This document shows, one piece after another, positions 1-64,000 of a stretch of 64,000 bases of DNA. The first letter of the stretch is position 1, and each line of letters opens with the position of its first letter. Position numbers and translations under genes: made by a program. Source of the stretch: Steromphala cineraria (taxonomy: Eukaryota > Mollusca > Gastropoda > Trochida > Trochidae); contig OU744725.1 of assembly GCA_916613615.1 (NCBI GenBank), positions 54,627,575 to 54,691,574 on the forward strand. Direction: 5' to 3'. The notes under the pieces were generated by a model, which worked only from the letters and a program-made list of their open reading frames with translations, did not search any database and had not been told where the DNA came from.

Positions 1-410
1 GGCTACTGAATCATGGCAAAATCATTGATAAAGAAATTCAAATGGATTTTGGTGCAATTTTTTAACCCACAGATTTTGGCGTAATAGAACAGAGGCTGTA
101 TCAACATTTTATCACTTGATCTGCCTCTGTGGGGAGAGAATTGACTTACAAAATAATATTGACAAAGTTTTAATCAATATGGGAGCCCTATCTGTAGCTA
201 CCTATTAATGAAAACATAGGATTGTTTAGTATATTTACCATGCAAATGTAAAAGAAGGTCAAAGATTTAACGGGTTTAACCATGTTTAGATTAAAGTCAA
301 ACTTTACAGTTAAAATACAAACACCCTGGCTTTGATTTTGCTATTCCAAAACAAATGTGAACTGACATGAAAACTATTTCATGTTTTCAATAACTATATG
401 AATTTTTCAG
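1..410. other. Non-coding, presumed RMI1 intron
   Basis: No coding segment is seen. The stretch ends in a normal splice acceptor (pyrimidine-rich run then CAG at 408-410) directly before the first recognised RMI1 exon. It is therefore most likely intron, and the 5' exons of the gene lie upstream of the window. Confidence 0.6.
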
Positions 411-3400
411 GGTACCACTGTTGCAATAGAGGCATTGAAGAACCAAGTATATGAGCAATGGCTTATGTCGGATCTGAGGGAACTAAGGACTGCAAGTTTG
501 CCCACTGAAATATCAGGCAGTAGGAAGGTGGAAATTAACGGATCATTTGCAGTACAGGTATCTATTTGTTGATTTGGACTTAAAGTGAATATAAGTTATA
601 ACATTCAGTGGTGGGGGACATAGGCTGATATCTCCCAATTGCCCCCAAGGGAATGTTTTAGTTTTAAACATATTTTATTCATCAGAAAAGGATTGGGTAC
701 AAGTTATACAACTTAAAAAACCCACTCACTAATATGTACATTGAATATTATTTTCAATCATTTAACAAGATGGACAGAAGAGAACAGAGAATAGAAATAC
801 CAAACTGATACAATAATTAAAGGAACCTTTTTGTTTGAGTTATCTAGGTTTGAACAATTTTGAATATACTCTGATTTATATGGATATTCAGATCAGCATT
901 GAGTAAGTCACAAGTAATGTTCAAATTGGTAACACTGCATAAGTTTGCCATCATGACCGTTCTTTCTAAATTATATAAAGCCCCCAAAAGGGAATGTTGT
1001 TGTTAAATAATAAACCGTATAAACAATGATATTTATAAGATATCAGATAGAAGTAGTATTTGTTGCCTGAAATATTTTTTCAACTCCTGACTATGTTTCC
1101 CAGATTGATACAGCTTTGGATGTTGGATGTTCATTCTACTCACAAACTCAGAAGTTCAAAGGAACAGAGAACCCGAATGCTCTTGTATCAGCTGATGAAC
1201 CAAAGCAACCAGCAGTAAGTGAACCCTCTTCCTAGAACTCTCTGTATCTCTACCTGGACATAAACTTATTTGATACTTTTCTTGCCAATAGGTCATAATT
1301 TGCTCTGAATTTTATAAGTTATACCTTTCAGACGCGGGGACATGGGGAGATATCTGCCTCGAGCTTGGTGTTATGCGACGAGCCGAAGGCGAGTTGCATA
1401 ACACCAAGCGAGAGGCAGATATCTTCCCATGTACCCCGCTTCTGAATTGTATAACAAATTTATCTCACCGAATGTTTATACAAAATGCATATAATATGAA
1501 GATAAAGAGTAAGAAAAACGATAACTGCGTAAGTTCTTTTACTATAGTTTGTTCAAAGCTACAAATCGGTTGATCAAAAGTACCCAGCTTGATCATGTGT
1601 TCAAGTTAACATACATTGTACATTCAAGATGCTCACTCTGCATGCTTTTTCATGCTTTTTATGTGCCGGGGTATAAATGATTTATCACCCCGCTCAAGAG
1701 GGTGATATCAGTATTTATCCAGGGTCACGTGGACCAATCAGAGATCGAGATTCTTACATGAGGTAGGATAAAGATCACTTACCAGGTAGCTAACCATGAG
1801 GCATAGGGAACTACAGAGGACAATCCTTTTGTCTGTGTCTATGATTTGGAACATGTGAATGAAAAAATGATTTCAAATAGCTTGGCATGTTGATCTTTGC
1901 TAACGATAGGTATTATTTGCAACATATTGATTTTCAAACTATTTTTGCCCAAAAAAAAGTTTTTAATCAGGCTGGATAAAAGTACATGTTTATTAACTAG
2001 TTTATACGCTATATTACAACACTATCTAAATATATGATAAAAAGTGTTCTTTGTAAGTGTTTTAGTCCAGAATTCCAGTCAGTATACTAGTGCATACCAA
2101 TTCTTTAAGCATCTCTTTAGTAGAGAATTCAAATACTGAATACTGCTACTTAATGTTGCTTGTTTGAAGTTAGTGTTTCATTTTGATGCAATGTTTGTAG
2201 TGGGAGCCGAAACCGAGTAGAATGATCCTATTGAAGCTGACAGACGGTGTCCAGGATGTGAAGGCGATGGAGTACAAACATATACCTGCTCTCGTACCCT
2301 TCATCACACCTGGCACAAAGGTGGGTTCCACACGGTCTACATCCTGTCTCGGTACAAATGTTACGCTAACTCCACTAATCTGTACCCTGGGCTCAGAAGC
2401 TAGATACGCTTAGTTATCCCGACTTGTGATACAGCCAATCAAATTATTTTCTCGCCATCTTTTGATAAAATTTCAACAAGAAAATGATTCGATTGGCTAC
2501 ATCCGAAGTCGGGCCGGGAGAGCGAATCTAGCTTCTGAGCCCAGGGTACAGATTAGTGGAGTTAGCGTAACGTTCATACCCTGAGACAGGATGGGTCTAC
2601 TGACATACCATTCTCTCCCCACTGAGGCCTCTGAACTCTTGTCTTACCATGTCACCTTTGTTGCAAGTGGAATATATTAATTAATATTCCCAAAGCAGGT
2701 CCACATGGAATATGCTTTTATTTCATCCAATCGAATACTGCTAAATATCTTCTACCGACTATGATGTTATAAAAATACTTAAACCTAAATTAAGTGCCAT
2801 TATGTGTATTTTGCTTATATAATCGTAAAATTAAAGTCCAATATATCTGTCCTATTGGTGACCTTTCTTGCATATTGGCGTCCTAGTTCTGCATATTGGC
2901 GTCCTAGTTCTGCATATTGGCGTCCTAGTTTTGCATATTGGCGACCTAGTTTGTAATATTGGCGACCTAATTTGGAATATTGGAGGCAGGTGTAAACGTG
3001 CCCCACACTAGCACATGCGATGCTGTGATAGCAAAATACAACAAAAACAATGTAAATGGATTTTATTGTATTTTCGAAGTAACATGAAAATCTCTTCTTG
3101 TCAATTTGCAACATTTTGAGATGTGACGTAGACAGCTCCGAGACGGTGTAGACGCTGTTGAAATATTTCCTCTTGGAGCATTGGTGAATCTCTTCAATCT
3201 GAAAAGAAATAAAAACGTTTTTGAAATGATGTTTGCCCTTCACAAAACCTATCAAACCTATCACATAAAACCATTATATATAAGATTGCTAAGGGTAATC
3301 ATTGTGATAAAAATTTAATAATTCAATAAGTACCTTGTGTTTTTGTATAGGTATTGAAATCTACCGTATTATTGCAGTTTCAAGTATAACATTAACACCA

Positions 3401-6400
3401 TGGGGGATTTCGCTTTTGATGTTTAATTTTATAATGTTTTAAAAAACATTTGAACCTAACAAACATTTCTCAACTATACATACGGAAAAAAGTTAAGCAC
3501 TCCCTAAATTCGAAAACTAAAAAATGATGCTATGGAAAAGTTACGGTACCGTGAATATATTCATGACTCTTAACATAAAATGCAGATTTTTTAAATATAT
3601 TTTTAAAAGAAAGATCGTCCATGTAGACATTTTATGAAATTACGATTGAATTTGTAATGGTACTGAATGTTCACCCAAAATAAGTATGGCTGTAGTGCCA
3701 AAACTAGGCAATAGACAATGGGTTTCAGACATCAAAAATAACATTTGTGTTACCAACTTGACTTCCACACATCAAATCATCTCTATCTTACACAATACGG
3801 AAGTAACTGGTCGTTGAAATGGCATCCCTTTTTCAACAGTTATTGTTAATTATTATCGAAATGGCTGGAATCATACGATTTTGGAATAGTCTTTGGTTTC
3901 TTGTGAGTTCAATCTGTTAATCAAACACTTTTCATTGATTTCTAGGGGTCATTACAGTTGACACTGACATCTTTTGTTATTAAACCATTTTCCTTGAATT
4001 CTGGTTTTTGGAGAATTTGCGACTTTGAAGGTTATATGAGGTCTAAATAGTGACTTTTGACTAAAATATTGATACTAATGTTTGACTGGAGGGCTTGAAA
4101 GAGTTGAATTACCCACATCACAACTTAACTTGCTTAACTTTTTTCCATATGTATATTTCAGATATCTGTTAGCTTACTTAGCTGTGATAATGCAATACTC
4201 GTTTACATTTAATTTAGGGTTGCTCTAAAGATATCTAGATGTAATGCATTCCTGAATTTAACACTTCTATCTATTTTCTAGTTTCATATTTCACCATTAC
4301 ACAATAATCCATCTCTCGCTGCATTACCAAATACAACTGCTACTTATACAATCTTATTGATATTACGTGGTAAGGAATCGCACTTGTTCATTGCTTAATT
4401 ACATTTGAACAAGAGTTAGTTTTTAATCAGCGTTTTTCAAACCAGCTTTTTAGATCAAATATGGTTAAGAACTGTTTTATGGGACAGTCGCAAGTTCTTA
4501 GGAAAACAGGCATGATCTAATTGAAATAGAAACAAACGAAAATGAATATTACACGACATGTTTTTGCAATGTATTTTATTTTAATCACAAAGAGCAGTTA
4601 TAAACGAGCTAAATTCTTCATTTAAGTTACCTGAACCTTTTCCCTACCCACATGGCAATGATGCTCAACAATGTACTGAAATGGCCGAATGCAGTTTTAG
4701 CGCAATACGTGAACTTCGTCTTCTAGTTACTGATAATCGGTTGAGTAATGATACAGTAAAGGCTTTTTAGAATGTTAACACGATATTAAAGCGAGGAATA
4801 TCATAATGCTTACCTGACGACGAGAGATTTGAATTTGTTGTTCCATACGTCACACACGATGCCAAATGTTTGACAGGAAATGCGAGCAAAATGCGAGTAT
4901 TTATACCTGTCCAATACTCCTTGAGCTCATGGACCTCGTGCACTTGTTACGATGCACGCGCTTCATCATGCAGCCATCAGATGTAGGACGCCAGTATTGG
5001 TAGATGCGGTAATCACAAAACTAGCGCGCCAATATGTACGAATTTAGGTTTAAGTGGAATAAACTCCTCAAACTCGCCAATATTTGCTGGTCAGGTATCA
5101 TCGTCGGCCTAACGGCCTCCGACGATACCTAACCCGCAAATATTTGCGAGTTTTCGGAGTTTATTCCTTACTTAAGCACATTTCACAGAAAAAAGAACTT
5201 CACAAAGATTGCAACTAAGGAGGATAAGGTATTTCTAGCCCACAAACTGCTCGGATTCGATATTCTTTTTAGTCATTCTTTTTTTCAAGAGAGAAGGCTC
5301 CTTTTTGAAAATAGGATCAATTTTCAAGTACTTTCAGTACAGAACTGTATATTCCAGATGGTGATAAGGGGCCCTGTGTTGTGTCGACTAGGTATGCTGA
5401 TGTTGGGGCCAAACAACGTCCAGATCCTGGGGGGAGAGGTGGATGGTCTGATGGAGGCTAACACACCAGTAGCTGTGCTTACTTCAGCTATGTAAGTTAC
5501 TTTCTACTAGAAGCTCAAATTTTGATCATTTAGAAAAGATCCAAAATATTATTGGTGTCAATTTATCAATAATTGCTTCGTTTCAAGGCATAAGTGGTAA
5601 CAAAGTTATATTTGGGATCACAGTATCTTGAAAAGAACAGATTCTTGTATTTTTTTGGGCCGAGTCCCATGTGGAATTCGAACCCACACCCTCAGAGTCA
5701 GGCAACACCGCCAGCAATGACAACAGCTAACCAACTCGCATGTTTCCATATTTATCTCTAACATAAATGGTGGTTTGATAAAGTAGTCAATGAAAATGTT
5801 TTTTTTCAGGCAAGATTGTCAGACAAACAATGGGAAAAGTGAGAGGCAGGAATTCTCAGGAAGAATGCTCACAAAAGGTGATGACAAGAAAAAGTTTCTG
5901 GGTGTTCATCAATCTTCTGGAGCACCGGCTATAAAACGTGAAAATATCAAGAGGGAACCGCTGAGCCAGATGACTCAAAATAGAGATACAGCACAGCCTC
6001 CTTATTCAGGTAGCAAGTATTTTAGTTTATATTACAGTAGAACTCAAATATAACGAACTCCTAGGGACCAAATAATTTAGTTCGCTATATCCAGTGTTTG
6101 CTATACGCATATAAATTAAATGATATTATATAGGGACGGGACTTGAAAATTTGTTCGCTATATCTGATTGTTCGCGATATCAGTGTTCTGCTGTACTTTA
6201 AAGCGTGCAATCTATCTCCACCAGAGATGTCTTTTTCTATCATTACCTTTGCTTAAGACTAAAACTTCACATTATGACATGTGCTTTTTGTCATTTGTGA
6301 TCTTTTTCAACCTTTCTGTCTAAATTACTCTCTAGGGTTTCAAATCAGTTATCATTTGGAAACGATGTATCTTTCCAAAACGACTTATTTTACCATAAGC

Positions 6401-9400
6401 ATTTCTATGGACTAAACCGGTCACCCTAGCTTAAGAACCTTCCCCTGTTGGACCATCCGTCTACACTTTACATTTCTATGGGAGTCGCACTCATGTTATA
6501 GTGTGTGCTAACGTATTCTCTTCCTTTTCAGGCAACAACAACAACCAGCCACATGTCAAACACGAAACGGCTGTACCAGATGTAAGTAAGAAAATCAAAT
6601 TTATGTTAAAACAATATCTTTCTTTTCCAACAAATATGCCTTCTTTTGTATCTTATTGTGTTAACAATTGTTTAATGTTTGTCCTGTATTTGTTTCAGTT
6701 TGAAGATGATTTTGACTATGATGCACTAATGGCGGACATGGAAAATGAACCAGCACCAACACCTAAGGGGGATAATTCTAACAGAGGGATGAAACAGGAA
6801 CCTATCAGTCAGTTGCCTGCCCCTGTGTCAAGGACATACCAACAGCAGATTGGCAATAGTGCGAGAGATGATGATTTTATGGATGATTTTGATGATGATT
6901 TTGATGTGCACTCAGTTGAACAACAAACGAAATATGAGCCTGCAAGCCAAAATAGCTCTGCACTGGAGTCAAAGTCAAACTATGAAAGACCTAACCAATC
7001 AGCGACATCAAGCTTCAGCAGTGTTCCTTCCTCATCTTCTTCCTCTGTGGTTTCCAACAACAAGAAAACTTTCACATCTCATACTGTATCTTCCAATCAA
7101 ATAAAACATGATCCAGGGTCACGTAGATGCACCAATGATTTTGAGGATGATTTTGATGACGATTTTGATTTTGAACCTGTGAGGAACCCAAAACCCGCTA
7201 AAATGATGAAAATGGAAAACCATCAGAATCTACAAAATCAGAATTCATCTACAAATCGATCCTTTGGAAGTGAAGGTTCTCACACTGGCTTGAAGGTACC
7301 AAAAGCAGTGATCCATCCATTTAGCCCTGCAGCTTCTAGTAACATTAGCATGAACAGGAACAACAACAACAACAACCAGACGTCAAGCAGAGCAAGTTTA
7401 CCAAGTACAGGTCTTCAATTACAAACTAGTTTCAGTAATCCTGTAAGAGGTGGAATGGTGTTTGACAATTGTACCATTACAGTTAATATTGGATCAAGTG
7501 GACCGGGGAGTGCCCAGAAAAATCGAGGTCAGGCTAGAATGGATCGGTTTCTAGGAGGTCCACAGGATACCTCGAGAAGTCCAAGAATCTCAACTGAGAC
7601 ACCAGTGCTTCAACCTTTCACATATTTGTCCACTGTTCTTGGAACTAAGTCGGCCACTCAGACCAGTGAAGTCATTGTCAAGGTAACATTTTTTATCTAT
7701 TGAAAGGTAGTTTGTTTTCACAAAGGTAAGTATATATTTCTAACTTTGAGGTACAGAGACCACTATTGTCTTTGAGCCATTGTGAATTCTGTGTCTTTTT
7801 ATAAATTTGTAAAGGCTTTAATTGGGATTTGTGATTCAGTTCATTTATTTGACAATATGAAGCTTTTTACCTTGTTTTTACACTCTGATGGAATGAATGT
7901 GAATTTTTAAAGTTTGTTGACATTGAATAAATATTAAAAGCAAAACAGAAGCAAAATTTGCATTTTGATCCTTTGTGCAGAACTGCAATGCACAATATGA
8001 TTACAAGCATGGGAAGCATTATAGTGTTTAAAATTTTACTCAATTCTTTAGACTTTACAACGATAAATTGAGATGTATATTATATTTGAATTATCACAAT
8101 TTGATAAGAATATTCAGCAAGCATCACTTGTAATTATCAATCATCCATTGAATATTGTTTTCAGGGCTACATTTCCACTCTGACTAGTAAACTGACCAGC
8201 AACCAGGGGAGGTTGTGGAGTCTCGCTTGCAAGATAAATGATGGTACAGCTTCTCTTAATGTGGACCTCTCCAACAGTGTAAGCTCACAGTTTGCTAAAT
8301 AGAGAATTTTAAACGACATCCCGTTTCATAACATTTTTATGAAACGAGTGAATGGGTTGGTATTTAACGAGCGAAAGCGAGATATTAAATATTGAAAACA
8401 TTTTTGAAAAATGATATATACCGTGTGGAATAATTTTTGCAATGATAAATTAATCATTAGGATCATGATATTTTGATAGGCAGTCTTTGTCATATATCAA
8501 CTGAATGCCCCTCTTATGTTCGAAATGAACCTGATCAAAGCTAAGAGAAACCGTTCGAATATTGGTCAAGAAAAAACCCACATGATTTCAGTGCTACTTT
8601 GAGAAAAATATCCAATATTGTTTTGGCTCTTTCAGGTCCTTACAAAACTGATTGGATTTTCTGCAGAAGATAGTATGGTAAGTTTTTGTAAAGATTTCAC
8701 TGTCATTATAACAACTCTTGTTCTGCATGTATTTTAACACAACTGTTATCTTCTTCAACATTGACTTTCATTTCAAAGATTTTGTCTTTTTTAAGATAAC
8801 TTTTTCATAATTTCTTCATCTTAACCATTACAGAGCCATCATATCCTAAGCAAAGATTCTTAAAAACTCTAGAACAAAACTCTTACCTAACCTATGACTT
8901 ACTTATTTTATTCCTCATAAAATATGGCAATTATCATTTACACAGGTGATGAAACAGAGATCAAAAGCTGATCCATCTGTTAAGGAGGTCCTTGCTGAGG
9001 TAGGATGTTATTACAGTAGAACATGGATATAACGAACTCCAGGGACCAACAAATTTAGTTCGCTATATCCTGTGTTTGCTACTCACGTTTGGCCGCCATG
9101 CATAGGGCTTTTGACGGGACTTCGTGTTCTACTGTATATTATTTTGGGAAACAATGAATATTTCAAGCCAATTAAATTCAAAATTCCATCAGAGCAGCCT
9201 TATCTGTCCCAGATTATGGTAAATTTCAAGTAACATTTTAGGCTGCATTTTGCTCCTGGGTTTTGTACCAGTCTCCTACACTATATAGTTTATTAATGTA
9301 AACAGTTTTTAACTGCACTCTAAATGTAAAAATATGGCAATGCTCTGAAAACTTATTTTCAACTCCAAAAGAGAAGCTGTAGACATTAAAATCTGGTTTA

Positions 9401-9983
9401 CAACTATCTTTGCTATTGGGTATTATTACTCTCCTGTGTAAGATATCGCAGCGTAATATTTAAACAGCAATATTAAACTAGTGTAATGACACAATGCAAG
9501 TACGACGTCATTGTGTGTGTTGTTGTGACGTCACAGTGTATGAGCGCCGTCACAATGGTTGCCAAGTCCCAAAAATGTTAGTTTCGCCAACGTATCGGCA
9601 ATTATGTTTGATTTTTAGGGCAAGTATTAAACAGAATACTAAACTCCCTTCCATTTAATACTATTTTTATTAAACTTGTGAATGATTTGGTATCAAACTT
9701 GCTTTCGCTCGTTTTATACAAAATCATTATCTAGTTTAATAAAAATAGTATTAAATGGAAGCCTGTTTAGTATCCTCTATTCATGCACTGTATCATCTTG
9801 CAATCTGTCTTCCAGGGTCTCCAGCAGTGCCAGCAAGCACTGACAGATCTCTCCAGCTTGATGAAGATCCAGTTCAAGCCCGGCCAGATCAAACCAGTTG
9901 TAACTGAACTCATACCAGTTTCAGCTGCTCATGTCCGGTTTCTCTTACAAAAGAGGACATCAGGCAGCTCACCAAAAAGATAA
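411..9983 (+). CDS. RMI1: RecQ-mediated genome instability protein 1 (RMI1), 5' partial, 11 exons
   Basis: Coding exons in phase: 411-557, 1104-1214, 2201-2320, 5358-5491, 5810-6009, 6532-6581, 6699-7682, 8165-8278, 8636-8677, 8946-8999 and 9816-9983 (stop TAA 9981-9983). All borders are GT/AG and phases match, giving about 707 residues. The first four exons match the RMI1 N-terminal OB-fold, including NQVYEQWLMSDLREL, WEPKPSRMILLKLTDG and GPNNVQILGGEVDGL. The last five match the C-terminal OB-fold, including GYISTLTSKLTSN and DGTASLNVDLSN. RMI1 is known to be the scaffold of the BLM/TOP3A/RMI dissolvasome that dissolves double Holliday junctions in the nucleus; its N-terminal OB-fold contacts topoisomerase III alpha and its C-terminal one contacts RMI2. 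The large exon 7 (328 codons) is low-complexity, rich in Ser/Asn, with three Asp/Phe clusters. The start codon and first exon(s) are outside the window. Identity is secure; the borders were read by eye. Confidence 0.95.
1318..1455. repeat. Foldback (hairpin) MITE in RMI1 intron
   Basis: Two arms of more than 50 bp are near-perfect reverse complements around a short CpG-rich centre at about 1376-1397. The inner arms (1333-1375 and 1398-1440) both carry GATATCTGCCTC. The element lies in an intron. No transposase is present, so it is classed as a non-autonomous foldback element by shape only. Confidence 0.7.
2339..2594. repeat. Foldback MITE just after RMI1 exon 3
   Basis: Arms of about 60-70 bp face each other: 2339-2405 is the reverse complement of about 2528-2594 with few mismatches; CTGTACCCTGGGCTCAGAAG lies near 2380. 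The centre is AT-rich. The element starts about 19 bp after the exon 3 splice donor. GGTCTAC stands on both sides, so a 7-8 bp target duplication is likely. The superfamily is not resolved. Confidence 0.75.
2866..2985. repeat. 21-bp minisatellite
   Basis: About six tandem copies of a 21-bp unit with the core ATTGGCGTCCTAG. The first three are nearly identical and the rest drift. Because 21 is divisible by three, the opposite strand shows a seven-residue repeat in an open frame (2815-3264), which I regard as accidental. Confidence 0.85.
3479..4151. mobile_element. Tc1/mariner-like MITE
   Basis: Terminal inverted repeats of about 24 bp (left GGAAAAAAGTTAAGCA near 3483, right TGCTTAACTTTTTTCC near 4130-4146) are each flanked by TA (3477-3478 and 4152-4153). 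TA duplication with such short TIRs is the Tc1/mariner pattern. No transposase coding remains in the 673 bp. Confidence 0.6.
5056..5167. repeat. Foldback MITE before RMI1 exon 4
   Basis: The arms begin GGAATAAACTCC and end with its exact reverse complement, with CAAATATTTGC-type inner sequence and a GGCCTAACGGCC-like centre near 5107. One more member of the hairpin class in this window. Confidence 0.7.
6035..6193. mobile_element. Pogo/Tigger-like MITE, copy 1 (RMI1 intron)
   Basis: Starts CAGTAGAAC and ends with the matching inverted GTTCTGCTG, flanked by TA on both sides. The interior repeats TATAACGAACT and TTCGCTATATC motifs. CAGTNGAAC ends with a TA duplication are typical of pogo/Tigger-type elements. 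Two further copies lie at 9014-9134 and 10263-10400. Confidence 0.75.
9014..9134. mobile_element. Pogo/Tigger-like MITE, copy 2 (RMI1 intron 10)
   Basis: Same ends as copy 1: CAGTAGAAC, then GTTCTACTG, between TA dinucleotides. It is shorter (121 bp) because the middle is reduced. It lies 14 bp after the splice donor of exon 10. Confidence 0.75.
9635..9774. repeat. Foldback MITE before last RMI1 exon
   Basis: Arms of about 55 bp around a short centre with CTTTCGCTCG. The inner arm TTTAATACTATTTTTATTAAAC is mirrored by its reverse complement at about 9734-9756. It ends about 40 bp before the acceptor of the last exon. Confidence 0.7.
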
Positions 9984-9987
9984 TAAA
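9982..9987 (+). promoter_or_regulatory. Poly(A) signal AATAAA overlapping the RMI1 stop codon
   Basis: The stop TAA (9981-9983) runs straight into TAAAG, so AATAAA begins at the second base of the stop codon. If used, the 3' UTR would be only about 10-30 nt. A later signal cannot be excluded. Confidence 0.5.
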
Positions 9988-10262
9988 GTATATTTATGCA
10001 CTGTTTTTGAGATATCCGTTGTCATTTCAGACCAATCTTATCTGACAGAATAGACACAGTTGTAACTTTCCCCTACTTGCTATTATTCTGGTTTCACCAC
10101 ATATCCCTGGAATGTTTGTTAGAATTCTCATACAATACAAAATACCTTCATAAAGACAATGTCATTGAACTTACATCCTAATAATTCCCAACTATACTCT
10201 GTTTCTACAGTAAGCATGACTTGATAATTCTGTTACTTTCTTTGCTTGGTTTTATTTATATA

Positions 10263-10400
10263 CAGTAGAACTCGGATATAACAAACTCTAAGGGACCAAA
10301 GAATTTAGTTCGCTATATCCGGTGTTTGCTATACCCATATAATTTTAATGATATTATATAGGGACGGGACTTGAAAATTCGCTTTATCCTTGTTCTACTG
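10263..10400. mobile_element. Pogo/Tigger-like MITE, copy 3 (3' of RMI1)
   Basis: CAGTAGAACTCGG start and GTTCTACTG end between TA dinucleotides, 138 bp. The interior is closest to copy 1, sharing the GATATTATATAGGGACGGGA block. Confidence 0.8.
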
Positions 10401-10420
10401 TATATCCAATTTACCCAGAC

Positions 10421-11165
10421 ACCAGACACTTCGGTGACCTTGACATTATTTTCAAGGTCTCTATGTCAATTTGGCCTCTTTTGTAACACTTGTTAATGCG
10501 ATATCTTTGAACTGCTGCACTAGATGTCTTCAAGTTTGGTCACATCCTATATTGGGGGATTACACAGACACCAGTCATTTCAGGTGACCTTGACATTATT
10601 TGCAAGGTCACTACCTCACTTTGGCCACTTTTGTTACTCTTGTTAATGTGATATCTTATGAACTGCTGCACTAAATGTCTTCAAATTTGGTTCATCCTAC
10701 TTTTGGGGATTACACAGACACAAGTCACTTCAGGTGACCTTGACATTATTTCAAGGTCACAACGGCAGTCTGACCACTTTTCAAACTCTTATTTCGAGAT
10801 ATCTCATGAACCATTGGACCCAATGTCTTCAAATTTGGTCACAGCCTACCTTCGGGGTTTTGGCGGACACCAGTCACTTCGGTGACCTTGACATTATTTT
10901 CATGGTCTCTATGTCACTTTGGCCTCTTTTGTTACTCTTGTTAACGCGATATATTATGAACTGCTGCGCTAAATGTCTTCAAATTTGGTGACATCCTATA
11001 TTGGGCTATTACACAGACACCAGTCATTTCAGGTGACCTTGACATTATTTCAAGGTCACAACGGTTGTCTGACCACTTTTCAAACTCTTATTAACCTTTT
11101 ATCTCATGAACCATTGGACCCAATGTCTTCAAATTTGGTGACAATTATTTCGCGGGGGACATTGC
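10421..11165. repeat. About 150-bp tandem repeat, five units
   Basis: Five units of roughly 145-155 bp, each with GGTGACCTTGACATTATTT, then a CAAGGTC block, a CACTTTTGTTACTCTTGTTA-like block, AACTGCTGCAC or ACCATTGGACC, and AATGTCTTCAAATTTGGT. Units alternate between two subtypes (a ...GGCCTCTTTTGT type and a ...GACCACTTTTCAAA type). Several short open frames inside are by-products of the repeat. Begins about 435 bp after the RMI1 stop. Confidence 0.85.
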
Positions 11166-12208
11166 CATGTTAGTGGTTATTTATCCAATCAGTTGTCCCA
11201 GCTGATTTTTCAAGGATGTGGCATCAATTATGACAGTTGTACACATTTGACACATCTCTGCTTCTTTGTTGAACAGAACAGGCGTTGTAGAATAGATTTT
11301 GATATTTTATGTTAGGTTTCTTTCAGAAAAGACCACTCCTGATAAAAAACAAATTGCCTTATAATCTTGAGTGTCTTAAAAGCACTTGATTGTTTTCCCT
11401 TGTTGCTTTTAGCGTAGTTTATAATTTGAAGCCCCAACTAAGGCAGGTTTTGTTCAGTTTCCAAAGCTGCCACCTAGCATTTGGCTATAACTTTATACCG
11501 ATAAGCTTTTCAAACAGATAAACATACCATTCTGCTAATACCTTAGGGAGATTTATTTTGACATGTTCACATTCTATGTCAAAGATCAAAGTCACAAGTT
11601 ACAAAATCATTAAACAAATTCTTTTAAACATGATCTCAGCAGAAGTAAAAAAATTTAAAAGGTTTCAACTACAATTGCTAAAAGGTCATAGTTACAGCAA
11701 GATCACTACTTACCAAAATACTTTATTTGAACTATTCACAATTTTAATCTTTTAATGATTTTTATTCTAAATGAAAAGTATTCATTAAAGTTTGATCTTG
11801 AATGTCAAAGATCAAGGTTACAAGATATGAGTCATTGCTGCTTACACTATTTTCGGCTATAACTTTATCCCATTAAGCTTTACAGAACTCATAAACATCT
11901 TATTGTTTTTGCCTCATTGACATATTTTTATGTGATTACATTCAAGGTCATGAGTTATAAAATCACTTTAAAGGGGCAGTAGCACGTTTTTTTGATAATT
12001 TTGATAAAGAAATTTTAGGGTTTTTTTTTTAAGTTTCAATTCATAAAACGCTGCTAAAGGCTGAAATATTTCCCAAGGGGTGTAGAACAATAACTAATTC
12101 ACTCAATTGAATTTATAAACCAGTAAAGTGGATCAGTAGATGTAAGTACAGGAACTTGTATTGCTGAAAAAACGGTTCCTATTAAGCATTCTTGAATACG
12201 ATAATCCC
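11166..12208. repeat. AT-rich intergenic with diverged 400-bp dispersed repeat
   Basis: GGCTATAACTTTAT followed by TAAGCTTT occurs near 11482 and again near 11860, each followed by similar text ending in a GTCACAAGTTA/GTCATGAGTTA block, so two diverged units of about 380-400 bp. At 11970 a TTTAA-flanked end (GGGGCAGTAGCACG) matches the TIR of the element at 20478-20831, but no partner end is found here. No gene is seen. Confidence 0.5.
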
Positions 12209-12296
12209 CAGTCTTAGTAAACCTAGCCTCAATTTTATCCGTTTCACTCGGTATAGGAGTAAACGGATAATATTGAGGCTAGGTTTACTTAGACTG
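12209..12296. repeat. Foldback element, copy 1 (3' of sulfotransferase)
   Basis: Arms of about 40 bp: CAGTCTTAGTAAACCTAGCC at the left and its reverse complement ending CTTAGACTG at the right, with GTATAGG-like sequence in the centre. A second copy at 14148-14235 has nearly the same sequence. Confidence 0.8.
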
Positions 12297-12507
12297 CGAT
12301 ATTGTCATGACAAACCATCAGTGTTTCTCAGAAAACTTATTTCAATAATAGGGGCAGCGTTAATCAAAGTAAGCTTCGTTATCAAAAATGAAAGTGCAAT
12401 TCAAAGTTGATGAAAAGTAAAAATATCACATTATTCTAAATGAAAGATCATTTAAATGTAAGATGAACATTTCACCCATTACTAAATCATTTCATAATTC
12501 AGAATGT

Positions 12508-15383
12508 TTATGGCGTCTTTAATATATCAAAATAATCAAAACCATCATTTTCAGTGGATGAGAAATCTCTGTCGAACAACTCTCTTGGCCTTGTCTCGTA
12601 ATCAAACAACATAAAATCCTTCAAGTACTTCAGCCTCAGTTGCTCCAAGTGCTCTAGAGGAACTTCTCGGTATGCTTGAAGGTACGCTTCTCTCTTGTTT
12701 GACCTTGCCCCGGAAGTACTTCTATGATAAGCGTCCAGAAACAAATTAGTCAGCGAACTCAGATTGAGGCGTTTACTTTCTGCAGGTTCCAGAGGGTAGT
12801 TTAGATGTTTCTCTATCATCCCAGACATCTGTAACTGTCTCCAGAGTCGCTGATAGATAGCCTGATATGTGTCACATTTGAGTAAGTTATTAAGCATTTT
12901 GTGCGTACGTTCAACATTGAATATGATATAAAATATATTATTTTCCTGTTCAAAATCCTTAAAAAATATTTTTTTGGCATTTGGAATTCGATTCAATATA
13001 TATTGAACGTCGTCTGGAAATGTTTCCACTTTGCCAATGACGTCATATTCTACGTCACACATGTCACATAAGATTGAAACTGGTCTGAAATGTACATCTA
13101 AGACTTCAGGTTTTCTGAATATAAGATTTTTAACCAGTTCACCGAACCTTAAATCGTTTCCACACATGACATTTTTATGACGTTCGTGATATATCATATT
13201 TACAGCTCGTGACCTGTACTGGTTGTTCGGACTGAAATATTTATCCACGTAAGTTGCGAAAATTCTTTTATATGGATTACGGGCGAAAATGAAAGAAAAC
13301 GAATCATTGAGGACGGTCTGTACATTCTTCTCCTTGTGGTCCAAAGTCATGTTCATCATTTGATCTTTTAGCCTTTGCTTCCGAATGTGTCCGATCTCAA
13401 AGGGTGAGACATGGTTATCGGTATCCAACACGTGCAGCATTCTGGTCCAGAACTTACTGGCTGCCTTTGGTACTGGACAAAAGACGGTGCGGACATTTTT
13501 GTAAAAGACAAACTGGTTCTCTGCCCATTTAGTTGTAAAGTTTTCTTTCTTCATAAGTGAACAAGCGGTTTGAACTTGCTTCCATCGCTTCTGTAAGGTT
13601 GCCTTCAAGTCAGCCTCCTGTCAAACATGTTGAAACAGTTACCGGTAATGATAACATTTAGGAATGGTGGAAACAAAGTAACGGGGAAATGGGAGGTGGA
13701 AGCTGGGTAACACTCAAGAAGAAGTCGTCTAAGAAGGTTGAAATCTTGTGTAAAGGATACTTGGCCAATGGTGATAATTTATTGCAGATTTTGTGACTGA
13801 TTCCAAGTTGCATTAGAGACCATGCTTATTTTGTTCCACATGTATGATTCGTATTTCAAGAAGCGTGAAGAGCTGCAGAGTAAAACTCTCTACTTTCAAA
13901 TTTGATCAAACTCCCTTTAAAAACCTGAATTTGACAGTTATAAAGTGAAAAAAAAGCTCAACTTTTGTAACGAATTAGGTATGCTTTCCTTTGAACGTGC
14001 TTTTTCATTATTCAAAATACAATCAGTTCTATGAAGATAAACTACCAAACATGAAATCATGTAAAAACATCTTTTTGTCATTAAATTGATTTGTTTAAAG
14101 ACAAGTTCAAGATAGGTTTTGGAAGCTACAATACGTTTGAGTATCGACAGTCTAAGTAAAAATAGCCTCAATATCATCCTTTCACTCAGGATAGGAGTGA
14201 AACGGATAATATTGAGGCTAGGTTTACTTAGACTGGAGTATCGAGAACCAGTAAACACCTAGAACAAATCATTTAAATCATGCACATGATCGAAATGAAA
14301 ATGTCAGTCTCTGAAACTATATATTTAACTCAGGTCATCAAATTTATCACATCACCGATAACAGTCTTCGCTTACCGAATAATTAGCCACTTTATTTTCA
14401 AGGAGTTGTCTGGCATATCTGTTTGTCTGGTAAAACAGCTCCTCATAATCGTCTAGGTTTGCATTCACGTATACTTTGATATGAGATGGTGTCGCAAATG
14501 TAGGTTTCACTGAAAACATAGGACTGAAGACATTATTCAAGGATTTACAATAGATAAAAGGGGGGATGAAATAAACCCGGTAGGGTATTCAATATTTAAA
14601 TAAGGATAAACATTTTTGAATTATAGCATATAACGTAAATATGTGGTCAGTCGGGGAGAAGTTCTTTCTATATCCTGAATACGTTTCTGGAAGTTGATCT
14701 GGCATATTTGCTCACGCTGGCTCATAATCCCGATCTTAACCCAATTGAACACTTGTTGGATGAAATGCAGGGTGCTTGTTTCTTGTTCGCACAGGACTCC
14801 CATTGAACACTTTTAAACGTCTTATTCACTCCATGCACCGATGTCGCAATTGTGACAGCCAGTGGTGGCCATACCATGTATTGCAGTTTACCAATTATTC
14901 ACTTGACTTCACCATAGTTAGGTCATGTCATTTTGATTGGATTGGTCAAGAGAAACGATTCTTTCTTATTGCTTATTATTTTTAGCTTATTTTCTAGATT
15001 CGCTTTGCTGTTTGTGTTTGTGAAGATTGAAACAAGTCTTTGTTCAAACCTACATTCAAGTCTCAAAATTTTCACTATCGTTTATACACAATTGAGTAAT
15101 ATAAATGTAAAACCTCAGGTAAACAATAGTAGAGCAAAAATGTAAATTTTATGACATCAGAATGTATATATCTGACATCATCGCCTGTATGGAAACGTAT
15201 GGTTTATATCATCATATACATATTGTTTCAACGGCATGTAAAGAAGACAAAGTGCAAATGAAAAAGAGATTATTTACCAAATATCTTCAAACCCTCTTCA
15301 GATCTCGAGTACCAGAATCCCAGAATTACTGCTATCATCAAGCCCATCGTCAGAACACTTTTGAGATGTCTATAGGAAGCCAT
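12508..15383 (-). CDS. Golgi carbohydrate sulfotransferase (HNK-1ST/CHST family), complete, 3 exons
   Basis: Exons on the minus strand: 15383-15278, 14509-14376 and 13617-12508. All introns are GT/AG and phases fit, giving 449 residues and a stop. The first exon supplies a short cytoplasmic tail and a type II membrane anchor (MASYRHLKSVLTM then a hydrophobic run, about residues 10-27), as in Golgi sulfotransferases. The last exon has the two PAPS-binding motifs of the family: the 5'-phosphosulfate loop VPKAASKFW (about residue 129) and the 3'-phosphate motif FIFARNPYKRIFATY (about residue 189). Such enzymes transfer sulfate from PAPS to sugars of chondroitin, dermatan or HNK-1 type glycans; the exact acceptor cannot be told. 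Ala-Ala-Ser in the first loop departs from the vertebrate consensus. Intron 2 holds a foldback element. Exon 1 was found by its splice phase and anchor and is slightly less certain than the other two. Confidence 0.9.
14148..14235. repeat. Foldback element, copy 2 (sulfotransferase intron 2), 9-bp target duplication
   Basis: Near-identical to 12209-12296. GAGTATCGA stands immediately on both sides (14139-14147 and 14236-14244), a perfect 9-bp duplication. Long inverted repeats with 9-bp duplications are the Mutator (MULE) pattern. The element is almost all arm, so it should form a hairpin. Confidence 0.85.
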
Positions 15384-16528
15384 ATCCTAACTAACGGGAA
15401 AAAAGAATATTATATATAGCTTTATCTATATTGCATGTACTTTTAAATATTGGTTATTTTCAATTTCCTGTGCATAACGTGTGCCGATGATAAACAAGTA
15501 CAGATATGTTTTCCTTAGAATACATGTACCAGAGCATTGTCTACCCACAGAGGGTTATAAAGTCATTATTAAGAAATAAAGTAGCCCTAACCATCATGTG
15601 TTTAAGAAATAGAGGACGAGATGGTATGCATCTATCGTTGAATAAAACATAGCAGGGAGCATAAAACACGAAGGCCGCAGTCCTGAGTGTTTTATGCACA
15701 ACAACGAGTTTTCTATTTCTTGTTTGAGATATCCTCAACATTTACTCGCTTTTTACATAGAGTCAGTTGAATATTATAAAAAATACATTTTGAAAATAAT
15801 GATGCCTCACTTCGTAGAACATCATTATGTATAGGGGTGGGCGTTTAAATGATAACAAAATCAAATGAGTTCACCAATCAATGTGAATTTTATCTATTGA
15901 ACATGTACAATTAAATATTTACACAAAATATCTATTCTCAATGTCAATGACATGTGCTTTGGTTTCGAATCGACAGACGCCGAGTCAGCCATGATGGACA
16001 ATAGATGCCCCCTCAAGTTTGATCAATGGACTTGATAAGTACCGGTCTAATAACTAAAATGACGTCATTAATCTCACGCATGGCTGTATTGTCAAATACG
16101 ACACATCGTCGATCTCAATATCCGCCATTGTTTTAATGCTGTGGGTATCTTATTGCGGAATCAAGGGTGGGCGGCGCCTTTGAGCTTTACAGGAACAATA
16201 CTAGAAACGTAGAAGAAACCTTTGTTCGAATAAGACCAATCCTCGTTTTCTGACAGTTACCCCTAGTGCCAAAAAAATGCACCAAAAACCATTAAAATAT
16301 TCCGGCCAATGAAAACATTTCTCGCATTGGAAGAGGGAAACTTGTGCTCTCACCACAAGGCCATCAGTAGCCAAATTGATGAGTACTTGATGAGTACTTG
16401 ATGAGCTCTGGAACAACTTTGATTGTTTCCAGTCAAGTATCTGCCTTTCTAGCTTACAAAACCGGCTTATTCGAAAAGAAGTTGGATCAACATTTTATGA
16501 CTTGAAAAACCTGTGTTGAGAATAGTAT
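15384..16528. other. Gene-free AT-rich region upstream of the sulfotransferase
   Basis: Presumed promoter and intergenic DNA. No TATA or CpG cluster stands out. A partial inverted arrangement (AAGAAATAGA near 15605 and TTTCTATTTC near 15711) suggests the remains of another foldback element. No coding evidence. Confidence 0.4.
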
Positions 16529-16801
16529 AAGTTTACAAGTAGAAAAATCTTGTGAGATACTGTCATTTCTGACGCTTCACATCGAACAGATATTGTTAAG
16601 CGCTGAACTCTATCGAATAAGACATAAAATGAGAACCCATGTCGTTCTCTAAAGTAGTAAAGGTTATACAGGCGTGAAAAAGATGTCCTTGATGTCATAA
16701 TGCATGACTGAACTAGCTATAACTCAAACATTAACCATGTTGATCAAAGTCTCGCTTGATTGAGAAAAGCAACAACAATATAAGATGTTTTTCTTAGTTA
16801 T
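16529..16801. repeat. Direct duplication, block A, copy 1
   Basis: Matches 17684-17956 at roughly 90% identity by eye, including GCTGAACTCTATCGAATAAG and CATGACTGAACTAGCTATAA. It is the first half of a duplicated unit (A then C). Confidence 0.8.
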
Positions 16802-16986
16802 ACCCCACTTCCGGTCTCGTTGCTATGGTTTCCTTTGTTCTAATCGTAGGTATATTGACCGATACACCACAACTTTTCTAATACACCTATTCTTTTGTGC
16901 ACACCCAAATAAAGTCAAGTGAAGAGATCTACAACTTAGTCAAATAAACCAAGTTGTAAAATTTAGAATTTTTGAGAAACGTTAAT

Positions 16987-17062
16987 GACCAAAGTGGGAA
17001 TCGAACCAGGGGCCTTGATGTTGCGACGCAACGCCTCTATCGACTGAGCTACTGAGGCTCGA
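16987..17062 (-). repeat. tRNA-derived SINE head / tRNA pseudogene
   Basis: On the minus strand the A box TAGCTCAGTCG and B box GGTTCGATTCC are both intact and correctly spaced, so the internal Pol III promoter is present. The acceptor arms do not pair (GCCTCAG against CTTTGGT) and the anticodon arm collapses into GTTGC-GTC-GCAAC. That fits a SINE head better than a working tRNA gene. Confidence 0.65.
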
Positions 17063-17302
17063 TACAGGTGGTGGTACTTTTTGTTGTGCCATGTCTGGAT
17101 TGTTTTTTTCCTATATAAGCCATGTATAGGTACTAATTTGTACCAAATGTTAATGTAATGAAGCAAATTATGTTTTTAAAAACGTAAAAAAGAGTATTGT
17201 TAGTATTTTGTTGATCTAGTTAGGTCAAGATAAATATACATAGAGAATGGTGGACAACTCTTTTTCGTCAAATATAACTCTACAAGAGTGGGGTATAAGT
17301 CA

Positions 17303-17443
17303 GATATACCCACCTTTCCCTCGTTGCATCACTCAATATACCTCCTGTTTGAATCGTGATCCTCGGCTCCGCTACGCCTCGGAGACCCACGATTCAAACA
17401 GGAGGTATATTGAGCGATACACCTCGGGAAGTGTGGGTATATC
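17303..17443. repeat. Foldback MITE with CpG-rich centre
   Basis: Arms of about 56 bp (17303-17358 and 17388-17443) around a GGCTCCGCTACGCC-type centre. The inner arms CAATATACCTCCTGTTTGAA and its reverse complement are perfect. Confidence 0.8.
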
Positions 17444-17446
17444 TAT

Positions 17447-17640
17447 TACCTATTATTTAATCAGTGTTTCTAATTAGGAATATAAGGAATGGGGATGAAG
17501 GATTTATCAGTTGTCTGCTGTTTTAATCAATTTTCAAAACTGTTTTGGAAATATGAAAGTACTACAAATCACTAAATAAAAATATTAATATACTTAAACC
17601 ATACGAAGCAGATTAATCTTGAATTATGTTGTAACGTATG
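17447..17640. repeat. Direct duplication, block C, copy 1
   Basis: Matches about 17957-18100, with shared TTTAATCAGTGTTTCTAATT, ACAAATCACTAAATAAAAAT and TTAATCTTGAATT-type sequence. Some internal text is missing in copy 2. Confidence 0.65.
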
Positions 17641-17683
17641 TCATTCCGCAAAACAATAGTCAAAAATAAACATAGAATAAGTA

Positions 17684-18100
17684 TAAGTATACAAGAAGAA
17701 AAATATTGAGACGTACTGTCATATCTGACGCTTTATATCGAACAGATATTGTTAAACGCTGAACTCTATCGAATAAGACATAAAATCAGAACATATGTCG
17801 TTCTCTAAAGTAATAAAGGTTATACAGGCGTGAAAAAATGTGTCCTTGATGTCATAATGCATGACTGAACTAGCTATAACTCAAACATTAACCATGTTGA
17901 TCAAAGTTTCGCTTGATTGAGAAAAGCAAATACAATATAAGACGTTTTTCTTACCTTTTATTTAATCAGTGTTTCTAATTATCGACGTTTGCAAATATTA
18001 AAGTACGACAAATCACTAAATAAAAATATTAATAAACTTAAACCATATACAGCAGATAAATCTTGAATTGTGTTGTAAATTATGTAATATCGCTAAAAAG
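17684..18100. repeat. Direct duplication, second unit (A'+C')
   Basis: Block A' (17684-17956) is followed without interruption by block C'. It thus serves as the empty-site reference for the insertion at 16798-17443. Confidence 0.65.
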
Positions 18101-18800
18101 ATAGTAAAAAATAAACAACAACAACATAACAAAATACTCATATTAAGTTACAAATCAATGTATCTTATGTTCATAAAATTACCAATATCACGCTTAAACT
18201 TTGAATATTGAAATGGTCTTTAACGTTCTGTTGAGTATATAATTTTTTTAAAGAAATTTCAGATTAACAAAACAGAAGTAAAAAAATTCATCTTTACCCA
18301 AGCCGCATGTACTCCTTGGCGATGTGGAGAGACTGAAGACTGAAGTCTGGTAACGCCTTGATCGATTCAGAAACACTCCCGACTGTCATCTCACTTATAA
18401 GATCAATCAGATTGCATTATGTTACTGACAACTTAGTGTACCGACTATACATCTGCCCCTAGTATTGACGGCCAATATTCTTTACCTAAAAATCATTGGA
18501 AGGTCCAGAGGTTGTGTGAGGTTGTGCACCAAGAAAGTTTCAAACATAGTCAATGTTGGGAGTTGTATTCATCATACTTGTAGGATTATATAGGAAAATT
18601 ATAGGACGGGGAAATTTTTGTCTGTAAACAAGCTAATTTGCCTATGGACACATATTTGTTGATAGAAAGTGAACGAAAAACCAGCGTCAACACCTGAAAA
18701 TGCAAAATTATTGAACAGCTTTTTACAGACAGAACAAAAAAAAGAGTTTCTACCAACATCTACGTTTGACCAGTAGATACGCTAACATAAATCATATGCA
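18101..18800. other. AT-rich region without recognisable gene
   Basis: A less AT-rich patch at 18298-18400 ends on the minus strand at a GGTAAAG that could be a splice donor, so a 5' non-coding exon of a minus-strand gene is possible. No reading frame supports it. Confidence 0.3.
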
Positions 18801-18814
18801 TAATTCTAAAGTTG

Positions 18815-20155
18815 GTTTACAGAGGGTGTACGACAAGGGTGTGTGTTAAGCCCCATATTGTTCTCTTTTTTATTAATGAATTAGCTGTAGAAATTGAATA
18901 AAATGTTCCCCAGGCATACAGCTCCACCCATATGTTGTACAATTTTTTTGCTAATGATATTGTTCTTTTTGACAACTGTTAGGATTACAAAACCGGATAA
19001 ATGTATTAGAAAACTTCACTGAAAGTCATTAGCTTACTGTCAATTTGAAAAAAAACACCCCAAGGTTGTTGTTTTCAAAAATGGTTGTAAAAAAAAGGTC
19101 TTAGAAATAATTTTCTGCACATCTGTACATGCTTGGTACACCTTTGCGAATAGTTTCTGTCCAATTTTAATCCAAATTTTGAAAGACAGTAAATTAACTA
19201 AATATGAAAAATGTTTTATAAGGAAATTCTTTTGAATACTGTTAACTCTTACAATTATTTGGGTATTTTATTTTCTCTATCTTGGTCTCCCTATGTCAGT
19301 AACGCGGCTTTGCAAGCCAAAGGAATTGCGTATGGTATTTGTACATATGTTTTGTTGTAAATGACTAAATGTCAAACGGTCCACTTGAGAATGTGGACAT
19401 ATGTGCTTGTAAAATACTGATGTAAAATATTTAAAATTCCAGATTAAAGATTTGCAAAGAAATGTTATAAAATGTTATTTTTAGATTCTGTAAATGATAA
19501 AGGAAACTGGGCATCAAAAGTTTATTATAAAAAAATATTCTAAACACCTTTAGATTTGGCTAAAGTTTGGAACAACAGCAAAACTTGATAATATTGATAA
19601 ACTCTCATCAGAATTTGTCTTTAGACTTGGGGTAAATTATGAACAAAAATGGCACTCAGCAGTTGTAAATAGTTCAAAATAATATTTTTTTTGGTTTAAA
19701 ATTCAAGTTTGGTGTTGAATTTTATATACTATTTTTTTCATGTCAAAGTTTTGATCGTCACTTGCTAACTTTAGATGTGCCTTCCATCGCCTCCCAACAT
19801 AGATTATGTATTTATTCAAAGATGACTTTATTGAAAATGATTTTCACGTCTCACTTGTATATAAATGCTACCAACATCTGTACTTACCGTAAGCCCAACT
19901 ATCAATAAATGCAATATGCTTATGTAAACTAACAGACAAGATTTTGTCCAGAACCTATCAATTTTTATACACAGTGCAATGACTCTTAGAAATATATTGT
20001 AATGCCAAAAATATATTGCAAGGTGTTGTTTATTAGTTTAATTAACGTATTCTTGGTTATCTTGTGATTATATAAATGTACCGCTCTGTGAATCTGAAAT
20101 GTAGTCTGGGCCTATGGCCTCCACTACAAAGAAATAAAGATTGATTGATAAAGTT
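18815..20155 (+). pseudogene. Decayed LINE, reverse transcriptase and 3' end
   Basis: Around 18830 the forward strand can be read as GVRQGCVLSPILFSF, the conserved RT motif of non-LTR elements, followed shortly by stops and frameshifts. At 19000-20100 only scattered frames remain. The 3' end near 20135-20155 has AATAAAG followed by ATTG repeats, as many LINE tails do. It is a different lineage from the Tx1 copies and long dead. Confidence 0.6.
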
Positions 20156-20159
20156 TAAT

Positions 20160-20477
20160 ACCATTTATATAGTTTTTTTAAAACGAAAAGCATTGATTTT
20201 ATTGATTAGCTTCGCTAACTTGGAGCAATTAATCCCAAATATGCAATAAATCTTCACTTTCGTCATCAAAAAAGGGGAAAACATCCTCATTTGTACGAAC
20301 AACTTCACATGTTTTCTTTTTTGGCGTGTGTTCTTTCTCTTAAAGGGAATTTCAAACCTTAATGCAGAGGTTGAACGTAAAACAAGTTGGAACCCCGCCA
20401 GAACTTTAATTAGCAAACCAAACTATTTGACCATACATAATGCACATCTCAAATACCCTATCCATTGTTATTGTTAA
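20160..20477. other. Gene-free AT-rich stretch
   Basis: No repeat boundary or coding signal was recognised between the LINE tail and the TTAA element. Confidence 0.3.
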
Positions 20478-20831
20478 AGGAGCAGTCGCACGTTTTTAGG
20501 GGAAATATAAGGTGATATCAGGAAAATGAAAATTATTGGTTCCAATTGAAAGACAATGCATTTAAACTAAATGGAGCAGTAATTATTGAAATATATAATG
20601 TAAAGTTAAGCCGTGCGATTCCTATTTCTTACACAAAATGAATTAAAGGTGTCCACACAAAATGACTGCCCATTTATTTTAGGTGAATCGTCATACTTTG
20701 TCCTCTGACTATAGATAATTGGTTTGTGTTATTAGTTTTTTGACACTATCAAAAAAATAGATTTAGCATTAACGTACAATTATCAGTGAAAATTTAAAAT
20801 ATTAAATTATCAAAAACGTGCTACTGCTCCT
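20478..20831. mobile_element. TTAA-flanked MITE (piggyBac/Kolobok type)
   Basis: Flanked on both sides by TTAA (20474-20477 and 20832-20835), with about 20-bp inverted ends: AGGAGCAGTCGCACGTTTTT at the left, its near-exact complement at the right. A TTAA duplication marks piggyBac or Kolobok-like elements. 354 bp with no coding. A solo end of the same family is at about 11970. Confidence 0.8.
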
Positions 20832-21440
20832 TTAAGGTTTAAGTATGTGTGAGATTCCAAAGAACCTGAGTTAATGTGACGACATATTGCCTGGAGGAAG
20901 CACACTGGGAGAACACATGAACTTCCATGTCCAAGAGCAGATGATTTGGGATTACCTTCAACAGGGAGTCGTGTCAGTTCCGGGCAGATGAGACGGACAA
21001 TCTAAATAAATAAGCTCAAAATGTTTAATTACGTCCTACTGTTGATCTAAGATTGACCGATAAGGCGGGCCGTCCCGGTGAACTCTGACATCGTCGCTCA
21101 GCCAATCATAAAAGATGCCCGATATCGATGGAAGCTGTCACATACTCACCGTATGTCTTGTTGATGCTGTGAGGAGATAGCTTCATTCGGAAAAACCCAA
21201 GCGACCATCTCGATGAATAATCCGATTGCTAGGATGTAGTTTAGATTATCAATTTATTTTGAAAAAGTTTAGTGTACTTTCTCATTGTCTATGACAAATA
21301 CTGATTGCACATCTCACAGAAATTTATGAGGCGAGTAATAATCACAAAATAAAAGCATGATTGCTATCATTACTGCATGGAAGAGGAGATCTCTTACTGC
21401 TTTAGACATGCTTTAGTGGGTACAAAATATCATTTCTATC
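20832..21440. other. Intergenic, nothing recognised
   Basis: Mixed-composition DNA between the TTAA element and the old LINE fragment. No reading frame or repeat border was found. Confidence 0.3.
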
Positions 21441-21900
21441 TGCATTCACATGATGTAGCTTATCACTATACGTTCCATCAGTTTGCAGGTGATGCATGTC
21501 AACGATATTGGGCGATAGTTTTACGCTTTGTACTTGTCCCCTTTCTTTAACACTGGACTCAAAATAGCTGTTCTCGGCTCCGTTGGTTCTTCTCTCGTGT
21601 CAAAAGATTGAAGGTGTTGAAGATGGGTTCAATCTTCTGTGCTAGGTCATTTAGAACTCTTTGTTTTATGTTGTTGTCTTCCACTGGTTTGTTTGGGTTC
21701 CGCTTTTGAAACAGTTTCTGTTCACCGACACATGTGATGTTGAATTCTGGTGCAGATAGGAATGTTCCTTTCATTCGATAGTTGTTGTTGAACTGTATTG
21801 ATAGTGCGCCACTGTGAAGAACTGTTTGTTTAGGATCTGTTATTGGTCGAATTGATTTGGATTGTAGGAGCTCGTCATGATCACTTCTATCTGGTGGTAT
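21440..21900 (-). pseudogene. Decayed LINE RT fragment (CR1/RTE-like)
   Basis: The minus strand reads VLNDLAQKIEPIFNTF, then after a frame change AILSPVLKKGDKYKA, a stop, and NYRPISLTCITCKL. This is the order of the N-terminal RT motifs in CR1/RTE-type elements. Stops and a frameshift show it is inactive. It directly abuts the truncated 3' edge of LINE-1. Confidence 0.65.
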
Positions 21901-21980
21901 CTCTTATCTGATCTTTTAAGTCTGGAATTGTTTGAGGCCGGTGTATCACACCACTCTTTATTTATTTACAATTTATAAAA

Positions 21981-23555
21981 TCACCGTTGTCTCCCCGTTT
22001 TTTTATAAAATAAACTAATTACACCTGTTTTCATGTTTTCACTATATACATTGTTGACAATATGAACAAAAATTGGTTTTAAAACATCCCAAAAATGTAC
22101 ATAGAATTCAACTGTGAGCCCGTCATTACCAGGGCTTTTATTACGCTTCATTGCGTTGAGAGCTGATGTAACTTCATCATTATTGATGTTGTTGTCTAGC
22201 ACAGTCTTATCTTCCTCTGAGAGGACATCTTGTATGAAATCTAATAAATCATTTTGCTTAGAGATATCGAAATCTTCTAAATTGGAATAGAATTTGTAAG
22301 CATGGTCTAAAATGTCTTCAGTTTTGCTTGTGATACCTTTATCAGTAATAATCTATTTTATACAATTTGATTCTTGTTTACTTTTTTCCAAATTTAAAAA
22401 GAAAGCAGTATTTTTATCTGATTCTAAAGCCCATTGTGCTTTTGATCTAAGAAGAGCACCATCACACTTAATTTTTTCAAAATATTCCAATTCACTTTCT
22501 AAATTTTGAATATGGGAAATATCCCGTGATGGGTTTTTTGAAAGCTTAGCATACTCTAATCTTAGACTGCGTTGTAAATTAAAATGATGTGCTTTTTCTA
22601 CTCTTCTCTTTTTACAAGAGATATAAATACTACATTTTTTGATTTTGTATTTTAAATTGTTCCACCATAACAGTGGTTCAGATAAATACAAAGGACATGA
22701 TAAATAATCATTGATTAAATCTATGATGGTATTTGAATATACAGAATTCGACAGAATTTGATTGTTGATGACCCACATGCCAGGTCCACGTTCTACTTTA
22801 GAAAAATCAAATTTCACAAAATTAATGGAGTGATCACTTAATGAAGAAAATTGAATATCGGCATGTGAAGCAAACGGAATTAAAGATTTTGAAATTAAAG
22901 TGAAGTCAATGCGACTTTGTTTACACACTCCATTTACAATTTGTTTACGAGTGAATTCTCTTCTGTCGGGATTTCTGTATCTCCAAATATCACAAAGATT
23001 ATAATCAGTAATAACATTACACAAAGCATTGCTGCTTTTTTAATTAAAACATCTAACATTCACATTCTTGTCAAGGTATACATCTAATAACTCATTATAA
23101 TCACCAGGGGCGATAATACGTTCTCCAGACAAAAATGATTTAAATTCATCATAAAAAGCAATTCGTTCTGAAGCAATATTTGGAGCATAAACATTGATGC
23201 ATGAATATATATTTTCATCAATAGTAAAATTAACTCTTAATAAACGGCCATATCCATCACACATGTCAAAATTTGTTTGATAAGGAAAAGATGGAGAGAA
23301 TAAAATAGCTACTCCTTTTCTATTCTGAAGGGGACAATTATTATACAAAATCTTACCGGGCCATTTGTGTTTATTAAAGTTAGTAATGAACTCATCGTCC
23401 CAGAATGTTTCCTGTAGGAATATAATTTGAGCACTACAATCCATTGCTGTTTGAAAAACACGTTCTAGTTTGTTAATGTCTCTAAGTCCATTAACGTTCC
23501 ATGAACATATTAGCATGTAGAGGTATATTGGTGGGAGTAAACACATTAGATTCAT
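21981..23555 (-). pseudogene. LINE-1 ORF2, broken (endonuclease, partial RT)
   Basis: Three open segments share one frame (23555-23040, 23024-22353, 22202-21981), so the breaks between them are in-frame stops, at 23040-23042 and 22353-22355, with possibly more near 22250. The apurinic-type endonuclease is readable: SWNVNGLRD, LQETFWDD, INVYAPN and GDYNELLD (usual form GDFN). RT begins at KSPGNDGLTVEFY and is lost after ISLFYKK, where a frameshift and truncation occur. Confidence 0.85.
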
Positions 23556-23604
23556 TTGTCCGTTAAGTCTCTGTGTACGTTAACCTTCTCCTCTTTCTTT
23601 TTCT

Positions 23605-24615
23605 TCAGTTTATTTTGCCTATATTATTTTCCCGAATTCTGTTCTTCAGCACATTCACTTTAAGTGCAGTCTCTGAAACTTTGGGCTGGCGTCTCCTGGC
23701 CCACTTGCTTTGTGCTACAGTCCAGCCTCGCGTTTGTTGTTGTCCTGCTTCGTCAGATTGTGTCTCATGCACGGGAGTCTCGGGGTCCCCTGGCTTCTCG
23801 TCTTCTCCCAACTCCTGGCTCTCGCTTGTCTCGTCCTCTACAGTGTCTTCAACCAGTGATTGATTTAAAGAGGGAAAGTCGGCCTCATACTCGCTCCATG
23901 CTTTTTCAAATTCCTCGTCTTTTGATTCTTGAATGTCACAGTCACACCTGTCCTCATTCATCCCACATAAATCACAAACAGTGTTCTCACAATCTTTAGC
24001 CATATGTCCGAATTCCTGACAGTTAAAACACTTGGTGCGGGGGCACTGCCGCATTTCATGATCCGTGTCGTTGCACTTGAAACAAACTTTCACCTGATTA
24101 TTATGGATAATACGGTAGTATTTGAATCCTTCACATGATTGAAACCCAACAGAATAGGGTAGGGACTTCAAGGTGTCTGGAAACTTCCCTCTCACAAATC
24201 TCGTTCCGTCTGATATATCTGTCCCTTTAATCAACTTGTGTTTTATTTCACTCTGTAGCGTGACTCCCTTAGAAGTTAAAAACTTCTCAATAGCACTGTC
24301 CTCAATGTAAGATGGCAAGTGCATAAATGACACTACAACAGTCTCGGAGACAAGCAGTCTACACTTCACTTTGTGATTGAGAATTTCAATGTGTTCTTGT
24401 TCTACAAGTAGCCTCGCGTCGTCAACATTTGGTAAAGTCACATCATACGAATCGGGGCCCTTAGGAACAACAGCATAAATGTCAGACACAACACGGAGTA
24501 AGGCATTGATAAGCAACGTACCAGTTACCACTTTCCTGTCTCCAACGTTAACCTCGACTGTACATTCCTTCTTGTAAGACCTCTTGTCCGCCATCTTGGA
24601 TTCGGGATTCAACAT
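23605..24615 (-). CDS. LINE-1 ORF1, zinc-knuckle RNA-binding protein (intact, 336 aa)
   Basis: The N-terminal half has an RRM-like stretch (VVSFMHLPSYIEDSA, about residue 112) followed by three Cys clusters: CFKCNDTDHEMRQC and CFNCQEFGHMAKDC, both CX2CX4HX4C, and a shorter CDLCGMNEDRCDC. An acidic region and a basic tail follow. The layout matches ORF1 of LINE-2, so it is the nucleic-acid chaperone/RNP protein of this clade. No stop or frameshift, although ORF2 of the same copy is broken. Confidence 0.85.
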   Translation of the reverse strand: MLNPESKMADKRSYKKECTVEVNVGDRKVVTGTLLINALLRVVSDIYAVVPKGPDSYDVTLPNVDDARLLVEQEHIEILNHKVKCRLLVSETVVVSFMHLPSYIEDSAIEKFLTSKGVTLQSEIKHKLIKGTDISDGTRFVRGKFPDTLKSLPYSVGFQSCEGFKYYRIIHNNQVKVCFKCNDTDHEMRQCPRTKCFNCQEFGHMAKDCENTVCDLCGMNEDRCDCDIQESKDEEFEKAWSEYEADFPSLNQSLVEDTVEDETSESQELGEDEKPGDPETPVHETQSDEAGQQQTRGWTVAQSKWARRRQPKVSETALKVNVLKNRIRENNIGKIN

Positions 24616-24812
24616 AACACAAACACACAGTCACACGAAATCTACTTCAGTAAGTAGATTTCCGAAACACTTTGTCTCCAAATAGTGTCACATCCTTCAT
24701 AAAATGAAAACACACGTCCATGAAAGGTAAATTCAGTGTAAAATCCAATAATAGTCCAACAACAAGAGAGAGCAGAAACACACGACTTCTCTCGGCAATC
24801 CACTAGGTCTGG

Positions 24813-24864
24813 TCGCGACCTTCTGCGTGTAAAGCAGACGTGATAACCACTACACCACAGAACC
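24813..24864 (-). pseudogene. tRNA-Val(TAC) remnant, 3' part replaced by LINE-1
   Basis: The first 52 nt of the gene survive (acceptor 5' strand, D-arm, anticodon arm, variable loop). The T-arm and B box are replaced by the 5' end of LINE-1. Confidence 0.9.
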
Positions 24865-25091
24865 AAGACACTGAAATCTGGACTTATAAAGAAACACTAT
24901 ATTGAAAAGCATATCGACCTTATAGTTTGCAAAGGTACTACCTTATATATATTTACTTCTCTAGCTGTGTTATTGATTCAATATAAACATGTATGTATGT
25001 GTAAGTGAATGGGAATGGTAGGCGCTCTAAAATTGAGAAAGAGAGTTTGATGTCAACCAAAACTTTGATATGAAGAGAGAAGAGAAAAAGA

Positions 25092-25163
25092 GGTTCTGGC
25101 GAGGTTCGAACTCGCGACCTTCTGCGTGTGAAGCAGACGTGATAACCACTACACCACAGAACC
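25092..25163 (-). tRNA. tRNA-Val(CAC)
   Basis: Complete 72-nt cloverleaf; anticodon loop TTCACAC. T5 terminator about 3 nt downstream. Acceptor 7 bp all paired; base 73 is T. Confidence 0.95.
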
Positions 25164-25337
25164 TGTTAATAGATGAGTAGATTTACTCTACATTGTTAAC
25201 TTGATTCGTCTGACATTACCCAAAAAATATTTCAAATTCCTTTTGCTTGACTTTTCCCGTGACAAATTACATAAGTTCTCTATAGATAAGTGCAGCTTTT
25301 GGTATATTTGCAAACAGTTACAAAGTGCAAAAGTACA

Positions 25338-25409
25338 GGTTCCGGCGAGGCTCGAACTCGCGGCCTTCTGCGTGTTAAGCAGACGTGATAACCACTACAC
25401 CACGGAACC
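25338..25409 (-). tRNA. tRNA-Val(AAC)
   Basis: Complete 72-nt cloverleaf; anticodon loop TTAACAC. Acceptor GGTTCCG pairs with CGGAACC; T4 terminator within 10 nt. Base 73 is T. Confidence 0.95.
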
Positions 25410-25607
25410 CTTGCATGTCTAGCACTTCTAGTATTGAGTAGCAATTCGTAGGGTCAAGTCAGTGTTCGTTATCAACCACTGTATGGAGGAATACAGAGAT
25501 GCATCTATGAAATAATGCACAGCAGAAATTTGAAGTTTCCATGTAATTGACAAAACATATTTAGAGCCTATACAATGACAATGGATGGGGCATTTGACAT
25601 GTGCATT

Positions 25608-27446
25608 TGTGAGAAAATATCTTATTCTTACCCGCCCCAGGAACGTAAATTCCTGATCTCACATAAAGGTTTAACCTTAGACTTGTGTGTGTGAGTACCG
25701 GGGAGCTGTCACCTCCGAACAAACTTTCGCATGCAAAATAAGGCAACAACACAAGAAAAATCTGCTCTACATATTTATTCAATACATGAAATGTGTCAGG
25801 AGTCAAAGTTTCAATAAACCCTTCCAGTGGTTCAACGGTCGAAACAGTGTAACAAAGCTCTTCACGTATACTCAATATCTGAATCAAACCCACAATAGGG
25901 CTATAAATACTTCAGACTTTCAAGGAAAGTATAGCCATTCAACAAGTCAAAAGCTTCTCAGCAAACGTGCACCTAATGATTATCAATGAGACTGGTCCCA
26001 TATTTCCAAAGTGTACTTTCAAACTGTAGGCGTATCGTGACAAACTAACTTGAAGTTATAATTGTCAACAAGGTGTGTTACATGTTTCAAAATCACACTG
26101 ACAAGAGGTAAGTTATCTTGGCAACCTTGTACAAGATGATGATGATTATAAACCAGACGTGTTACATGTTTCAAAAATATATTGTCAGAATGACAAAACG
26201 GTACAAAGCTATGTTTACCAGTGAAAACATGTTACTTGTTTCAAAAGTATATTGTCAGTATGACAAAACGGAACAAAGCTATGATTACCAATGAAAACAT
26301 GTTACTTGTCTCAAAACATACTGTCAGGACGTAAGTGTACCTCGGCACAATTGTACAAAATCAAGTTTCAGAACGTAATCGTATCTTGGCAAACGTGTAC
26401 AAAGTCTAGGGTTCTCAACAAAACATGTTACATGTCTCAAGAGGTGCTACGAAGAATGGGAAACGGATGCCAAACAAACTGATACGAAATTATGATTATG
26501 TCTACGACATGTCATGGGTCTAGAAAGGTTCTATGAAAATGTGGAATGTGGTTATTACTAGGACATGATATTTGTCTCGAAAGGTGCTGTGAGGTTATGA
26601 AACGTGACTATTACTAGTATATGTTATAAGTCTTAAATGATTCTATGAAGATGTGAAATGTGCTTATTACTAGGACACGTTATGTATCTCAAAAGATTCT
26701 ATGAAGATGTGAAATGTAATTATGACTAAGACACGTTATGTATCTCAAAAGATTCTATGAAGATGTGAAATGTGATTATTACTAAGACACGTTATATGTG
26801 TCTCGAGAAGTGCTATGAAAATGTGGAAGGTGAAACGGGAAAGAAATATACTACTCTTGTCAAGAGGGGAGAGCGTTCAGCCCAAAAGGCCTGCACAAAC
26901 AAGTGTAACAATCACTAGAATATGAAAACAATTCATATCAAATCAAGATGGCGGACCAAAAACGCACGTGGTCCGAAAGCATGGCTAACACAAAACTAAG
27001 CGACTAACGCATATTCAAAATCATTTTACCTAGCAAACAATTACATGACTAATTTTAGAAAACGATAAACTAGAAGATGTGACTGACAGAACTATCTCAA
27101 GGTTACCTGACCAGAAAATGAGTGCATAACGGAGTAACCGGAGTAACGAACTTCATGGTGGCCCCATCTCAAACACGTGTATCAGTCCAACAGCAGTGCC
27201 TGCCTTATATAGGCGAGTCAGCCCTATTACAGCCTTCCTACGCTCGCACAATATAGTCCAGCCAAACACAACGGCCACAGTCGTCACGGAATCAGCCGAA
27301 GTATTCTTAATGTTCCACATCCATCCGTGTTGCGCAAGTGCAACCGGAAGCCACCCGACTGTCAACAAACCAGACACTTCCGTCCCGAAGGCAACACACA
27401 GGCATCAGCCCACTGCGAGCACATAGGTAAAACACTGTTCATTACA
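25608..27446 (-). repeat. Element A 3' LTR
   Basis: On the + strand begins TGTGAG and ends ATTACA, so it reads TGTAAT...CTCACA in the element's own direction. Contains two internal tandem repeats: a 69-bp repeat (about 26159-26330) and a 56-bp repeat (about 26570-26810). Confidence 0.95.
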
Positions 27447-27460
27447 TTGCCCCCCTCTTA
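27447..27460 (-). other. Element A polypurine tract
   Basis: TAAGAGGGGGGCAA on the element strand directly before the 3' LTR; the plus-strand DNA primer site of LTR elements. Confidence 0.85.
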
Positions 27461-29259
27461 GGAGGCGACCTCCGGGCGTCCACAACGTACACATGATCAC
27501 AGTTCACGGTAGTACACTGGAGCTCATATTGGACCACAGTTCACTGGAGCTTATATTAAATCACAGTTCACAGGAGCTCATATTATATCTCAGTTCACAG
27601 GAGCTCATATTAAATCTCAGTTCACAGGAACTCATATTAAATCTCAGTTCACAGTCCTGAGCTCATGTTTAATCTCAGACCACAGTCCATAGGCCATACA
27701 CAGAAGCTTATCTCAGACCACAGTCCAGCGGCAGCACACAGGTGCCTATCCCCGATCACAGTCTGGGCTAGCACAAAAGATAGTTGCCCTACGCCCCTCA
27801 AAAGAGTTCACCGGTCACACTCATAGTATTTATTGTTAACAATCGAATTTTCTTTATGTCAGTCACATCATACAAACAAATACACTTTACCATACATAAA
27901 AACATTTTACAAAAATACAAAAATTCCAGTGCAACAACCCACAAATATTTACATAACCAACACCTGTAGAGCAGAAATAAAAATAATAAGCATAATAAAT
28001 GAAATAAAGCCAAGAAAAAGAAAGAAAAACAAAACAAAAATGTGCCACGTGTTTGATACCGAAAAGGGCCACCAAAGGCAGCACCATGCAGTAGAATAAC
28101 ACTATAATTATGGATTCCATCCTACCCTAACTAACATGACTACAAAAACTCAAAACTCCAACTGACATAACATGGAAAGTCAAAGATTCCAAATCTCCAC
28201 ATGACATAATTCATATGGAAATCAAGAATCATACATATAACACAGACAAGAACTTCAATATGAAACAATTTCATACCAAAGTCAAAATCTTATACATTAC
28301 ACAAATACGGAACTTTTAGATGAAGCAATTTCATATAAAAGTCAAACAAATCATACCCTACACAAACAAAACCTTCATACGAGCCAATCTCATACAAAAG
28401 TCAGAACTCAGAAATACTAAACAAAGGCCGAACTTTTAGATGAAGCAATTTCATATAAAAAGTCAAAGGTCATACTCTAAGCAAATAGAACTTTCATATG
28501 AGACAATCTCATACAAAAGCCAAAAATCAGAAATACTACACAAATGCAAAACTTTTTAGATGAAGCAATCTCATATAAAAGTTCAAAAGTCCTTACTGCC
28601 TCTATAGCTTTGAACAAGGAAGTGAAAGTTTCCAAAACTAGCAAACACATCGAAATACCATTTCTCGTAAAAACATAGCATAAAGACTCAAATCTCCACA
28701 CAAGACCTACAAATTGATCAGACCCAGGTACTTGGTTGGTTTCAAGCAATATCATGAAATCCAACGAAGTCATAAAAACAAACTATTTACATCTAACTCA
28801 GACCAATCTAACTTCTGATTAAATCATATCCAACCAGAACTAAACGTAATTCACGGAAGAGGGGGTTCAACAAATGGTAGCTGGTACAAAAAGAATAATC
28901 AATCCGAGTTTGCCAGTCACAGATCTGAAAGATTCACTCACACATTTATGTCTAGCACACAGAAGGCGTCCCCCCTCACATCCTGTATCAGCTCATTCTG
29001 TGACTCGAACAAACTCAAGGAAAGATTTTAACTTTACTTCTTATATTACATAAATTTGACGGCACGCCTTACCGAACGAAATCCCGGTACCTAGGATTCG
29101 GACGGACTTGGCGACCAAATCTTGTCATAATCCTTCTAGCCGGAACTGCTAACTCCTCAGAACTTGAGCCCAAGTCACTTGAAACGGGGAACTCACCCCT
29201 AAATCCACTAAACGAACTCCCACTACTGGTCTCAAAGTCAAAGTCTACACCAGCCGGTG
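27461..29259. repeat. Element A long 3' non-coding region with tandem repeats
   Basis: About 1.8 kb between the last frame and the polypurine tract. It has 27-bp repeats (about 27500-27690, core CAGTTCACAGGAGCTCATATT, imperfect) and 119-bp repeats (starts near 28312, 28431 and 28550, core TTTTAGATGAAGCAAT). No conserved coding frame or envelope-like protein is seen. Confidence 0.7.
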
Positions 29260-29607
29260 CTACAGATATACTAGACCCCCTTCTGATTCAACACTTCTGT
29301 CCGGAATAGCCCCGGGTGAACCTTTTTCCTCAAAAACAGAGGAACCGACAGAAGCCTCCTCAGGAGAGGAGTCACTGCCTGACCGCACACTGGAAGAGCC
29401 TAAACTCCCAGATACCGCCAAACCTTCCGAACTCTCAAACACCTGAGAGTTGTCCCTTTCGGCGAGAACACCATTAGTCCCGGACTCATCGGGAACCTCC
29501 TCAATCACTAAAAGCACAGGCTCCCTAGCAACAGGGATCCTGGGTCTAGCATAAAACTTAACCTGAGGCCCTGTATCTCCAGAAACCTCCTCCCTATCAG
29601 ACTCCAT
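29260..29607 (-). CDS. Element A third frame, acidic Ser/Glu-rich protein (115 aa)
   Basis: The ATG at 29607 shares its A with the pol stop codon (TGATG overlap), which suggests reinitiation after pol or an extension of the pol product. Composition is acidic and serine-rich (for example VLLVIEEVPDESG near residue 30). No signal peptide, membrane segment or known domain, so it is not an envelope protein. It could be the spacer tail of integrase or a meaningless frame. Confidence 0.45.
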   Translation of the reverse strand: MESDREEVSGDTGPQVKFYARPRIPVAREPVLLVIEEVPDESGTNGVLAERDNSQVFESSEGLAVSGSLGSSSVRSGSDSSPEEASVGSSVFEEKGSPGAIPDRSVESEGGLVYL

Positions 29608-32600
29608 CACATGACTGTCATATCTGCAGGAACTTCAGCATCCACCCCCTGATCTACGGAACGAGAGACTCCGGCCTTACACTTCTTAAGACGGTTGACA
29701 TGCACCACCTCACGACGTACACGACCATTGACCTTGCCCTTAATCCTTACTACCACCGGATTAATTATCTTCACAACCTGCAAAGGCCCTACCCAAGGTC
29801 GAGACCACTTTCTTGACCGTCCTCGCTTTACTCTAGGGTAATGTAGCCAGACCATATCGCCTACAGCTAACGACTGTTCCTTAACTTTTTTATCATAATG
29901 AAACTTCTGCCTCTTATGACTGGCTTCTAAACTACATGCCACCGACTGAAAAGCTTTCTGAAATCCTGTCTTCATCTCTCTAACATATCTAGGCACTGTG
30001 GTCTCTTCCTCCACTGGAGAACCAGAAACGAGGTCAACGGGTAAGGTGACCTCCCTGCCAAAAACAAGATAGTTAGGAGAAAACCCGGTAGAAGACTGCT
30101 CTGCAAACCGAAAAGACATCAGCACCTTACGGAGGTGGAGATCCCAGTCGCGCTGGTCATCCTGAACATACTGGCTCAGCATCTCAGACAAAGTCCTGTT
30201 AAATCTCTCCACTAAACCATCACTCATAGGGTGATATGGGGTCGTACGAGTCTTCTTAATTCCCAACTCCACACACATAGCCTGAAAAACTTTAGACTCA
30301 AAATTAGCTCCCTGATCAGAATGCAAAGTCCCTGGCATACCGAACCTACACACAAACTCGTCCACAAGTTTTCTAGCCACAGTCTCAGTCTCCTGGTTAG
30401 GAATAGCGTAAGCTTCTACCCATTTCGTGAAATAATCTTGCACGACCAAAATATACCTATTTCCGCTTCTAGATATAGGCCACGGCCCAGAGATATTGAT
30501 AGCAATCCGCTGAAATGGGTAACCTGACGTAAAACCGCGTAAACCAGCCTTCGGCCGGGGAATAGGAGCCTTTCTACGAGCACAAGCTTCACAAGATCTT
30601 ACCAAAATCTCTACGTCTTTCCTCCACTTTGGCCAATAGTACCGAGCTCTGATCTTAGAAATAGTCTTTCTGATCCCGAGATGTCCTCCACCTGCGACAG
30701 ACTCATGAACGCCACCTAACACCTCGTTCACCATATGTGCCGGGATCACCGCCTGCATCTTACGAGTACCCTCCAACTGTCTCACAAGGACCCCATTACT
30801 AATCCTTAAAGAATCCCACTGATTGAGCAAAGTCTCAACGAACTTAGTGACGGGACGAGACACGAGAGAAATCTGACTAGACTCAACTGCCTGATATATG
30901 AATCCTAACCCCTCTATCTGAGCCTGCTCTAACGGTGACTGAACGGCAGTGGCCAACACTTCCACCCTATGACACTGACGACAGGGTAAACCAGACAACG
31001 CATCCGCATTATTATGTTTAAGCCCAGGCCTATGTTTAATTTCAAAATCATACGGAGCTAAAGCTTCTAGCCATCTGGCTACCTGTCCTTCCGGTTCCTT
31101 GAACCTCATAAGCCAGGTCATGGACCCATGGTCTGTTCGAATCAGAAATTTCCTCCCTAACAGGAAATGACGAAAATAGGCTGTCCCTTCAACCACAGCG
31201 AGTAACTCGCATCTAGTAACGCAGTAATTCCTTTCAGGCTTTGACAAAGTACGGCTACCATACGCTACGACCCTTTCCTTACCATCTACCAACTGACTCA
31301 AAACATATCCTAGCCCTTCGTTACTGGCATCGGTGTCTAAGATGAAATCCTTAGTGAAGTCAGGATAGACTAGAACTGGTGCTGATACTAAAGCCTCCTT
31401 TAACCTACTGAAAGATTCCTGACATGCCTCACTCCACTCGAACTTCACTCCCTTCTCTGTTAACCTAGTCAGAGGCTTAGCGATATGGGAGAAATCCCGA
31501 ATGAACTTCCTATAATAGGAAGCCAGTCCGAGAAAACTACGAATCTCTGACACAGACTGTGGGTTCGGCTACTCCTTTACTGCTGAAACTTTCTTAGGAT
31601 TAGGAGATACACCCTCCCCGGAAACTCTATGCCCCAGATACGAGATTTCCCTAGCACAAAAAGTACATTTGGCAGGTTTAATTTTTAGCCCATTTTCTCT
31701 AAGTCTATCTAAAACTTGCGCTAAATGATCAAGATGTTCCTCAAACGTCTTAGAATAGATTATGATATCATCGATGTAGACGAGACAAATTTTCCACTGT
31801 AAACCTGCCAAAACACAATCCATCAATCTCTGAAAAGTCCCAGGAGCATTACACAAACCAAATGGCATGACATTAAATTCGTAGAGCCCCCCTAAAGTAG
31901 CAAAGGCTGTCTTATCCCTATCTTCGGGGCATACCTCCACCTGCCAATATCCCGACGCCAAGTCTAACGAGGAATACCAGGATGACCCTGCCAACTGATC
32001 TAACGAATCGTCTATCCGGGGTAAAGGGTAGGCCAGTTTGATACTAACATCGTTCAAAAGGCGATAATCCACACAAAATCTCGTAGACCCATCTGGCTTA
32101 GTGACTAATACAATAGGTGAAGCCCATGGGGACTCAGAGTCCTGAATGATCCCATCCTGTCTCATACGTTCTACCAACTCCCTAACTTCTGGCTGCCTAT
32201 GATATGGTAACCTTCGAGGAGCCTGCTTAATTGGCTTAGCATCTCCTGTCCGAATCTCATGTTGGACACGGTCCGTTCTACCTAAATCATGTGACCCTGT
32301 AGAAAATATTTCTGAGTATGAAGCCAACAAAACGTCTAACTTCTGCCTATGCTCTATCGGAAGATCCCCAATCTTATAGCTATCAAAGTTAGGCTTATCA
32401 GGAACTGACGAAGGTTTAACCTGGTTCTGTTGTACCAACTCCGTAAATACTCCAATCTGTGTACCCTTGGAAATGGTTAAATCCGAACTGGTCGCATTAA
32501 CCACCCTAACGGGCACTATGTTCTCCCTTGGCTGAACTGTAACACGAGCTATCATAATCTGACTTGACCTTTCAAAGCTAGGTTGACCTTCAATTAAACC

Positions 32601-33134
32601 CTCACGACTAAAGTCCCCATCTAACTTTGACGAAAACACCATCTCGTGACCAGCGGAAATAACCACAGACTCATAAATTCTGACACCAAACTGCACAGCC
32701 TTGCTAACTTCTTGCATCGGAACGCTACTACCTGAGGCTAACTTCAATCTATTCTTGTGCATGTCCACCGTAACTCCATATCTCTTACAGAACTCGGCAC
32801 CCAAAAATACATCATAGGGCAAACCCCGAACCACGGCGAAATAACAAGTCACTCTATTCTTACCCAGAGTCAAAGACAACTGCACGAGACCTAGTGTCTG
32901 TAAGTTTCCATCTCCTAATCCACTCAAATTTGCATCAAAGGACTGAATTACTGGACTGGGCTTTAGACGATTATAGAAAGTCTCACTAATCAAACTAATT
33001 CCGCCCCCATTGTCCACCATTAACTGTGCATAAATTTCATTCAATCGCCCTGTAACAAAATATTGCGGACAATCCAAGAACTTTGATGACCCGAAACTGA
33101 CACACGGACTTACTTCATCCTTATCGACTGACAA
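29607..33134 (-). pseudogene. Element A pol: protease, RT, RNase H, integrase; one in-frame stop
   Basis: A single frame runs from 33134 to 29607 apart from a TAG at 31569-31571, where relatives usually have Trp, between RT and RNase H. Motifs in order: protease VDNGGGIS, RT FCVDYRLLND and YIDDIIIYS, RNase H DTDASNEGLGYVLSQ, integrase H-H-C-C zinc finger (HESVAGGGH ... CEAC), then HSDQGANFES and GLVERFNRTL. Two catalytic spots look lost: the protease triad has Asn where DTG/DSG is expected, and the first integrase Asp is Asn in RIAINISGPW. The frame differs from gag, so a frameshift is needed for Gag-Pol. Confidence 0.9.
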
Positions 33135-33157
33135 ATGGGTCTCGTTGGCAGCCGAAA

Positions 33158-34138
33158 TTAGTTTGGGTGACCCCGAGAACCAGATCTATCCCCAGAAGAC
33201 CTTGACCCACACGTCCTGGCTAAATGTCCCTGCTCCCCACATACATAACACGCTCCCTTCTTCCTATAACACGCGTCAACTGAATGCCCGCTCTTGCCAC
33301 AAAACGTACACTTTCTCTGAGATGGACCACTAGTAGCTGCTGCCTGACTATATTTAATGGCAGTCAACTCTGCCCTAAGCTGGCTAATCTGCTGGCAAAG
33401 CCCCTCTACCATCTCCTTACAAAAAGTCTTATCACTCGCCTCCACCTCGGTCGTAGCTTGTAACAGCCTACAATTTCCTGTATCGGCCACTTCAATAGCC
33501 TCCCACTCTGTAGCAAAATTCACTGCCTCATCTAAGGTCTTTAACTTAGTATGTCTCATCTTTAACCTCAACTCACGATTCCCAAGCTTATTGACGAACT
33601 CATTAACACAAATCGTCTCCCTAGCTGACGTATTAAGGCCGGGAAAAGCCGTATGACACAACTTGCGGAGAGCTACAGCAAAATCAAGATAGGTTTCCCC
33701 GGTCTGTCTACCCCTACCATGAAATTCGACCAAAGCCAAGGCCTGAGTGCCAGTGGGACGGAAACGGTTAGTCAGGGCTGTTTTCACCAAAACATAATGA
33801 TTACGAATCTCAGGTGCCAGGTCAAAATACACTCTACGAGCCCTTCCTGTTAGTCTTATTCCCAGAAACCGTGCCTTCTGCACCTCACTTCACCCATTCA
33901 GCTCCGCGAACATCTCGAAAGTAACTATCCAGTCTTGCCACTCTTCCATCTTCTCCCCAGTAAACACTTCCGGCAACAAAGTACTACTTAAAGTCTCTGG
34001 CCTAGCCTCATCTAACATGTCCCTATCTCTAGATGTCGAAAACGCCATTTTCCTTCCCCTACCGAAGGTCCTAGGAGTCTGAGAACCAAGCGTCTCAGGC
34101 CAACAAAATTGATCAGACTTATCTTCTCCAGAAGCCAT
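33158..34138 (-). pseudogene. Element A gag; one in-frame stop
   Basis: The ATG at 34138 starts MASGEDKSDQF. A TGA at 33890-33892 interrupts the frame, which then continues to 33158. The capsid-type region includes EVFTGEKMEEWQDWIVTFEM and later LVEFHGRGRQTGETYLDFA; two zinc knuckles follow: CTFCGKSGHSVDAC and CYVCGEQGHLARTC (CX2CX4HX4C). A typical Ty3/Gypsy gag of about 325 codons. Confidence 0.9.
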
Positions 34139-34836
34139 ATTGTAAGTCTCACCGAGCTACAAACTAACAGGACAAGTAAGATGTCGGGCTACATCAGACG
34201 GACTTGATGACAATGTTTATGTGGGATGTATACATTCAATCAATAGGAACCCCGATAAGAAAACAAACCAACGTATCGGGAACCAACGTACAAAAGTACA
34301 AGAATACTGTCCTATCACGATTGCGAACTGACCAACTGCAAAGGGAACACCTAACTGACTACAGACAAACTTATGGACCACGGACTGGACCAATCAAACT
34401 GTCAAATACCCTATGTGCTTATCAAATACTAATTAAATATAACAAAGCCTATTTCTGTTATTCTATATCTAACAAACTAACCTACTCTACCAAATTATAA
34501 GACTAACCGTTAACCTAACCAGACTATATCTATATCTATAAACTAAAGGCTAATACTGCATGGTGCCAAATATTAATGTTAACAAAAAGAAACTATGAAG
34601 GTATTTACTCCGCACTCTTAAAACAAAAGAAATAATACCTTTCCGTCAGTCACAATTCATCTAACTTACTCTACCTAATCTACCTACCTACTTAACTAAA
34701 TATCTAAACTAATCTTACCTAACCTAACATATCTAAATAAATACGAGAAGTCTGTTCTGAAAGTTCCAAACTACCTGGTCTCGTACACACAACTTTCGTC
34801 CTTAAATACGACGAATTATCCTGCCGACGAAGCCAA
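34139..34836 (-). other. Element A 5' leader with primer-binding site
   Basis: About 700 bp of AT-rich leader between the 5' LTR and gag. At its start (34835-34818) an 18-nt TGG-led stretch, TGGCTTCGTCGGCAGGAT, is complementary to what would be the 3' end of a tRNA-Ser (T-stem CCTGC, CGACGAA acceptor, G73, CCA). First-strand synthesis is therefore probably primed by tRNA-Ser. That tRNA gene is not in the window. Confidence 0.7.
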
Positions 34837-36675
34837 TGTGAGAAAATATCTTATTCTTACCCGCCCCAGGAACGTAAATTCCTGATCTCACATAAAGGTT
34901 TAACCTTAGACTTGTGTGTGTGAGTACCGGGGAGCTGTCACCTCCGAACAAACTTTCGCATGCAAAATAAGGCAACAACACAAGAAAAATCTGCTCTACA
35001 TATTTATTCAATACATGAAATGTGTCAGGAGTCAAAGTTTCAATAAACCCTTCCAGTGGTTCAACGGTCGAAACAGTGTAACAAAGCTCTTCACGTATAC
35101 TCAATATCTGAATCAAACCCACAATAGGGCTATAAATACTTCAGACTTTCAAGGAAAGTATAGCCATTCAACAAGTCAAAAGCTTCTCAGCAAACGTGCA
35201 CCTAATGATTATCAATGAGACTGGTCCCATATTTCCAAAGTGTACTTTCAAACTGTAGGCGTATCGTGACAAACTAACTTGAAGTTATAATTGTCAACAA
35301 GGTGTGTTACATGTTTCAAAATCACACTGACAAGAGGTAAGTTATCTTGGCAACCTTGTACAAGATGATGATGATTATAAACCAGACGTGTTACATGTTT
35401 CAAAAATATATTGTCAGAATGACAAAACGGTACAAAGCTATGTTTACCAGTGAAAACATGTTACTTGTTTCAAAAGTATATTGTCAGTATGACAAAACGG
35501 AACAAAGCTATGATTACCAATGAAAACATGTTACTTGTCTCAAAACATACTGTCAGGACGTAAGTGTACCTCGGCACAATTGTACAAAATCAAGTTTCAG
35601 AACGTAATCGTATCTTGGCAAACGTGTACAAAGTCTAGGGTTCTCAACAAAACATGTTACATGTCTCAAGAGGTGCTACGAAGAATGGGAAACGGATGCC
35701 AAACAAACTGATACGAAATTATGATTATGTCTACGACATGTCATGGGTCTAGAAAGGTTCTATGAAAATGTGGAATGTGGTTATTACTAGGACATGATAT
35801 TTGTCTCGAAAGGTGCTGTGAGGTTATGAAACGTGACTATTACTAGTATATGTTATAAGTCTTAAATGATTCTATGAAGATGTGAAATGTGCTTATTACT
35901 AGGACACGTTATGTATCTCAAAAGATTCTGTGAAGATGTGAAATGTAATTATTACTAAGACACGTTATGTATCTCAAAAGATTCTATGAAGATGTGAAAT
36001 GTGATTATTACTAAGACACGTTATATGTGTCTCGAGAAGTGCTATGAAAATGTGGAAGGCGAAACGGGAAAGAAATATACTACTCTTGTCAAGAGGGGAG
36101 AGCGTTCAGCCCAAAAGGCCTGCACAAACAAGTGTAACAATCACTAGAACATGAAAACAATTCATATCAAATCAAGATGGCGGACCAAAAACGCACATGG
36201 TCCGAAAGCATGGCTAACACAAAACTAAGCGACTAATGCATATTCAAAATCATTTTACCTAGCAAACAATTACATGACTAATTTTAGAAAACGATAAACT
36301 AGAAGATATGACTGACAGAACTATCTCAAGGTTACCTGACCAGAAAATGAGTGCATAACGGAGTAACCGGAGTAACGAACTTCATGGTGGCCCCATCTCA
36401 AACACGTGTATCAGTCCAACAGCAGTGCCTGCCTTATATAGGCGAGTCAGCCCTATTACAGCCTTCCTACGCTCGCACAATATAGTCCAGCCAAACACAA
36501 CGGCCACAGTCGTCACGGAATCAGCCGAAGTATTCCTAATGTTCCACATCCATCCGTGTTGCGCAAGTGCAACCGGAAGCCACCCGACTGTCAACAAACC
36601 AGACACTTCCGTCCCGAAGGCAACACACAGGCATCAGCCCACTGCGAGCACATAGGTAAAACACTGTTCATTACA
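34837..36675 (-). repeat. Element A 5' LTR
   Basis: Same length (1839 bp) as the copy at 25608-27446, no indels seen. Of about eight differences noted, at least seven are transitions and some look like CpG decay. Confidence 0.95.
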
Positions 36676-36724
36676 CATTCTGTAAGGTCAAAAAGGATGG
36701 TTTGCTCTAGATAGTAAAAATGAA

Positions 36725-36796
36725 GGTTCTGGCGAGGTGCGAACTCGCGACCTTCTGCGTGTAAAGCAGACGTGATAACCACTACACCACAGAACC
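36725..36796 (-). tRNA. tRNA-Val(TAC), T-loop mutant
   Basis: Loop TTTACAC, acceptor intact, but the T-loop reads TTCGCAC instead of TTCGAAC, changing the near-invariant A58 and the B box. Probably poorly transcribed or unstable. Element A lies 45 bp past its 3' end. Confidence 0.85.
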
Positions 36797-37023
36797 AAGA
36801 CACTGAAGTCTGGACTTATAAAGAAACACTATATTGAAAAGCATATCGACCTTATAGTTTGCAAAGGTACTACCTTATATATATTTACTTCTCTAGCTGT
36901 GTTATTGATTCAATATAAACATGTATGTATGTGTAAGTGAATGGGAATGGTAGGCGCTCTAAAATTGAGAAAGAGAGTTTGATGTCAACCAAAACTTTGA
37001 TATGAAGAGAGAAGAGAAAAAGA

Positions 37024-37095
37024 GGTTCTGGCGAGGTTCGAACTCGCGACCTTCTGCGTGTGAAGCAGACGTGATAACCACTACACCACAGAACC
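37024..37095 (-). tRNA. tRNA-Val(CAC)
   Basis: Complete, same sequence as the copy at 25092. Confidence 0.95.
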
Positions 37096-37269
37096 TGTTA
37101 ATAGATGAGTAGATTTACTCTACATAGTTAACTTGATTCGTCTGACATTACCCAAAAAATATTTCAAATTCCTTTTGCTTGACTTTTCCCGTGACAAATT
37201 ACATAAGTTCTCTATAGATAAATGCAGCTTGGGGTATATTTGCAAACAGTTACAAAATGCAAAAGTACA

Positions 37270-37341
37270 GGTTCCGGTGAGGCTCGAACTCGCGGCCTTC
37301 TGCGTGTTAAGCAGACGTGATAACCACTACACCACGGAACC
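37270..37341 (-). tRNA. tRNA-Val(AAC), one T-stem mismatch
   Basis: Complete except that the T-stem 3' strand reads CTCAC for CTCGC, giving one mismatch. Confidence 0.9.
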
Positions 37342-37584
37342 CTTGCATGTCTAGCCCTTCTAGTATTGAGTAGCAATTCGTAGGGTCAAGTCAGTGTTCG
37401 TTATCAACCACTGTATGGAGGAATACAGAGATGCATCTATGAAATAATGCACAGCAGAAATTTGAAGTTTCCATGTAATTGACAAAACATATTTAAAGCC
37501 TATACAATGACAATGGATGGGGCATTTGACATGTGCATTCTGTAAGGTCAAAAAGGATGGTTTGCTCCAGATAGTAAAAATGAA

Positions 37585-37656
37585 GGTTCTGGCGAGGTTC
37601 GAACTCGCGACCTTCTGCGTGTAAAGCAGACGTGATAACCACTACACCACAGAACC
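37585..37656 (-). tRNA. tRNA-Val(TAC)
   Basis: Complete consensus copy. TTTTT terminator 4-5 nt downstream and TATAAG about 24 nt upstream, as at the other TAC genes. Confidence 0.95.
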
Positions 37657-37883
37657 AAGACACTGAAGTCTGGACTTATAAAGAAACACTATATTGAAAA
37701 GCATATCGACCTTATAGTTTGCAAAGGTACTACCTTATATATATTTACTTCTTTAGCTGTGTTATTGATTCAATATAAACATGTATGTATGTGTAAGTGA
37801 ATGGGAATGGTAGGCGCTCTAAAATTGAGAAAGAGAGTTTGATGTCAACCAAAACTTTGATATGAAGAGAGAAGAGAAAAAGA

Positions 37884-37955
37884 GGTTCTGGCGAGGTTCG
37901 AACTCGCGACCTTCTGCGTGTGAAGCAGACGTGATAACCACTACACCACAGAACC
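37884..37955 (-). tRNA. tRNA-Val(CAC)
   Basis: Complete consensus copy. The unit is cut 127 bp upstream of this gene by element B. Confidence 0.95.
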
Positions 37956-38082
37956 TGTTAATAGATGAGTAGATTTACTCTACATGTTTAACTTGATTCA
38001 TCTGACATTACCCAAAAAATATTTCAAATTCCGTTTGCTTGACTTTTCCCGTGACAAATTATATAAGTTCTCTATAGATAAG

Positions 38083-39858
38083 TGTAGCAGGTACTTAGTC
38101 AAAGGAAAACCAAGACTGCTGGGCGTAGTTCGATGACTGTTTATTCCCAACTCATGTATGAGGACATGTAAACAAATGTGTTTGTCACCCTGCAACAATA
38201 CATAAAATAATAAGTTCATTTGAATAATAATAAGACACTTGATTCATAAATCATCATTGCAGGAATACATCATAAAGAGTTGATACAATATGCACATCAC
38301 AATTGATTTCATTATGCAAACACACATTCAATGCATGGTTACCAAGATATGATATACTTATACAGCATAGTTAACCATTCAATACAAACACCATATACAT
38401 TACAACATAATATGAATATACTATGCATGATTTGATATGGGTATTACATAATTGCTTTACATACATCAACATGATTGTTACACATGATGATAATAGAAAT
38501 AATACATAAGTATGATACATGAATATGAAAATAGATTTAATCTAACCATTACCTACCAAGTATATGGTACTTAGGTGAGTTTGTTGGGTTGAAGGAGATG
38601 TACCAGATTATGTCATCATGGCGGTCCTAAAAGTGTAGATAAACTAACCATAAGTAATTGATTAATTGAACCTACCAAATATATGATGATAAATAATACT
38701 TTAATGAGATTACAAGTTACATAAGTATTTCCACAATACATATGCATTAGAATTAAATATACCTTTGATATAAAAACCAACTGATATACAATATCAGTAG
38801 TATATGTACAAGAATGCCATAATGCAATACTGCAGATAGAGTATTTAGTTTAAACATGCCATAGCACATAATTACATGTACTATTCCAATAATGTATATA
38901 CATGAAGGTGAAGTAAAAGATTGTGATAATGATAAGTACATGTGTATACTTATAGAAATGCACACTAGAAATATATACAAATATGGGATAAAATACTAGC
39001 AAAGACTAATCATGAAATAGCAATTACCCTAGCTTCAAGAATGATTGAATAAATGATAAGCCTATGATTATTTATATGATAGATATTACACTATCATATA
39101 CCTACACATAAGATTGCACCATTATATGGATATAGCTGCACTTACCTGTGCATTTATAATATATATGAGTATGATAATATATACAACATTACACATTTGT
39201 GTAATACACTAGATTAAAACCTTCACATCATGATTACTTGATGTGTATAAAATATAGGTATGATAACTGACAATAATTACATGTGCCACATTATAGATAT
39301 ATGAAAATAGCCTAAACATTTAGCAATGTATAAACTACAATAAGATACATTCATACAATCATACACACAGTAGCCTAGCCCTATTCCCTATTAATATGAT
39401 AGTTAAAGAATATTGCCTTAATGATAATAATATTTATGTGAAATACTAATTATTTAACTAACCTGTGTTCAATAGTTTGAAGACGAAGAAAGGAGACAGT
39501 CTGTCTTCTGTCAAATGTCTTGCTGTCAAAAGTCGTGCTCTTCATACAAAATGCAATAATGCAGTGCACTGAGTTTATAGTGCAGGTTACCTTTATAGAT
39601 TTTAAGAGCATGCAAAGTGAGAAGTAAGCTTACCTAACAATAGAGAACAAAGGATAGAAAGCTGAAGTGGCTAGGAGGTCAGAGTAAAGAACAATAGAGA
39701 GACAGCAAGATACATGATTACAAGCTTGCAATGTACAAGCTCTCAGTTTAGACTCAGGGCTGCTACACATAAAACACCTGAAATAAAATGAAACATTAGT
39801 ACATGAATATTTACAATTAAAACACATAAAAATACAATATATTACACTCTGCCACACA
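38083..39858 (-). repeat. Element B 3' LTR
   Basis: 1776 bp, very AT-rich, starting TGTAGCAGG and ending GCCACACA on the + strand. A 75-codon frame inside is identical in both LTRs but has no coding signature. Confidence 0.93.
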
Positions 39859-39870
39859 CTTCCCCCCACC
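39859..39870 (-). other. Element B polypurine tract
   Basis: GGTGGGGGGAAG on the element strand immediately before the 3' LTR. Confidence 0.8.
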
Positions 39871-40065
39871 GACAAAATGACGTCCTCGTCATGTCCGTTT
39901 GCCAGTGATGAGATCCACAATTGCTTCCGTGGCCTTGTTGCTGATGCCCGCAACAACTCCTGAAGATAGTAATGAGCTGAGGTATTCAGCTCGCATCCTC
40001 CAGTCTGGCTCACCATGTGCTGCCATAGTATATTCTCCTGACGTCTGCCACTTAGGTTTGGTCCT

Positions 40066-40704
40066 CTATCGTGCTGACCTTCTTGGCAATGGCACGACTC
40101 TTTGCCTGTCCTCCATCCTTGCAGGTGAAGGAATTGGCACGTCCTGCCCTCCAACAGCACCCTCCTCCTCCTCGTCTATAGTGATGTCCTCATCCAGCTC
40201 AGGCTCTTGAGCAGGAATAGCATCATCATCTATAGGACCATCCTCCTCTCTGGCAGCTTCTGACACTTCCTCCAGGTCAGCATCCGTCGTAACTTCAGCC
40301 TCTTCTTCTCCAGCTGGCCTATCAGATGTGTCAGCATCTGAAACTGGAGGTCCTGGATCTGTGACAGGAATCCATCTGTCTTCTTCCTCAGGTTCCTGGC
40401 TCTCAGTATCATCAATCAGATCCTTAGGAATTGGTGGTGCTTGAGCTCTAGATTTCCTGGGACGTGGTTTTGGAACTGGAGGTTCAGTCACAGGAAGAAA
40501 TCCAATAGGAAGGAGTAGATTCCTATGAAGCATCCTGACTTTTCCTTCTCTAGATTCTTTCCTCACACAATACACTGGAATTGCTGGGTTAGGTTGTCGT
40601 AGCACAAAGTAGATGTCTTCTTCCCACTTGTTGGCGATCTTGTGCTTACCGTCGAAAGCGACTATCTTGACAAGGACCTGGCCTGTAGGATATGGTGAAG
40701 TCAT
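40066..40704 (-). pseudogene. Element B integrase C-terminal tail, cut off from its core
   Basis: The start (QVLVKIVAFDGKHKIANKWE) corresponds to the region after the DDE core in Gypsy integrases, followed by a proline-rich and then acidic tail and a short basic end. The core is absent and this frame differs from that of RNase H. The methionine at 40704 is therefore not a natural start: the frame is the downstream side of a deletion. Confidence 0.8.
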
Positions 40705-43030
40705 ACGCTGACAAAGCAGCTAGCCATCTGTGTCCTGTTGCATCTAACTTGGCGCTTGTGAGAACATACGTGAGAGGGTTATTATCCGTTAGTACTGAGA
40801 ATTGATGTCCATAGAGATAATCGTGGAATTTTTCAGTTACTGCCCACTTCAAACAGAGAAATTCCAATTTGTGAGCTGAATAATTCTTCTCAGACTTACT
40901 GAGTCCTCGACTGGCGTAGGCTATGACCTGTGGTTTTCCTTCCTGGTACTGGTAGAGTACAGCGCCTAGTCCATGAGTGCTTGCGTCTGTATGGAGCTCA
41001 AAAGGCTGAGAGTAATCAACATACCCTAAGACAGGAGGTGACGTTAGATGTTCCTTTATCTTCTGGAATGCTGATTCCTGTTGAGGTCCCCATATCCACT
41101 CTACCTTCTGCTTAGTCTTGGATCTCTTGTTCGTCTTGGGCATTAGATCACTGAGTGGTCGAGCTATCTTCGAGAAATCCTTTACGAACTTACGATAGTA
41201 GCCCGCAAAGCCTAGGAATTTCCTTACTTCCTCTGGTGTCTTGGGAGTTGGCCAGTCAGAGATCTTTTCTACTTTATCCGGGTCTGCCTCTATTCCATCC
41301 TCTGAAACTATGTATCCTACATATCTTACTCTGTTCTTGAAAAACTTGCACTTTTTGGGCGCCAATTTGAGTCCAGATTCTCTGAGTCGTTGTAGAACAA
41401 GCTCTAGTCTTTCCAGATGTTCCTCATATGTTCTTGAAAAAATGATGACATCATCCAAGTATATGAGACAGACTTTCAAGTGCAATCCAGCAAGACACTG
41501 TTCCATGAGGCGTTGGTACGTGGCGGGAGCGTTACACAGTCCGAACGGCATACGGTTGAATTCCCAGAATCCTAGTGGACCAACTGTAAAGGCTGTTCTT
41601 TCTTTGTGTTCCTCTAGGAGCTCTACCTGGTGATAACCGGACTTCATATCTAGTACCGAGAAGTACTTCATACCGCCGAGATAATCTAGTAGCTCATCGA
41701 TCCTTGGAAGCGCATAATTATCCTTTAACGTCTGATTGTTGAGCTGGCGATAATCTATGCACATGCGCAGTTTCCCATCCCGCTTGCGTACAAGAACAAC
41801 ATTTGATGACCAGGGACTGTGTGAAGGACGAATGATTCCAGCTGACAGTAGTTGACGAAGATGGCTGTGAACTTCATCAAGCATGGAAGGTGGTATTCTG
41901 CGATGACGTTGCTTAAAGGGTATATCACTTGTAAGGTCTATCCTGTGCTTCACTGCACTGCTGTGGCCTAAGTCCTCATCACCCTTCGAGAAGATGTCCT
42001 TGAACTTGAGAATGACCTTGACTCCGAGTTCCAAATCCTCCTGAGTGAGATGATCCTGGTTTATGTCAACTTTCTCAAGTAGGTTCTTTTCATCCTCAGT
42101 TGGTTGTGGACACATTCCTTGGAATAAGACAGGTTGAAGCTCACAAATAAGGGACTTGGGTTTTACCACTATGGTCTGAGTTGTCACATTCGAGAGGTGA
42201 ACATCCACTATTCCTGGTTTCTCCCAATCAAACTCCATGATTGTTGGTGCTATATCAAGATCCTGGTGTATCGTAGCATTATCCGTTTGCTGTAGGAAAG
42301 CACATGCTCTAGGAAAGTTGATTGGCTGAGTGACTTGTCCCTTGATGATGACTTGGCTGTTAGCTGGTATAATAACATTCTCTTTCTCACAACATTTTAC
42401 GAGTCCAATCTTTCCTTTGTTCCGTAGAAGCTCCTTCTCCCTGATTACCATTGTCCTGAATGAGAGATACCATGGTGTATGGAGGGCTGCCTTCTGTAGA
42501 AATCTTGTTCCATGGCTTTTCTTGCATCCATCCAAAAGATGTTCCAGGATATTTGTTCCAATCAATACAGGCACCTTAGAGTTGTAGTGAGTATCCGGGG
42601 AGACAAGAAAAATACAAGGTGTTCCTGAAGCCTTAGCAATTCCGTATGTTTCCATGTGTGCTACTATGTATCCTGAATAAGGCAGAGACTCTCCTCCAGC
42701 ACATTCTATGTTGAGCATATCCTCAAGTGGTTCGATGGTTATGTGAGTCAGGTGCTGATCATAGAAGGACTTGGATATAACTGACACTGTAGCTCCTGTA
42801 TCCAGTAGTGCTCTTGTCTGTACTCCTTCGATGTTTACCTCAACCTCATTAGATGACCCGACTAATCCATCTGGGATCTGTCTCTTGTCTTGGGGGCGCT
42901 GGTGATGCTGACCTATGAATGGCCCCTTCCCATAGGTCTCCTGTAGTTTAAAGCTCTCCCTCTTCTTGAGTGGTCCAGGCGCACTGTGCAGGAATAACGC
43001 ATGTGTCCAACTTGTCCACATCTCCAGCAT
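40646..43030 (-). CDS. Element B protease-RT-RNase H polyprotein (794 aa), truncated after RNase H
   Basis: Protease LLDTGATVSVISKSF keeps the catalytic DTG. RT has MCIDYRQLNNQTL, FGLCNAPATYQRLM and YLDDVIIFS; RNase H has HTDASTHGLGAVLYQ and SAYDFTISYRPG. The frame then leaves the family at RPG and stops after a short unrelated tail, because about 1.1-1.2 kb of integrase are deleted. It overlaps gag by 118 nt in another frame, so expression by frameshifting is likely and the true N-terminus is the gag-pol junction. Confidence 0.88.
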   Translation of the reverse strand: MLEMWTSWTHALFLHSAPGPLKKRESFKLQETYGKGPFIGQHHQRPQDKRQIPDGLVGSSNEVEVNIEGVQTRALLDTGATVSVISKSFYDQHLTHITIEPLEDMLNIECAGGESLPYSGYIVAHMETYGIAKASGTPCIFLVSPDTHYNSKVPVLIGTNILEHLLDGCKKSHGTRFLQKAALHTPWYLSFRTMVIREKELLRNKGKIGLVKCCEKENVIIPANSQVIIKGQVTQPINFPRACAFLQQTDNATIHQDLDIAPTIMEFDWEKPGIVDVHLSNVTTQTIVVKPKSLICELQPVLFQGMCPQPTEDEKNLLEKVDINQDHLTQEDLELGVKVILKFKDIFSKGDEDLGHSSAVKHRIDLTSDIPFKQRHRRIPPSMLDEVHSHLRQLLSAGIIRPSHSPWSSNVVLVRKRDGKLRMCIDYRQLNNQTLKDNYALPRIDELLDYLGGMKYFSVLDMKSGYHQVELLEEHKERTAFTVGPLGFWEFNRMPFGLCNAPATYQRLMEQCLAGLHLKVCLIYLDDVIIFSRTYEEHLERLELVLQRLRESGLKLAPKKCKFFKNRVRYVGYIVSEDGIEADPDKVEKISDWPTPKTPEEVRKFLGFAGYYRKFVKDFSKIARPLSDLMPKTNKRSKTKQKVEWIWGPQQESAFQKIKEHLTSPPVLGYVDYSQPFELHTDASTHGLGAVLYQYQEGKPQVIAYASRGLSKSEKNYSAHKLEFLCLKWAVTEKFHDYLYGHQFSVLTDNNPLTYVLTSAKLDATGHRWLAALSAYDFTISYRPGPCQDSRFRR

Positions 43031-43959
43031 GTGGGTCCCATGGCATATGCTCCCTCGTCATATCCATGTCCAGCAGAAGCTTGCTCATTCCATTCCGGAT
43101 AGAAAACTTGTCCTCGACCTTGTCCTTGTCCCTGACCTTGATCTTGATATCCTTGGCCTTGATATCCTTGATATCCTTGATCGCTCTTCCAATGAGGTAC
43201 TCCTTGATAAGATTGTCTTGGTGGCTGTGAAGGACCTGTCGTTGATAACTTCATGTTTGATACCTCTGTTGTCAACTTGTTAAGCATTGCCTTGACCTCT
43301 GACATCTCCTTTCTCCATTCAGGTTCAGGTGTGGTGGTCATCTTAGCTGTTGCTTGAGTCCTCGCCTTAGCTGTTGCCTGGCCGAACTGGTCATTCTCTA
43401 TCTCGCGTAGAGCTTCCATCAGTCCATCAAAATCCTGGATAGCATCAAACTTGTGGCCTGAAATATTCTTGAGGGCTGGCCTGAGTCCTGTCCATAACAT
43501 GCTCCTGAGCATCTCCTCAGTATCATAGCACGTCTGTGGGCTGTCCTGTATAGCGTGCGACAGCAGTTCCTCCAGTCGACATCCCCACTGTGACACGTCT
43601 TCATCGTCCCTTTGCTTGGCACTGTAAAACTGGGCCATCCTAGTTTCTTTCCTCTCAGCAATCCCGAACACTATCTTCATTTTCCTCAGGAGAGCACTGA
43701 TATCGCTTCCAGGTCTCATGTTCACAGCGATCTTGGCTGCCTCTCCTTTAAGTGAGTCCCTGATAGCTTGCTCCTTGGTGTCCTGGGTGTATGAATGAGA
43801 GTCCAGCAAGGCATCAACATGGTACTTCCACACGTCGAAAGGGGTATCCTTGCCCTGTCTGTTTCCACTGAACGCAGGAATCCTAGGTGAGTGTTGGTAC
43901 ACCACTGTACTAGGCTTAGTGTCCACAGGTCTCTCTGAGTCTCTGCTCACAATCCTCAC
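42913..43959 (-). CDS. Element B gag (about 348 aa), PNMA-like capsid and zinc knuckle
   Basis: The capsid region FDVWKYHVDALLDSHSYT, then SLKGEAAKIAVNMRPGSDIS, resembles the Gypsy-type gag that gave rise to vertebrate PNMA proteins. A Gln/Gly/Tyr-rich low-complexity segment (QGYQGQGYQDQGQGQGQGRG) precedes one zinc knuckle, CWRCGQVGHMRYSC. No ATG is seen near the 5' end of the open frame (43959 is a GTG), so the start is unresolved. Confidence 0.85.
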   Translation of the reverse strand: MRIVSRDSERPVDTKPSTVVYQHSPRIPAFSGNRQGKDTPFDVWKYHVDALLDSHSYTQDTKEQAIRDSLKGEAAKIAVNMRPGSDISALLRKMKIVFGIAERKETRMAQFYSAKQRDDEDVSQWGCRLEELLSHAIQDSPQTCYDTEEMLRSMLWTGLRPALKNISGHKFDAIQDFDGLMEALREIENDQFGQATAKARTQATAKMTTTPEPEWRKEMSEVKAMLNKLTTEVSNMKLSTTGPSQPPRQSYQGVPHWKSDQGYQGYQGQGYQDQGQGQGQGRGQVFYPEWNEQASAGHGYDEGAYAMGPTCWRCGQVGHMRYSCTVRLDHSRRGRALNYRRPMGRGHS

Positions 43960-44916
43960 TTTCGTTTCTTATGTTATTTATACAACAAAATAGCACTAAT
44001 TACCCTGAAATAAAGATATTGGTTAGCTACATGACATGAATTAAACACACATATAAGCAAAAATGGAAATGTACGTGTAGCAGAGTTATATAACAAAACA
44101 AAACCTGGAATTGAAAGCAAAATTAGGTTTTACATTGTAATAATACTGTACACATGAATAATACGAATGGACATATTTAGAATGAGGAGTAGAGAAAGGA
44201 CAAAGGAAATATGATAATAATTAAAGAAAATTAGTGCTAGAAACTTACACCTGGAAAATCAAGAAATATTAGGACAACATTATGGTGGCAAGGTGTAGTG
44301 CATTGCAATATATTGGTCAATCAGTCATCGTCCGTTTGTCACAAGAGCAGATGAAAGAAACACAGGTTATACCTATCCCTACATATTATGCAAAGTTTAT
44401 GGTATTACCTATATAACACTCAATCACTCAACACTCACTCACGCAACACACACCAAATGCTACATACTTATGCTAGGATTGAAAAAGTAATGATATGGAA
44501 ATGGAAGCTTAACTGGTAAGAAATGCTAAAGTGTGCAATAAACTAAACTATGGCATGTTATGGCATTAAATAGATGATTATATAAAGATACTAATTAACT
44601 AACCTTAACTTATGTTAGTAACTAATACTTAACTAAAACTATTACATGATGAATGACAATTTGAACAATTGAAATAAACTAAACTAAAGCCGGCAACTAA
44701 CTAACTATTACTTAACCATGGTTTTAAAGTTGTGAGCTCAAAAAAAAATGTTATGTCAGTATGGAATGGTTGGTACTCAACACAGTTGTGCGTCACATGT
44801 TGTCCAAGAAATCCGGATCACAGTCTCTCGAGAGTCACAAGGATAGGTGTGGATCACAATGGCCGTCTGGTGTCACTCCTATGTAGATTCAGTCATCCTC
44901 ACTGGGGGCTCCATTT
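43960..44916 (-). other. Element B 5' leader
   Basis: About 950 bp, AT-rich, no frame. Next to the LTR (44913 downward) the strand reads TGGAGCCCCCAGTGAGG, a TGG-led candidate primer-binding site; I could not match it to a tRNA family. Confidence 0.55.
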
Positions 44917-46692
44917 TGTAGCAGGCACTTAGTCAAAGGAAAACCAAGACTGCTGGGCGTAGTTCGATGACTGTTTATTCCCAACTCATGTATGAGGACA
45001 TGTAAACAAATGTGTTTGTCACCCTGCAACAATACATAAAATAATAAGTTCATTTGAATAATAATAAGACACTTGATTCATAAATCATCATTGCAGGAAT
45101 ACATCATAAAGAGTTGATACAATATGCACATCACAATTGATTTCATTATGCAAACACACATTCAATGCATGGTTACCAAGATATGATATACTTATACAGC
45201 ATAGTTAACCATTCAATACAAACACCATATACATTACAACATAATATGAATATACTATGCATGATTTGATATGGGTATTACATAATTGCTTTACATACAT
45301 CAACATGATTGTTACACATGATGATAATAGAAATAATACATAAGTATGATACATGAATATGAAAATAGATTTAATCTAACCATTACCTACCAAGTATATG
45401 GTACTTAGGTGAGTTTGTTGGGTTGAAGGAGATGTACCAGATTATGTCATCATGGCGGTCCTAAAAGTGTAGATAAACTAACCATAAGTAATTGATTAAT
45501 TGAACCTACCAAATATATGATGATAAATAATACTTTAATGAGATTACAAGTTACATAAGTATTTCCACAATACATATGCATTAGAATTAAATATACCTTT
45601 GATATAAAAACCAACTGATATACAATATCAGTAGTATATGTACAAGAATGCCATAATGCAATACTGCAGATAGAGTATTTAGTTTAAACATGCCATAGCA
45701 CATAATTACATGTACTATTCCAATAATGTATATACATGAAGGTGAAGTAAAAGATTGTGATAATGATAAGTACATGTGTATACTTATAGAAATGCACACT
45801 AGAAATATATACAAATATGGGATAAAATACTAGCAAAGACTAATCATGAAATAGCAATTACCCTAGCTTCAAGAATGATTGAATAAATGATAAGCCTATG
45901 ATTATTTATATGATAGATATTACACTATCATATACCTACACATAAGATTGCACCATTATATGGATATAGCTGCACTTACCTGTGCATTTATAATATATAT
46001 GAGTATGATAATATATACAACATTACACATTTGTGTAATACACTAGATTAAAACCTTCACATCATGATTACTTGATGTGTATAAAATATAGGTATGATAA
46101 CTGACAATAATTACATGTGCCACATTATAGATATATGAAAATAGCCTAAACATTTAGCAATGTATAAACTACAATAAGATACATTCATACAATCATACAC
46201 ACAGAAGCCTAGCCCTATTCCCTATTAATATGATAGTTAAAGAATATTGCCTTAATGATAATAATATTTATGTGAAATACTAATTATTTAACTAACCTGT
46301 GTTCAATAGTTTGAAGACGAAGAAAGGAGACAGTCTGTCTTCTGTCAAATGTCTTCCTGTCAAAAGTCGTGCTCTTCATACAAAATGCAATAATGCAGTG
46401 CACTGAGTTTATAGTGCAGGTTACCTTTATAGATTCTAAGAGCATGCAAAGTGAGAAGTAAGCTTACCTAACAATAGAGAACAAAGGATAGAAAGCTGAA
46501 GTGGCTAGGAGGTCAGAGTAAAGAACAATAGAGAGACAGCAAGATACATGATTACAAGCTTGCAATGTACAAGCTCTCAGTTTAGACTCAGGGCTGCTAC
46601 ACATAAAACACCTGAAATAAAATGAAACATTAGTACATGAATATTTACAATTAAAACACATAAAAATACAATATATTACACTCTGCCACACA
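44917..46692 (-). repeat. Element B 5' LTR
   Basis: 1776 bp, same length as its partner; differences seen at four single bases. Confidence 0.93.
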
Positions 46693-46741
46693 AGTGCAGT
46701 TTTTGGTATATTTGCAAACAGTTACAAAATGCAAAAGTACA

Positions 46742-46813
46742 GGTTCCGGCGAGGCTCGAACTCGCGGCCTTCTGCGTGTTAAGCAGACGTGATAACCACT
46801 ACACCACGGAACC
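46742..46813 (-). tRNA. tRNA-Val(AAC)
   Basis: Complete consensus copy. Element B begins about 46 bp past its 3' end. Confidence 0.95.
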
Positions 46814-47059
46814 CTTGCATGTCTAGCACTTCTAGTATTGAGTAGCAATTCGTAGGGTCAAGTCAGTGTTCGTTATCAACCACTGTATGGAGGAATACAG
46901 AGATGCATCTATGAAATAATGCACAGCAGAAATTTGAAGTTTCCATGTAATTGACAAAACATATATTTTAAAGCCTATACAATGACAATGGATTGGGCAT
47001 TTGACATGTGCATTCTGTAAGGTCAAAAAGGATGGTTTGCTCTAGATAGTAAAAATGTA

Positions 47060-47131
47060 GGTTCTGGCGAGGCTCGAACTCGCGACCTTCTGCGTGTTAA
47101 GCAGACGTGATAACCACTACACCACGGAACC
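47060..47131 (-). tRNA. Chimeric tRNA-Val: AAC 5' part, TAC-type 3' part
   Basis: The 5' acceptor and the anticodon (TTAACAC) are AAC type, while the GGTCGCGA region and acceptor 3' strand CAGAACC are TAC type. One acceptor mismatch (C6 against A) results. It sits in a short 318-bp unit without a CAC gene, as unequal crossing-over between an AAC and a TAC gene would leave. Confidence 0.9.
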
Positions 47132-47374
47132 CTTTCATGTCTAGCACTTCTAGTATTGAGTAGCAATTCGTAGGGTCAAGTCAGTGTTCGTTATCAACCA
47201 CTGTATGGAGGAATACAGAGATGCATCTATGAAATAATGCACAGCAGAAATTTGAAGTTTGCATGTAATTGACAAAACATATTTAAAGCCTATACAATGA
47301 CAATGGATGGGGCATTTGACATGTGCATTCTATAAGGTCAAAAAGGATGGTTTGCTCTAGATAGTAAAAATGAA

Positions 47375-47446
47375 GGTTCTGGCGAGGTTCGAACTCGCGA
47401 CCTTCTGCGTGTAAAGCAGACGTGATAACTACTACACCACAGAACC
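47375..47446 (-). tRNA. tRNA-Val(TAC), D-loop variant
   Basis: Full length; the conserved D-loop GG is changed (GTAGTAGTTA for GTAGTGGTTA), which also touches the A box. Possibly weak. Confidence 0.88.
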
Positions 47447-47672
47447 AAGACACTGAAGTCTGGACTTATAAAGAAACACTATATTGAAAAGCATATCGAC
47501 CTTATAGTTTGCAAAGGTACTACCTTATATATATTTACTTCTCTAGCTGTGTTATTGATTCAATATAAACATGTATGTATGTGTAAGTGAATGAGAATGA
47601 TGGCGCTCTAAAATTGAGAAAGAGAGTTTGTTGTCAACCAAAACTTTGATATGAAGAGAGAAGAGAAAAAGA

Positions 47673-47744
47673 GGTTCTGGCGAAGTTCGAACTCGCGACC
47701 TTCTGCGTGTGAAGCAGACGTGATAACCACTACACCACAGAACC
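47673..47744 (-). tRNA. tRNA-Val(CAC)
   Basis: Complete; one T-stem C-to-T change leaves a G-U pair. Confidence 0.93.
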
Positions 47745-47917
47745 TGTTAATAGATGAGTAGATTTACTCTACATAGTTAACTTGATTCGTCTGACATTAC
47801 CCAAAAAATATTTAAATTTCGTTTGCTTGACTTTTCCCGTGACAAATTACATAAGTTCTCTATAGATAAGTGCAGTTTTTGGTATATTTGCAAACAGTTA
47901 CAAAATGCAAAAGTACA

Positions 47918-47989
47918 GGTTCCGGCGAGGCTCGAACTCGCTGCCTTCTGCGTGTTAAGCAGACGTGATAACCACTACACCACGGAACC
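47918..47989 (-). tRNA. tRNA-Val(AAC)
   Basis: Complete; single change in the variable loop (GGCAGC for GGCCGC). Confidence 0.92.
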
Positions 47990-48234
47990 CTTGCATGTCT
48001 AGCACTTCTAGTATTGAGTAGCAATTCGTAGGGTCAAGTCAGTGTTCGTTATCAACCACTGTATGGAGGAATACAGAGATGCATCTATGAAATAATGCAC
48101 AGCAGAAATTTGAAGTTTCCATGTAATTGAAAAAACATATTTAAAGCCTATCTACAATGACAATGGATGGGGCATTTGACATGTGCATTCTGTAAGGTCA
48201 AAAAGGATGGTTTGCTCTAGATAGTAAAAATGAA

Positions 48235-48306
48235 GGTTCTGGCGAGGTTCGAACTCGCGACCTTCTGCGTGTAAAGCAGACGTGATAACCACTACACCAC
48301 AGAACC
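48235..48306 (-). tRNA. tRNA-Val(TAC)
   Basis: Complete consensus copy with T5 terminator. Confidence 0.95.
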
Positions 48307-48532
48307 AAGACACTGAAGTCTGGACTTATAAAGAAACACTATATTGAAAAGCATATCGACCTTATAGTTTGCAAAGGTACTACCTTATATATATTTACTT
48401 CTCTAGCTGTGTTATTGATTCAATATAAACATGTATGTATGTGTAAGTGAATGAGAATGATGGCGCTCTAAAATTGAGAAAGAGAGTTTGATGTCAACCA
48501 AAACTTTGATATGAAGAGGGAAGAGAAAAAGA

Positions 48533-48604
48533 GGTTCTGGCGAGGTTCGAACTCGCGACCTTCTGCGTGTGAAGCAGACGTGATAACCACTACACCACAG
48601 AACC
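48533..48604 (-). tRNA. tRNA-Val(CAC)
   Basis: Complete consensus copy. Confidence 0.95.
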
Positions 48605-48777
48605 TGTTAATAGATGAGTAGATTTACTCTCCATAGTTAACTTGATTCGTCTGACATTACCCAAAAAATATTTAAATTTCGTTTGCTTGACTTTTCCCGT
48701 GACAAATTACATAAGTTCTCTATAGATAAGTGCAGTTTTTGGTATATTTGCAAACAGTTACAAAATGCAAAAGTACA

Positions 48778-48849
48778 GGTTCCGGCGAGGCTCGAACTCG
48801 CGGCCTTCTGCGTGTTAAGCAGACGTGATAACCACTACACCACGGATCC
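48778..48849 (-). tRNA. tRNA-Val(AAC), acceptor mismatch
   Basis: The acceptor 5' strand reads GGATCCG, leaving an A-A mismatch at pair 3-70. Otherwise consensus. Confidence 0.9.
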
Positions 48850-49094
48850 CTTGCATGTCTAGCACTTCTAGTATTGAGTAGCAATTCGTAGGGTCAAGTC
48901 AGTGTTCGTTATCAACCACTGTATGGAGGAATACAGAGATGCATCTATGAAATAATGCACAGCAGAAATTTGAAGTTTGCATGTAATTGACAAAACATAT
49001 TTAAAGCCTATCTACAATGACAATGGATGGGGCATTTGACATGTGCATTCTGTAAGGTCAAAAAGGATGGTTTGCTCTAGATAGTAAAAATGAA

Positions 49095-49166
49095 GGTTCT
49101 GGCGAGGTTCGAACTCGCGACCTTCTGCGTGTAAAGCAGACGTGATAACCACTACACCACAGAACC
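49095..49166 (-). tRNA. tRNA-Val(TAC)
   Basis: Complete consensus copy. Confidence 0.95.
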
Positions 49167-49393
49167 AAGACACTGAAGTCTGGACTTATAAAGAAACACT
49201 ATATTGAAAAGCATATCGACCTTATAGTTTGCAAAGGTACTACCTTATATATATTTACTTCTCTAGCTGTGTTATTGATTCAATATAAACAATGTATGTA
49301 TGTGTAAGTGAATGAGAATGATGGCGCTCTAAAATTGAGAAAGAGAGTTTGATGTCAACCAAAACTTTGATATGAAGAGAGAAGAGAAAAAGA

Positions 49394-49465
49394 GGTTCTG
49401 GCGAGGTTCGAACTCGCGACCTTCTGCGTGTGAAGCAGACGTGATAACCACTACACCACAGAACC
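49394..49465 (-). tRNA. tRNA-Val(CAC)
   Basis: Complete consensus copy. Confidence 0.95.
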
Positions 49466-49638
49466 TGTTAATAGATGAGTAGATTTACTCTACATAGTTA
49501 ACTTGATTCGTCTGACATTACCCAAAAAATATTTAAATTTCGTTTGCTTGACTTTTTCCGTGACAAATTACATAAGTTCTCTATAGATAAGTGCAGTTTT
49601 TGGTATATTTGCAAACAGTTACAAAATGCAAAAGTACA

Positions 49639-49710
49639 GGTTCTGGCGAGGCTCGAACTCGCGGCATTCTGCGTGTTAAGCAGACGTGATAACCACTACA
49701 CCACGGAACC
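49639..49710 (-). tRNA. tRNA-Val(AAC), two changes
   Basis: Acceptor 3' strand CAGAACC (one mismatch to GGTTCCG) and a variable-loop change (GAATGCC). May be a small conversion patch from a TAC or CAC gene. Confidence 0.88.
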
Positions 49711-49955
49711 CTTGCATGTCTAGCACTTCTAGTATTGAGTAGCAATTCGTAGGGTCAAGTCAGTGTTCGTTATCAACCACTGTATGGAGGAATACAGAGA
49801 TGCATCTATGAAATAATGCACAGCAGAAATTTGAAGTTTCCATGTAATTGACAAAACATATTTAAAGCCTATCTACAATGACAATGGATGGGGCATTTGA
49901 CATGTGCATTCTGTAAGGTCAAAAGGGATGGTTTGCTCTAGATAGTAAAAATGAA

Positions 49956-50027
49956 GGTTCTGGCGAGGTTCGAACTCGCGACCTTCTGCGTGTAAAGCAG
50001 ACGTGATAACCACTACACCACAGAACC
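49956..50027 (-). tRNA. tRNA-Val(TAC)
   Basis: Complete consensus copy. Confidence 0.95.
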
Positions 50028-50254
50028 AAGACACTGAAGTCTGGACTTTTAAAGAAACACTATATTGAAAAGCATATCGACCTTATAGTTTGCAAAGGTA
50101 CTACCTTATATATATTTACTTCTCTAGCTGTGTTATTGATTCAATATAAACATGTATGTATGTGTAAGTGAATGGGAATGGTAGGCGCTCTAAAATTGAG
50201 AAAGAGAGTTTGATGTCAACCAAAACTTTGATATGAAGAGAGAAGAGAAAAAGA

Positions 50255-50326
50255 GGTTCTGGCGAGGTTCGAACTCGCGACCTTCTGCGTGTGAAGCAGA
50301 CGTGATAACCACTACACCACAGAACC
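50255..50326 (-). tRNA. tRNA-Val(CAC)
   Basis: Complete consensus copy. Confidence 0.95.
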
Positions 50327-50499
50327 TGTTAATAGATGAGTAGATTTACTCTACATAGTTAACTTGATTCGTCTGACATTACCCAAAAAATATTTAAACT
50401 TCGTTTGCTTGACTTTTCCCGTGACAAATTATATAAGTTCTCTATAGATAAGTGCAGTTTTTGGTATATTTGCAAACAGTTACAAAATGCAAAAGTACA

Positions 50500-50571
50500 G
50501 GTTCCGGCGAGGCTCGAACTCGCGACCTTCTGCGTGTGAAGCAGACGTGATAACCACTACACCACGGAACC
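50500..50571 (-). tRNA. Chimeric tRNA-Val: CAC anticodon in AAC-type body
   Basis: The acceptor and T-arm are AAC type (GGTTCCG, CTCGCCGGAACC) and it lies in the AAC slot of its unit. The anticodon loop is TTCACAC and the variable loop GGTCGC is CAC type. A short gene-conversion tract covering the anticodon explains it; the codon read changes from GTT/GTC to GTG. Confidence 0.92.
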
Positions 50572-50817
50572 CTTGCATGTCTAGCACTTCTAGTATTGAG
50601 TAGCAATTCGTAGGGTCAAGTCAGTGTTCGTTATCAACCACTGTATGGAGGAATACAGAGATGCATCTATGAAATAATGCACAGTAGAAATTTGAAGTTT
50701 CCATGTAATTGACAAAACATATATTTTAAAGCCTATACAATGACAATGGATTGGGCATTTGACATGTTCATTCTGTAAGGTCAAAAAGGATGGTTTGCTC
50801 TAGATAGTAAAAATGAA

Positions 50818-50889
50818 GGTTCTGGCGAGGTTCGAACTCGCGACCTTCTGCGTGTAAAGCAGACGTGATAACCACTACACCACAGAACC
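50818..50889 (-). tRNA. tRNA-Val(TAC)
   Basis: Complete consensus copy. Confidence 0.95.
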
Positions 50890-51116
50890 AAGACACTGAA
50901 GTCTGGACTTATAAAGAAACACTATATTGAAAAGCATATCGACCTTATAGTTTGCAAAGGTACTACCTTATATATATTTACTTCTCTAGCTGTGTTATTG
51001 ATTCAATATAAACATGTATGTATGTGTAAGTGAATGGGAATGGTAGGCGCTCTAAAATTGAGAAAGAGAGTTTGATGTCAACCAAAACTTTGATATGAAG
51101 AGAGAAGAGAAAAAGA

Positions 51117-51170
51117 GGTTCTGGCGAGGTTCGAACTCGCGACCTTCTGCGTGTGAAGCAGACGTGATAA
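51117..51170 (-). pseudogene. tRNA-Val(CAC) with 5' deletion
   Basis: A 24-bp deletion between two TAA triplets removes the first 18-20 nt (acceptor 5' strand and most of the A box). It explains the short 839-bp unit. Confidence 0.92.
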
Positions 51171-51338
51171 TAGATGAGTAGATTTACTCTACATGGTTAA
51201 CTTGATTCATCTGACATTACCCAAAAAATATTTCAAATTCCGTTTGCTTGACTTTTCCCGTGACAAATTATATAAGTTCTCTATAGATAAGTGCAGTTTT
51301 TGGTATATTTGCAAACAGTTACAAAATGCAAAAGTACA

Positions 51339-51410
51339 GGTTCCGGCGAGGCTCGAACTCGCGGCCTTCTGCGTGTTAAGCAGACGTGATAACCACTACA
51401 CCACGGAACC
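51339..51410 (-). tRNA. tRNA-Val(AAC)
   Basis: Complete consensus copy. Confidence 0.95.
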
Positions 51411-51656
51411 CTTGCATGTCTAGCACTTCTAGTATTGAGTAGCAATTCGTAGGGTCAAGTCAGTGTTCGTTATCAACCACTGTATGGAGGAATACAGAGA
51501 TGCATCTATGAAATAATGCACAGCAGAAATTTGAAGTTTCCATGTAATTGACAAAACATATATTTTAAAGCCTATACAATGACAATGGATTGGGCATTTG
51601 ACATGTGCATTCTGTAAGGTCAAAAAGGATGGTTTGCTCTAGATAGTAAAAATGAA

Positions 51657-51728
51657 GGTTCTGGCGAGGTTCGAACTCGCGACCTTCTGCGTGTAAAGCA
51701 GACGTGATAACCACTACACCACAGAACC
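51657..51728 (-). tRNA. tRNA-Val(TAC)
   Basis: Complete consensus copy. Confidence 0.95.
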
Positions 51729-51955
51729 AAGACACTGAAGTCTGGACTTATAAAGAAACACTATATTGAAAAGCATATCGACCTTATAGTTTGCAAAGGT
51801 ACTACCTTATATATATTTACTTCTCTAGCTGTGTTATTGATTCAATATAAACATGTATGTATGTGTAAGTGAATGGGAATGGTAGGCGCTCTTAAATTGA
51901 GAAAGAGAGTTTGATGTCAACCAAAACTTTGATATGAAGAGAGAAGAGAAAAAGA

Positions 51956-52027
51956 GGTTCTGGCGAGGTTCGAACTCGCGACCTTCTGCGTGTGAAGCAG
52001 ACGTGATAACCACTACACCACAGAACC
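51956..52027 (-). tRNA. tRNA-Val(CAC)
   Basis: Complete consensus copy. Confidence 0.95.
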
Positions 52028-52201
52028 TGTTAATAGATGAGTAGATTTACTCTACATGGTTAACTTGATTCATCTGACATTACCCAAAACATATTTCAAA
52101 TTCCGTTTGCTTGACTTTTCCCGTGACAAATTATATAAGTTCTCTATAGATAAGTGAAGTTTTTGGTATATTTGCAAACAGTTACAAAATGCAAAAGTAC
52201 A

Positions 52202-52273
52202 GGTTCCGGCGAGGCTCGAACTCGCGGCCTTCTGCGTGTTAAGCAGACGTGATAACCACTACACCACGGAACC
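52202..52273 (-). tRNA. tRNA-Val(AAC)
   Basis: Complete consensus copy. Confidence 0.95.
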
Positions 52274-52519
52274 CTTGCATGTCTAGCACTTCTAGTATTG
52301 AGTAGCAATTCGTAGGGTCAAGTCAGTGTTCGTTATCAACCACTGTATGGAGGAATACAGAGATGCATCTATGAAATAATGCACAGCAGAAATTTGAAGT
52401 TTCCATGTAATTGACAAAACATATATTTTAAAGCCTATACAATGACAATGGATTGGGCATTTGACATGTGCATTCTGTAAGGTCAAAAAGGATGGTTTGC
52501 TCTAGATAGTAAAAATGAA

Positions 52520-52570
52520 GGTTCTGGCGAGGTTCGAACTCGCGACCTTCTGCGTGTAAAGCAGACGTGA
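52520..52570 (-). pseudogene. tRNA-Val(TAC) 3' fragment at the LINE-2 poly(A) junction
   Basis: The last 51 nt of the gene (from nucleotide 22) remain and then 14 T residues of the LINE tail begin. The A box is lost. Bases 52527-52570 are repeated perfectly at 58147-58190. Confidence 0.95.
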
Positions 52571-52682
52571 TTTTTTTTTTTTTTATTCAATAAAGACAAG
52601 TACAGTTATATACATATCAACAAGATTCAACAAAAATAAAATATCACAGTTTGAGTTTGATTGTTAAATTGTTATTCATAAT

Positions 52683-55600
52683 TTATGTAAGAGGTGGTTT
52701 TAATAAACATTTACCACCATCCACTTGCAGAAATGATGTACACATTACAAATTTTTTAATGAAGTTAACACTTTGATTTTTAACTTCATAGTGGAAGTGG
52801 ATGCAGCATATATAATTATACAGCAGCTTTTTGAAAAGGAAGCACACATTGATTACCCGGTTTGATTGTATTGCAACATTTCTTCTTTTGAAAATAGCTA
52901 ATCTATATACAGACAGTAGTAAATCAATAAAAGAGTTTCTACCAACCTTTGCTTTTGGAAGGTACCCTAAAACAAGCCATATACATAATTCCACTTTTGA
53001 ATATCCCATTTCTTGACATTCTTCTTCAAAAACAAAATTAATTATTTTGATGAGCTCCCTTAACTTGGAGCAATTGACAAACATATGCATTATATCTTCA
53101 CTTTCTTCCCGACAAACTGGGCACACATCATCATCGGTGAGACCGATTCTACATAATTTCTCTTTTGAAAAGATTAATTGATGAGCAACTTTAAAATCCA
53201 ATTCTCTGCATTCAGATACATTGTCAGCTCTAAATACATTACCCCAAACAGTACACCAATCAATGCTATGTACAACATCTTCCCATTTTCTGCATGCTGA
53301 TGGGGGCTCAAAGATTTTACTCACAAAATGGTTATAACAGTTTTTTACTGTTAGCTGCTCAATTGAATAAGTATCGCTTTCGTTACAACAATACTTGACA
53401 ATTCTTTTGACATCATTCCTTGGAATAGTTGTTAGAATTTGTTTTCTCCACTCCTTAGGTATAGAGATCATCACAACCTTGTACATGTCCTTTATCAAAT
53501 CCACTGATTTGTCTGGGTATTCCCCCAGCACAATTTCCACCACACTAGTAACTGATAAAAACTTAGGAATGACCTCAAAACAAATATCTGATATACAAAC
53601 AATACCAGAATGAATGAAGCAATCAAAGTCTAACACCTTGTTATTAAAAACAATATTTGGGTTGTGAAAAAGAGGCTGACATAAAATCTCTTCAATTGTT
53701 TCTGGTGTGGCCCTCTTCTTTGCATTTAGTCTGTCCCATGCAAGCAGTATTTCCATGCAAAGGGGTGGTAACAAACCAAGCTTGGCTTCATCATATGAGA
53801 TACAGAGAATGTTTCGGTTAAGGTTCATTCCATTGTACTTTGCAAAAAAGTACCACAGTACATTTCCCCAAACACAGTCGCTTCCAGAGTCCACCAAAAA
53901 CCGAAGAAGTTTTAACCGCATGGCCATTTTCTTCAAATTTATGTCCGGAATACTTAAACCACCAACTTCAAATTTTCCTACAGTTGTACATGATTTAATA
54001 CCAACTGAACCTCTTGGCCAGATAAAGTTCCTAAATGCCATCTTAAGCTTCACTTCATATTTTTCTGGCAAAGGTTGAACATATGCCAAATACAACAGCC
54101 TTGAAACAATTAGAGAATTGAGAACAACTGATTTACCTTGAAAGGTCAGTTCTCTCTTACTCCATAAACCCAATAAAGATTTTATTCTAGACACCTTTTT
54201 AGACCAATTAAGTGATTCACATAAAGTCTTATTAGGCCCAAGATAGACTCCCAAAACTTCAACTGCCTCCTTCTCCACTTTAACAGGCACCTTTAAACAA
54301 ATATCTTGGTATCTTGCTGCTCCTATAAGTAGAACCTCCGACTTTGTCATGTTGACCTTGGATCCAGACCCCTTACAATAGACATCAACTGCCTTAAATG
54401 TCTCCTCTACTCCTTCTTTACTTCCCACAGTAGCAGTAGTGTCATCAGCATGCTGGTATAGAAGAGAATGACAACCCTGATTGATGGTTATACTGTAAGG
54501 ATTCAAGCTAGCCTTAAATATGCGATTAAGGGGTTCAGCCACCAGGCAATATAACATAGGAGATATTGGACATCATTGCCTGACTGATCTTGTGAGAGGA
54601 AAGTAGCTAGACAAATGACCATTGCACTTAACAGTGCTTTTAATATCTTTATATAACAACTGAATCAAAGAAACAAAATTTTCACCAAAACCAAGCCTAT
54701 CTAAAACCCTGAATATAAACTCATGTGAAACTCTGTCGAAAGCTTTCTCTTGGTCTAGCTTTATTACATACCCTTCTTCTTGGTTATCCTCCACCCAGTC
54801 AATAACTGCTGAAACATTCAACACATTGTCATGTATAGACCTTCCAGGCACTGTTGAAGACTGTTCTGAAGAGATAACCCAAGGCAACACCTTCTTTAAG
54901 CGATTAGCAAGCATCTTGGAAAGTATTTTATAGTCCACACACAACAAAGAAATGGGTCGATAGTTTTTTAACTCAAGCTTATCACCCTTCTTCTTGTAAA
55001 ATAGACTGATAACACCCTTTTTCATTGATCTGGACACCTCCCCACTCTCCTGAATACTCAAAACAACTTTATGGAAAAGAGGACCAATTAAATCCCAAAA
55101 CTTCCGATAAAACTCAACAGTAATTCCATCGATTCCCGGGGATTTATTTCTCTTCATGCCCTTTAATGCATCACTTAGTTCTTTCATAGTAATTTGTGCA
55201 TCACATTCGTTCTTATCACATTCCTCAATTCTATGTACAAGCACATCCAGCAACTTGTCTTGGCACTCCATGTCCACTTCCTCAGCAGTGTACAAATTGG
55301 AATAAAAATCGTAGCAACAATCCAAAATGTCCTTTGTATCCGTGGCCTTAGTTATTCCATTATTCAAGGCTCTGATGGCATTTGCTTCTTGTTTTGACTT
55401 CTCCAAATTCAAGAAAAATGATGAGCATTTATCTGACTCAAGAGCCCATTCACATTTTGATCGTAGAATAGCCCCTTTACATCTTTTGTCTTCGTGCTCT
55501 TGTAACTGAAGTTCCAGCTCCACGATGTGAGTGTAATCATAATCAACAGTTCTTGAAGCCCTTCCATATTCACTCCGAAGAGACTTTTGTATATGAAGAA

Positions 55601-56561
55601 TTTCGTGCATATCCTTTCTTCTCGTGTCTTTAGCAAAGTTAATAGTTATCCTTTTGATCTTTGCCTTGAAATTGTCCCACCACATGAGGGGTTCTAGATC
55701 AAAAAGTGGACATTCCTTATCTCGTGAAATAAAAGACCTTATGGTACTTACAAAATCAGCATCATTCAGTAGAGAGTTATTCAAAATCCAGACCCCTGGG
55801 CCTCTCTCGACTCTACTGAAATCCACTTTTAGGAAAACCATGTTATGATCACTTATGGTTGTATATTTTATATAGCAATTATACACATAAACAAGCATAC
55901 AGCGTGACACAAGAATAAAGTCTATCCTAGATTGTTTAAGGCAACCTTGATTCATTTGTTGCCTTGTGAACTCTCTTTTCTCAGGATTCCGATATCTCCA
56001 AATGTCACATAAACTATTTCTGGATATGAAGTTATTTAAAGCTTCACAACCTCGGGAACTGAAGCTCTTTACAGAGGCACTCTTATCTAAAGATGGGTCC
56101 AACAGTTCATTAAAATCGCCAATTAAAAAGGTGTAAGGGTTGGTTATCAACGTTTCCAATAACGTCAGTAGAGCAAGTCTCTCCTCCACTCTATTTGGCA
56201 TATACACATTTATCACATCACACGTCCCTTCATTATGCTTTACACTGATCATCAAAATGCGGCCATTAGCATCTCGGTGCTTAATATCAATAACATATGA
56301 CATACCTCTGGGTACAAGAATCGCCACCCCCTTTCTATGTTCATTTTTACAATTTGCATAAACAATTTCTCCATCCCATAAGTGTTTATACTGTTCAATA
56401 AAAACATCATCCCAAAATGTCTCTTGGAGACATATAATATTAGCATGAGAATCAATTGCAGACTGAAACACATTTTTCATTTTACATATATCTCTTAATC
56501 CATTTACGTTCCATGTCAGAATGAACATGACAATAAAAACAAACCTGATATTATCCATCAT
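52683..56561 (-). pseudogene. LINE-2 ORF2: endonuclease-RT, one in-frame stop
   Basis: One frame of about 1290 codons broken only by TGA at 54573-54575, at the glycine of the RT motif that follows SVRQ. The likely ATG at 56561 overlaps the end of ORF1 by 11 nt. N-terminal apurinic-type endonuclease: LTWNVNGLRD, CLQETFWDD, INVYMPN, GDFNELLD. RT: NKSPGIDGITVEFY, NYRPISLLCVDYKILSK, VIKLDQEKAFDRV, catalytic YQHADDTTATV. Near the C-terminus CPVCREESEDIMHMFVNC is the CX2CX8HX4C zinc motif found in L1/Tx1 ORF2. ORF2 nicks the target and reverse transcribes from it. Confidence 0.92.
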
Positions 56562-57945
56562 TAATGTCAATATTGTCTAACAGCTTCTCCCTCACAATAT
56601 TTCTCATTTTCTTGAATGTCTTTTCAGAAACGCCGGTAAGACGTTTCATACCTCTTCTTCCATGGAACCTGAACTTTTTCATTGAAGAGGTAATATTCGC
56701 CTCTTCATTTTCTTCAATCTGATTGTTCATTAGTTCCTCTTCATTCTGTACATCCGTCGTACTTTCCCCATAGGCTTCATCCAAGACAAGGGTATCCCCT
56801 CCTTTATCCTCCACGATTTTGTTTCCATCACCTTGATGTGTCTCCTCCATCCCACTTCCCTCAGACAAAACCTTATCCATCTTAGGGTTATTTGTTGATA
56901 CATCCCGGGGTTCTTCAAAGAAAAAGCTAAGTCCACCCACAGGTGGCTTTACAGGTGAAACATCATCTTCCTCAATGTCGATATCATTCTCACCATTCTC
57001 ACTCTCTGTACCATCATTTGTGAACTTTGCCTTCTCCCCCCTTTGGAGTGTCACTTGTTCTTCACCTTTATCAAGTGGTACAGTATCTTTATTTGTATCC
57101 ATGATTTTGTCCTTTGTAAGTCCTTTCCCTTGGTCTTGGAAAAGTTTACGACCATCTTCACGTGGTTTCAGAGACGGGAAGTCCTCTTCATCAAGATCCA
57201 AAACATGTTCACCCTTCTCACTCTCAGAGCCAAAATCTGCTGGCTGGTCCATTACATAACAGTGACAATACAGTTTATGACAGTCTAAACAACGTTTTGT
57301 TTGACACGACGTCTGTATGTGTCCTTTCCTATTGCATCTTAGGCACACGACAGATGGACAGTCTTTAATCAGGTGTTCAGTACTGTGACAAAAGTTACAG
57401 GTTTTAATCATGTTATCATGACGAACATAGAATGACATAGGGCCTTCTTTGGTTTTGAATTTTATCTTGTATGGAAGAGATACAAAACCCGGTAATTTCT
57501 TTACTAAGCAGATCCTCGTACCATCAGCTACACCATTTGATCCTCTGTAATAATGTCTTCTTACAGAAATAACTTCCACATCAAAATTTTCCAAGGCTTT
57601 GGTGATGTCATCATCGCTAATATACGTCAATAGATGCATGAGGGAAACGACTAGTTCGTTTGTTCTCTTCAACGATCTGACATCAAACGACTCACCCAAG
57701 ACAGACAACCCATCTGTCACTAAATTCACCATTTCATCCTTCCTCAAAGTTATTTCATATTCATCCGTTCCTATAGGCACGATTCCAAGCACGGAATCCT
57801 CCCCACAGATATCCTCTACCGCTTCACACAAGTCTTTACTTTTAACACTTCTAATGTTGCCTACACTTACTCTCACTGACGAGTCTCTTCTAAACACTCG
57901 AGTCACGATCTTCCCGCCGTCAGCCATTATGACTGATGTAAACAA
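56551..57945 (-). CDS. LINE-2 ORF1, zinc-knuckle protein (464 aa, intact)
   Basis: Same plan as LINE-1 ORF1: RRM-like LVVSLMHLLTYISDDD, then CNFCHSTEHLIKDC, CLRCNRKGHIQTSC and CLDCHKLYCHC. A longer acidic middle and a basic end (KKFRFHGRRGMKRL) follow. No break. Probably binds the element RNA and may help recognise the tRNA target; the latter is inference. Confidence 0.9.
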   Translation of the reverse strand: MFTSVIMADGGKIVTRVFRRDSSVRVSVGNIRSVKSKDLCEAVEDICGEDSVLGIVPIGTDEYEITLRKDEMVNLVTDGLSVLGESFDVRSLKRTNELVVSLMHLLTYISDDDITKALENFDVEVISVRRHYYRGSNGVADGTRICLVKKLPGFVSLPYKIKFKTKEGPMSFYVRHDNMIKTCNFCHSTEHLIKDCPSVVCLRCNRKGHIQTSCQTKRCLDCHKLYCHCYVMDQPADFGSESEKGEHVLDLDEEDFPSLKPREDGRKLFQDQGKGLTKDKIMDTNKDTVPLDKGEEQVTLQRGEKAKFTNDGTESENGENDIDIEEDDVSPVKPPVGGLSFFFEEPRDVSTNNPKMDKVLSEGSGMEETHQGDGNKIVEDKGGDTLVLDEAYGESTTDVQNEEELMNNQIEENEEANITSSMKKFRFHGRRGMKRLTGVSEKTFKKMRNIVREKLLDNIDINDG

Positions 57946-58139
57946 TCGTCAATTATCCACTAAATACAGTTCAATATCGTTCAAAAATACCTCCAGAACG
58001 CTTGACAGCATACCAAGGCATGCCACGCACTTCCGAGAGCAAATACAGCACTGAATCCACTCTAGAAATACGTAATAAACTGCAAATCACACGACGACAC
58101 AATGAAAACAACCATCCACCATGCATCCAAGGGAGGCAA

Positions 58140-58211
58140 CCTTCTAGCGAGGTTCGAACTCGCGACCTTCTGCGTGTAAAGCAGACGTGATAACCACTAC
58201 ACCACAGAACC
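58140..58211 (-). pseudogene. tRNA-Val(TAC) at the LINE-2 5' junction, acceptor 3' strand replaced
   Basis: Nucleotides 1-65 are intact, including A box, anticodon loop TTTACAC and complete T-arm with B box. The last seven are LINE-2 sequence (TAGAAGG), which can still form about five of seven acceptor pairs. The normal TTTTT terminator is now 5.6 kb away; the first TTTT is about 35 nt into the LINE. Confidence 0.9.
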
Positions 58212-58438
58212 AAGACACTGAAGTCTGGACTTATAAAGAAACACTATATTGAAAAGCATATCGACCTTATAGTTTGCAAAGGTACTACCTTATATATATT
58301 TACTTCTCTAGCTGTGTTATTGATTCAATATAAACATGTATGTATGTGTAAGTGAATGGGAATGGTAGGCGCTCTAAAATTAAGAAAGAGAGTTTGATGT
58401 CAACCAAAACTTTGATATGAAGAGAGAAGAGAAAAAGA

Positions 58439-58510
58439 GGTTCTGGCGAGGTTCGAACTCGCGACCTTCTGCGTGTGAAGCAGACGTGATAACCACTACA
58501 CCACAGAACC
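58439..58510 (-). tRNA. tRNA-Val(CAC)
   Basis: Complete consensus copy. Confidence 0.95.
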
Positions 58511-58683
58511 TGTTAATAGATGAGTAGATTTACTCTACATGGTTAACTTGATTCATCTGACATTACCCAAAAAATATTTCAAATTCCGTTTGCTTGACTT
58601 TTCCCGTGACAAATTATATAAGTTCTCTATAGATAAGTGCAGTTTTTGGTATATTTGCAAACAGTTACAAATGCAAAAGTACA

Positions 58684-58755
58684 GGTTCCGGCGAGGCTCG
58701 AACTCGCGGCCTTCTGCGTGTTAAGCAGACGTGATAACCACTACACCACGGAACC
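58684..58755 (-). tRNA. tRNA-Val(AAC)
   Basis: Complete consensus copy. Confidence 0.95.
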
Positions 58756-59001
58756 CTTGCATGTCTAGCACTTCTAGTATTGAGTAGCAATTCGTAGGGT
58801 CAAGTCAGTGTTCGTTATCAACCACTGTATGGAGGAATACAGAGATGCATCTATGAAATAATGCACAGCAGAAATTTGAAGTTTCCATGTAATTGACAAA
58901 ACATATATTTTAAAGCCTATACAATGACAATGGATTGGGCATTTGACATGTGCATTCTGTAAGGTCAAAAAGGATGGTTTGCTCTAGATAGTAAAAATGA
59001 A

Positions 59002-59073
59002 GGTTCTGGCGAGGTTCGAACTCGCGACCTTCTGCGTGTAAAGCAGACGTGATAACCACTACACCACAGAACC
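59002..59073 (-). tRNA. tRNA-Val(TAC)
   Basis: Complete consensus copy. Confidence 0.95.
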
Positions 59074-59300
59074 AAGACACTGAAGTCTGGACTTATAAAG
59101 AAACACTATATTGAAAAGCATATCGACCTTATAGTTTGCAAAGGTACTACCTTATATATATTTACTTCTCTAGCTGTGTTATTGATTCAATATAAACATG
59201 TATGTATGTGTAAGTGAATGGGAATGGTAGGCGCTCTAAAATTGAGAAAGAGAGTTTGATGTCAACCAAAACTTTGATATGAAGAGAGAAGAGAAAAAGA

Positions 59301-59372
59301 GGTTCTGGCGAGGTTCGAACTCGCGACCTTCTGCGTGTGAAGCAGACGTGATAACCACTACACCACAGAACC
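59301..59372 (-). tRNA. tRNA-Val(CAC)
   Basis: Complete consensus copy. Confidence 0.95.
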
Positions 59373-59546
59373 TGTTAATAGATGAGTAGATTTACTCTAC
59401 ATGGTTAACTTGATTCATCTGACATTACCCAAAAAATATTTCAAATTCCGTTTGCTTGACTTTTCCCGTGACAAATTATATAAGTTCTCTATAGATAAGT
59501 GCAGTTTTTGGTATATTTGCAAACAGTTACAAAATGCAAAAGTACA

Positions 59547-59618
59547 GGTTCCGGCGAGGCTCGAACTCGCGGCCTTCTGCGTGTTAAGCAGACGTGATAA
59601 CCACTACACCACGGAACC
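59547..59618 (-). tRNA. tRNA-Val(AAC)
   Basis: Complete consensus copy. Confidence 0.95.
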
Positions 59619-59864
59619 CTTGCATGTCTAGCACTTCTAGTATTGAGTAGCAATTCGTAGGGTCAAGTCAGTGTTCGTTATCAACCACTGTATGGAGGAA
59701 TACAGAGATGCATCTATGAAATAATGCACAGCAGAAATTTGAAGTTTCCATGTAATTGACAAAACATATATTTTAAAGCCTATACAATGACAATGGATTG
59801 GGCATTTGACATGTGCATTCTGTAAGGTCAAAAAGGATGGTTTGCTCTAGATAGTAAAAATGAA

Positions 59865-59915
59865 GGTTCTGGCGAGGTTCGAACTCGCGACCTTCTGCGT
59901 GTAAAGCAGACGTGA
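59865..59915 (-). pseudogene. tRNA-Val(TAC) 3' fragment at the LINE-3 poly(A) junction
   Basis: Exactly the same 51 nt as at LINE-2 remain (from nucleotide 22 on), followed by 15 T residues of the LINE-3 tail. The 5' half of the gene is not found beyond the element. Confidence 0.95.
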
Positions 59916-62900
59916 TTTTTTTTTTTTTTTCTTTCATAATGATTTATTCACAGAAGTATATACAGGTTAAGATGAAGGTGGAAAATATACAGTTTTAAAA
60001 CATGTGTCCTTACATGGACATACACACAACCAGTTGAATTACTATTTACAGATTTTCAACACAGTGGATATTTAAGAATAATTTCCTCATTATTGCCAAT
60101 TGAAATGATGTTTAAAGGAACTACATATTTATAAATGAATAACGTAGATTGATTGTTTTTGCGATAATGAAACCAAAGCAGTTTGAAATAATGTTTTACA
60201 CTGTTTTTGAAAAAATTTAACAAATTAAGGGATTTATTTTGTAATGAGGAAATAGCTCTTCTTTTATAAACACACAATCTGTAGATTGATAAAAGCATAT
60301 TTATACAATCATAGCTTTCAGGTGCTTGGGTGGATTGAAATCCAAACATGAGCCAAGATACTAAACTGTTAAAGGAGTATCCTTTGTCACGAAATACATT
60401 CGTGAAAATATCCCGAAAAATATTGATGGTGTCATACAGCTCATCACAAAACACGAACATGTGAAACATATTTTCTTCTTCAGCTGTACATACTGGACAC
60501 AAATCAGTGTCAGATTTACCATATTTATACATTTTATGATTGGTATAAACAATATTATGGCAAATTTTAAAATCAAGGTTTCTTTGCTCAGCTGATTTAT
60601 CATTAAGAAAAACAGATTTCCAAACTTTAGACCAATTTATGTCTAGAGCATAATTATCCCAAAAGTCAATTGAAGTTGGTTGAATAAAATTTTTGGAGAC
60701 AAAAAATTAATAGCAGAATTTTACATTTAATTTATGGGAATGTATGATATCATTATCTGTGATAATGGAAACTTCTTTTAAAGCTTTAGTAATTATTGAA
60801 TGTGAGCAAATATATTGAAACCAGTCGCATGGGAGCGATTTTAAAATAATGAAATATGCACTCTTTATGTAGGAAAGAGAAACATCAAATTCATGATTTT
60901 AAATAATTTCTGAAATGGCAGAAGCCTTTAAAAATCCTGGTACAACTTCATAGCAAATATCTGACAATGTGGTGATACCACTATCAATGAAAAATTTGAA
61001 ATAAAGCACCTTCCCTTGATACTGCACGTGTGGATTGTGAAACAAAGGTTGATGCATGATGAGCTCGGGATTCGTCACGAGCTCGCGTTGAGAGCACGTG
61101 ATTTCGTCCCATGCACGTAGAACTTCTGCAAAGAAAGCGTTTATCTCTTTGAGGTTGACCTCATTATAAACAATGGAGAAAATATTCTCTCTGAGTCCCA
61201 TATTTGAATATTTTTGAAAAAGAACATAGCAGAATGTTTCCATAGTGCTACATAATTAGAATCAAACAGTTTATTTACAACTTTTAACCGAAAAGAATGT
61301 ATTTTGAATTTCAAACTAGGGAGAGATAAACCACCTTCTATGAGTGTCCTATTGTTGTTGTGCGTTTTATGAGTACTGTTTTACCTGACCAGATGAAATT
61401 GGAAATACAAGTCTCAAAATCCTTTATAAACCATTCTGGAACAGGTAAAACATATACACTATACCATAATTTTGATAACATGAAAGTATTTACAACAATT
61501 GATTTGCCTTGAAGTGTCAGTTGTCTCTGCGACCATAATCCAAGCAAAGATTTAATTTTACTTAACTTAGATTTCCAATTTTTGCTTTCACAAGCGGCTT
61601 TATCAGGACCCAGATAAATCCCAAGAATTTTTAAACAATCATATTTGACTGTTATCGGAAAATCAAAATTAGAAACAGAGATTTTATTAGATCTCCCCAA
61701 GACCAACACTTCAGACTTTGTTAAATTAATTTTAGATCCGGTGGCTGAGCAATAATAATCTAATGAATCAAAGGTAGCAGTAATTGATTGTTGATTGCTG
61801 ACAGTCACCGTAGCATCATCAGCATGTTGATACAACAATGATTTGTGATTAACATCAATAGAATTGGAGTAATGGCTGGGTTAGCTTTGATAAGCTGATT
61901 AAGTGATTGACTGACAATAACAAAAAGTAAGCTGCTAAGTGGGTCACCTTGACGAACCGACCTAGTTACAGGGAAATACGGCGTGAGATGTCCATTAATT
62001 TTAACACTACTAAGTAAACCTGAATACAGTATTTGAATCCATGAGATAAAATAATCACCAAAATTCAATTTCTCAAGGACCTTTATAATAAAGGGTTGAG
62101 AAACTCGATCAAAGGCCTTTTCTTGATCAATTGATATTATATAAGCTTCATCCAAATCATCAGACAAATCAATTACATCTCTTAAAGAATGAATATTGTC
62201 AGCAATATCACGTCCAGGAATGCCACAAGTTTGATCAGAGGAGATAATTGTTTCCATAACATGCTTCAAGCGTGAAGCGAGGACTTTTGAAATTAATTTG
62301 CAATCAACATTTAAAAGGGAAATAGGTCTAAAGTTTTTAATGTCCTTTTTGTCTCCTCTCTTTTTATAAAATAAACTGATTACACCTTTTTTCATTGAAC
62401 GTGATAATTGCTGTTCAACAAAAACATTATTTACAATATGAAAAAAAATAGGTTTTAAAACATCCCAAAAATGTACATAAAATTCGACAGTGAGTCCGTC
62501 ATTGCCTGGACTTTTACGACGCTTCATTGCGTGCGGAGCTGTTGTAAGCTCGTCTTCACTGATGTTTTCATCCAGCACAATCTTATCTTCCTCTGAGAGG
62601 ACATCTTTTAATAAAAGTAATAATTCATTTTGCTTATCGATATCTAAATCTTCTGCTTTATATAAATCGGAATAAAATTTGAAGGCGTGATCTAAAATAT
62701 CTTCAGTTTTATTTGTAATACCTTTATCTGTAATAAGTTCTTTAATACAATTTGATTCTTGTTTCGCCTTCTCCGAATTCAAAAAGAAGGAAGTATGCTT
62801 ATCTGATTCTAAGGCCCATTGAGCTTTAGATCTTAAGATTGCATCATCACATTTACTTTTTTCAAAAATTGTTAATTCAGCTTCTAAATTTTGAATGAGG

Positions 62901-63498
62901 GATATATCTCGTGATGGATTTCTGGAAAGTTTATCATATTCTAATCTTAACCTACGCTGTAAATCAAAGTGCTGTGCTTTTTCTGCTTTTCTCTTTTTAC
63001 AAGAGAAATAAATACTAGATTTTTTAAGCTTATATTTTAAGTTATCCCACCATAACAGTGGTTCCGATAAATACAATGGGCATGATAAACTGTCATTGAT
63101 TAAATCTTTGATGATATTTGAATATACAGGATCTGACAGGATTTGATTGTTTATGACCCACATGCCAGGTCCACGTTCTACTTTAGAAAAGTCAAATTTT
63201 ACAAAATTAATGGAGTGGTCGCTTAGTGAGGAATACTGAATATAGGCATGTGTAGCAAACGGAATTAGTGATTTTGAAATTAGAATGAAGTCAATTCGAC
63301 TTTGTTTACACACTCTAGTAAATTCCCTCCTGTCGGGATTTCTGTATCTCCAAATATCACAGAGATTGTAATCATTAATAATTTTACGTAATTTATAACT
63401 GCTGTTATAACTAAATGCTTTAAGATTGACATTTCTATCAAGAAAAACATCCAATAATTCATTAAAGTCACCGGGGCCAATGATATGGTCTCCTGTCA
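59916..63498 (-). mobile_element. LINE-3: Tx1-type retrotransposon, 5' truncated, same family as LINE-1
   Basis: The poly(A) end is in tRNA-Val(TAC) at the same base as LINE-2. The element lacks ORF1 and the start of the endonuclease; homology with LINE-1 stops near 63498, and unrelated promoter-like DNA follows with no tRNA remnant. Either truncation during insertion was followed by a rearrangement, or the 5' side was deleted with the array edge. Confidence 0.88.
60056..63454 (-). pseudogene. LINE-3 ORF2, several frameshifts
   Basis: Open pieces 63454-61805, 61838-61338, 61243-60899 and 60532-60056 read in order through the endonuclease end, RT (IPGRDIADN, IISIDQEKAFDRV, SVRQGDPLS, YQHADDATVTV) and C-terminal zinc motif (CPVCTAEEENMFHMFVFC). 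Frame changes lie near 61850 and 61330; between 60899 and 60532 the frame is kept but stops occur. Six codons present in LINE-1 after RREFTR are absent. Clearly inactive. Confidence 0.88.
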
Positions 63499-63733
63499 GT
63501 AGGGAGTTCGTTTGGACCTACCTGCTCAGCGCCACGACCCCACAGTAAATGATTTTGCTTCGGCTGTGACGTCACATCGAAGTTCCGAGAAATGTTCGTA
63601 ATCTCACGTGTTGCACGTGCGAATTGACATGACTCCGACTATAAAAGCACGCGACCAAAAAATCGGTTGTCTTTACGGAAATTTTTCATATTTTGTGGGA
63701 GGATCCTCTGACAGCATCAAACAGACAAATATG
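63499..63733 (+). promoter_or_regulatory. Promoter and first exon of an unidentified gene
   Basis: TGACGTCA (a full CRE) at 63567-63574, two CACGTG boxes at 63605-63610 and 63614-63619, and TATAAAAG at 63640-63647 are properly ordered. A start near 63670 would give a short leader and an ATG at 63730 that runs after four bases into GTAAGT, a strong splice donor at 63734. So exon 1 would carry only ATG plus one base. What the gene encodes lies beyond the window. Confidence 0.6.
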
Positions 63734-64000
63734 AGTAAGTTGATTTTTTACTTCATTAGTTTCTGCGAATATGAAGAATTAGGGAATTGTTATTGGTCAC
63801 CTTATAATGATGTGTGCATACATTAGCATATATTACTACATTTTATCATATCACATATATCTCCGTTACGCGATTCCAAGACTTCTTTTTTAAACTGTGC
63901 ATACATGTATATCAATGTTTGACATTTTGTGCAATTTCTATATTTTATACTTGCGATCCTGTTCGTAAATTGCATAGGATTTAGTCGTTTGCAAGTCACT
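63734..64000 (+). other. Presumed first intron
   Basis: AT-rich DNA after the GTAAGT donor; no acceptor or coding exon is recognised before the window ends. Confidence 0.45.

Follow-up and report, generated by a model that had tools for sequence, protein, structure and literature searches.

The 64,000-nucleotide stretch of Steromphala cineraria DNA analysed here (the window) contains a tRNA-Val(TAC) gene that is interrupted after nucleotide 20/21 by a 5.57-kb LINE, and this arrangement raises a question: is tRNA-Val the target of this element, or does the element enter something that tRNA-Val shares with other genes? The first-pass annotation had described a LINE in the D-arm of this gene with a 44-bp target duplication, and the sequence confirms this description. 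The left and right duplication copies are identical across 45 bp if the ambiguous A21 is counted; without this A/T base at the edge of the duplication, which is indistinguishable from the tail, there is a perfect duplication of 44 bp. The 3' end of the element (copy B) is an A-run, and the junction is indeed consistent with target-primed insertion that starts with a plus-strand nick, as had been proposed. The nick itself had been placed at GTGA/TAAC. That placement is compatible with copy B, in which it cannot be told apart from GCAGACGTGAT/AACC, but the latter, with its T/A step, is the better notation because T/A fits 44 of the 53 junctions described below. Positions 58142-58146 are possibly extra 5' junction bases of copy B. 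Transcription of copy B by Pol III, starting from the A and B boxes that the duplication places upstream, was also weighed, but a TTTT run within the LINE, close to its 5' end, led us to set this idea aside.

Two further insertions into tRNA-Val(TAC), LINEs C and A, are present in the window and had been overlooked. The ORF2 match of LINE C (60062-63505) has 36-50% protein identity to that of B, and its 3' junction lies at 59917/59918; the 5' junction of LINE A lies at 24812/24813. In all, 31 tRNA-Val genes were called within the window, arranged in tandem. Among the window's other genes, a single match exceeded the threshold, to a Haliotis carbohydrate sulfotransferase 11-like protein at 47%, which is mollusc-like.

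Table. LINE insertions, their flanking tRNA-Val parts and the surrounding array in the window.
Feature	Position	Strand	Remarks
LINE copy B	52572-58146	minus	same strand as tRNA genes; 5' end right, A-rich 3' end left
tRNA-Val(TAC) nt 1-65, 5' side of insertion B	58147-58211	minus	
Right duplication copy of insertion B	58147-58191	minus	inside the tRNA nt 1-65 part
tRNA-Val(TAC) nt 21/22-73, 3' side of insertion B	52519-52571	minus	
Left duplication copy of insertion B	52527-52571	minus	inside the tRNA nt 21/22-73 part
ORF1 of B, 464 aa	56551-57945	minus	CCHC zinc-knuckle, below Pfam cut-off
ORF2 of B	52683-56570	minus	APE endonuclease, reverse transcriptase, zf-RVT
LINE C, second subfamily	59918-64000	minus	continues past window end; interrupted further right
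tRNA-Val(TAC) nt 21-73 at C 3' junction	59864-59917	minus	same nucleotide as B
LINE A, decayed, related to C/C' group	18724-24812	minus	
LINE A parts	ORF1 23866-24582; EN-RT 21993-23528; 3' remnants 20192-20323, 18724-18806	minus	
tRNA-Val(TAC) 5' part, about nt 1-52, at A 5' junction	24813-24866	minus	
Tandem tRNA-Val array, local target	24813-64000	minus	AAC, CAC and TAC genes; unit about 860 bp
tRNA-Val(CAC) gene with 24-bp deletion ending at A21/T22	51115-51170	minus	TTA microhomology

Copy B is a two-ORF, APE-type LINE of the L1 group. Its ORF2, which carries a single in-frame stop (54573-54575), has an N-terminal APE endonuclease (EN) followed by a reverse transcriptase (RT; Pfam PF03372, PF00078 and zf-RVT), and the best solved-structure match of the EN-RT region is human L1 ORF2p (E 6e-60), in which the two domains stand in the same order. 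Other hallmarks of APE-type LINEs, an A-rich 3' end and target-site duplications, are present as well; the restriction-like endonuclease type does not fit, given the APE domain. The first-pass label of a Tx1-type LINE holds insofar as the element is of the L1/Tx1 type and site-specific, but the clade name itself is likely rather than proven: compared without curated Tx1 reference sequences, copy B probably belongs to the Tx1 clade. CCHC zinc knuckles in ORF1 are a feature of that clade, and ORF1 of B has a zf-CCHC_2 hit (E 4.8e-5, 23.5 bits) that stays below the cut-off of 27 bits. For the endonuclease, LTX (2v0r), which carries a Tx1 hairpin, outscores the native L1 endonuclease. Sequence-specific insertion, another Tx1 feature, is shown by all 53 junctions. 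In a midpoint-rooted tree, the rows named TX1 or YTX2 by their sources and a U2-inserted relative fall opposite the B/C lineage (support 89/91). This relative (L002, 35% identity), whose contig is recorded as a bacterial MAG, has its A-tail joined to U2 snRNA and bears the RT motif YADD, as opposed to HADD in the present lineage. A further relative (L001, 45% identity) showed no tRNA match on a contig without the LINE 3' end. The database relatives P0121-P0126 and P0143 are nested between B and C. The junction pattern was found in none of the viral contigs, and by ORF2 alignment relatives occurred in 0 of 71 viral-contig stretches and in 2 of 141 genome-contig stretches.

We surveyed the host's own genome (1.27 Gb). 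Copies were picked by LINE similarity with tRNA-free queries, and their flanks played no part in the choice. One search scored 40 of 219 candidates. A second (40 of 102 candidates scored) gave 42 matches, of which 34, including the window copy, reach the 3' end; the other 33 3'-complete matches were all fetched, and the 8 that lack a 3' end were left out. A third (71 of 5541 candidates scored) gave 73 matches and 14 more 3' ends; 13 of these were informative, and the remaining one (L109) has no tail and hence is not. A search with P0150 (36 of 16719 candidates scored) returned 36 places, all of them also among the 73 matches. Left out of the junction set were a copy at C43:34.996 Mb, whose match extends to residue 612 with the last 158 bases unmatched, and two B copies (L012 and L018) in which the 3' end is absent and tRNA sequence is found on the 5' side only. 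A-runs occur at all 53 informative junctions, a run being one of the requirements of the junction script. ARAGORN mislabels some intron-bearing genes (one Lys-TTT gene as Leu, one Leu-CAA gene as Thr, and one Arg-CCT gene as Thr or Ser); these were renamed by our own reading of the sequence. In our compilation of targets, the Gln entry derives partly from the junction itself (the intact gene nearby is Gln-CTG), the Val-CAC entry uses the base found in its own 5' copy, and the Leu-TAA entry contains one error, at a base that precedes the stretch used for comparison.

The six 3'-complete B copies proved to lie in one tRNA-Val gene, one tRNA-Gly gene, two tRNA-Leu genes and, twice, in a tRNA-Gly-like repeat. 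When the sister subfamilies were included, all 53 informative 3' junctions fell in tRNA genes (49) or in the tRNA-Gly-like repeat (4), and the LINE was always in the orientation of the tRNA. That a multicopy tRNA serves as the target, as had been suggested, is thus borne out. The junctions span 26 target types and 15 amino acids; tRNA-Val genes hold 6 and other targets 47, and none lies in U2 snRNA. For most targets the empty site could be read from intact neighbouring genes. Judging from the tree and from the divergence between B and C, the targeting is common to several subfamilies. Two copies (L025 and L026) are copies of each other, and an array may contribute the same junction more than once.

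The position of the cut was examined across these targets. In 45 of 53 junctions it is compatible with the 5' side of A21, where the D-loop and the A box have their 3' edge, and in 52 it lies within 2 nt of that point. The eight junctions off A21 are displaced by +2 (six, including all three in tRNA-Lys), by -1 (one) and by -3 (one of the two in tRNA-Asp). The Val-CAC junction (L049) agrees with A21 only if the base in its own 5' copy is used; measured against intact neighbours, it would be a +2 case. Because the tail and A21 are indistinguishable, the exact cut phosphate is one that we infer. Among 23 aligned target sites (tRNA-Asp excluded), conservation peaks at +0, an A with 1.73 bits, followed by the T at -1 with 1.56 bits. 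The tRNA-Gly-like tandem repeat conforms to this pattern: its four insertions are at, or at most 2 nt from, the homologous position. This repeat has no match to the tRNA model, and its consensus has no cloverleaf fold, but it retains A-box-like (15/20) and GTTCGA (17/20) sequences.

The 5' sides are far less uniform. The 40-50 bp duplications that had been expected as a rule did not materialize: where the 5' side starts within the target, duplications range from 3 to about 45 bp, and there are several deletions too; a regular 44-bp duplication was rejected on these grounds. Of 20 fetched 5' sides, 13 begin in the target tRNA or repeat and 4 in array spacer, and in 3 the end lies beyond the stretch. 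The four that start in spacer (L074, L080, L087 and L090) have therefore lost or recombined the 5' part of the tRNA.

From these data, we conclude with a probability of roughly 0.88 that copy B, a site-specific two-ORF APE-type LINE of the L1 group and probably of the Tx1 clade, represents a lineage that targets tRNA genes as a class rather than tRNA-Val. Because many different tRNA genes are entered at nearly the same nucleotide, the promoter-like part that they share seems to be the address. We regard it as somewhat probable that the lineage uses the Pol III internal promoter, at the A-box edge, as a general address, and that a single kind of endonuclease takes practically any tRNA gene as its substrate, as well as degenerate tRNA-like repeats in which the boxes persist, with a cut of near-single-nucleotide precision. 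If so, P0121-P0126 and P0143 are predicted to share the target. As far as the nick, the order of strands and the role of TFIIIC can be read from the junctions alone, the ORF2 endonuclease would nick the T/A step that faces nucleotides 20/21 on the template strand of the tRNA, and the freed 3' T would pair with the A-tail and prime first-strand cDNA. The other strand would then be broken at a loosely set place, giving the variable duplications or deletions. Coarse targeting may come from the A-box region, read by element proteins or through bound TFIIIC, and fine placement from the T/A preference of the endonuclease.

How might the A box be recognized? The endonucleases of Tx1L and R1 are reported to read their single targets. 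A protein of the present element could likewise read A-box DNA (TRGYNNARYGG..T/A) directly and nick at the T/A step, a proposal that we would place just short of even odds. The precision of the position favors it, and target-specific non-LTR elements are held to recognize DNA directly (PMC3706591; PMC8869645). When 542,330 positions were scored with a matrix of the region, 20 unmasked hits equalled or exceeded the median target score. For a smaller set, from which L003-L010 are absent, 17 of the 20 hits are listed, and because all 17 listed unmasked hits are tRNA or partial tRNA, we dropped for strong targets the notion, drawn earlier from the matrix, that sequence alone cannot suffice. We kept it for weak ones: Gly, Met, Pro and Gly-like targets score low, and the 10th-percentile score is reached by 2,790 of 542,330 background positions (about 0.5%). 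The matrix is ungapped, and thus blurred by differences in D-loop length.

Alternatively, ORF1 or ORF2 may bind to TFIIIC/TFIIIB or Pol III at whichever tRNA genes are active, with the endonuclease taking the nearest T/A step; we rate this tethering slightly below direct reading. The promoter boxes are nearly all that the targets have in common, the Gly-like repeat that keeps them was still entered four times, and Dictyostelium TRE elements are thought to rely on Pol III factors (PMC5006619). Yet TRE, Ty1 and Ty3 insert outside the gene, unlike the position fixed inside it here, and the A box might be expected to be covered where TFIIIC is bound. These two proposals are open to experiment, because nature provides 26 target types whose sequences vary around a shared cut, along with many copies with an open ORF2 (a stop-free frame of 1292-1312 aa in 27 of the 73 genome matches). 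It is unlikely that the endonuclease recognizes a folded tRNA or a tRNA-gene cruciform instead of linear sequence: the same structural place is cut in cloverleaves of differing D-loop length, but the Gly-like repeat, devoid of such a fold, is entered at or near the same place. A tRNA-Val-specific LINE with a 44-bp duplication, the original proposal, is highly improbable despite the three tRNA-Val(TAC) insertions in the window, and was rejected by the genome search: only 1 of 6 B copies and 6 of 53 junctions overall are in tRNA-Val, the other five B copies sit at the homologous nucleotide of other tRNA genes or the tRNA-like repeat, and duplication length varies. Finally, a few chance insertions amplified with tRNA arrays, or LINE-tRNA chimeric transcripts integrated elsewhere, could explain some copies within one array, such as L025/L026, but this absence of targeting is refuted by the variety of targets, 26 types in all, and is at odds with the several divergent subfamilies and with the presence, in most copies examined, of target duplications and of array sequence at either flank.

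The targeting of tRNA genes as a class, at one internal position, can be set beside that of known elements. Dewa and Mutsu are placed in the Tx1 clade, the NeSL clade is of the restriction-like-endonuclease type, and L1 is dispersed and is not known to target tRNA genes. In the sections of the literature cited here, the human L1 nick is given as TTTTT/AA, the T/A logic seen here (PMC8565326), and Keno, of the Tx1 clade, is an APE-type LINE that, like this lineage, inserts inside a multicopy small RNA gene, that of U2 snRNA (PMC4640811); unlike this lineage, it has a single gene family as target. Dewa (spacer of tRNA-Leu) and Mutsu (5S rRNA) are likewise described there as target-specific non-LTR elements in multicopy small RNA gene arrays (PMC3706591), but each keeps to one array or gene, in contrast to the many tRNA species entered here. 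Among NeSL-related families, the same material lists NeSL-1_TV (tRNA-Pro), LIN15_SM (tRNA-Arg) and LIN25_SM (tRNA-Glu), which share specificity for tRNA genes with our lineage but have one tRNA species each (PMC4640811). The Dictyostelium elements TRE5/TRE3 and NLTR-A/B, TRE having an APE endonuclease, are described as targeting tRNA genes as a class, but about 50 bp upstream, about 100 bp downstream or about 4 bp upstream, rather than inside near nucleotide 21 (PMC5006619). Dada-tV and other Dada elements enter tRNA genes, sometimes of more than one species, but these are DNA transposons with a transposase and a site in the anticodon arm (PMC8869645). The non-LTR elements described in these sections either keep to a fixed base in a single gene family (R2, Keno, Mutsu and NeSL-related elements), a single tRNA species in the case of tRNA targets, or are general for tRNA but outside the gene and at a looser distance (TRE5/TRE3), and the combination was not found in them. 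The present lineage joins both modes: many tRNA species and nearly one nucleotide.

Targeted gene insertion is one field in which a nuclease-RT with access to a large, dispersed and multicopy class of genes is of interest. The host's tRNA genes would be damaged time and again, a burden that tandem arrays may buffer, making insertions survivable. Within the window's own array, the 24-bp deletion in a tRNA-Val(CAC) gene is possibly the scar of an aborted insertion.

Three LINEs interrupt the tandem tRNA-Val array of the window, each within a tRNA-Val(TAC) gene: the copy under study (B), an element of a second subfamily (C), and a decayed relative (A). At B, nucleotides 1–65 of the gene remain on the 5' side and nucleotides 21/22–73 on the 3' side. 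The duplication is 44 bp long (45 bp including the ambiguous A21, tRNA nucleotide 21 at the 3' edge of the D-loop) and free of mismatches, and the D-arm insertion with a perfect duplication described in the first-pass annotation stands. B has two reading frames, ORF1 and ORF2; the latter encodes APE endonuclease, RT and zf-RVT domains and contains a single in-frame stop. C and A are only 36–50% and 29–47% identical to B in protein; because they are so distant, the shared site does not reflect duplication of one insertion. A was assigned to the group of C and the related subfamily C' from its 5' end and its position in the tree.

Features of the window and the tRNA-Gly-like repeat
Feature	Location	Strand	Remarks
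tRNA-Val array	window	minus	tandem; 31 genes called; AAC, CAC and TAC types; unit ~860 bp
LINE B	52572–58146	minus	splits a tRNA-Val(TAC) gene
ORF2 of B	54557–52683	minus	HADD in place of YADD
Element C	from 59918, past the window's right edge		A-tail junction at the identical nucleotide to B's
Element A	5' junction 24812/24813		3' end decayed
tRNA-Gly-like tandem repeat, ~140 bp	contig C2, 45.45 Mb (fetched stretches L015, L016, L017)		A- and B-box-like sequence present

The window holds other features. A tRNA-Val(CAC) gene at 51115–51170 has lost 24 bp; given the TTA microhomology and the one deletion end at A21/T22, the nick site, this may be the scar of a failed insertion. Two LTR retrotransposons lie between array genes (~25608–36087 and 38083–45216), their paired 300-bp stretches 100% alike; one carries a 56-bp tandem repeat in both its ends, and by our reading the frames look Ty3/gypsy-like. 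A frame at 12508–13620 resembles carbohydrate sulfotransferase 11 (47% to Haliotis); it is from protein matches alone that the host looks mollusc-like.

Is tRNA-Val the specific target of B, as first proposed? B, used as the query against the 1.27-Gb assembly that contains the window (281 contigs), revealed close copies elsewhere, outside tRNA-Val. Gly-GCC, Leu-AAG and Leu-TAG genes flanked such copies, and an Arg/His-like and an Arg-CCT gene were identified from 5' junctions only. The tRNA-free 3' end of B found seven matches, a remnant of A and six 3'-complete copies, all six terminating in a tRNA gene or the tRNA-Gly-like repeat. With B copies in Gly-GCC, Leu-AAG, Leu-TAG and the repeat, specificity for tRNA-Val had to be abandoned.

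The search with C yielded at least 42 matches, most in subfamilies of ~98% and ~77% identity. The 3' end was reached in 34 of the 42 listed; one is the window copy, and in all 33 others, which were fetched, the A-tail runs into the 3' portion of a tRNA or into the Gly-like repeat. A protein search with B's RT end added 14 3' ends among the matches listed, and all 13 informative ones lie in tRNA genes. The 36 places scored with P0150, a more distant protein (31–33% identity), were all already listed in that search. Copies were picked by LINE sequence from the best-scoring candidates among the matches listed, so their choice was not biased by their flanks. At matches C43:55359186 and C43:42574036 (contig C43), the search reported open frames of 40686 aa and 7092 aa, respectively, perhaps artefacts of masked or repetitive sequence.

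For most sites, intact array neighbours served as the empty target genes. The 53 informative 3' junctions (49 in tRNA genes, four in the Gly-like repeat) span 26 target types and 15 amino acids; the set includes some insertions that are duplicates within a single array, and isotype names of intron-bearing genes are our own reading of the sequence. The 5' side of A21 fits 45 junctions, tail and A21 being indistinguishable, and the step there is T|A in 44 and C|A in one (Asp). Six junctions are offset by +2 (three Lys; one each Met, Pro and Gly-like repeat), one by -1 and one by -3. An alignment of 23 sites, Asp excluded, shows the strongest conservation for A at +0 and T at -1, with G at -3 next. 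Since the spacing between the cut and the 5' portion of the A box shifts by 1–2 bases with D-loop length, the sequences suggest that targeting may combine a coarse address with a local T/A choice. From the junctions we infer how the target is recognized, the order of the nicks and whatever part TFIIIC may play.

The 5' side behaves differently. Exact matching gave duplications of 3, 3, 7, 7, 10, 11, 11, 12, 13, 15, 19, 19 and 44 bp, the first being Thr (two loci, copies of each other). By our reading rather than exact matching, Arg-TCG has ~25 bp (one mismatch) and Leu-AAG ~45 bp (two mismatches); a Leu-CAA copy has a 5-nt deletion instead. The regular 40–50 bp duplication anticipated earlier is thus not borne out. 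For the C and C' groups, 20 5' sides were fetched: 13 begin in the target tRNA or repeat and four in array spacer, and three fell outside the fetched stretch. From these varied lengths and start points, the 5' side is loose, whereas the 3' side is nearly fixed.

The Gly-like repeat offers a natural test of what is recognized. It carries at least four insertions of the lineage, yet no tRNA-model match and no cloverleaf fold were found for it. The boxes are largely kept: among 20 full-length units, 15 have A-box-like sequence and 17 GTTCGA. Three of its four junctions fit A21, and the fourth lies at +2. Insertion at or near A21 in a non-folding, box-keeping repeat favours linear promoter sequence, or factors bound on it, over tRNA folding as the probable cue.

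Targeted elements of several kinds have been reported: tRNA-specific families related to NeSL (PMC4640811), Dewa in a tRNA-Leu spacer and Mutsu in 5S (PMC3706591), TRE elements near tRNA genes (PMC5006619), and Dada, DNA transposons that insert within tRNA genes (PMC8869645); further sources are PMC5911963, PMC10294476 and PMC3747384. In the open full-text literature, we found no account of a LINE that occupies one fixed site within many different tRNA species; prior notice may exist in Repbase and in subscription papers, which lie outside that scope.

The lineage likely belongs to Tx1. The best solved-structure match of its EN-RT part is human L1 ORF2p. In a midpoint-rooted tree, which left out the third copy group (from the B RT-end search), B, C, C', A and seven database proteins form a group of 11 (support 100/99). 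At RT motif C, B, C, C' and most near relatives have HADD; more distant relatives have YADD. In one relative, at 35% identity (fetched stretch L002), the A-tail is joined to U2 snRNA, likewise the reported target of Keno (PMC4640811). This Keno-like LINE (L002 2400–3700) lies on a contig labelled as a gammaproteobacterial symbiont MAG that looks eukaryotic. Stretch L001, labelled as a Flavobacteriaceae MAG, contains a LINE 45% identical to B and so is probably eukaryotic contamination.
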